From: a virus
IMG/VR virus record: IMGVR_UViG_3300030520_001144
Coordinates: 1-24,357 of that record
DNA length: 24,357 nucleotides
Reading direction: 5' to 3' (one strand)
In this document: in pieces, positions 1 through 24,357 of the stretch
Numbering within the stretch: the stretch's first letter is position 1
How the letters are laid out: every line of letters starts with the position of its first letter
Program-made: the position numbers and the translations under genes
Notes under the pieces: generated by a model
Database searches by the model: none
What the model was told of the DNA's origin: nothing
The model's input: only the letters and a program-made list of their open reading frames with translations

Positions 1-2520
1 TCAAGCAGCTAGTTCCGCAAGCCGGCCAGCGCTTCCAATCCGCTCATAATAGCGCTGCCGGCCGTATGGCGCCGGAAAGTTCAGCAAGGCACCCATCTGC
101 TTCCAACCCGGCACGCTCCGCATCGCGCGTCCCAACGCCTGCTGATTGGCGCCAGCATATGCGCTAGCTTCGCGCTGCAGACCCTCACGCCAGACCTGGA
201 CAAGGCAAACAACATCGCGAAACTTGCCTTCGCCGTCAGCGGCGATATCACCGCTGGCGATTGGCTTGTCGAGCCATTGCGAAATCTGGCCGACCAGTGC
301 ATCTTCTGGACTTTCCACGCGACGCGACTCCTGCAACCGCACCGCTTCTTCCGCAGCGTCATGATCCGCAAGATAGAGCGGCAAATCGCCTGTCGACATA
401 GGCAGGTCGATACGCATCTGTCTGTAGATGGCGACCGCTTCCGCCCATAGATGATCGACATTCTCCCGAAGCCGGGGAATATCGATCATCTTGACATGAC
501 ATTCCACCGGAAGGAACCGGCGCCCGCCGGTAGCATCGCGCAGATATTCCTGATCGTTGGTCGAGCCTATGAAAATCGATTGCCGCGGAAACTCGCCAGC
601 CCGGCGAGCATAGGCAAGACGTGCCCGGTCGCTGCCGCAACTGATGAAGGCCTTAATCGACCTTACATCGGCACGACTGAAGCCGGATAGCTCCGGAACC
701 TCGATCAGCCATTTGCCTTGCATCAGCTCGATCATCTGCTTTCGGTCGCTAAAATCTCCTTCAAGTTCGGCTGCCCAGTGGCGGCCAAGTATCCGGATGA
801 AGGTTGATTTGCCGCGGCCCTGAAGGCCTTCCAAGATCACCGCCGTATCGAATTTGATGCCCGGTTCAAAGATGCGGGCCACAGCCGCGACAAGCATCAG
901 GCGGGCAACGTGGCGGCTGTAGGGCTTATCTTCCGATCCTAGGTAATCGACAAACAGACTGTCACAGCGAGGAATGCCGTCCCATGATAGGCCGGTCAGA
1001 TACTCGCGAACCGGGTGGAACGCGTTGCCGTTTGCCGACAGCACGATCGCGGCTTTCAGATCACGATCGGAAACCTTGAGACCGTAGCCGCCTTGGGTTT
1101 TCGGAGCTTCTAGGATCGAGCGAATTGCGAAATCGCGGTCGTCCGACCAGAGATCTCCGTTCAGTGTGTCCTTCACGTCCCAAACGCGTCCAGTGAGCTG
1201 GCGCGTTTCCTTCGCGGCATTTTTCCGGACCTTCGCCTTGGTGCCAGGCGGGGTCCGCTGCACGGTCTCCTGCGTGAACTCATTGAGTTGCGGCAGCCCG
1301 ACCAGGCGCGGATCGTTGCATACGATCAGTTCGAGGTTATGGAGCGTCGGTTTGATGGCAGCGGTCTCGGTGAGATCGAGAAGGGTCCGCCATGGCAGGC
1401 CCTCCGATCCAGCATCATCGTCGGCGAACATGGCGTCGAAGTCTTCGGCTTCCGTGGTGGCGGGAGCGTCATCGCCGAACAGATCGTCGAAGTCTGTGCT
1501 GGCGGTAGCCGAGGCAGGGGTCTCGGGAGCATCATCCAGATCGTCGAAGGCATCCGCGAAGCTGGCAGCGCGGGCGTCCTGCACCCATTGGCGGACACTG
1601 GCGAGCGTCACCGGCTGCCGGCGATTGCGACCGAAGCCACGATAGCGGCGCAACTCGGCGCGCTCGTTGCTGCCGACCATGAACTTGGAGCCGCGCTTGC
1701 TGTGCTCCATCCATAGGTTGAAGCCCTCGATCGACCCACCGAACTGGTGGTGCAGCGCCTGGCCGAGCGTCACCCAATCCGTGCGATCGTCGATGCGGTC
1801 GACGGGGATTTCGGATAGTTCGCGATCGAGTTGGCCGGGTTTGAATTCCAGCGGCGGCCGGGTCTCGAATGCGTAGGTCGTGGTCTCGGCGGCGCCCAGC
1901 GCCTCGATCACGTCGCCGGAGATATACGGCCCGATGCCCATATCCAGCGCGTCGAAGTCGAACTCGCGCAGCCAGGTATAAGGCTTGCCGGTATCCGGAT
2001 GGATCGAATTTGGGAAAGCCGTTTGTTTGCCTGTCCCAAACAGCTCGATCTCCCAATCCAGACTCCAAACGTCCCGCTGCTTTTTGCCGTCGAATCGCCG
2101 ATGCTTCCCTTCGCTGACAGCGAGTTTCCGGCCGAAGAACGGGCGATCGGACACGAAGTAGAGGTGACGCGATTCACCGCCGGAGCCGGACGCCACGCAT
2201 GGCAGAGACCCGAGCGGGATTCCGGGAAACAGGCGCCCGAACGCCTCCCAAGCCTCATCCGCCAGATCAGGAATGCGGATGTCGAGATCTATTGCGTGCA
2301 GGTATCCGCCGGATGTCAGGGCGGACGGTTCGCCGAGACGCACGCCGACGTTGTTGCCGGGCGCATAGGATGCGCGCAATTGGTCGATCGTGCAAACCGG
2401 CGCCTCCGACCAATTCTCGCCGATTGGTGCCTTCGAGCGCTCCTTTAACCATTGAAGCGCGAATCCAGCTTCAACAAACGGAGAAATATCGAAGTCATTT
2501 GCGCCTAAAGCGATGTTCAT
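1..2520 (-). CDS. Prim-pol primase fused to VapE-type helicase
   Basis: Replication protein of the island, predicted to prime and unwind DNA. Counting from the upstream ATG at 2580 (859 aa), a bifunctional primase-polymerase domain spans about 25-225. It holds the acidic motif LHAIDLDI (94-101), SRHLYF (137-142) and the E-x-FGTGKQTAFP stretch (178-190). A primase C-terminal helical domain follows (about 255-335), then an acidic linker (341-395). The VapE/SF3-like ATPase covers about 480-720, with Walker A GLQGRGKS (585-592), an acidic WLIEVPE strand (624-630) and GSTNDQEYLRD plus GGRRF (672-688). I prefer the ATG at 2520 (839 aa): AAGGA lies about 10 nt upstream, and the 2580 start has no visible Shine-Dalgarno (SD) sequence. 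The stop is at 1-3, so the gene is complete. It is last in the AlpA operon, 132 nt after the 104-aa gene. Confidence 0.9.
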   Translation of the reverse strand: MNIALGANDFDISPFVEAGFALQWLKERSKAPIGENWSEAPVCTIDQLRASYAPGNNVGVRLGEPSALTSGGYLHAIDLDIRIPDLADEAWEAFGRLFPGIPLGSLPCVASGSGGESRHLYFVSDRPFFGRKLAVSEGKHRRFDGKKQRDVWSLDWEIELFGTGKQTAFPNSIHPDTGKPYTWLREFDFDALDMGIGPYISGDVIEALGAAETTTYAFETRPPLEFKPGQLDRELSEIPVDRIDDRTDWVTLGQALHHQFGGSIEGFNLWMEHSKRGSKFMVGSNERAELRRYRGFGRNRRQPVTLASVRQWVQDARAASFADAFDDLDDAPETPASATASTDFDDLFGDDAPATTEAEDFDAMFADDDAGSEGLPWRTLLDLTETAAIKPTLHNLELIVCNDPRLVGLPQLNEFTQETVQRTPPGTKAKVRKNAAKETRQLTGRVWDVKDTLNGDLWSDDRDFAIRSILEAPKTQGGYGLKVSDRDLKAAIVLSANGNAFHPVREYLTGLSWDGIPRCDSLFVDYLGSEDKPYSRHVARLMLVAAVARIFEPGIKFDTAVILEGLQGRGKSTFIRILGRHWAAELEGDFSDRKQMIELMQGKWLIEVPELSGFSRADVRSIKAFISCGSDRARLAYARRAGEFPRQSIFIGSTNDQEYLRDATGGRRFLPVECHVKMIDIPRLRENVDHLWAEAVAIYRQMRIDLPMSTGDLPLYLADHDAAEEAVRLQESRRVESPEDALVGQISQWLDKPIASGDIAADGEGKFRDVVCLVQVWREGLQREASAYAGANQQALGRAMRSVPGWKQMGALLNFPAPYGRQRYYERIGSAGRLAELAA

Positions 2521-2593
2521 TGGGAATGCGATCCTTGCATTATTCCCGAACGACGCGTATGTAATGCCTTGTCCAAGCATTGTCGTTCGGTTG

Positions 2594-2626
2594 ACGCCGC
2601 CGGGGAGGTCCAGATCCCGGCGGCGT
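2594..2626. promoter_or_regulatory. Perfect 11-bp hairpin before the primase-helicase gene
   Basis: ACGCCGCCGGG (2594-2604) and CCCGGCGGCGT (2616-2626) are exact reverse complements around an 11-nt loop. The stem extends outward by a G-T and a T-A pair. It lies in the only real gap of the operon, between the 104-aa gene stop (2653) and the primase start. No T-run follows on the minus strand, so it is not a standard intrinsic terminator. It may be an mRNA attenuator or processing site, or part of a replication origin recognised by the neighbouring primase-helicase. The structure is seen; the role is inferred. Confidence 0.6.
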
Positions 2627-2652
2627 TACTGTTTCACGACGGTCGATTAAAG

Positions 2653-2967
2653 TTAGACCACCGACCAATCACTGGCCGTCGTCGTAACCGGGTGACCGCG
2701 AAGCGACTCACGTTGCGCAGCAGAGAGGTCGCCGGGGTCCGCAATCAAGGCGCAGCGGATGTCCTCACCCTCGACTCGGATGGCGAACCGCATGCGCGCA
2801 GTTTTCTCGATCCCGATCGATACCTCGACCAATTGTCGAGCTTGTATTTCGGCGTCGCACACCTTGCTCGCGACATGTCTAGGCAAGCCTTTTGCAACGA
2901 GACATCGCATTTGCACGCGACGCCATTTCGGCCATCGGCTGCCCTGCCGCGGATACGTCCGGCTCAT
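2653..2967 (-). CDS. Hypothetical protein, 104 aa, in island operon
   Basis: I do not recognise a family. The product begins with a basic stretch (SRTYPRQGSRWPKWRRVQ) and continues with a mixed alpha/beta region (about 20-85) ending DWSVV. It has a normal amino-acid mix without low complexity. The main support is position: its ATG overlaps the stop of the upstream 167-aa gene by 4 nt (ATGA at 2964-2967), the same coupling used by the other genes of this operon. The basic N-terminus could bind nucleic acid, but that is a guess. The plus-strand reading frames over this stretch look like shadows. Confidence 0.65.
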   Translation of the reverse strand: MSRTYPRQGSRWPKWRRVQMRCLVAKGLPRHVASKVCDAEIQARQLVEVSIGIEKTARMRFAIRVEGEDIRCALIADPGDLSAAQRESLRGHPVTTTASDWSVV

Positions 2968-3467
2968 TCGCCCGATGCCTTGCGGGCTTTGTATCGAGCA
3001 TTCGTCCGTCGCGCCGCCGCAGCGGAAACCCCGTCTCTCTTGCGGCGCGCTTCATCGGTTGTCGCTGCGGCGGCCGATACGTTCGATCCCGATCTCTTTT
3101 CCGGCGCAGCGCCAACCGGCGAGGCAGCCAGAAGCGACTGAGCCTCGGCCGCCGATAGACTGGTATTCGCTGCAATATGCCGCGCTTGGGTCGGGCGCTC
3201 CTTAGCTTCGGCAAGGGCCAAAATTGCGCGTTCCCTATCGGTGTTTCCTGCCTCCAGGGGCGGGACCTTGATCAGCTGGTCCGCCGCGGCAACCGGGCGG
3301 TTGAAGCCCTTCAGTCCCACGCGCGCGGCGAGTGCCTGGAGGGTCGCCGCGCGGGGGGTAACGGCTGGCGTAGATGGGTCGCCCGCCGTCTTAGTAAACC
3401 CCTTCAGTCCGACGCGCGCCGCGAGATCCATACGTGCGGCGAGGCGTGATTCAGGTGTGCCGGTCAT
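2964..3467 (-). CDS. Hypothetical protein with LAARVGLKGF repeat, 167 aa
   Basis: No firm family. Two exact copies of the decapeptide LAARVGLKGF lie at about 15-24 and 46-55, separated by a Thr/Pro/Ala-rich spacer. The middle section (about 78-118, ERAILALAEAKERP then ARHIAANTSLSAAEAQSLL) resembles the helical tail seen after some phage S49/ClpP-type head proteases, which is only a weak clue. The C-terminus (about 138-167) is Ala/Arg/Lys-rich and strongly basic, suggesting DNA or RNA contact. The ATG overlaps the upstream gene by 4 nt and the stop overlaps the next gene by 4 nt, so it is translationally coupled on both sides. Confidence 0.7.
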   Translation of the reverse strand: MTGTPESRLAARMDLAARVGLKGFTKTAGDPSTPAVTPRAATLQALAARVGLKGFNRPVAAADQLIKVPPLEAGNTDRERAILALAEAKERPTQARHIAANTSLSAAEAQSLLAASPVGAAPEKRSGSNVSAAAATTDEARRKRDGVSAAAARRTNARYKARKASGE

Positions 3468-3703
3468 GCCACGATCCTTTCGAACACTTCACGCTCGGCG
3501 TCGTCGAGTTCACGGGCGGCTCCTGCTGCCAGCAACTCGGCGATCACGATGGGGTTAGACTCGGCGAACATCTCACCAGGCTGCAGCGTTTGCGAACGGA
3601 CACGCATGTTCGGTTCGCCCTGGGCATCATATCCATTGACGACGAGACCAGTGGCATCCGGATGGGTGCGGACGATCGAATGGATAGCTTTGAGGTTGGT
3701 CAC
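3464..3703 (-). CDS. Hypothetical protein, 79 aa, GTG start
   Basis: Small acidic protein of unknown function. The N-terminal half (MTNLKAIHSIVRTHPDATG) looks alpha/beta. The C-terminal half (NPIVIAELLAAGAARELDD and on) is helical and ends FERIVA. The start codon is GTG at 3701-3703 with a strong Shine-Dalgarno AGGAGAA 6-7 nt upstream, the best in this operon. The GTG overlaps the stop of the preceding coiled-coil gene as GTGA. The strong SD inside a coupled operon suggests the protein is made in larger amounts than its neighbours (inference). Confidence 0.75.
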   Translation of the reverse strand: MTNLKAIHSIVRTHPDATGLVVNGYDAQGEPNMRVRSQTLQPGEMFAESNPIVIAELLAAGAARELDDAEREVFERIVA

Positions 3704-4362
3704 TTGCTGTTCTCCTGAAGAAAGGCAGTAATCTGGGCAGCGCGGGCAAAAGCTGCGCGGTGAAGCTGATCGTAATTTAGCGAAGCCGGGCGAAATCGTC
3801 TTGGAAGCCCATCGATCATCTTCCGAACGGTAATCGAGCCGGAAAGGATGACGGGCTGATCCCCGCCCGAAGTGTACTTGTCGCCAACGGTTCGGACTCT
3901 GACGATGTCTGATGCAAGCAAATCGACTGCCGGATCTGCTAACGTCGCAAGCGTCGCCTGGATCTGATCAATAGCAGGGCCTTGCAGCTCGCCTAGAACA
4001 CCTAGCATAGCCAGATCAGACGGCCGGCGTGCGGCCTCAAGCGCGCGTTCTTTCTCAGCTATCCGTTCGTCGAGCAGAGGAAGTGCCGCCATAAGCGCCG
4101 GAATCTCGTCATCTAGGCGCGAAATCTTTCGCGACCGACTGGCCTTCTCCGGTGCGGCGGCCGGCCCGTCCACGAGGCGTACAGCGCGGTCGCGTTGATC
4201 TGCTTCACGCTGGCGGGCGAGATCCTCCTTCTTCGTTTTGAGATCGAACTGAAATTGCGCCTTCTTGGCTCGTTCCGCAGCAAGTTCTGCAGCGGCGATT
4301 TCAACCGCTTTCATGGCGGCGGCAGCACTGGCGACCGCCTGCGTAGGAGTGAACGCGTTCAT
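3700..4362 (-). CDS. Hypothetical coiled-coil protein, 220 aa
   Basis: No family recognised. Residues about 15-60 and 85-115 are rich in Ala, Glu, Lys and Arg with heptad-like spacing (AELAAERAKKAQFQ, then LDERIAEKERALEAA), so coiled coils are likely. The C-terminal third (about 120-220) is more globular, with VRVRTVGDKYTSGGDQP and a final helical stretch ending FLQENSK. I chose the ATG at 4360-4362 because it overlaps the stop of the AlpA-type gene as ATGA, like the other junctions. An ATG further upstream (4419) would run deep into the AlpA-type gene and add an unlikely Arg/His/Cys-rich stretch. Structural or DNA-organising roles are possible but unproven. Confidence 0.75.
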   Translation of the reverse strand: MNAFTPTQAVASAAAAMKAVEIAAAELAAERAKKAQFQFDLKTKKEDLARQREADQRDRAVRLVDGPAAAPEKASRSRKISRLDDEIPALMAALPLLDERIAEKERALEAARRPSDLAMLGVLGELQGPAIDQIQATLATLADPAVDLLASDIVRVRTVGDKYTSGGDQPVILSGSITVRKMIDGLPRRFRPASLNYDQLHRAAFARAAQITAFLQENSK

Positions 4363-4610
4363 CGTGCAGCCCCGGCGATGGCTTCCGTTGCCCAGCGCGA
4401 AATGACTGCATCGAGCCACGGCTTTGGGACGCCGGTCGCTCGCGCGCCAAGCTTGATCGGCGTTGGCACGAGGCCGCGAGAGGCTTGCTCGTAAAAATGC
4501 GGCACCGAGAAGCCAAGATACTCAGCCGCATGTGCAGGACGAAGGATAGGACCATGGGCAGGAACATCAGACCATGGCGGCGTATCCGGTTCGGCGTTCT
4601 GTTTTGTCAT
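4359..4610 (-). CDS. AlpA/excisionase-type helix-turn-helix regulator
   Basis: An 83-aa DNA-binding protein of the AlpA/MerR-like excisionase type. The core ILRPAHAAEYLGFSVPHFYE (about 22-41) followed by IKLGARATGVPK (53-64) and WLDAVISRWA matches the usual AlpA layout: choose-site helix, recognition helix, then a wing ending in a short helix. In P4-like elements such proteins act as excisionase and as regulator of the integrase promoter (family knowledge). It is the first gene of the six-gene operon that ends with the primase-helicase, and it lies downstream of the integrase pair on the same strand. The SD is weak (GGTGAGA). Confidence 0.85.
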   Translation of the reverse strand: MTKQNAEPDTPPWSDVPAHGPILRPAHAAEYLGFSVPHFYEQASRGLVPTPIKLGARATGVPKPWLDAVISRWATEAIAGAAR

Positions 4611-4708
4611 CGTGTCTCACCGTGCCGGGTGATCCGGCCCACGTAAGATCAGATGATTCGCCGTATATTGGTATCCGCTGATTTTGAGGATGTTTTATAC
4701 ACGCGGAC
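4611..4708 (-). promoter_or_regulatory. Gap with likely promoter of the AlpA operon
   Basis: This 98-nt gap separates the integrase-linked gene (stop at 4709) from the AlpA-type gene. It is AT-rich for this genome in 4641-4700, with TATA-like stretches (for example TATAAAAC on the minus strand near 4691-4698 and TATACGG near 4661-4667). No clean -35/-10 pair stands out. Near the start codon a 5-bp hairpin, GCCGG (4624-4628) and CCGGC (4634-4638), would lie in the leader. A promoter here is inferred from position. Confidence 0.4.
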
Positions 4709-5431
4709 TCATTCGTAGATCGCGCTCGTTATTTTGGACGCAGCGACCATGAGATATCCAACGACTTTTTGGATATGCAAAACGGAAAGAGCCATCCGCG
4801 AGGCGGTGGTTGGATCAGGCTTGTCGGAGTTCCTGCGCCGGGCGGCCATTCGGTCGGAAAACTGTGATCGCAAAGATGGCGCACTGGGAATGTTGATTCC
4901 GAACCGATGTTGCCACTCAGACAGGTCTCTCCGATGCCTCCCGCCGAATTTATCGGCATCACTTCGCAGCTTTGTATCGTGATCGGCGAGGCTTTTAGCC
5001 GCTTGGGCCATGGTCGCGCTCGGATGCTCTTCGAGAAAATTGTGCATATATCGATCTCTAGCGATATGCTCATCATGCCTGGTCGAACGGGCGGCCGCCG
5101 TAACATCGGGACTTTCCGATATGACAAAGCCCGGCTCGCCGTGCCTAATAGCTTGGCGAACCGCTAACGCCTGCCAATCTTCAAGAGTCGGCGTGTCTGT
5201 CGCGATGCCATACCTCCTAAAGAGGGACCGCAGCCGATCAGCGGCGTCTGCATCGAACTCGGCGACCGATTTTCTGTGTGTTGATACCGCTGTTGTATAT
5301 TCGATAACAGCTTGCGGAGAGATTTCAGAAACGAGAATTTCTTCGCCGTTATCGCCGCGCTTGTAGCGCGCGAACGGCGGGACGGGGCGCTCGCCCGGAG
5401 GAATGAGATCGGCGTAAACGTCGGTCTTCAT
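4709..5431 (-). CDS. Unknown protein coupled to the integrase, 240 aa
   Basis: I do not recognise the family. From the ATG at 5429-5431 the product begins MKTDVYADLIPPGERPVPPF. It is charged throughout, with many Asp, Arg and His residues in the middle (ARSTRHDEHIARDRYMHNF) and an Arg-rich stretch near 208-215 (MAARRRNS). A short hydrophobic segment lies near the end (about 215-233, including IQKVVGYLMVAA). That could be an amphipathic or weak membrane helix. The start overlaps the integrase stop as ATGA, so the two are almost certainly translated together. A role in integration, excision or island maintenance is possible from context only. Confidence 0.7.
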   Translation of the reverse strand: MKTDVYADLIPPGERPVPPFARYKRGDNGEEILVSEISPQAVIEYTTAVSTHRKSVAEFDADAADRLRSLFRRYGIATDTPTLEDWQALAVRQAIRHGEPGFVISESPDVTAAARSTRHDEHIARDRYMHNFLEEHPSATMAQAAKSLADHDTKLRSDADKFGGRHRRDLSEWQHRFGINIPSAPSLRSQFSDRMAARRRNSDKPDPTTASRMALSVLHIQKVVGYLMVAASKITSAIYE

Positions 5432-6603
5432 GCCTCGGGGCCTTTTGCAGGCGGGGTGCAGTATGCTGCCCACGCGTTCATGAGATCGCGCCGCTTCTCG
5501 AATAGGTCGCCGCGCCTGTAAGCAGCCTCCGCCTTATTTGCGATGGTGTGCGCAAGGGCCATCTCGCAAACTTCGTGAGGGAAGCCCGTCGTCTCCGCCG
5601 CCCAATCCCTGAATGTCGACCGGAAGCCATGGACCGTGACTTCAACCCCCGTTCGTCGCAGAAGCATCTCCATCGCCATGGTAGACAGCGGCTTTGTCCG
5701 ATCGGTTGTCCCAGGAAAAACAAACTCGCTGCCACCTGTGGTCTTCTGCGTGGCCAATACGTCCATAACGGCAGGAGACAGAGGCACGCGGTGTTCCTTG
5801 CCCGCTTTCATCCTACTGCCCGGAACCGTCCAGATCGCTTTTTCAAGATCCATCTCGGTCCAGCGCGCAGACAGCACCTCGCTAGTGCGTCCCGCGGTAA
5901 GAATAGTAAATTCGAGAGCACGAGCGGCGCTTGCAGTCCGCCCTGCTATGTCGGTCATGAATCCAGCTATTTGATCATAAGGCAGTGCTGCGTGGTGTCC
6001 TCGCGTAAGCTTGCCCCTTGGCGGAAGCACTTGGTCTAAATGGCCGCGCCACCGAGCCGGGTTTTCCCCCGACCGGTGACCCTGAGCTTTAGCGAAATCC
6101 AAAACACGTTCGATTCGACCGCGGACGCGGGAAGCCGTCTCTGACTTCGTCGTCCAGATAGGCTCTAGCACGGCTAGCACGTCCTTCGTTTCGACCGTAC
6201 CCACGCCCATCGGCCTGAGTGGCTTCGCGTAGACCAACAACGTCATCTTCCACTGGCTGGCGTGTTTCGGATTGCGCCAGCTTGGAAGCATATTTTTTAT
6301 AAGTGCATCGGCACAGTCACCGAACGTAACCTGGTCAGTCCCCTTGCGGGCGGCGATCGGGTTGACACCTGTCGCGACATGTTCGCGCGCTTGGCGAGCA
6401 AGCTCGCGGGCTTTCGCCAGCGAAACATCGCGCGCGGAACCGAGTCCCATCTCGCCGTGCTTCCCATTCCAGCGAAACAGGAAGATCCATCGCCGGCCGC
6501 CGTTAGTCGTGTTCAGATAGAGACCGCCGCCATCCGCATGGCGGCCCGGTTCCGTCACATTTTTCACGAACTGAACGTTCAGACGGTTGATCTCGCGCGC
6601 CAT
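5428..6603 (-). CDS. P4-type tyrosine integrase
   Basis: Site-specific recombinase that would insert and excise the island. From the ATG at 6601-6603 it has 391 aa, normal for the P4 family. An N-terminal arm-binding DUF4102-type domain covers about 1-85 (GGGLYLNTT, WIFLFRWNGKHGEMGLGSA), then a SAM-like core-binding domain (about 92-185) and the catalytic domain (about 205-375). Visible active-site residues are R239 in TAGRTSEV, H325 and R328 in VHGFRSTFRDWA, H352 in LAHTI and Y362 in AAYRRG, with K267 likely. The frame stays open to 6786, but residues added by earlier ATGs do not look like the family. It is next to the proposed att site. Confidence 0.93.
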   Translation of the reverse strand: MAREINRLNVQFVKNVTEPGRHADGGGLYLNTTNGGRRWIFLFRWNGKHGEMGLGSARDVSLAKARELARQAREHVATGVNPIAARKGTDQVTFGDCADALIKNMLPSWRNPKHASQWKMTLLVYAKPLRPMGVGTVETKDVLAVLEPIWTTKSETASRVRGRIERVLDFAKAQGHRSGENPARWRGHLDQVLPPRGKLTRGHHAALPYDQIAGFMTDIAGRTASAARALEFTILTAGRTSEVLSARWTEMDLEKAIWTVPGSRMKAGKEHRVPLSPAVMDVLATQKTTGGSEFVFPGTTDRTKPLSTMAMEMLLRRTGVEVTVHGFRSTFRDWAAETTGFPHEVCEMALAHTIANKAEAAYRRGDLFEKRRDLMNAWAAYCTPPAKGPEA

Positions 6604-6649
6604 GCCTGCCCCAACAGCAGAAGCCGACGTTACCATATGTCGTCGGACT

Positions 6650-6722
6650 CTAAAAGCGGCGTATCCGGTAGTATCGTGGACAAACAGGCACTTATCGGGT
6701 GACAACCTGTCACTAAAAGTGG
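6650..6722. promoter_or_regulatory. Dyad and paired direct repeats upstream of integrase
   Basis: A perfect dyad GTGACA-acc-TGTCAC lies at 6699-6713. Two 10-nt direct repeats, CTAAAAGCGG (6650-6659) and CTAAAAGTGG (6713-6722), differ at one base and start 63 bp apart, about six helical turns. All sit between the integrase start (6603) and the att fragment (6757). That is where P4-type elements place arm sites for integrase and excisionase and the integrase operator. The dyad could be bound by the AlpA-type protein or by integrase itself. Sequence pattern seen; function inferred. Confidence 0.45.
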
Positions 6723-6756
6723 TCCTAAGAGGTCGATTTTCGCTGGTATAGAGGAG

Positions 6757-6769
6757 TCCGTCTCCGCCA
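6757..6769 (+). other. att site: tRNA-Ser 3'-end fragment
   Basis: TCCGTCTCCGCCA matches the 3' end of a tRNA-Ser gene: CGTCTCC is the 3' strand of a GGAGACG acceptor stem, then discriminator G (normal for tRNA-Ser) and CCA. No T-arm, anticodon arm or 5' half precedes it, so it is a remnant. It is followed by GAATTTTTTAA (6770-6780), a plausible tRNA terminator T-run. This is what remains when an island integrates into the 3' end of a tRNA gene. The intact tRNA-Ser should lie on the plus strand at the left end, outside the window. From 6781 to 6911 only small hairpins are seen (AACCC/GGGTT at 6796-6811; GCTCG/CGAGC near 6859-6878). Confidence 0.65.
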
Positions 6770-6911
6770 GAATTTTTTAAGACCATGCGTTAAACCCCCA
6801 AAAGGGTTGGCATATTCGAGCGCCCTGTACGTGGACGTCCGTTGCTACCGCGCGGCGGGCTCGAGCATGTGCGAGCTGGCAGCGGCGCCGGCGGTTCCGC
6901 TATCGGCGGCC

Positions 6912-7619
6912 CTACTGGCGAGCGGCGCTGCTCCGAAGCAGCGTAAAAAATCCGAACAACGAAAGCGCCGCGAGTGCGAACCACGTCAACGCGTAGACGA
7001 GGTGGTTGTTGGGAAAGCGCACGACCGTCAGCCCGCCCAGCGGCCAGCCGCCCGGATGGGGCGTCGCATCCGCATCGACGAAATAGGGTGCGACGCGCGA
7101 TAGTCCTCGGGCGCGGGTGATCGCGGCGACGTCCCGGGAATACCAGCGGCCGCTGCCCGGCTGGTTGGCCTGGAGCAGGCTGCCGCCGGGTTCCGTTAGC
7201 CGCAGGAGACCGGTGACGATCGTCTCGCGATCGCCCGAGGCGTTCGACAGCCGGGGCACCGTCGCGTGCCAAGCGGGCGGTACGAAGCCTCTGTTGACCA
7301 GAACGATGAAGCCCCGGTCGGTTTGAAGCGGACTCATCAGCCAGAAGCCCGGCCCCTGCTCGGTCAGCGCCTGGACGAGCGTATCGCGCCCGGCAAGGAA
7401 ATGACCGCGAACCTCAACGTGACGATAGGCGTCGTCCGCGGCGGTCACGCGATCCCAGCGCGGTTCGCCGGGCGGAGACACGGGCGGCGCGTGGACCCGC
7501 TGGTCGACGGCCTCGATCAGCGCGAGTTTCCAAGCGCGCCGCTCCATCTGCCACACGCCGAGCGCGCAGAAGGAGAGCGTCGCGACCAGGCAAAGCGTGA
7601 GGAAAAGCCAGCGTTTCAT
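6912..7619 (-). CDS. SURF1-family cytochrome oxidase assembly protein
   Basis: Inner-membrane assembly factor for the haem a site of aa3-type cytochrome c oxidase. It has 235 aa, normal for bacterial SURF1. It shows the expected two-helix layout: an N-terminal membrane segment (about 4-22, LFLTLCLVATLSFCALGVWQ) and a C-terminal one (about 209-229, LVYALTWFALAALSLFGFF). Between them is the periplasmic domain with VLVNRGFVP (about 111-119) and the typical NNHLVYALTWF entry to the last helix. ACAGGA lies just upstream of the ATG. In many relatives it follows cox genes; here it stands alone, divergent from the ABC-F gene across 205 nt, with no cox gene in view. It is core chromosome flanking the island. 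Confidence 0.93.
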   Translation of the reverse strand: MKRWLFLTLCLVATLSFCALGVWQMERRAWKLALIEAVDQRVHAPPVSPPGEPRWDRVTAADDAYRHVEVRGHFLAGRDTLVQALTEQGPGFWLMSPLQTDRGFIVLVNRGFVPPAWHATVPRLSNASGDRETIVTGLLRLTEPGGSLLQANQPGSGRWYSRDVAAITRARGLSRVAPYFVDADATPHPGGWPLGGLTVVRFPNNHLVYALTWFALAALSLFGFFTLLRSSAARQ

Positions 7620-7824
7620 TCCTGTCCCGTAACGCGTCGCCGTTCCGCATGCGAGTGGCGATCATGCCGATAGCCCGCTATGCTGGCAGTCGCATTTTGT
7701 GCGAGGGCGGTGCCAGCTTCAGGCGAGACCCCGCCACGCCGGCAAGGGCCCGAGCGGCCGCGACCGGGCGTGCGTCGATTCAGCCCCCTTTGTGCATCGC
7801 ACCAATGCTGCTACGCGCCCGCCC

Positions 7825-9699
7825 ATGCTTTCCTATCGCGACATCACCGTGCGGCTCGGCGGCCGGGCCATCATCGAGGGCGCCTCCGCGTCGATCCCGC
7901 CCAAGGCGCGCGTCGGGTTCATCGGGCGTAACGGCGCGGGCAAGTCGACGCTGATGAAGGTGCTCGCCGGGATGCTCGATGCCGACAGCGGGTCGGTCGA
8001 CATGCCGCGCGGCGCCAAGTTCGGCTATCTGCGCCAGGATGCGCCGGGCGGCGCGCTCTCGCCGTTCGAGACCGTGCTCGAAGCCGACACCGAACGCGCC
8101 AGCCTGCTCGCCGAGGCCGAGACCGCGCTCGACCCCGATCGGCTGGGCACGATCTACGAGCGGCTCGACCAGATCGACGCCTATACCGCCCCGGCGCGGG
8201 CGGGCGCGATCCTGAAAGGCCTCGGCTTCGACGACGCCGCGCAGGCGCGCCCGATGGAGAGTTTTTCGGGTGGGTGGCGGATGCGCGTCGCCCTGGCGAG
8301 CCTGCTCTTCACCAACCCCGACCTGCTGCTGCTCGACGAGCCTTCGAACCATCTCGATCTCGAAGCGGTGATGTGGCTCGAAGGATTCCTGCGCGCCTAT
8401 CGTGGGACGATCCTGCTGATCTCCCATGAGCGCGATCTGCTCAACAATGTCGCCGATCATATCCTGCATCTCGATAAGGGCGGGACGACGCTCTACGTCG
8501 GCGGCTATGACGCGTTCGAGCGCCAGCGCGCCGAGCGTGCCGCGCAGCTCGCCTCGGCTGTCGTCAAGCAGGCGGCGCAGCGCGAGAAATTGCAGGCGTT
8601 CGTCGATCGCTGGAAGGCCAAGGCGTCGAAGGCCAAGCAGGCGCAGAGCCGCGTGAAGGCGCTGGCGAAGATGCAGCCGATCGCGGCGATGGCGGACGAT
8701 CCCTCGCTGACCTTCTCCTTCCCCAATCCGGAAGGATTGAAGCCGCCGCTGCTGACGCTCGACAAGGCGTCGGTGGGCTATGAGGCGGGCAAGCCGATCC
8801 TGTCGCGGCTGATGCTGCGGCTCGATCCGGACGACCGCGTCGCGCTGCTCGGCCGCAACGGCAACGGCAAGACGACGCTCGCCAAATTGCTCGCGGGCGA
8901 TCTCGCGGCGATGGACGGCGTGGTGACCTCCGCGCCCAAGCTGACCGTCGGCTATTTCACTCAGTATCAGGTCGAGGAACTCGATCCGACCGATACGCCC
9001 GTCGATCTGATGGGCCGGCTGATGAAGGGCGCGGCGCCGGCGGCGGTGCGTTCGCAGCTCGGCCGTTTCGGCTTTTCCGGCGACAAGGCGCTGACGAAGG
9101 TCGGCAAGCTGTCGGGCGGCGAGCGCGCGCGGCTGGCGCTGGCGCTGGTGACGCATTCGGCGCCGCATCTGCTGATCCTCGACGAGCCGACCAACCATCT
9201 CGACGTCGACACGCGCGAGGCGCTCGTCCAGGCGCTCGCCGAATATCGCGGTGCGGTCGTCGTGGTCAGCCACGATCGCCACATGCTCGAGCTGGTCGCG
9301 GATCGGCTGGTGCTCGTCGATCAGGGCACCGCGCAGGAATATGACGGCACGATCGACGATTATGCCAAGTTCATCATCTCGGGCGGCAGCGGCGAGGCCA
9401 AGCCCGCGTCGGCGGGCGGCGTTGGTGCCCGCAAGGAGGATCGCAAGGCGGCCGCCGATCGCCGTGAGGCGACGCAGGGCATCCGCACGCGGATCAAGGA
9501 CGCCGAGACCGAGATGGCGCGGCTCGCCAAGTCGATCGCCGACATCGACGCGGCGCTGGCCGGAACGCCGCCGACGCCCGCGATGAAGCTGATGACGATG
9601 GGCCAGCTGATGAAGCGCCGTGGCGACGTCGAGCGGCTGCAGGCCGCGGTCGAGGCGGAGTGGATCGAGGCGACCGAAGCGCTGGAAGCGGCGGGGTAG
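7825..9699 (+). CDS. ABC-F family ATPase (YheS-like)
   Basis: A soluble protein with two ATP-binding cassettes and no membrane domain. ABC-F proteins bind ribosomes and act in translation or, in some branches, antibiotic protection; the exact role here is unknown. It has 624 aa from MLSYRDITV. Cassette 1: Walker A GRNGAGKS (34-41), signature SGGWR (148-152), Walker B LLLLDEP (167-173). A linker at about 232-300 holds coiled-coil arms (Lys/Gln/Arg-rich). Cassette 2: Walker A GRNGNGKT (343-350), signature LSGGERARLALA, Walker B LLILDEPTNHLD (449-460). A C-terminal coiled coil runs about 535-622. The ATG at 7825 starts the family's normal N-terminus. No SD is visible, and an earlier in-frame ATG (7699) adds only Arg/Pro-rich sequence. 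Confidence 0.93.
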   Translation: MLSYRDITVRLGGRAIIEGASASIPPKARVGFIGRNGAGKSTLMKVLAGMLDADSGSVDMPRGAKFGYLRQDAPGGALSPFETVLEADTERASLLAEAETALDPDRLGTIYERLDQIDAYTAPARAGAILKGLGFDDAAQARPMESFSGGWRMRVALASLLFTNPDLLLLDEPSNHLDLEAVMWLEGFLRAYRGTILLISHERDLLNNVADHILHLDKGGTTLYVGGYDAFERQRAERAAQLASAVVKQAAQREKLQAFVDRWKAKASKAKQAQSRVKALAKMQPIAAMADDPSLTFSFPNPEGLKPPLLTLDKASVGYEAGKPILSRLMLRLDPDDRVALLGRNGNGKTTLAKLLAGDLAAMDGVVTSAPKLTVGYFTQYQVEELDPTDTPVDLMGRLMKGAAPAAVRSQLGRFGFSGDKALTKVGKLSGGERARLALALVTHSAPHLLILDEPTNHLDVDTREALVQALAEYRGAVVVVSHDRHMLELVADRLVLVDQGTAQEYDGTIDDYAKFIISGGSGEAKPASAGGVGARKEDRKAAADRREATQGIRTRIKDAETEMARLAKSIADIDAALAGTPPTPAMKLMTMGQLMKRRGDVERLQAAVEAEWIEATEALEAAG

Positions 9700-9710
9700 A
9701 GCGGTAAAAA

Positions 9711-9866
9711 TCCCCCCTGCAAGGGGAGGGGGACCAGCCGCAGGCTGGTGGAGGGGTGGAGGCCTGGTGATACGAGTCTGCCGCTCGGTGCCGTATCCGT
9801 ACCGTCCGGCCTCCACCCCTCCACCCCCGGCTGCGCCGGCGGTCCCCCTCCCCTGCAAGGGGAGGA
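9711..9866. repeat. Palindromic intergenic repeat, family A (A1)
   Basis: This is a large imperfect palindrome. The left arm (9711-9763) starts CCCCCTGCAAGGGG and ends GGAGGGGTGGAGGCC. The right arm (about 9808-9866) is its reverse complement apart from a variable inner hairpin, starting GGCCTCCACCCCTCC and ending CCCTGCAAGGGGAGG. Each arm is itself a hairpin, so it resembles a pair of REP units. It fills the gap after the ABC-F gene and may also end that transcript. Related copies lie at 11775-11914, 15185-15340 and, more divergent, 22046-22143. Confidence 0.85.
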
Positions 9867-9894
9867 CCAAATAACCAAATACGCACCTTATCGC

Positions 9895-9923
9895 TTGACA
9901 GCGAACCGCTGATCTGACATAAG
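9895..9923 (+). promoter_or_regulatory. Sigma70-type promoter before the virion cluster
   Basis: TTGACA (9895-9900) is an exact -35 consensus. After a 17-nt spacer comes CATAAG (9918-9923), matching four of six -10 positions. It points into the virion cluster, whose first gene starts at 10004, giving a leader of roughly 70 nt. A near-consensus housekeeping promoter is unexpected for a cluster that, in other GTA hosts, is kept off in most cells. Computed from the sequence by eye only; no transcription data. Confidence 0.65.
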
Positions 9924-9948
9924 CAGGGCACGCTCAGAAATTGCGTCG

Positions 9949-9982
9949 AGGGCCGGGCGGTGGCGACACCGTTTCCGGCCCT
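9949..9982 (+). promoter_or_regulatory. Leader hairpin with GCGA tetraloop
   Basis: AGGGCCGG (9949-9956) pairs with CCGGCCCT (9975-9982). Inside, CGGTG (9958-9962) pairs with CACCG (9967-9971) around the GNRA-type loop GCGA. That gives about 13 bp with one small internal loop. It lies between the promoter and the first virion gene, 22 nt before the ATG. No T-run follows, so it does not look like a simple terminator. It could be an RNA-binding-protein or antitermination site, or a stability element. Structure seen; role inferred. Confidence 0.5.
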
Positions 9983-10003
9983 TGGCATGTCCGGGGAACG
10001 TGA

Positions 10004-10450
10004 ATGGCGACGAAGCGGACGATTGTGCCGGCGGGGCCGGCAAATTGGACCAAGACGCGCGAGCGGACCTTCCTCGAACATCTCGCGCTCAGTTCGAACG
10101 TAGCGGCATCCGAGCGGGTCGCGCTGGTGCCGCCGGGTGCCGCGTACCGTCACCGCATCAAGTCGGCGGACTTCCGCCGCAATTGGGAGACGGCGCTCAA
10201 GGAGGGCTATGACCGGCTCGAACTCGCGATGCTCGAGCGCGCGATCAACGGCGTCACCGTCGAGACGACGGCTGCGAACGGCAAGAAGACGAAGAAGATC
10301 GAATATTCCGAAGGTGCGGCGATGACGCTGCTTAAGGCGCACCGCGCTTCCGTCGCTGCGATCAACGCTTCTCAGGCTGCCAATGCGGCGGAGGCCGACA
10401 TCCTTCTGGTGATCGACGGCATGGCGCGGCGGATCGGTCATGGCGATTAA
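10004..10450 (+). CDS. Putative small terminase (GTA g1-like)
   Basis: A 148-aa protein in the place of the small terminase, which recognises or holds DNA for packaging by TerL. Residues about 18-75 (TRERTFLEHLALSSNVAASE to EGYDRLELAML) follow the pattern of phage helix-turn-helix packaging proteins: a helix, a short turn at SNVAA, a Tyr-Arg recognition stretch (AYRHRIKSADFRRNWE) and a third helix. The rest is helical, with a Lys-rich segment (about 85-95) that could touch DNA. GGGGAA lies 5 nt before the ATG. The stop lies 11 nt inside the large terminase gene, so the two are coupled. Family assignment is by pattern and position. Confidence 0.75.
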   Translation: MATKRTIVPAGPANWTKTRERTFLEHLALSSNVAASERVALVPPGAAYRHRIKSADFRRNWETALKEGYDRLELAMLERAINGVTVETTAANGKKTKKIEYSEGAAMTLLKAHRASVAAINASQAANAAEADILLVIDGMARRIGHGD

Positions 10451-11768
10451 GCGCGAACTGCTCAGTCTGACCGCGGGCGAGCTGGCGCGGATGAGCCAAG
10501 CGGACAGGGACAAGGCGTTTGAGGGGGTCGACGACGCCAGCCGCCAGACGCTGAAGACCTTTTGGCCGTTCCGGATCATGCCGGGGCAAGCGCCGCCGCC
10601 GGGCGACTGGCGCGTGTGGCTGCTGATGGCGGGGCGCGGCTTCGGCAAGACGCGGTGCGGTGCCGAATGGGTGCGGGGGCTGGCCGAACAGGATGGCCGC
10701 GCGCGGATCGCGCTGGTCGCGGCGACGATGGCGGAGGCGCGCAGCGTGATGGTGGAGGGCGTCAGCGGGCTGCTCGCGATTGCGCCGGCCGGCCTGCGCC
10801 CGCATTGGGAGCCATCGCTGCGCCGGCTCCGCTGGCCGGGCGGCGCGACCGCGACGCTGTTCGCGGCGAGCGAACCGGAAGGGTTGCGCGGGCCGCAGCA
10901 TAGCCACGCCTGGTGCGACGAGATCGCCAAATGGCCATATGGCATCGAGACGTGGGACAATCTCGCGATGGGGCTCCGGCTAGGCGACCGGCCGCGGATC
11001 GTGGCGACGACGACGCCGCGTCCGGTGCCGCTCGTGCGGATGCTGGTGGCGCGCGACGATGTCGCGACGACGGGCGGGCGGACGGAAGACAATCGCGAGC
11101 ATCTCGCGGCCGATTTCCTCGACGCGATGGCGGCGGGCTATGCCGGCACGCGGCTCGGCCGGCAGGAGTTGGACGGCGAGCTGATCGAGGAGGCCGAGGG
11201 CGCGCTGTGGAGCCGCGCGCTGATCGAGCGTTGCCGCGTGCGGCAGGCGCCCGGGGCGGTGCGCGTCGTCGTCGGTGTCGATCCGCCGGCGGGGGCGGGC
11301 GCGGCGTCGGATGCGTGCGGGATCGTCGTCGTGGCGCTTGGCGCGGACGGCATCGGCTATGTGCTCGAGGATGCCAGCGTGCAGGGGCTCGGCCCCGAGG
11401 GCTGGGCGCACGCGGTGTCGCTCGCCGCCGAACGGCACGATGCGGACCGGGTGATCGCCGAGGCGAACAACGGCGGCGCGATGGTCGAGAGCGTGTTGCG
11501 CGCGGCATCGGCGACGCTGCCGGTGAAGCTGGTTCATGCCTCGCGCGGAAAATCGGCGCGGGCGGAGCCGGTGGCGGTGCTCTACGAGAAGGGGCGGGTG
11601 GCGCATGTCGGCGCCTTCCCCGCGCTCGAGGACGAGATGGCGGGGCTGTTGCTCGACGGTTCTTACGTGGGCCCGGGGCGGTCGCCCGATCGCGCGGACG
11701 CGCTGGTGTGGGCGATGCATGCGCTGCTGCTGACGGGGCAGGCGCGGCCGGGATTGCGGACTTTGTAG
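10440..11768 (+). CDS. terL: Large terminase subunit (GTA g2-like)
   Basis: Packaging motor of 442 aa. The ATPase domain (about 45-215) has Walker A AGRGFGKT (64-71), an acidic pair at the end of Walker B (HAWCDE, D160/E161) and the coupling motif ATTTPRP (189-195). The RNase H-like nuclease domain (about 270-430) has its first acidic residue in VVVGVDPP (D281). The second is likely E341 in RVIAEANN, and the third is among D417/D420 in SPDRADALVWA. Length and order match GTA and HK97-type TerL proteins. All catalytic acids are present, so it is likely active. The ATG overlaps the upstream gene by 11 nt; the SD is weak, which suggests coupled translation. Confidence 0.96.
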   Translation: MAIKRELLSLTAGELARMSQADRDKAFEGVDDASRQTLKTFWPFRIMPGQAPPPGDWRVWLLMAGRGFGKTRCGAEWVRGLAEQDGRARIALVAATMAEARSVMVEGVSGLLAIAPAGLRPHWEPSLRRLRWPGGATATLFAASEPEGLRGPQHSHAWCDEIAKWPYGIETWDNLAMGLRLGDRPRIVATTTPRPVPLVRMLVARDDVATTGGRTEDNREHLAADFLDAMAAGYAGTRLGRQELDGELIEEAEGALWSRALIERCRVRQAPGAVRVVVGVDPPAGAGAASDACGIVVVALGADGIGYVLEDASVQGLGPEGWAHAVSLAAERHDADRVIAEANNGGAMVESVLRAASATLPVKLVHASRGKSARAEPVAVLYEKGRVAHVGAFPALEDEMAGLLLDGSYVGPGRSPDRADALVWAMHALLLTGQARPGLRTL

Positions 11769-11774
11769 ATAAAA

Positions 11775-11914
11775 TCCTCCCCTGCAAGGGGAGGGGGACC
11801 GCTCGCGAAGCGAGTGGTGGAGGGGTGTCAACCTCGGAGGCCGGGCGCCCGTCAGTCGCGTGTTCTACCCCTCCACCATCCTTCGGATGGTCCCCCTCCT
11901 CCTCCGGGGGAGGA
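11775..11914. repeat. Palindromic intergenic repeat, family A (A2)
   Basis: The left arm starts CCTCCCCTGCAAGGGGAGG and holds the hairpin CGCTCGCGAAGCGAG. The right arm (about 11865-11914) starts CTACCCCTCCACCATCC and ends in a different outer hairpin, CCTCCTCCGGGGGAGG. The two arms still pair over GGTGGAGGGGT and GGGGGACC. It fills the gap between the large terminase stop and the portal gene. The portal SD (AGAAGGA) starts 11-12 nt after the repeat, which therefore leaves it intact. Confidence 0.85.
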
Positions 11915-11938
11915 TCATAGAAAACAGAAGGATTCCCC

Positions 11939-13078
11939 ATGCGGCTTTTCGGATGGAAGGCGGCGCGCAGCGGCGCGCGGCCGGTGCTGACGCGCGCGTT
12001 CGGCGTGACCGGCGGGATCGGCGGGCCCACGCGAGGCGACTGGCCGAGTGGCTACGAGGCGCAGGTCCGCGCGGCCTATCTCGGCAATGCGGTGGCGCAA
12101 CGCGCGGTGCGGATCGTCGCGGAGAGCGCGGGCGGCGTCACGATTGATGTGGCGAGTGACGACCATCCGGTGGCGGGGCTGCTCGCAGGCATGGGCCAGC
12201 CGCTGATCGAGACGGTGGCGGCGCAGCTGCTGCTCCACGGCAACGCCTTCGTCCAGATCCTCGCAGACGCCGACGGCATGCCCGCGATGCTGTTCGCGCT
12301 GCGCCCCGAGCGCGTCACCATCGAGCCAGACGCGACCGGCTGGCCCGCCGCCTTCGTCTACCGCGCCGCCGGTCAGGCGTTGCGGATTCCGGTGGCGGCG
12401 CCCGATGGCCGGCCGGGCCTCGTCCACATCCGCACGATGCACCCGCTCGACGATCAATATGGCCTGGGCTGCCTGGGAGCCGCTGCCGGCCCGGTCGCGA
12501 TCCACAACGCCGCGACGCGCTGGAACAAGGCGCTCCTGGATAACGCAGCGCGACCCTCGGGCGCACTGGTTTATGATCCGGGCGACCCAGGCGCGACGCT
12601 GTCGCCCGATCAGTTCGCGCGGCTCAAGAGCGAGATGGAGGCGGGGTTTTCGGGGAGCGGCAACGCGGGGCGGCCGATGCTGCTCGAGGGCGGGCTCAAA
12701 TGGCAGGCGCTGAGCCTGACCCCTGCCGATATGGATTTCATCAACCTCAAGGCGGCGGCGGCGCGGGAAATCGCGCTGGCGTTCGGGGTGCCGCCGATGC
12801 TGCTCGGGCTGCCCGGCGACAACACCTACGCCAATTACAGCGAGGCCAATCGCGCGCTGTGGCGGCTGACGATCCTGCCGCTCGCGGACAAGATCGTCGC
12901 GGCGCTGGGGTGCGCGCTGGCGGCGTGGTGGCCGGACCTGACGCTGGCGATCGACCTCGACGCGATCCCCGCGCTGGCGGCGGACCGCACCGCATTGTGG
13001 TCGCAGGTGTCGGCGGCCGATTTCCTCGGCGACGACGAGAAGCGCGCGATTCTCGGCTTCGGGCCGCGAAATGCATGA
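11939..13078 (+). CDS. HK97-type portal protein (GTA g3-like)
   Basis: Dodecameric portal at the head vertex through which DNA enters and leaves. It has 379 aa, close to the usual 390-400 for GTA portals. Family signs are the N-terminal clip start (YLGNAVAQRAVRIVAE, about 44-59), the WNKALLDNAARPSG stretch (about 195-208), the MEAGFSGSGNAGRPMLLEGG loop (about 230-249) and the stem/crown region FGVPPMLLG followed by YANYSEANRALWRLTILPL (about 277-310). AGAAGGA lies about 7 nt upstream of the ATG, a strong SD. It ends within two codons of a family B repeat. Confidence 0.95.
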   Translation: MRLFGWKAARSGARPVLTRAFGVTGGIGGPTRGDWPSGYEAQVRAAYLGNAVAQRAVRIVAESAGGVTIDVASDDHPVAGLLAGMGQPLIETVAAQLLLHGNAFVQILADADGMPAMLFALRPERVTIEPDATGWPAAFVYRAAGQALRIPVAAPDGRPGLVHIRTMHPLDDQYGLGCLGAAAGPVAIHNAATRWNKALLDNAARPSGALVYDPGDPGATLSPDQFARLKSEMEAGFSGSGNAGRPMLLEGGLKWQALSLTPADMDFINLKAAAAREIALAFGVPPMLLGLPGDNTYANYSEANRALWRLTILPLADKIVAALGCALAAWWPDLTLAIDLDAIPALAADRTALWSQVSAADFLGDDEKRAILGFGPRNA

Positions 13079-13081
13079 CGC

Positions 13082-13160
13082 CGTTCCCCCGCGAAGGCGG
13101 GGGCCCAGGGCCGCAGGCGTCGCGCGTGAAACTCTGGACCCCCGCGTACGCGGGGGAACG
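13082..13160. repeat. Palindromic intergenic repeat, family B (B1)
   Basis: The outer arms CGTTCCCCCGCG (13082-13093) and CGCGGGGGAACG (13149-13160) are perfect reverse complements. Each arm also folds on itself (CCCCCGC-gaag-GCGGGGG on the left, CCCCCGC-gtac-GCGGGGG on the right). The middle carries the conserved CCCAGGG and CTCTGGAC parts. It fills the gap between the portal and the DUF6127 gene and ends 12 nt before the next ATG. Copies: 13499-13577 and 16858-16934. Confidence 0.9.
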
Positions 13161-13172
13161 AAGGAACGAAAT

Positions 13173-13493
13173 ATGACCGCCGATACCGAAAGCGCCCTGC
13201 TCGCGCGGCTCGTCGAGCAGGGGCAGACGCAGGGCGTCGATCTGCTCACCATCCGCGCGATCGCGGAGGAGGCAAGCGAATTGGGCGCGGCAAGGGCGCT
13301 CGAAAGGCTCGGCCTCGCCGATACCACCGCGCGCGCCGATCTCGGCGAGCTGCGCCAGCTGCTCTCGGCCTGGCGCGACGCCAAGCGCACCGCGCGCGAC
13401 GTCGTCATCGGCTGGGTGGTGCGCGTCACGCTCGCGGCGCTGATGCTGGGGCTGGCGGTGCGGCTGGGGCTCGTCGCGCTGGTGCGGTCGTGA
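13173..13493 (+). CDS. DUF6127-family small membrane protein
   Basis: A 106-aa protein found between the portal and protease genes in sphingomonad GTA-like clusters (recalled family DUF6127; function unknown). The first 75 residues are soluble and helical (ALLARLVEQGQTQGVDLL, then ARALERLGLADTTARADLGE). One hydrophobic segment (about 81-104, VIGWVVRVTLAALMLGLAV) follows and ends at VRS. The start is the ATG at 13173 with AAGGAA about 7 nt upstream; an open frame from 13071 would merely translate the repeat. A membrane anchor inside a head-gene block is unusual; a role in assembly at the membrane or in release is conceivable but unproven. Confidence 0.85.
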   Translation: MTADTESALLARLVEQGQTQGVDLLTIRAIAEEASELGAARALERLGLADTTARADLGELRQLLSAWRDAKRTARDVVIGWVVRVTLAALMLGLAVRLGLVALVRS

Positions 13494-13498
13494 CTCTC

Positions 13499-13577
13499 CG
13501 TTCTCCCGCGAACGCGGGAGCCCAGGGCTCCGAGCGCCGCGCCTGCAACTCTGGCCTCCCGCGTTCGCGGGAGAACG
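13499..13577. repeat. Palindromic intergenic repeat, family B (B2)
   Basis: The outer arms CGTTCTCCCGCG (13499-13510) and CGCGGGAGAACG (13566-13577) are perfect reverse complements, and each arm holds its own hairpin (CTCCCGC-gaac-GCGGGAG; CTCCCGC-gttc-GCGGGAG). The middle has GCCCAGGG and CTCTGGCC, as in B1. Stem substitutions relative to B1 occur on both strands of the stem, so pairing is kept. It fills the gap between the DUF6127 and protease genes. Confidence 0.9.
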
Positions 13578-13593
13578 AGGAAGGCAAGCAGCC

Positions 13594-14013
13594 ATGAGCC
13601 TCCGCTTCGCCGGCTACGCCGCGCTGTTCGACATGGTCGATCGCGGCGGCGACGTGATCCGCAAGGGCGCCTTCGCGCGCGCCGTCGCCGAGGGCGCCAA
13701 AAGCCTCCCCTTGCTGTGGCAGCACCAGCAGGGCGCGCCGATCGGCCGGATCGAACAGATCGCCGAGGATGCGCGCGGCCTGCGCGTGATCGGCCGGCTC
13801 ACCCCCGACGCCAAGCCCGCCGCCGACGCCGCCGCGCTGCTCCGCGACGGCGCGGTGGGGGGCTTGAGCTTCGGCTACCGCGTGCGCGCCAAGCACCACC
13901 GGCCGGGGGGCCGCGAGCTTACCGATCTCGACCTGGTCGAGGTCTCGCTGGTCACCTTTCCGATGCAGCCCGGCGCGCGCGTGCACGCCCTCCACGAGGA
14001 GAATGACTCATGA
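13594..14013 (+). CDS. HK97-type prohead protease (GTA g4-like)
   Basis: Serine protease of the herpesvirus-like fold that matures the capsid by trimming its N-terminal delta domain. It has 139 aa. The expected residues are visible: catalytic His in LWQHQQGAPIG (H44), Ser in GGLSFGYR (S92), and an acidic residue in DLVEVSLVTFPM (about 114-116). The start RFAGYAALFD is the family's normal N-terminus. The SD is the AGGAAGG stretch some 10 nt upstream, just after repeat B2. The stop overlaps the capsid gene start as ATGA, so protease and substrate are coupled. Confidence 0.95.
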   Translation: MSLRFAGYAALFDMVDRGGDVIRKGAFARAVAEGAKSLPLLWQHQQGAPIGRIEQIAEDARGLRVIGRLTPDAKPAADAAALLRDGAVGGLSFGYRVRAKHHRPGGRELTDLDLVEVSLVTFPMQPGARVHALHEENDS

Positions 14014-15167
14014 CCGACATCCAACAGGAGACGCCGATGTACGAGACCAAGCAGGAGACCGACCCGCTCGAGACGAGCTTCGCCGGCGCTGAGGACATCG
14101 CCTCGCTCAAGGCGGGGATGGCCGATCTCAAGGCCAAGCTTGACGGGGCCACCGTCGCGGCGGCGCGCGCGCCGCTCGACGGCGCCAAGGCGGCGACCGA
14201 CGCCAAGCGCCCGTTCGTCGAACGCTATCTGCGCCACGGCCACACCGGCGGCGTCGAGATCAAGGCGATCGACGGCACCGCGGACGCCACCGGCGGCTAT
14301 GTCGTGCCGCAGGAGATCGACGCGCAGATCGATTCGACGCTGATCGACATCTCGCCGATCCGGGGCATCGCCAACGTCGTCCAGGTCGGCTCGTCGGGCT
14401 ATCGCAAGCTGGTGACGGTGGGCGGCGTCAGCTCGGGCTGGGCCGCGGAGAACGCGCCGCGCGGCGATACGCCGACGCCCAATTTTGCCGAGATCGTGCC
14501 CGCCATGGGCGACCTCTTCGCCAATCCCGCGGCGACGCAGGCGATGCTCGACGATGCCGCCTTCGATGTCGAGGCGTGGCTCGCGGTCGAGATCGCGACC
14601 GAGTTCGCCCGCGCCGAGGGCGCTGCCTTCGTGGCGGGTGATGGCGTCAACAAGCCGAAAGGCTTCCTCACCGCGCCCAGGACCGCGCAGGACGACGGCG
14701 TGCGCCCGTTCGGCACGCTGCAATATCTCGCGACCGGCGTCGACGGCGATTTCCCGGCGAGCGAGCCCGAGGACAAGCTCATCGATCTCGTCCAGTCGCT
14801 GCGCGCGCCCTACCGGCAGGGCGCGGTATTCGTGATGAACAGCTTCACGCTTGCGATCATCCGCAAGATGAAGACCGCGGACGGTCATTTCATCTGGGCG
14901 GCGGGCCTTGCGGCGGGGCAGCCCGACACGCTGCTCGGCTATCCCGTCGTCGAGGCGGAGGACATGCCCGACATCGGATCGGGCACGACGCCGATCGCGT
15001 TCGGCAATTTCAAGGCGGGCTATCTGATCGCCGAGCGCGGCGAGACCGCGATCCTGCGCGATCCCTTCACCGCCAAGCCCTACGTCCATTTCTACGCGAC
15101 GCGGCGGATCGGCGGCACCGTCTCCAATTCGGAGGCGATCAAGCTGATGAAGTTCTCGGCGGCCTGA
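14010..15167 (+). CDS. HK97-type major capsid protein (GTA g5-like)
   Basis: Main shell protein. It has 385 aa, with an N-terminal helical delta domain (about 1-65, SLKAGMADLKAKLDG) expected to be removed by the protease. The HK97 fold follows, starting near AKRPFVERYLRHG (about 69-81) and ATGGYVVPQEI. Later marks are the E-loop region SSGYRKLVTVGG, the spine helix region (FDVEAWLAVEIATEFARAEG) and KPKGFL. Two starts are possible: 14010 (overlapping the protease stop, GAGGAG 8 nt upstream) and 14037 (AGGAG about 7 nt upstream). I keep 14010. Repeat A3 follows the stop and could stabilise the upstream, most demanded, message (inference). Confidence 0.96.
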   Translation: MTDIQQETPMYETKQETDPLETSFAGAEDIASLKAGMADLKAKLDGATVAAARAPLDGAKAATDAKRPFVERYLRHGHTGGVEIKAIDGTADATGGYVVPQEIDAQIDSTLIDISPIRGIANVVQVGSSGYRKLVTVGGVSSGWAAENAPRGDTPTPNFAEIVPAMGDLFANPAATQAMLDDAAFDVEAWLAVEIATEFARAEGAAFVAGDGVNKPKGFLTAPRTAQDDGVRPFGTLQYLATGVDGDFPASEPEDKLIDLVQSLRAPYRQGAVFVMNSFTLAIIRKMKTADGHFIWAAGLAAGQPDTLLGYPVVEAEDMPDIGSGTTPIAFGNFKAGYLIAERGETAILRDPFTAKPYVHFYATRRIGGTVSNSEAIKLMKFSAA

Positions 15168-15184
15168 GGCTTCCGCGCCGTAAA

Positions 15185-15340
15185 TCCTCCCCTGCAAGGG
15201 GAGGTGGCATCGCGCAGCGATGACGGAGGGGTGGAGGCCGGGCGATACGGACCCCGCGTCGCGCGACCGTATCGTATCGCCCGCCTCCACCCCTCCACCA
15301 CCGGCTTTGCCGGCGGTCCCCCTCCCCTTGGAGGGGAGGA
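15185..15340. repeat. Palindromic intergenic repeat, family A (A3)
   Basis: The left arm begins TCCTCCCCTGCAAGGGGAGG and continues to GGAGGGGTGGAGGC. The inner parts GGCGATACGG and CCGTATCGTATCGCC also pair. The right arm runs GCCTCCACCCCTCCACC to CCTCCCCTTGGAGGGGAGGA. It is the most symmetrical family A copy, so nearly the whole 156 nt can fold as one long structure. It lies between the capsid gene and the connector gene. Confidence 0.88.
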
Positions 15341-15371
15341 TGCAGCTTTACCATTCCAGCAGGAGCCCGCC

Positions 15372-15410
15372 ATGCGCCGCTTCCTACGCCTTGCCGGCGC
15401 CGCGCGATGA
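15372..15410 (+). CDS. Possible 12-aa leader peptide before the connector gene
   Basis: ATG at 15372 follows GCAGGAG at a good SD distance (about 7 nt) and reads MRRFLRLAGAAR, ending TGA at 15408-15410. The stop overlaps the connector start as ATGA. The connector ATG has no SD of its own, so ribosomes may arrive by reading this short frame first. It is basic and too short to fold. It could be a coupling leader, or what is left of a longer gene after the repeat arrived. Being so short, it could also be chance. Confidence 0.4.
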   Translation: MRRFLRLAGAAR

Positions 15411-15943
15411 GCGTCGCGCCCGAAATCGCCGCCGCGGCACTCGCCGACGCCAAGGCCTATCTCCGGATCGACACCACCGACGAGGATGCGGTGCTCGGCC
15501 TGCTGGTCGGCGCCGCGATCTCGCTGTGCGCGCGCTTCACCGGCCTGGCCCCGTTCGTCGCCGATCGCAGCGACACCGTCGCCGCGACCAGCCCCGAATG
15601 GCAACGCCTCCCCGCGACGCCGGTCGGCGCGATCGTCTCGGTCTCGACGCTCGATCCCGCCGGCGTCGTCGCGACGCTGCCGGTCGACGCCTACGCGATC
15701 GACATCGATGCGAACGGCGACGGCTGGGTGCGGCCGAGGCGTCCGGTCGCGGTCGCGCGGCTGCGGGTCGGCTATCATGCCGGCCTCGCGCCCGACTGGC
15801 CGTCGCTGCCCGAGCCGCTACGGCAGGGGATCGTGCGGCTGGTCGCGCACATGTTCGCGCACCGCGACGCGCCCGACGATGCGGGTCCGCCCGCGGTGGT
15901 CGCGGCGCTGTGGCGGCCTTGGCGGCGGATGCGGCTGGCATGA
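15407..15943 (+). CDS. Head-tail connector, gp6-like (GTA g6-like)
   Basis: A 178-aa adaptor ring protein that binds below the portal. The N-terminal helical part (AAALADAKAYLRIDTTDEDAVL, about 9-30, then LVGAAISLCARFTG) is the hallmark of the gp6/gp15-type connector fold. The central beta part (about 68-120) has the RLPATPVGAIVSV and WVRPRRPVAVARLRVGYHAG stretches. A last helical segment (PLRQGIVRLVAHMFAHRD, about 137-154) follows. The end is Arg/Trp-rich (WRPWRRMRLA). Its start overlaps the 12-aa leader and its stop overlaps the next gene, both as ATGA. Confidence 0.88.
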   Translation: MSVAPEIAAAALADAKAYLRIDTTDEDAVLGLLVGAAISLCARFTGLAPFVADRSDTVAATSPEWQRLPATPVGAIVSVSTLDPAGVVATLPVDAYAIDIDANGDGWVRPRRPVAVARLRVGYHAGLAPDWPSLPEPLRQGIVRLVAHMFAHRDAPDDAGPPAVVAALWRPWRRMRLA

Positions 15944-16260
15944 GCGAGTTCGCCGGCGGGCTTACGCAACGCGGGCTGGTCCAGCGCCGCAGCACCGACC
16001 GCGACGATCTCGGCGGCGCCGACGGCGACTGGGCGACGCTCGCGGAGGTCTGGGCGGCACTGGAGCCGATCGCGCCCGCCGCTTGGGGGCAGGGCGACCG
16101 GCCGAACGCCGCGCCGCGCTGGCGGGCGAGCCTGCGCACCACCGACGTCGTGCCGGGCGACCGGCTGCAATGGCGCGCGCGCTTGCTGGTGGTGCGATCG
16201 GTCGATGCCGATCCCGCCGCGCCCGACCGCCTGACGCTCGTGCTGGAGGAGGATCGATGA
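15940..16260 (+). CDS. Head-closure/stopper protein (GTA g7-like)
   Basis: A 106-aa small beta-barrel protein of the phage head-tail adaptor family (SPP1 gp16 type), expected to close the head and join the tail. Typical signs are the opening GGLTQRGLVQRRSTDRDDLGG, the WATLAEVWAALEPI strand pair (about 31-44) and a middle R-x-S-LRTTDVVPGDRLQWR (about 62-80). The closing strand is DRLTLVLEED. It overlaps both neighbours by 4 nt (ATGA). Length matches the family. The family is assigned from pattern and from its place between the connector and tail terminator genes. Confidence 0.85.
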   Translation: MSEFAGGLTQRGLVQRRSTDRDDLGGADGDWATLAEVWAALEPIAPAAWGQGDRPNAAPRWRASLRTTDVVPGDRLQWRARLLVVRSVDADPAAPDRLTLVLEEDR

Positions 16261-16463
16261 CCGCCATAACTGATCTGTCGCCCGCGCTGGTCGCTGCGCT
16301 CGCCGGCGCCGAGGCGCGCGCCGCGGCCGCGATCGCCGCCAAGTTGCCGACCGACGTCATGGTCGTGCTGACCGACGACGGTATCGCGCTGACCGGTCGC
16401 ACCCTGTCGATCCGCGCGCAGACCGACAGCCGGTTGCGCGACTTCGCGGGCCTGGTGCGATGA
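16257..16463 (+). CDS. Small unknown protein between stopper and tail terminator, 68 aa
   Basis: No family recognised. The product is a helical, Ala-rich first half (SPALVAALAGAEARAAAAIA, about 8-27), then a beta-like segment with VMVVLTDDGIALTG (about 34-47), and it ends RLRDFAGLVR. The last half loosely recalls the end of HK97 gp10-like neck proteins, which would fit the place, but the gene is much shorter. It overlaps both neighbours by 4 nt (ATGA on each side), which supports it as a real gene. RcGTA has no separate gene here, as far as I recall. Confidence 0.7.
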   Translation: MTAITDLSPALVAALAGAEARAAAAIAAKLPTDVMVVLTDDGIALTGRTLSIRAQTDSRLRDFAGLVR

Positions 16464-16855
16464 GCACCGCCGCGCAGGCGCTCCAGCGCGCATTAATCGC
16501 GACGCTCCGGTCAGCGCCGTTCGCGCCGCTACTCACCGGGATATACGACGGGCCGCCCGCAGCCGCGATCTGCCCGTTCGTCGCGATCTCGGACGGATCG
16601 ACCAGCGACTGGAGCACCAAGGACCGGCGCGGCCGCGAGCACCGCCTCTCGATCGCGATCTGGGACGACGGCGCGGCCCCGGCGCGGCTGCACGATCTGC
16701 TCGGCCAGGCGCAGGATGCGATCGAGGCGATGCCGCGCGCGCTGCCCGGCCATGCCATCGCCAGCCTCGTCTTCCTGCGCGCGCGCGTCGTCCGCGACCC
16801 CGACGGGCCGTGGGCAGGCCGCCTCGATTACCGCGTGCGCACGCTGGAGGACTGA
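16460..16855 (+). CDS. Tail terminator, DUF3168 (GTA g8-like)
   Basis: A 131-aa protein of the DUF3168/gp17-like family that caps the tail tube and joins it to the head. The N-terminal helix AAQALQRALIATLRSAPF leads to the family motif TGIYDGPPAAAICPFVAISDGS (residues 26-47). Next come the RGREHRLSIAIWDD strand (about 57-70) and the helix ARLHDLLGQAQDAIEAM. The beta end FLRARVVRDPDGPWAGRLDYRVRTLED is also typical. Its start overlaps the 68-aa gene by 4 nt. Repeat B3 begins 3 nt after the stop. Confidence 0.9.
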   Translation: MSTAAQALQRALIATLRSAPFAPLLTGIYDGPPAAAICPFVAISDGSTSDWSTKDRRGREHRLSIAIWDDGAAPARLHDLLGQAQDAIEAMPRALPGHAIASLVFLRARVVRDPDGPWAGRLDYRVRTLED

Positions 16856-16857
16856 AT

Positions 16858-16934
16858 CGTACGCCGGCGAAAGCCGGAGCCCAGAGCCGCACGCGTGGCG
16901 CCTGCTTCCCTGGACCCCGGCTTTCGCCGGGGCA
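16858..16934. repeat. Palindromic intergenic repeat, family B (B3)
   Basis: Left arm: CGCCGGCGAAAGCCGGAG then CCCAGAG. Right arm: CTGGACCCCGGCTTTCGCC then GGGG. The arms pair with each other over CCGGCGAAAGCCGG and CCGGCTTTCGCCGG, and each also forms a local hairpin. It differs from B1/B2 at several stem positions but keeps pairing and the CCCAG/CTGG core. It fills the gap before the major tail gene, whose strong SD lies downstream of it. Confidence 0.87.
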
Positions 16935-16960
16935 CTATTCATTCAAGAAGGAGAATCGCT

Positions 16961-17368
16961 ATGTCCGCAGAAGCCGGCAGTGCTTTCCTGCTCAAGATCG
17001 GCGACGGCGGCACGCCGCCCGTCTTCGCCACCGTCGCGGGGCTGCGCACCACAATGCTCAGCATCGCAGGCGAGCTGGTGACGATCACCAATAAGGACAG
17101 CGGCGGCTGGCGCGAGCTGCTGTCGGGCGCGGGCACGCGCAGCGTGTCGGTCGCAGGCAGCGGCGTGTTCACGGGGTCGGCGGCGGAGGCGCGGCTCAAG
17201 GCCAATGCGCTCGCCGGCACGCTCGACGACTATCAGCTCTGCTTCGCCAGCGGCGGCACGATCCAGGGTCGCTTCCTGCTGACCAAGCTCGACTATAGCG
17301 GCGACTTCAATGGCGAGCGATCCTATACGGTTGCGCTCGAATCCTCTGGCTCGGTGGCAAGCTCGTGA
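16961..17368 (+). CDS. Major tail tube protein, TP901-1 type (GTA g9-like)
   Basis: Tail tube subunit of 135 aa, the usual GTA length. Typical stretches are GSAFLLKIGDGGTPPVFATV (about 6-25), TTMLSIAGELVTITNKDS (about 30-47), GWRELLSGAGTRSVSVAGSGVF and the end GDFNGERSYTVALESSG. The start is the ATG at 16961 with a very strong SD (AAGAAGGAG, about 6 nt upstream), the best in the cluster. That fits the high copy number of this protein per particle. The stop overlaps the next gene start as GTGA. Confidence 0.92.
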   Translation: MSAEAGSAFLLKIGDGGTPPVFATVAGLRTTMLSIAGELVTITNKDSGGWRELLSGAGTRSVSVAGSGVFTGSAAEARLKANALAGTLDDYQLCFASGGTIQGRFLLTKLDYSGDFNGERSYTVALESSGSVASS

Positions 17369-17694
17369 CCGCGCCCGACACGACCGCCCCCGCCAACCCC
17401 GCGCGCGGCGAGGCGACGCTGACGCTGGCCGGCCAGCCGATGACGGTGCGCCCGAGCTTCGCCGCGCTGGTCGCCGCCGAGCAGCAGGTCGGCCCCCTGT
17501 TCGCGCTGGTCGAGACCGCCGCGGCGGGCAAGCTGACGCTCGCCGACACCGTCGCGCTGATCTTCCACTGCCTCGTCGACAGGCCCGGCGACATGACGCA
17601 GCAGACGCTCGGCGACGAGGTCGTCCAGCTCGGCATCGCGGTGCTCACCCCGGTGCTCCAGGTGCTGCTCGGGCAGATCATCAAGGGACTGTGA
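17365..17694 (+). CDS. Tail assembly chaperone (GTA g10-like, TAC_11)
   Basis: A 109-aa chaperone of the GTA g10 family, thought to load the tape measure during tail assembly. The opening NPARGEATLTLAGQPMTVRP (about 10-29) and the helix FAALVAAEQQVGPLFALVETA (about 31-51) are diagnostic. The end is hydrophobic (VLTPVLQVLLGQIIKGL). The start codon is GTG, overlapping the major tail gene stop as GTGA. A hairpin element (17705-17724) and a stop separate it from the second chaperone, so no ribosomal frameshift product of the lambda G-GT type is evident. Confidence 0.88.
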   Translation: MTAPDTTAPANPARGEATLTLAGQPMTVRPSFAALVAAEQQVGPLFALVETAAAGKLTLADTVALIFHCLVDRPGDMTQQTLGDEVVQLGIAVLTPVLQVLLGQIIKGL

Positions 17695-17704
17695 GGATAT
17701 GCCC

Positions 17705-17724
17705 CTCTCCCGCGAGCGGGAGAG
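17705..17724. repeat. Short palindromic element (C) before second chaperone
   Basis: CTCTCCCGC (17705-17713) and GCGGGAGAG (17716-17724) form a perfect 9-bp stem with a GA loop. It is flanked by CCC and by GAGAGGGA. It looks like one half of a larger palindromic unit whose other half is missing. The purine-rich flank AGGAGAGGG (17723-17731) is the likely SD of the next gene, so folding could limit access to it. Confidence 0.75.
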
Positions 17725-17735
17725 GAGAGGGACGG

Positions 17736-17942
17736 ATGATGACCAGTTTCACCGCCGCCGCCGCCCGCCTCGCCGGTCTCGCCGGCGCGATCGCCGGTTG
17801 GCGGCCCGACGAGTTCTGGCGCGCGACGCCGGCCGAGCTCGAGACCGTACTCGCCGCCTTCGCGTCTCCCGGCGCGAGTGCCGCGCCGCCGCCCGATGCC
17901 GCCGCGCTGGCGCGCCTCAAGGAGCAATATCCCGATGGATGA
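17736..17942 (+). CDS. Second tail assembly chaperone (GTA g10.1-like, TAC_6)
   Basis: A 68-aa protein of the small TIGR02216/Phage_TAC_6 family. The core ARLAGLAGAIAGWRPDEFWRATPAELETVL (about 10-39) is nearly diagnostic: the W-x-P-D-E-F-W and T-P-A-E-L pieces are the family signature. The end is Ala/Pro-rich, then LKEQYPDG. Two adjacent ATG codons (17736 and 17739) could both serve; the purine-rich SD sits at the edge of repeat C. The stop lies 8 nt inside the tape measure gene. With the preceding gene it makes the usual chaperone pair ahead of the tape measure. Confidence 0.88.
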   Translation: MMTSFTAAAARLAGLAGAIAGWRPDEFWRATPAELETVLAAFASPGASAAPPPDAAALARLKEQYPDG

Positions 17943-18516
17943 GACGATCGAGACGCTGCTCGTCGGTGTCCGCGCCGATACCGCGAGCTTCGCGCAGGAT
18001 GCCGCGACGATGCAGGCGTCATTGCAGACATCGCTCGGCAGCGGCGCCGCCAATGCCGGCAGCCTGATCGAGGCGGGCCTCGCCAAGGCGATCGCATCGG
18101 GCAAGCTCGGCTTCGCGGACCTCGAGAAGACCGCGCTCGCCGTCCTCTCGAACATCGCGGCGCAGGCGGTGACGAGCGGCCTGTCGTCGCTGCTCGGCGG
18201 GGTAAGCGGAAGCGGGGGCGGGCTGCTGTCGGCGGGCACGAGCCTGATCGGGTCGCTGTTCGGCCTGCCCGGTCGCGCGACGGGCGGTCCGGTGTCGCCG
18301 GGCCGGCCCTACATGGTCGGCGAGCAGGGCCCCGAGCTGTTCGTGCCGACCTCGGCGGGCAGCGTCGCGCCCGCCGCGTCGGGCGCCGCGCCGCGCGCGG
18401 TCAACGTCGCGATCAGCATCAATGCGCCGACCGCGACCGAACCGCAGGCGCTCGCACGATCGAGCCGGCAGGTCGCGCGCGCGGTCAATCGCGCGCTGGC
18501 GCAGGCGGAGCGGTAG
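17935..18516 (+). CDS. Very short tail tape measure protein (GTA g11-like)
   Basis: A 193-aa tape measure, far shorter than the 700-2000 aa of most siphophages but near the roughly 220 aa of RcGTA. The N-terminal helical part (about 14-80, including FADLEKTALAVLSNIAAQAV) is followed by a Gly/Ser-rich hydrophobic stretch (about 81-111, LLGGVSGSGGGLLSAGTSL). The GRATGGPVSPGRPYMVGEQG motif with PELFVP (residues 113-138) is found at the end of many tape measures. The helical tail is Arg/Ala-rich. Start at 17935, overlapping the chaperone by 8 nt. The gene ends 1 nt before the next ATG. A short tail is implied. Confidence 0.9.
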   Translation: MDETIETLLVGVRADTASFAQDAATMQASLQTSLGSGAANAGSLIEAGLAKAIASGKLGFADLEKTALAVLSNIAAQAVTSGLSSLLGGVSGSGGGLLSAGTSLIGSLFGLPGRATGGPVSPGRPYMVGEQGPELFVPTSAGSVAPAASGAAPRAVNVAISINAPTATEPQALARSSRQVARAVNRALAQAER

Positions 18517-18517
18517 C

Positions 18518-20839
18518 ATGGGCCAGGGCATCGGATGGTGGCTGGCGGCCGACGCCGACGCGGCGCGCGCGCAGAAACGCGCGACGGGCTGGGTCAAGCG
18601 CTTCGATCCGCGATTCTGGACGGTCAATTTCCCGCGCCCGATGATGGCGGCGGTGACGACGACGGGTCCGCAGGCGATGCGCGTCGATGCGGTGTTCTAC
18701 CGCACCGACGATCTCGCCGGGCTGATCTGGGCGTCGGCGGATAGCGTCGATCATCCGCTGCTGCGCTACGAGACCGCGGGCGACTATCGCGGCTGCACGC
18801 TCGCCTTCCACTGGCAATCGTCCGGGCTGATGCCGCTCGACGCGATCAACGGCCCGACGCTGACGATCGAGGGGCGCGACGCGTCTGGCACCGCGCGCAG
18901 CTGGTTCGTCCGGTTATGGAATTATGCGAGCGGCGACGCGCAGGATGCTCGAATATCGATCGATTTCGACAAGCTCGACGGTGGCTTCCTGCTGCCGGGC
19001 GAGGCGGACCCGGTGTGGGCGGGCGACGTCGACCGGATGTTCGTCTCGCTGGTGCCGCCGGGCTATACCGGCGCCGACGGCGAGCTTGCCGCATCCGCCC
19101 AGGCCTGGGTCGAGATCGACGCCATCGCCTGCGACGGCGCGGGCTCGACGCTGGCGATCGGCGACGGGCTCGTGCCGCCGCACGGCCTGTGCATCGCCAC
19201 CGGCTATGACGACGCCTACGACCAGACGCCCGCGCGGATGCTGCGCCAGATCGTCGCGCTCGGCTATCGCGGCGCGATCGACCATTATGTCGGGATGAGC
19301 CATTATTTCCGGCTCGAATGGAATGCGGGCGCGGGGCTTCACCTGATCAGCCTGGCGGGCGGCGTGCTCAACGTCGCCGCCGACGCCTGGCACCGCGATT
19401 TCCTGGCGCGCGCGACCGCGCTCGGCTTCGAGGTCATCCTGTCGATGTCCTACGAATTGCTCGACCAGCATGTCTGGAACGACTGGAAGCAGCGCGGACC
19501 CGACGGCGTGCAGGCGCTGACCGGCTGGGTGCCACCCTCGACGCTGCTGTCGCCGTGCGGCGCCGGCGCGATGAACTATCTCAAGACGATAGCGACCACT
19601 TTTGCGACAATGGCGAAGGCAGTCGGGCGGGTGCATTTCCAGCTCGGCGAACCCTGGTGGTGGGTGCGCGCCGACGGCACGATCTGCCTTCACGACGATG
19701 CGGCGCGAGCCGCGCTCGGGCCCGGCGTCGATGCGGTGGCGAGCGTCAGGGGGACGCTGACGCCCGCGCAGACCGCGGTGCTCGATGCGGCCGGCGCGTT
19801 GCTCGCGAGTTCGACTGCGGCGATCGCGGCTGCGGTGAAGGTCGTGGCGCCCGACGCCGAGACGCTGCTGCTCGCCTATCTGCCCACCGTGCTCGCCGCC
19901 GACAGCCCCGAACTTCGCCGCGCCGATCTGCCCGTTGGCTGGGCGAGCCCGGCGTTCGACCGACTCCAGCTCGAGGATTACGACTTCGTGCTCGCGGGCG
20001 ACGCCGGTGCTTCCGCACGGGGTGCCGCGACCGCCACCGCGCGGCTTGGCTATCCGCCCGAGCAGCAGGATTATCTCACGGGCTTCGTGCTCAACGCGCC
20101 CGATGCCGCGACCGAGTGGGCGCGCATCGCCGACGCGGCGGCCGAGGCCCGTGCGCGCGGCGTGCCGCGGATCTTCGTCTGGGCGCTGCCGCAGGTGGCG
20201 CGCGACGGCTTCACAATCTTCGATCTGGGGGAGGGGGCCTTGAACGCCTTCGACGATGTCGATTTTCCGCTGGCGCTCGGCGCGCAGGCAAGCGCCACGC
20301 CCGGCTTCTCGACCGCGATCGTCACGACCGCGGCGGGTGTCGAGCAGCGCAATGCCGACTGGGCCGACGCCCGGCTGCGCTTCGATGCCGGGCCGGGGGT
20401 GCGCGCCGAAACAGATATCGCGACGCTGATCGGTTTCTTCCGGGCACGCCGCGGCGCCGCTCGCGCGTTTCGCTTCCGCGATCCGTTCGACTTTGGCTCG
20501 GACGGCGACCAGACTCTCGGCACCGGCGACGGCGTCGCGACCAGCTTCGCGCTCGTCAAAAGCTACGGCACCGGCGATCCGCAGGTCCGCGCGATCACGC
20601 GGCCGGTGGCGGGCAGCGTCTCGGTCGCGCTCGGCGGCGAGGTGCTGGCGAGCGGCTGGAGCCTGCTCGACGGCGGAATCGTCTCGTTCGAGACGGCACC
20701 CGCGGTGGGCGTCGCGATCACCGCGCGCTATCTGTTCGACGTCCCCGTGCGCTTCGCCGAAGATACGCTCGAGGTCAGTCTCTCGACCTTCCTCGCCGGC
20801 GAGGCGCCGAGCGTGCCGCTGGTCGAGGTGCGGGAATGA
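18518..20839 (+). CDS. Tail sheath/TIM-barrel-like protein fused to DUF2460 distal tail domain
   Basis: A 773-aa protein in the position of GTA g12 (normally about 210 aa). Residues about 577-773 are a DUF2460/TIGR02217 domain, the GTA distal tail protein (FSTAIVTTAAGVEQRNADW at 597-615, IGFFRARRGAARAFRFRDPFDFGSDG at 638-663). The first 220 residues look like beta-rich sheets (RVDAVFYRTDDLAGLIW and ISIDFDKLDGGFLLPG). About 222-570 looks like a TIM barrel with GH-like strands: HGLCIATGYDDAYDQTP, VILSMSYELLDQHVW, VHFQLGEPWWWV (candidate acid E378) and IFVWALPQV. I recall sheath-like annotations for relatives of this fusion. Start ATG 18518; it abuts the tape measure and overlaps the hub gene by 4 nt. 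Confidence 0.8.
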   Translation: MGQGIGWWLAADADAARAQKRATGWVKRFDPRFWTVNFPRPMMAAVTTTGPQAMRVDAVFYRTDDLAGLIWASADSVDHPLLRYETAGDYRGCTLAFHWQSSGLMPLDAINGPTLTIEGRDASGTARSWFVRLWNYASGDAQDARISIDFDKLDGGFLLPGEADPVWAGDVDRMFVSLVPPGYTGADGELAASAQAWVEIDAIACDGAGSTLAIGDGLVPPHGLCIATGYDDAYDQTPARMLRQIVALGYRGAIDHYVGMSHYFRLEWNAGAGLHLISLAGGVLNVAADAWHRDFLARATALGFEVILSMSYELLDQHVWNDWKQRGPDGVQALTGWVPPSTLLSPCGAGAMNYLKTIATTFATMAKAVGRVHFQLGEPWWWVRADGTICLHDDAARAALGPGVDAVASVRGTLTPAQTAVLDAAGALLASSTAAIAAAVKVVAPDAETLLLAYLPTVLAADSPELRRADLPVGWASPAFDRLQLEDYDFVLAGDAGASARGAATATARLGYPPEQQDYLTGFVLNAPDAATEWARIADAAAEARARGVPRIFVWALPQVARDGFTIFDLGEGALNAFDDVDFPLALGAQASATPGFSTAIVTTAAGVEQRNADWADARLRFDAGPGVRAETDIATLIGFFRARRGAARAFRFRDPFDFGSDGDQTLGTGDGVATSFALVKSYGTGDPQVRAITRPVAGSVSVALGGEVLASGWSLLDGGIVSFETAPAVGVAITARYLFDVPVRFAEDTLEVSLSTFLAGEAPSVPLVEVRE

Positions 20840-21657
20840 GCGCGCCCGCCTGGCTGCAGGGCGCGCTCACCACGATGGCGCTGTGCTGGCGGCTCGACCG
20901 CGCGGACGGCGTGACGATCGGCTTCACCGCGCACGACCGCGACCTGACGATCGCGGGCGTCGTCTATCGGTCGAGCCCCGGCATGCTGCCCTCCGCCATC
21001 CACCAGTCGGACGGCTTCGACGTCGACACGCTCGACATCGACGGCGCGCTGACCAGCGACGCGATCACCGAGGCCGATCTGTCGGCGGGGCGCTGGGACG
21101 GTGCGACGCTGAGCCTGTTCGCGATCGACTGGACCGATCCCGCCGCCGATCCGCTACAGATCGCGCGCGGCGAGATCGGCGACGTCTCGATCAGCGACGA
21201 CGCCTTCACTGCCGAGTTGCGCGGACCGACCGCGCTGCTCGAGCGCCCGGTGGTCGAGCAGACCGCGCCCGACTGTCGCGCCACCCTGGGCGACCGTCGC
21301 TGCCGGATCGACCTGGCGCCGCGCACGCGGATCGCGACGGTGGCGACGGCAGCCGGGCAGGGGCTCACGCTGGATCAGGCCGAGCCCTCGGCCAACGCCT
21401 ATGGCTATGGCCGGCTGCGCTGGCTCGACGGCGCCAATGCGGGGCTCGTCGCGTCGATCGCGGCGTCGGACGGGACGGGGGCGACGCTGCGCGATCCGCC
21501 TGCCTATCCGACCGCCCCCGGTGCCTTGGTCGAGCTCGTCGAGGGTTGCGACCGGCGCTTCGAGACCTGCTGCACGCGCTTCGCCAACGCCGCCAATTTC
21601 CGCGGCGAGCCCTTCCTGCCGGGCACCGATCTGCTCACCCGCTACGGCACCGACTGA
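20836..21657 (+). CDS. Tail hub protein, DUF2163 (GTA g13-like)
   Basis: A 273-aa baseplate hub protein. The N-terminal DUF2163 part (about 5-165) has WLQGALTTMALCWRLDRADG and TIGFTAHDRDL. The C-terminal BR0599-type part has GCDRRFETCC and FANAANFRGEPFLPGTD (residues 249-265). Six Cys are visible: C17, C147, C156, C238, C245 and C246. C147, C156 and two of the last three fit the four-Cys iron-sulfur site that I recall from the RcGTA hub structure. The start overlaps the upstream stop as ATGA. The stop codon TGA (21655-21657) shares its last base with the next start (TGATG). Confidence 0.92.
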   Translation: MSAPAWLQGALTTMALCWRLDRADGVTIGFTAHDRDLTIAGVVYRSSPGMLPSAIHQSDGFDVDTLDIDGALTSDAITEADLSAGRWDGATLSLFAIDWTDPAADPLQIARGEIGDVSISDDAFTAELRGPTALLERPVVEQTAPDCRATLGDRRCRIDLAPRTRIATVATAAGQGLTLDQAEPSANAYGYGRLRWLDGANAGLVASIAASDGTGATLRDPPAYPTAPGALVELVEGCDRRFETCCTRFANAANFRGEPFLPGTDLLTRYGTD

Positions 21658-22133
21658 TGCCGCGACAGATGACACCGGCGCAGGCCGCGATCGTCGCGGC
21701 GGCGCGCGGCTGCGTCGGCGCGCGGTTCCAGCTGCACGGGCGGCAGGTCGCGACCGGGCTCGACTGCGTCGGCGTCGCCGCGCTGGCCTATGGGCGCGAC
21801 CATGTGCCCGCGGGATACGCGCTGCGCGGTGGTGACGTCATGACGATCAAGGCGGCGATCGAGGTCGCAGGCTTCGTGCGGACCGGGGTGCCGTGCCCCG
21901 CCGACCTGCTGCTGCTCGCGCCCGGCCCCTATCAGCATCATCTCGCGATCCTGACCGATCGCGGCTTCGTCCACGCCGATGCCGGGCTGCGCCGCGTCGT
22001 CGAGACACCCGGATTCCCATCGTGGCAATTGATCGGCGCCTTCAGCCCCTCCCCTTCAGGGGAGGGGTTGGGGTGGGGCGCATCTCGGAGCGCCGCGTTT
22101 GTGGCGAGGCCCCACCCCCGACCCCTCCCCTGA
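21657..22133 (+). CDS. NlpC/P60-type tail peptidase, C-terminus extended by repeat (GTA g14-like)
   Basis: Cell-wall amidase/peptidase expected to help the tail cross the envelope. The nucleophile is C37 in ATGLDCVGVAALAYG; the partner His is H95 in PYQHHLAIL, and H106 in GFVHAD is also present. It has 158 aa. The natural protein seems to finish around SWQLIGAF (residues 122-129). From about residue 130 the frame runs through repeat A4 (22046-22143) and stops inside it (TGA at 22131-22133), adding about 28 Pro/Gly/Ser/Arg residues. The core is intact, so the enzyme is probably active. Confidence 0.88.
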   Translation: MPRQMTPAQAAIVAAARGCVGARFQLHGRQVATGLDCVGVAALAYGRDHVPAGYALRGGDVMTIKAAIEVAGFVRTGVPCPADLLLLAPGPYQHHLAILTDRGFVHADAGLRRVVETPGFPSWQLIGAFSPSPSGEGLGWGASRSAAFVARPHPRPLP

Positions 22134-22143
22134 AGGGGAGGGG
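22046..22143. repeat. Palindromic repeat, divergent family A (A4), partly coding
   Basis: The left arm CCCCTCCCCTTCAGGGGAGG then GGTTGGGGTGGGGC pairs with the right arm GCCCCACCCCCGACCC then CTCCCCTGAAGGGGAGGGG. Each arm has its own hairpin (CCCCTCCCC-ttca-GGGG and so on). It is a related but distinct subtype: TTCA loop and GGGTTGGGGTGGGGC spacer instead of GGAGGGGTGGAGG. It overlaps the 3' end of the peptidase gene and ends before the tail-tip SD (AAGAAGGA). Confidence 0.88.
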
Positions 22144-22161
22144 AGTAAGAAGGACATCGTC

Positions 22162-24357
22162 ATGGCGACACTCGTGCTCACCGCGGTCGGGACCTTGGTC
22201 GGTGGCCCGATCGGCGGCGCGATTGGCGCGGCGATCGGCAGTACGATCGACCGCTCTATCTTCACGCCCAAGGGCGCGGTCGGCGCGCGGCTCGACAGTC
22301 TGGCGGTGCAAAGCTCGTCCTACGGCAGTGACCTGCCAAAAATGTTCGGCACGATGCGCGCCGCCGGCAGCGTGATCTGGTCGACCGACCTGCAGGAGAA
22401 CAAGCACAAGTCGAGCGCGGGCAAGGGCCAGCCCAAGACGACCAACTATACCTATTCGGCCTCGTTTGCGGTGGCGTTGTCGGCGCGGCCGATCCTCGCC
22501 ATCCAGCGCATCTGGGCGGACGGGCTGTTGCTGCGCGGCGCGGCGGGCGACTGGAAGAGCGATGTCGGCGCGTTCCGCGTCTATCTGGGCGACGAGACCC
22601 AGGCGATCGATCCGCTGATCGCGGCGGCGCAGGGGATCACGACGACCCCTGCGCATCGCGGGCTCGCCTATGTCGTGTTCGAGCAGCTTCAGCTTGCCGA
22701 CTATGGCAATCGCATCCCGTCGCTGAGCTTCGAGATCGTGGCGGACGACGGGCTCGTCACGCTGGCGACGATCGCGGGGCTATTGTCGGACGGCGACGTC
22801 GCCGGCACCGGCGGCCCCCTGCTGACGGGCTATGCCGCCGCGGGCGACAGCCTGCGCGGCGCGATCGAGGGGCTGGCGGCGGCGCTGCCCGTCGCCTTCG
22901 CCGATGGTCCCGACGGTGTCACGTTGGTCGACGAGTCCGCGGCGCCGACCGCGATCGACGCGACCGAACTCGGCAGTGCCGCCAACGGGAAGGCTGCGCC
23001 CAAAGTCGTGCTCGATCGCCAGGCGGCGGGCACGCTCAACGAAGCGATCGCGATCAGCTATTATGACCCGGCGCGCGGCTATCAGCTCGGCTCGCAGAGC
23101 GCGAGGCGCGATGCGTCTGCCAGGCGTGCGGGTGCGATCGATCTCGCCGCCGCGGTCGATGCCGCGAGCGCCAAGGCGATCGCCGAGGCGCGGTTGGCGC
23201 GCGAGTGGGCAGGGCGGACGACCGCGACCCTGACGCTGCCGTGGCGCCGGCTCGATATCGGCGCGGGCGCGCTGCTCTCGCTGCCCGGGCAGGACGGCGT
23301 CTGGCGCGTCACGACGCGCGGCTTCGAGGCGATGCTCGCGACGCTGACCGCGCAGCGTCTGCCAGGAGAGGCAGCGCCGCTACCGGTCGCGAGCGCGGGG
23401 GCGGGGGCGACCCAGGCCGATCTTCCTGCCGGTCCGACGACGCTCGCGCTGCTCGATCTGCCCTCGCTGGGCGACGATCCGCCGACCACGCCGACGCTGC
23501 TGATCGCCGCGGCGGGCGCGTCGGCGGTTTGGCGCAAGGCGACGGTGATGGCGAGCCTCGACGCGGGCGCGAGCTGGCAGACGATCGGCCAGACCGCGGC
23601 GGCGGCGGTGATCGGCACGACGCCGGACGCGTTGGTGCCGGGCAGTACGATGCTCACCGATGCGGTGACCGTGATCGACGTCGTTCTGCTCGACGATGCG
23701 ATGATACTGACCGGCAGCGACGCGACCGAAGCCTCCGCGACCGCCAATCTCGCGCTGATCGGCGACGAACTCGTCCAGTTCGCGACGGCGACGCAGACCG
23801 CGCCCCGCAGCTTCCGCCTGTCCGGCCTGCTGCGCGGGCGGCGCGGAACCGAATGGGCGATGGCGGGGCATGTCGCGGGCGAACGCTTCGTACTGGTCGA
23901 TGCCGACACGCTGTTGCCATGGACGCTGCCGACCAGCGCCATCGGATCGACCGTGATGATCGCGGCGAGCGGCGTCGGCGATGCCTCCCCCGCCGAGGCG
24001 AGCATCGTCTTCCAGGCGCGCGCGCTGCGTCCGCCGGCGCCCGTCGCGATCTCGGCTGCAACCCAGGCCGACGGCTCGATCCTCGTCGGCTGGACGCGCC
24101 GCAGCCGGATCGGCTGGGCGTGGCTCGACGATATCGACGCCCCGCTCGGCGAGGAGAGCGAGCGCTATCGCCTCACCGCGACGCGCGCGGGGGGCACGGC
24201 GATCTCGGTCGACACCGCCACGCCCGCGGCCACGCTCGCCGCCGCGGACCTCGCCGCGATCGGCGGCAGCGGCGCGCTGTCGTTAGCGATCGTCCAGATC
24301 GGCACCGCCGCCGCGACCCTGCCGCCCGCCACCTTCACCCTCATGCCGGGAGCCTGA
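22162..24357 (+). CDS. Tail tip/hub protein, Phage-tail_3 (GTA g15-like, short form)
   Basis: A 731-aa distal tail protein. The N-terminal Gly/Ala-rich segment (LVGGPIGGAIGAAIGSTIDR, about 10-29) leads to SYGSDLPKMFGTMRAAGSVIWSTD (about 54-77), the Lys-rich loop and the NYTYSASFAVALSARPILAIQRIWADG block (about 95-121). PSLSFEIVADDG (about 192-203) ends that part. A Phage-tail_3-like part follows from about 225 to 430, then beta-rich repeats and LSGLLRGRRGTEWAMAGH (about 554-571), which the GTA family shares. RcGTA g15 is about 1300 aa with a TIM-barrel insert; no such insert is visible here. The ATG at 22162 has AAGAAGGA about 7 nt upstream. The window ends exactly at its stop. Confidence 0.9.
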   Translation: MATLVLTAVGTLVGGPIGGAIGAAIGSTIDRSIFTPKGAVGARLDSLAVQSSSYGSDLPKMFGTMRAAGSVIWSTDLQENKHKSSAGKGQPKTTNYTYSASFAVALSARPILAIQRIWADGLLLRGAAGDWKSDVGAFRVYLGDETQAIDPLIAAAQGITTTPAHRGLAYVVFEQLQLADYGNRIPSLSFEIVADDGLVTLATIAGLLSDGDVAGTGGPLLTGYAAAGDSLRGAIEGLAAALPVAFADGPDGVTLVDESAAPTAIDATELGSAANGKAAPKVVLDRQAAGTLNEAIAISYYDPARGYQLGSQSARRDASARRAGAIDLAAAVDAASAKAIAEARLAREWAGRTTATLTLPWRRLDIGAGALLSLPGQDGVWRVTTRGFEAMLATLTAQRLPGEAAPLPVASAGAGATQADLPAGPTTLALLDLPSLGDDPPTTPTLLIAAAGASAVWRKATVMASLDAGASWQTIGQTAAAAVIGTTPDALVPGSTMLTDAVTVIDVVLLDDAMILTGSDATEASATANLALIGDELVQFATATQTAPRSFRLSGLLRGRRGTEWAMAGHVAGERFVLVDADTLLPWTLPTSAIGSTVMIAASGVGDASPAEASIVFQARALRPPAPVAISAATQADGSILVGWTRRSRIGWAWLDDIDAPLGEESERYRLTATRAGGTAISVDTATPAATLAAADLAAIGGSGALSLAIVQIGTAAATLPPATFTLMPGA

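Follow-up and report, generated by a model that had tools for sequence, protein, structure and literature searches.

A tRNA-Ser(GCT) 3' end as the probable attR of an integrative island in a sphingomonad

The closest described systems are the islands found by their Islander signature, which in the account of that approach (PMC4383910) comprises an island lying between a tRNA gene (tDNA) and a displaced 3' fragment of it, with the fragment downstream in the same orientation and a tyrosine integrase gene within. As set out there, the intact cognate tDNA is expected at the other end in the same orientation, 2-200 kb away, and the fragment is allowed to overlap with integrase domains (PMC4383910). 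In sphingomonads, the 3' end of a seryl-tRNA gene is described as the attB for pPDL2, an integrative mobilizable element of Sphingobium fuliginis, whose site-specific recombination was assayed in E. coli (PMC3516476). The locus described here would share the layout of the Islander islands, its tDNA end lying outside the record and being seen in relatives only.

We analyzed a window of 24,357 bp, which is the whole of an IMG/VR record, and conclude with a probability of roughly 0.94 that positions 6757-6769 are the attR of an integrative island, placed at tRNA-Ser(GCT) in a sphingomonad chromosome by the integrase encoded at 5428-6603. Four things are seen directly: the tRNA remnant, the integrase, the pairing of remnants with intact tRNA-Ser genes in relatives, and the direct repeats of those relatives. 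This likely fixes where the island stops on the right, the IMG/VR record having merged it with chromosomal genes and a gene-transfer-agent-like cluster as if they were one 'virus'.

Island and chromosome in one record

The record joins an island fragment to chromosomal SURF1 and ABC-F genes and a gene-transfer-agent-like cluster. It begins with the stop codon (TCA, minus strand) of one gene and finishes with the stop codon (TGA) of another, and thus looks like a provirus call trimmed to gene boundaries from a longer host contig, not a single element. The features considered here are:

1-2580, minus strand: island primase-helicase (matches to Prim-Pol, PriCT_2 and VapE-like domains); the record ends at its stop codon
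4359-4610, minus strand: small island gene with a weak HTH_17 profile match (E 0.016, below the cut-off)
5428-6603, minus strand: tyrosine integrase (Arm-DNA-bind_3, Phage_int_M and Phage_integrase; PF13356, PF22022 and PF00589, above cut-off)
6757-6769, plus strand: displaced 3' end of tRNA-Ser(GCT), identical to intact tRNA-Ser(GCT) ends in relatives; core of the proposed attR
6770-6911, plus strand: chromosomal side of the proposed attR, with a T-run at 6773-6778
6912-7619, minus strand: SURF1 (Pfam match), first chromosomal gene right of the island

The integrase has the arm-binding, core-binding and catalytic domains of an arm-domain tyrosine integrase, and its residues R239, K266, H325, R328, H352 and Y362, which we take to be the catalytic R-K-HxxR-H-Y set, are kept in 39 or 40 of the 40 rows of an alignment. 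Of the genes expected in a P4-like satellite, the integrase and the primase-helicase are seen in this record, which is cut at base 1 and in which the helix-turn-helix gene is a weak match; by eye, the product of 4359-4610 resembles AlpA and is a possible candidate for an excision or regulatory protein. Three other island ORFs that were scanned have no Pfam match at E 0.001, and none of six island ORFs queried matches the relatives' loci compared with them at that threshold. The primase was rejected as a link between the window and other islands because it passes E 1e-100 in 4 of 397 Sphingomonadaceae genomes. A DNA search of positions 1-6770 against plasmids matched 16 records, and the eight listed all match in the integrase region. 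Scans of viral contigs for records of the same species, queried with the integrase or SURF1, gave no relative; the primase matched three viral contigs at 59-60%, and the 22-kb stretches of them that were read contain no related integrase or tRNA.

To the right of 6770 the DNA is sphingomonad chromosome. SURF1 is followed by an ABC-F ATPase (the two occupying 6912-9699) and by a head-tail cluster with terminase, portal, protease, capsid and Rcc01698-like tail protein genes, which we take to resemble those of gene transfer agents. The nearest genome compared, the Sphingomonadaceae MAG G001, matches at 85% for terminase and 76% for SURF1. SURF1 was found in none of 80 sphingomonad loci around terminase (some of these being short contigs) and ABC-F in nine, and G001 has SURF1 on one contig and the ABC-F/terminase region on another; the position of SURF1 seems to differ within the genus.

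The remnant, TCCGTCTCCGCCA at 6757-6769 on the plus strand, is made up of the 3' strand of the acceptor stem, the discriminator G and CCA, and is followed by GAATTTTTTAA up to 6780. The original prediction had read these bases as a tRNA-Ser 3' end with no tRNA body before it and a T-run behind it, and this holds: ARAGORN finds no tRNA anywhere in the window, no Rfam family reaches its gathering score there, and the T-run is in place. The spacing given there is likewise exact, as the integrase start codon is at 6601-6603 and the 13-mer begins 154 nt upstream. There is a single exact copy of TCCGTCTCCGCCA in the window, compared with an expectation from base composition of 0.0018 copies per window, or 0.00002 per 500 bases on one strand; two further sites each differ from it at two positions, and a total of three sites within that tolerance is not above chance (shuffles give a mean of 1.66, and 3 were reached in 25 of 100). 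With its terminal CCA and its identity to the tRNA-Ser(GCT) ends of relatives, the 13-mer is an end fragment of the tDNA and not an internal one. Neither the Pfam domains of SURF1 nor those of the integrase cover it, which places it outside the conserved part of a coding gene; the integrase frame stays open through it, and the tyrosine integrase gene is within the island.

Remnants and intact tRNA-Ser genes in relatives

Intact tRNA-Ser(GCT) genes whose 3' ends are these same 13 bases are present in 10 of the 11 relatives searched. Across these 11 genomes there are 20 copies, ten in intact tRNA-Ser(GCT) genes and ten without a tRNA body; four of the latter adjoin, in the same arrangement, an integrase 51-55% identical to that of the window, and six have no family integrase within 1.5 kb on each side. 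The reversed 13-mer, used as a control pattern, occurs three times in the same genomes. Because of the six bodiless copies without a family integrase, the 13-mer taken alone is weak and non-specific evidence.

A search with the integrase gives matches at E 1e-80 or better in at least 120 of the 397 Sphingomonadaceae genomes; up to four candidates were scored per genome, which makes this count a minimum. In the 420 bases upstream of int at 30 loci, drawn from the best 31 rows of this search, the exact 13-mer is present without a tRNA body and on the strand opposite to int at 12, a variant tRNA-Ser end at eight (L126, L128, L131, L132, L133, L138, L146 and L148), an intact tRNA-Ser on the same strand as int at eight, and no tRNA-Ser end at two (L143 and L153). 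The proposal that the fragment is an attachment site is thus supported. The lower-ranking integrase loci that were read, those of G001, G006 and G007, come from the 13-mer search. One relative, G009, has a complete 9-kb island of this integrase family (L118:4002-13230) encoding a 1255-aa protein with a SIR2-like domain, possibly a phage defence protein.

If the remnant is an attR, the island side must also hold an intact tRNA-Ser in the same orientation. This comparison covered 16 genomes with an exact remnant, 12 from the integrase search and four found through the 13-mer, and in all 16 ARAGORN confirms a tRNA-Ser(GCT) at the intact 3' end; a seventeenth match to the intact-end search, beside int in G126, is the remnant and lacks a tRNA body. 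In 14 genomes the remnant shares its contig with the intact gene, which lies on the predicted side and strand at a distance of 4.5-36 kb, the arrangement that Islander expects of the intact tDNA; in the other two (G006 and G007) the gene is on a separate contig. Genomes with variant remnants behave similarly: five of eight pair as predicted on one contig at 9-22 kb, with GGA (G303), CGA (G164), TGA (G355) and GCT (G052 and G331) isoacceptors, and two have the matching gene on another contig (G197, CGA; G090, TGA); for the eighth, G047, the pattern used finds no tRNA-Ser nearby. For the two loci with neither remnant nor gene beside int, a GCT-type 3' end lies 16 kb away on the predicted side in G233, matched by pattern only, and a CGA gene lies 5.4 kb upstream of int on the int strand in G057.

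On the SURF1 side, where an uninterrupted tRNA-Ser was looked for, six SURF1 regions examined in relatives contain no tRNA-Ser and a single tRNA-Ala. The queried SURF1 stretch is matched in 8 of 10 genus genomes, with a best DNA match of 76%, and since none of the ten is close enough to share the junction we regard this search for an empty site as uninformative and not as negative. Downstream of SURF1, G001 has 11 bases that match the remnant; this was taken as chance, as the flank does not align.

Proposed core anatomy, alternatives and apparent changes of direction

The direct repeats in the 16 remnant/tRNA pairs are 14 bp (eight pairs), 15 bp (three), 16 bp (three), 18 bp (one) and 24 bp (one) long, and the common repeat consists of seven bases (CTCCGTC; GTCCGTC in G001) followed by TCCGCCA. 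The core of a tyrosine recombinase site is formed by two inverted arms around a 7-bp overlap, and the repeats and arms fit such a core, which would be laid out in the window as follows:

6749-6755, plus strand: putative integrase-proximal core arm, TAGAGGA, matching the family's TGGCGGA at 5/7
6756-6762, plus strand: putative 7-bp overlap for strand exchange, GTCCGTC, placed from the direct repeats of relatives
6763-6769, plus strand: putative core-binding arm, TCCGCCA, also present in the tRNA (contributed by attB in attR)

The window core thus reads TAGAGGA-GTCCGTC-TCCGCCA. Its first overlap base, G, is common to the tRNA-Ser(GCT) and the remnant of G001, whereas this position is C in the remaining 15 of the 16 intact genes. 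The island-side arm matches TCCGCCA at 5/7 or better on the int strand in 20 of 25 remnants, the window included, compared with 1.6% of 5000 random 7-mers; the weak points are the arm of the window, at 5/7, and that of G001, at 3/7. The nearest relative in a tree of 40 integrases is 62% identical to the window integrase, and the target and overlap are therefore carried over from relatives. Possible arm-type sites are present just before int in many relatives (L127, L149, L151, L152, L119 and L122) as direct repeats of ~9-13 bases with a 12-base (or 24-base) spacing; in the window the sole candidate is a 10-mer pair 63 bp apart, which is too weak to claim.

In the proposed course of events the integrase would have recombined a circular island with the 3' end of tRNA-Ser(GCT), with strand exchange most likely across GTCCGTC between TAGAGGA of the island and TCCGCCA of the tRNA. 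The island's own copy of the tRNA 3' end would have restored the gene at the left end, outside the record, and the original 3' end would have been displaced to the right end, beside int. An intact plus-strand tRNA-Ser(GCT) ending in GTCCGTCTCCGCCA is accordingly predicted to the left of base 1 in the genome from which the window derives, and the island may still be able to excise.

Of the other explanations, the one that survives best, though we consider it improbable, is that the 13-mer dates from another or a previous island at that tRNA-Ser gene, with the integrase using another site, or marks the right-hand limit of one island in a tandem array. tRNA-Ser could be a hotspot, and an ORF beyond the intact tRNA-Ser of G001 (L121:3213-4427) looks by eye like the N-terminus of an integrase, making arrays or a second element plausible; however, the spacing and orientation of remnant and int in the window are those of the 20 of 30 family loci with a remnant, and SURF1 and ABC-F, not another island, lie to the right. 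A 13-base chance match in GC-rich DNA has very little to commend it: the six bodiless copies without a family integrase are spread over ~42 Mb in 11 genomes, but this background of ~0.14 per Mb makes a hit within a few hundred bases before int very unlikely, the same position is occupied in relatives, and their paired repeats speak strongly against chance. Equally far-fetched is the deletion or decay, with no recombination involved, of a tRNA-Ser gene that was once complete. It would account for the absent tRNA body, but in 15 of the 16 repeat pairs of relatives tRNA identity breaks off a single base to the left of the 13-mer, the window's identity to the G001 tRNA is seen directly to stop at the same base, and bacteria need tRNA-Ser(GCT).

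The integrase of the window belongs to a family whose sites lie in either direction relative to int. In the tree, 24 of the 40 integrases are labelled by an opposite-strand remnant, ten by a same-strand tRNA end, and six are unlabelled, L148 among them despite its mismatched remnant. The two core directions are clustered yet do not form single clades: the opposite-strand label needs six changes, five of them forced by well-supported branches, compared with 12.7 in shuffles, and the same-strand label needs five, four of them forced, compared with 9.1, in a tree with many weak branches and some long rows, where the window's place lacks strong support and the unlabelled rows inflate the counts. 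Core direction relative to int has thus apparently switched several times, with tRNA-Ser kept as the target.

We give even odds to a joint reading in which the family is fixed on tRNA-Ser 3' ends, the overlap follows the isoacceptor (GCT, CGA, GGA or TGA), and core direction flips, leaving either an intact gene or a remnant beside int. Flips would be eased by the near symmetry of the attP core (TGGCGGA-N7-TCCGCCA in members with the window's direction), the overlap alone setting direction. Core symmetry was rejected as a general rule, as the distal arm matches TGGCGGA at 3/7 in Caulobacter phage DMCA and 1/7 in a Bradyrhizobium plasmid, and the idea therefore applies to the window's direction alone. 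The mildly new element lies in how the integrase family behaves, not in the site in the window, and we make no claim that flips of core direction are unpublished. The paired attachment sites are a ready set for asking how one integrase family switches tRNA-Ser isoacceptors and reverses relative to its target.

Comparison with known systems

The three Pfam domains of the integrase are, we presume, shared with P4/CP4 integrases. By sequence it matches the arm domains of CP4-like integrases (3jtz and 3rmp) and of a phage integrase (3ju0), and its residues 92-190 match the phage-integrase structure 2khv, but it falls far below the cut-off of PRK09692 (NCBIfam; 105 vs 434 bits). The integrase of phage DMCA (PQ480021) is 50.5% identical to that of the window, and a tRNA-Ser-like 3' end, ACCCTGTCCGCCA, lies ~190 bases upstream of its int gene (L217:1804-1816), on the same strand as int and so opposite to the arrangement in the window. 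The Bradyrhizobium plasmid pBb323S2c encodes an integrase 48% identical and also has a tRNA-Ser-like 3' end upstream of int (L220:1811-1834); a gene annotated as a major capsid protein is nearby. Both tRNA-Ser-like ends are likely attP sites.

The element pPDL2 is absent among the 20 listed of 90 matching plasmid records, and is likened to the window by its description and not by integrase sequence: pPDL2 uses, and the window island would use, a seryl-tRNA 3'-end attB in a sphingomonad (PMC3516476). Its attP is described there at the 3' end of int1, unlike the window (PMC3516476). The window island is very probably another case of the known tDNA-targeting type of island, with its textbook signature.

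Follow-up and report, generated by a model that had tools for sequence, protein, structure and literature searches.

Host-genome repeats occupy the open junctions of a sphingomonad GTA virion operon

We used comparative genomics to study the palindromic elements that lie between the genes of a virion operon of the gene transfer agent (GTA) type. We find that these elements belong to the host genome and not to the GTA. Very probably they are REP-type repeats, a family of the CGTC kind (family B) together with two GC-rich families (A and C), that accumulate behind stop codons throughout sphingomonad chromosomes, the virion operon included. Hairpin-forming repeats of this sort stand behind stop codons genome-wide in an entire group of bacteria from soil and water, and because the cluster, which resembles the RcGTA, is part of the host chromosome, its virion genes collect repeats like any long operon. 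Our analysis demonstrates the repeat nature of the elements, the rule of their placement, the use of common junctions by related clusters and the turnover of families at these junctions. What we describe is for the most part a familiar type of repeat at a new location; the sharing of junctions and the turnover of repeat families within a GTA operon are new here. Host repeats thereby shape the spacing of a phage-derived operon, and overlapping genes can be separated by such inserts without breaking either gene.

Operon layout and its repeat elements

The window, by which we mean the whole stretch of 24,357 bases that was analyzed, is a stand-alone IMG/VR record. Its right part carries a virion cluster of 17 genes that runs from terL (10440-11768) to the tip gene (22162-24357). 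The cluster is RcGTA-like in protein content, with an HK97 portal, prohead protease and capsid, a gp8-type connector, a TP901-1-type tail protein, a TAC-type chaperone, a Rcc01695-type distal tail protein, a baseplate hub and a relative of megatron. An independent gene caller reproduced the virion genes with the exception of the peptidase start (21669 versus 21657). The tight packing noted in a preliminary description of this DNA is borne out: nine junctions overlap or abut, at -4, -8, -1 or +1 nt, and the seven gaps (170, 94, 100, 239, 105, 41 and 28 nt) are at exactly the positions first claimed. The same description placed a palindrome in every gap, directly behind a stop codon, and most of this claim stands. 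Long inverted repeats with arms of 24-46 nt that are 78-92% complementary occupy five gaps (terL/portal, portal/DUF6127, DUF6127/protease, capsid/connector and tail terminator/major tail), whose fold z-scores range from -4.3 to -9.4 relative to dinucleotide shuffles, while the junction between the first and second chaperone genes (chap1/chap2) holds only a 20-nt single-hairpin fragment. The palindrome follows the stop codon by 1-16 nt in six of the seven gaps, the exception being peptidase/tip, where the repeat is read through.

Family A is found on both sides of the operon boundary. At terL/portal, its element (11774-11915; like all repeat elements described here, assigned to neither strand) comprises inverted repeats I8 and I6 (gap z -6.4), starts 5 nt past the terL stop and leaves the portal Shine-Dalgarno (SD) sequence AGAAGGA intact downstream. 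The match of this element is the capsid/connector element of a close relative, L090. The window's own capsid/connector element (15184-15341; I10 and I11; z -9.4) lies 16 nt past the capsid stop in the gap at 15168-15406. A leader ORF of 12 codons, which has an SD of its own and is predicted on the + strand at 15372-15410, has a stop that overlaps the connector start (ATGA), and a similar short ORF is present in L090 and in another close cluster, L009. Outside the virion operon, a family A element (9705-9868; I7 and I12; gap z -6.4) stands 5 nt past the stop of a host ABC-F ATPase gene.

Family B elements occupy portal/DUF6127 (13081-13161; I4; z -6.7), DUF6127/protease (13498-13578; I2, with 85% complementary arms; z -7.4) and tail terminator/major tail (16857-16937; I1; z -4.3). 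The first of these is a CGTT-tagged REP dimer with CCCAGG tails, and 33 members of the family were counted in 800 kb from the genome of the nearest relative. The single short hairpin at chap1/chap2, CTCTCCCGCGAGCGGGAGAG (17704-17723; z -2.1), is a probable half-element, an arm of which appears to supply the next SD sequence; at this junction L090 has a full-length relative of this type (z -12.1). Lastly, the family C element (22046-22143; I3) lies inside the 3' end of the NlpC/P60-like peptidase ORF (21657-22133), which runs through the element and stops within its right arm. In all relatives the peptidase aligns only to residues 1 to approximately 130 of 158 (tblastn), ending near the start of the repeat, and therefore the last 29 or so residues and the stop codon are repeat-encoded. 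A known structured RNA was rejected as the identity of the repeats because they have no Rfam match.

Common junctions with changing occupants

We compared ten close clusters: the window, L009, L090, L091, L010, L095, L096, L094, L011 and L093. Inserts in these clusters are confined to the window's seven gap junctions, and the other nine are tight wherever readable. The occupants, on the other hand, differ by cluster, with other repeat families or none at a given junction. For instance, terL/portal carries family A in the window, family D in L009 and L090, family C in L091, C' in L096 and a canonical CGTC REP pair in L011, and it is empty, with a spacer of 22-27 nt, in L010, L095 and L093. Portal/DUF6127 is a 4-nt overlap in L091, L010, L095, L011 and L093, as is DUF6127/protease in L010, L095, L011 and L093, and the chaperone genes overlap in L095, L011 and L093. 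In a further example, tail terminator/major tail holds family D in L009, family C in L091, L011 and L093, and a 12-nt spacer in L095. Window elements often find their best match at some other junction, as the peptidase/tip element does at tail terminator/major tail of L093. Judged by alignment, the capsid/connector element looks clearly like a copy inherited in the window and L090 (219 bits), and it is the sole clear case. Given that the same seven junctions hold different families or none, the positions are common and the occupants turn over. Distant relatives open other junctions too (for example, protease/capsid and tape measure/DUF2460), so the nine tight junctions are not forbidden in principle. 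Separately, we observed that the L011/L092 cluster (Sphingomonas sp. PR090111-T3T-6A) is without the DUF2460 gene and most of DUF2163 (approximately 14524-14787 in L011); because of these missing parts, this GTA is probably decaying.

The capsid boundary shows a different kind of structure. Over all loci, T-tract terminators follow the protease gene in 36 of 99 gaps and the capsid gene in 36 of 136, the remaining junctions having 0-3 each. Six of the ten close clusters (L010, L011, L091, L093, L095 and L096) have an intrinsic terminator after capsid, and the same six have a small gp77-family ORF (PF23148) after capsid, where translated. Neither the capsid terminator nor the gp77-like ORF survives in the window, L009 and L090, where a repeat and a 12-codon ORF are found instead. 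Terminators before and after the capsid gene suggest that capsid is a separate transcription unit in many sphingomonad GTAs, and these sequence comparisons show that the conserved post-capsid device is a terminator and not a REP. The position of the terminator gives the strongest indication that a 3' structure behind capsid is of importance.

Could the repeats have a role in expression? One reading, which we consider unlikely, is that the palindrome junctions serve the GTA operon of sphingomonads as a constant map for expression: a small, unchanging set of junctions would stay open and structured, with repeats of interchangeable families taking the part that the post-capsid terminator plays in the relatives. 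We find it improbable, too, that the repeats were selected as a set for messenger ends and particle stoichiometry, with protection from 3' exonucleases or attenuated read-through yielding an excess of capsid and tail tube. Both the window clade and most relatives do have a strong hairpin behind capsid (z <= -3 from capsid to the next gene in 72 of 112), and the repeat of the window clade stands in the post-capsid place, one of the two, with that after protease, where the relatives' true terminators concentrate. However, repeats also lie between low-copy genes (terL/portal, portal/DUF6127 and peptidase/tip), the gene order of L095, L010 and L093 is otherwise similar without most of the repeats, and 98 of 112 loci have a 4-nt overlap at the end of the major tail protein gene. 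In E. coli, REPs stabilize the mRNA upstream of them and, when no more than 15 nt from a stop, can stall ribosomes (PMC5082802), which is in keeping with an effect on stoichiometry, but a + strand T tract is absent from all window elements. For want of this tract the elements were rejected as intrinsic terminators, and a scan for such terminators (GC hairpin plus T tract, + strand) returned no match in the window's seven gaps. Under our preferred reading, in which host repeats accumulate behind stop codons, a modest stabilization of mRNA 3' ends or ribosome stalling at each junction would be a likely by-product, tolerated and not required. The common junctions with their changing occupants are a ready-made series, filled in some clusters and empty in others, in which effects of REPs at stop codons on GTA protein ratios could be compared.

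Placement across the nearest relative's genome

The nearest relative found is L009, from genome G001 (a MAG), with a capsid 94% identical to that of the window. We searched 800 kb of G001 using as queries the window elements and those from the GTA of L009 itself, and merged the copies. The resulting 81 copies fall into 48 in tandem gaps, 20 in convergent gaps, 9 that are mostly coding and 4 at edges; none is in a divergent gap, and the searched sequence contains 113 divergent junctions totalling 23 kb. Just 9 of the 81 copies are mostly coding although 88-92% of the G001 sequence is coding, and several of these nine sit at gene ends. Within tandem gaps, copies lie at a median of 10 nt from the upstream stop, 45 of the 48 being within 34 nt. 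When folding is scored independently of family assignment, z <= -3 is reached by 50 of 222 gaps between tandem genes, by 23 of 59 between convergent and 3 of 95 between divergent genes, and by 1 of 120 coding segments. The preference for junctions that had been proposed from the window thus holds across the 800 kb: the families seldom occur in genes, are missing from divergent gaps and stay close to stop codons.

We find no support for a pattern special to the GTA cluster. In the suf Fe-S operon of G001 (contig C12, 187095-206217; L188 and L189), which looks alike, strong palindromes occupy 5 of 18 junctions, including sufC/sufD, sufD/sufS and both sides of sufA, and placement after ORFs has been published for sphingomonad REPs (PMC3733652). 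On the strength of the suf operon and the genome-wide counts, GTA specificity of the repeats was rejected. The GTA is nevertheless more repeat-decorated than most long gene runs, though only mildly. In L009, palindromic gaps make up 5 of 24 junctions of the GTA run versus 14 of 170 in the 15 other runs with 8 or more genes; about 7 of the 16 virion junctions of the window are decorated. Across 144 non-redundant loci and gaps of 40-350 nt, strong folding is found in 232 of 596 GTA gaps (39%) versus 51 of 204 flanking tandem gaps (25%).

Based on these data, we propose the following history. Ancestral junctions would have been 4-nt overlaps or spacers of 10-30 nt, and an insert that came in after the stop codon but before the following SD would open such a junction, which could later be reused or have its occupant replaced. 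Inserts may arrive at many places, with loss of any that hit a gene or the region before a promoter; purifying selection, rather than target choice, would then be the main filter. Insertion is itself the presumed route by which the repeats arrived. We found no flanking target duplication of fixed length around 43 elements genome-wide, so transposition is no more than a candidate mechanism.

That result also bears on the alternative of a mobilizing enzyme that targets stop/start junctions, with the 4-nt ATGA overlap as a safe site whose duplication keeps both genes intact. We regard this alternative as doubtful, since no fixed duplication flanks the 43 elements and no such enzyme is known. In its favor, the 6 nt that come behind the TGA of the upstream gene are slightly more similar to those behind the downstream ATGA than in re-paired controls (36% versus 27%; 47 sites, p about 0.001), but the set is small and includes two sites of L089 that duplicate the window's as well as unrelated spacers, and an ATGA on both sides is needed anyway for both genes to survive. 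In a second line of evidence for targeting, approximately 17 nt with the protease start flank a 115-nt insert on both sides at DUF6127/protease of L106, which looks like a doubling of the junction.

Comparison with known repeats and GTAs

REP/BIME elements of E. coli are of the GTAG type and linked to RAYT transposases. That the repeats described here are RAYT-mobilized REPINs of the GTAG type is highly improbable: paired inverted architecture, many copies and extragenic placement would agree with this, but the tags are CGTN or none, no GTAG is seen at the window element ends by inspection, and the RAYT link raised in the preliminary description finds no counterpart in the nearest relative, there being no Y1 transposase (PF01797) in the MAG G001 and one in just 6 of 26 related genomes. 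The window elements share with REP/BIME an intergenic and transcribed position directly behind stops and inside operons (PMC5082802), whereas their sequence is unrelated.

As to the operon itself, gene order and families are those of RcGTA (HK97 portal, protease, capsid, DUF2460-type distal tail, baseplate hub and megatron), and the order of virion genes from terL to megatron is conserved in host chromosomes. Repeat decoration, in contrast, is not described for known GTAs in the literature searched. Our search for repeats in GTA clusters and for sphingomonad REPs by name returned nothing relevant beyond PMC3733652 and PMC5082802, and we found no published description of families A and C in this literature.

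Among the closest known systems are the CGTC-tagged REPs of Alphaproteobacteria, which occur as dimers in unidirectional and convergent placement, with intragenic cases (Di Nocera et al. 2013, PMC3733652). The CGTC-1 REPs of Sphingomonas wittichii lie at a short distance from upstream ORF ends, a placement identical to the one seen here, and CGTC REPs have no dedicated transposase (PMC3733652). As in these REPs, of which CGTC-1 is an example, family B has a tag, a short GC stem, a loop of 4-5 nt and a CCA tail; again as in these REPs, the repeats of the window form extragenic inverted dimers between tandem or convergent ORFs near the 3' end of the upstream ORF, are occasionally read through into ORF ends and are without a dedicated transposase. 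Unlike CGTC REPs, families A and C are tagless, and several families occur within one operon. The tags of family B are CGTT or CGTA and those of the relatives' family E are CGTG; the canonical CGTC tag is found as well, both in the genome of the nearest relative and at terL/portal of L011. In a scan for tag, stem and CCA, 22 of 26 CGTT, CGTG or CGTA matches were intergenic, and control tags gave 3 matches in all. Family B has a 7-bp stem (CCCCCGC/GCGGGGG) and the loop GAAG, which is of fitting length, and it runs on into CCCAGG, thereby providing the unpaired CCA tail; CGTC REPs have stems of 8-9 bp with A/T in the first two positions. Because A/T pairs are missing from its stem base, membership is close and not strict, and by its sequence features we would place family B, in this close rather than strict sense, in the published CGTC-tagged REP superfamily of Alphaproteobacteria.

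Follow-up and report, generated by a model that had tools for sequence, protein, structure and literature searches.

The window, that is, the whole stretch of DNA that was analysed, is the 24,357-base IMG/VR record IMGVR_UViG_3300030520_001144 at its full length. Its nearest genome locus comes from a Sphingomonadaceae MAG (85% identity). Profile searches reveal in the right part of the window a head-tail cluster that is co-linear with that of RcGTA and runs in the order terminase, portal, protease, capsid, tail completion, tube, g10, tape measure, distal tail protein (Dit), hub, g14 and g15. The capsid is of the HK97 type, the protease is a prohead protease and g10 belongs to GTA-gp10. With this co-linear gene order and a tape measure of GTA size the cluster corresponds to a type I RcGTA-like GTA, and the window holds, on its sequence, a sphingomonad RcGTA-like gene transfer agent cluster. 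Positions 1-10000 have a host-like look although IMG/VR classes the record as viral, and at least one host-like gene, for an ABC-F ATPase (7699-9699), lies to the left of the cluster. The following genes are referred to below.

10440-11768, terminase
13071-13493, DUF6127 protein, between portal and protease
16895..17368, + strand, g9 tail tube protein
17935..18516, + strand, g11 tape measure, about 193 aa, GTA-sized
18518..20839, + strand, g12-position protein, 773 aa, fusion of NCTSP_N, TIM barrel and Dit
20836..21657, + strand, g13 baseplate hub (Gp84_N and BR0599), 273 aa, without a barrel
21657..22133, + strand, g14-position protein (tail peptidase position)
22162..24357, + strand, g15 megatron core, 731 aa, without the peripheral domain (RcGTA 230-744)

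The start of the fusion gene at 18518 is supported by its closest relative (L002), which starts at the equivalent position, and an in-frame ATG further upstream, at 18422, would run into the tape-measure gene. The g14-position protein reached no Pfam family in the Pfam profile search; its relatives were recovered by a profile of its own sequence. The DUF6127 protein sits inside the GTA cluster.

The 773-aa protein is composed of three domains, the middle one of which carries two conserved motifs.

18593..19162, + strand, NCTSP_N domain (PF23844), residues 26-215, homologous to N4 gp65 from residue 57
19175..20215, + strand, (beta/alpha)8 barrel (PF23845), residues 220-566, homologous to N4 gp65 351-416 plus gp64 111-408
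19646..19663, + strand, GEPWWW motif, residues 377-382, end of strand 4
19967..19984, + strand, QLEDYD motif, residues 484-489, end of strand 6
20246..20833, + strand, Dit domain (DUF2460/TIGR02217), residues 577-772, full-length match to RcGTA g12 and R4C Dit

In Pfam the protein matches NCTSP_N at residues 26-215 (6.2e-96), TIM-barrel_NCTSP at residues 220-565 (1.8e-153) and DUF2460 at residues 579-772 (2.6e-68). Both NCTSP profiles are covered over their full length, with the N-domain before the barrel, and score 319.6 and 511.1 bits against curated cut-offs of 27 bits, which places the protein in the NCTSP family. The distal tail family of Rcc01695 type is also matched over its full length, by PF09343 at 229.9 bits (cut-off 30.4) and by TIGR02217 at 191.7 bits (cut-off 136.65). 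An AlphaFold2 model built from 67 aligned relatives (mean pLDDT 88.4) contains a canonical eight-stranded alternating beta/alpha barrel at residues 222-570, with strands at 225-229, 253-258, 305-311, 373-377, 448-454, 482-486, 517-520 and 551-555 and helices between them. The best solved match of the barrel is phage N4 gp64 (Z 28.7, 2.8 A, 301 residues, 28% identity), which is followed by PgaB, GH42, GH35 and GH14 barrels, beta-galactosidases and beta-amylases among them, at Z 20-22; residues 221-573 superpose on glycoside-hydrolase TIM barrels at Z 19-22. Predicted structure and structural neighbours thus agree on a (beta/alpha)8 fold, and the original prediction, which had read the protein as a beta-rich N-terminus, a TIM-like middle and a DUF2460 domain, is confirmed by Pfam and AlphaFold2 alike.

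The 731-aa g15 protein has Pfam matches to Phage-tail_3 and Rcc01698_C, and no GTA_TIM domain was found in it by the Pfam search. It aligns to residues 24-232 and 777-1290 of the RcGTA megatron and the intervening stretch is unaligned. When compared with the published limits of the megatron domains (adhesin-like 47-229, peripheral 230-744, central 745-984 and fibre-binding 985-1304; PMC7296036), the missing part is almost exactly the peripheral domain. In keeping with this, the protein scores 418.5 bits with the GTA megatron equivalog NF048004, below the cut-off of 800, with the core matching and the middle missing. The g15 model (mean pLDDT 82.3) matches solved megatrons (6tba_8A, Z 29.6, 336 residues) and its predicted structure has no alternating beta/alpha stretch. 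The sphingomonad megatron retains the N-terminal, central and fibre-binding parts and lacks the peripheral domain. The short g15 had been expected to lack a barrel, and Pfam, the RcGTA alignment and the predicted structure bear this out. Structure prediction of both proteins, which had been proposed as a check together with a comparison with RcGTA, places a barrel in the g12 fusion and none in g15; the idea could have failed on a different fold at residues 222-570 or on a GTA-type barrel within the 731-aa protein, and the former region is a TIM barrel and the latter protein has no such domain.

It had further been proposed that the g15 barrel had moved into g12. This is contradicted, as the two barrels belong to different families by both profile search and profile-profile comparison. 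The g12 barrel is PF23845, of the phage N4 non-contractile tail sheath family, and is distinct from the PF13547 (GTA_TIM) barrel found in the megatron of RcGTA-type relatives, for example at residues 447-745 in L106. The 773-aa protein gives no PF13547 match at E-values up to 1 and falls outside GTA_TIM by profile and profile-profile searches. Compared with each other, the profiles of the two cassettes reach 0.7% and 1.8% probability, against 100% in the within-family controls (E-values 2e-170 and 3e-127), even for divergent members. Homology of the two barrels was therefore rejected after two negative profile-profile runs, the second of which included positive controls; a deep shared ancestry as TIM barrels would be compatible with such sequence comparisons. 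A literal transfer, in which sphingomonads would have shifted the GTA_TIM barrel from g15 to g12, would account for the constant total of barrels per cluster, with g15 lacking a barrel where g12 has one, and for the common layout of both cassettes, in which a N-terminal domain of ~200 aa is followed by a TIM barrel. It is nonetheless highly improbable, since it is already contradicted at the sequence level by the family assignments and the profile comparison, and the g12 barrel is closest to N4 gp64 and not to the megatron. No hidden GTA_TIM was detected elsewhere in the record or in the genomes of relatives, a single match of 19.4 bits lying below the 27-bit cut-off. The megatron of 8gtc/6tba is absent among the 50 structural neighbours listed for the fusion, which bears on neither side. 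The alternative that had been offered to the transfer, a distinct sheath-like decoration, came close to the mark, as the cassette is homologous to the N4 non-contractile tail sheath.

A GTA_TIM protein gives a weak GH113 match and the peripheral domain of R4C has been described as mannanase-like (PMC10276861), which suggests a glycoside-hydrolase-like character for either barrel. The two may hence have converged on one niche without the cassettes being related by descent. The data fit a scheme in which a non-homologous barrel, carried by a different protein, took the place of the megatron peripheral domain. The term replacement presumes an ancestor with a megatron barrel, and an ancestor with neither barrel would be compatible with the data too. 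Trees were built for the g15 core, the barrel, Dit and the hub. They are unrooted, weak in places and silent on the order of gain and loss, and the architectures cluster in them far more strongly than they do with labels shuffled.

The distribution of the two barrels was followed in two evenly drawn subsets of genomes, 289 for the class and 248 for the order Sphingomonadales. In the class sample the NCTSP barrel is found in 4 of 289 genomes and GTA_TIM in 29 of 289, with both together in none of the 289. Among the sampled Sphingomonadales the NCTSP barrel exceeds the cut-off in 129 of 248 genomes, mostly as one copy, and the megatron C-domain is present in 143 of 248; GTA_TIM exceeds the cut-off in none of the 248. 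It is likewise missing from all 19 genomes with the cassette that were searched for it. When the loci are read one at a time, the Dit of intact sphingomonad clusters is fused and measures about 745-866 aa, with a g15 of about 700-874 aa. In all 19 loci chosen for GTA_TIM the Dit measures about 193-263 aa and g15 1204-1498 aa, with about 500-600 aa separating the two conserved parts of the latter. Among the loci read, no sphingomonad GTA cluster combines a free Dit and a short g15 with no cassette. The fused-Dit and short-g15 pattern is lineage-wide in Sphingomonadales, the group across which the original prediction had suggested searching for the fusion.

Eight loci with a megatron C-domain but no cassette (L301-L308) were read, and in all eight Dit and cassette have been lost together; part of the hub is often lost as well and g15 is kept whole or in part. 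In L302, 57 residues of NCTSP_N remain, joined to a truncated hub. These loci were considered as counter-examples and rejected as such, for with Dit and cassette gone together they look like deletion remnants. They represent decaying sphingomonad clusters and an apparent common route of GTA loss. The IMG/VR locus L093 has the same fused architecture at only 45% identity and, in the trees of g15, barrel and Dit, stands apart from the sphingomonad clusters. On account of this one divergent cluster, confinement of the architecture to Sphingomonadales is only probable. The baseplate modules of two further loci, L279 (genome G369) and L280 (G325), have inserts of about 200 aa in the hub and of about 420 aa in the megatron; the inserts have no Pfam match and mostly no match to the GTA_TIM peripheral profile, and G325 has two megatron C-domain matches.

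The same cassette occurs on other proteins. In five prophages (L274-L278), four of which come from the Sphingomonadales sample, the NCTSP_N-TIM pair lies N-terminal to the hub. They resemble the window in the cassette, the short g15 and the neighbourhood (Dit, NCTSP-hub, g14, short g15), but differ in that the cassette is on the hub (899-1088 aa) and the Dit is separate (209-215 aa). In two loci of Sphingomonas endophytica the cassette is found at the C-terminus of a Phage-tail_3 protein.

L034:6916-10797 and L035:7249-10764, Phage-tail_3 plus cassette proteins, 1294 aa and 1172 aa

The phages Loki, fJoAci01 and Phapecoctavirus ECO340P2 also have NCTSP_N plus a TIM barrel, but in these NCTSP proteins there is no Dit domain, and Loki encodes a separate 205-aa distal tail protein just upstream. 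The gp65:gp64 sheath of N4 (PDB 9lc0, 9yf4 and 9yf5; chains I and M of 9lc0 are gp65 and gp64) shares with the window NCTSP_N, the barrel and the GEPWWW and Q-x-E-D-Y-D motifs. Unlike in the window, the N4 barrel is split, with two beta-alpha units, the first ones, on the gp65 segment and the others on gp64, and it is a part of a podovirus sheath that is not fused to Dit. The split agrees with the published gp64:gp65 heterodimer, and the text of that report makes no mention of a barrel of this kind (PMC12633501). RcGTA g12/g15 (6tba) and R4C (8gtc) share with the window the Dit, the hub and the N-terminal, central and fibre-binding parts of the megatron; in contrast, their megatron peripheral domain has the other barrel (PF13547 in relatives) and their Dit has about 210 aa. 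Found on Dit, on the hub, on the tip protein or alone, the cassette behaves as a mobile tail-tip module.

Since the cassette also occurs in real phages and prophages, the fusion could be a phage trait without GTA function, left in a defective prophage. This is improbable on several counts. The barrel is present in about half of the sampled Sphingomonadales genomes, mostly as one copy, and the left part of the IMG/VR 'viral' window holds host-like genes. Moreover, the tape measure is GTA-sized (193 aa), whereas three of the five prophages have ORFs of 815-837 aa in the tape-measure position just upstream of Dit. The coding regions are also under purifying selection, with dN/dS about 0.2-0.3 in NCTSP_N, barrel and Dit.

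Conservation within the barrel points to a pocket. In the 67 sequences G377, E378, P379, W380 and W382 are invariant, and GEPWWW is also present in N4 gp64; in QLEDYD the invariant residues are Q484, E486, D487, Y488 and D489. The C-terminal ends of the strands form the active site of TIM barrels, and here they hold 27 of the 51 invariant barrel residues in 56 of 349 positions (p about 1e-11), with 5 of the 51 at the N-terminal ends, as placed by predicted strand position. The invariant residues at the C-terminal ends include D231 and D232 (strand 1), H262 (strand 2), E313 (strand 3), E378 in GEPWW (strand 4) and E486, D487 and D489 (strand 6), such that the invariant acids sit on strands 1, 3, 4 and 6. 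By its position at the end of strand 4, within the invariant GEP, E378 corresponds to the acid/base glutamate of clan GH-A. The nucleophile of clan GH-A enzymes follows strand 7, and no invariant acid lies near residues 517-526. The usual GH-A pair is therefore absent, which makes classical GH-A retaining chemistry doubtful and means that the pocket may only bind.

That the barrel is an active glycoside hydrolase, which cuts capsule or exopolysaccharide like tailspike depolymerases, is accordingly a possible but doubtful reading. The invariant acids on four strands and the GH42, GH35, GH14 and PgaB barrels as nearest cellular folds would suit it, and the Dit part matches PHROG 2913, which bears the name glycoside hydrolase, although as a label only; the strand 7 end without an invariant acid does not, and a search for a CAZy family assignment found none. 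The main rival to a glycan role is structural, with the NCTSP cassette bracing the tube-Dit-hub junction and the pocket a relic. In N4 the family forms a sheath round the tail tube (PMC12633501), and NCTSP_N too holds invariant residues, which lie away from the barrel pocket. Yet conservation in the barrel is concentrated at the catalytic face, and GEPWWW and QxEDYD are kept in N4, where a mere scaffold would have no need of them; a purely structural role is thus unlikely.

The reading that we consider probable is that the tail-tip barrel was replaced, not moved, and that the N4-type barrel on Dit engages a surface glycan. An N4-type cassette (NCTSP_N plus TIM barrel) precedes the Dit domain in the distal tail protein, and the Dit-borne barrel would take over the task of the megatron barrel that is lacking. 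In both RcGTA (PMC7296036) and R4C (PMC10276861) the established structures show a Dit hexamer and a megatron trimer. As Dit is a ring of six copies, the fusion should put six barrels round the tail end, if the stoichiometry is kept. As in N4, where the gp64:gp65 sheath is six-fold around the tail tube and has a receptor role (PMC12633501), six barrels would sit on the tube end as compared with three on a megatron trimer. The conserved pocket is then envisaged to bind, and possibly cleave, a cell-surface glycan at first contact. Copy number, position on the particle and glycan role are all inferred, with engagement of a glycan or receptor during adsorption the most likely function and hydrolysis a possible one. 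The glycan-binding or glycan-cutting role that had been ascribed to the barrel is plausible on the basis of the model. Against it counts N4 itself, in which glycan binding is presumed to lie with the gp66 appendage (PMC12892993). A bolder extension, to be regarded as rather doubtful, is that the NCTSP barrel founds an unnamed glycan-active tail-tip family with its acids on strands 4 and 6 in place of strands 4 and 7, whose cassette has been passed among Dit, hub, tip protein and stand-alone sheath, and which would form a six-fold enzymatic collar in Sphingomonadales GTAs in place of the megatron barrel.

The difference in g12 and g15 length between Sphingomonadales and other orders is in print, in a methods section only (PMC7360931), and no cause for it was found in the literature searched; replacement of the barrel offers an explanation. 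The parts are known, in that Pfam already has the domain family, whilst the combination, its order-wide distribution and the logic of replacement appear to be undescribed in the literature searched. Among the papers found there was no structure of a sphingomonad GTA particle and no enzyme assay. A 2026 preprint, which includes a newly built RcGTA megatron peripheral domain, calls the function of the megatron TIM-barrel unknown and reports that species outside the Rhodobacterales are without TspA, the tailspike that touches it (PMC13420450). The cassette links the best-studied GTA family to the adsorption apparatus of phage N4. Moreover, the function of the tail-tip barrel becomes a testable comparison between unrelated barrels in the same niche of related GTAs, and a biochemical activity shared by the two would point to that function.

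This barrel family is encoded by at least 585 IMG/VR stretches, and the collection is probably inflated by sphingomonad GTAs. Two imperfect, REP-like palindromes lie inside the GTA cluster, one at 16850-16944, which precedes g9, and one at 22046-22143, which lies between g14 and g15 and shares sequence with the 3' end of the g14 ORF.
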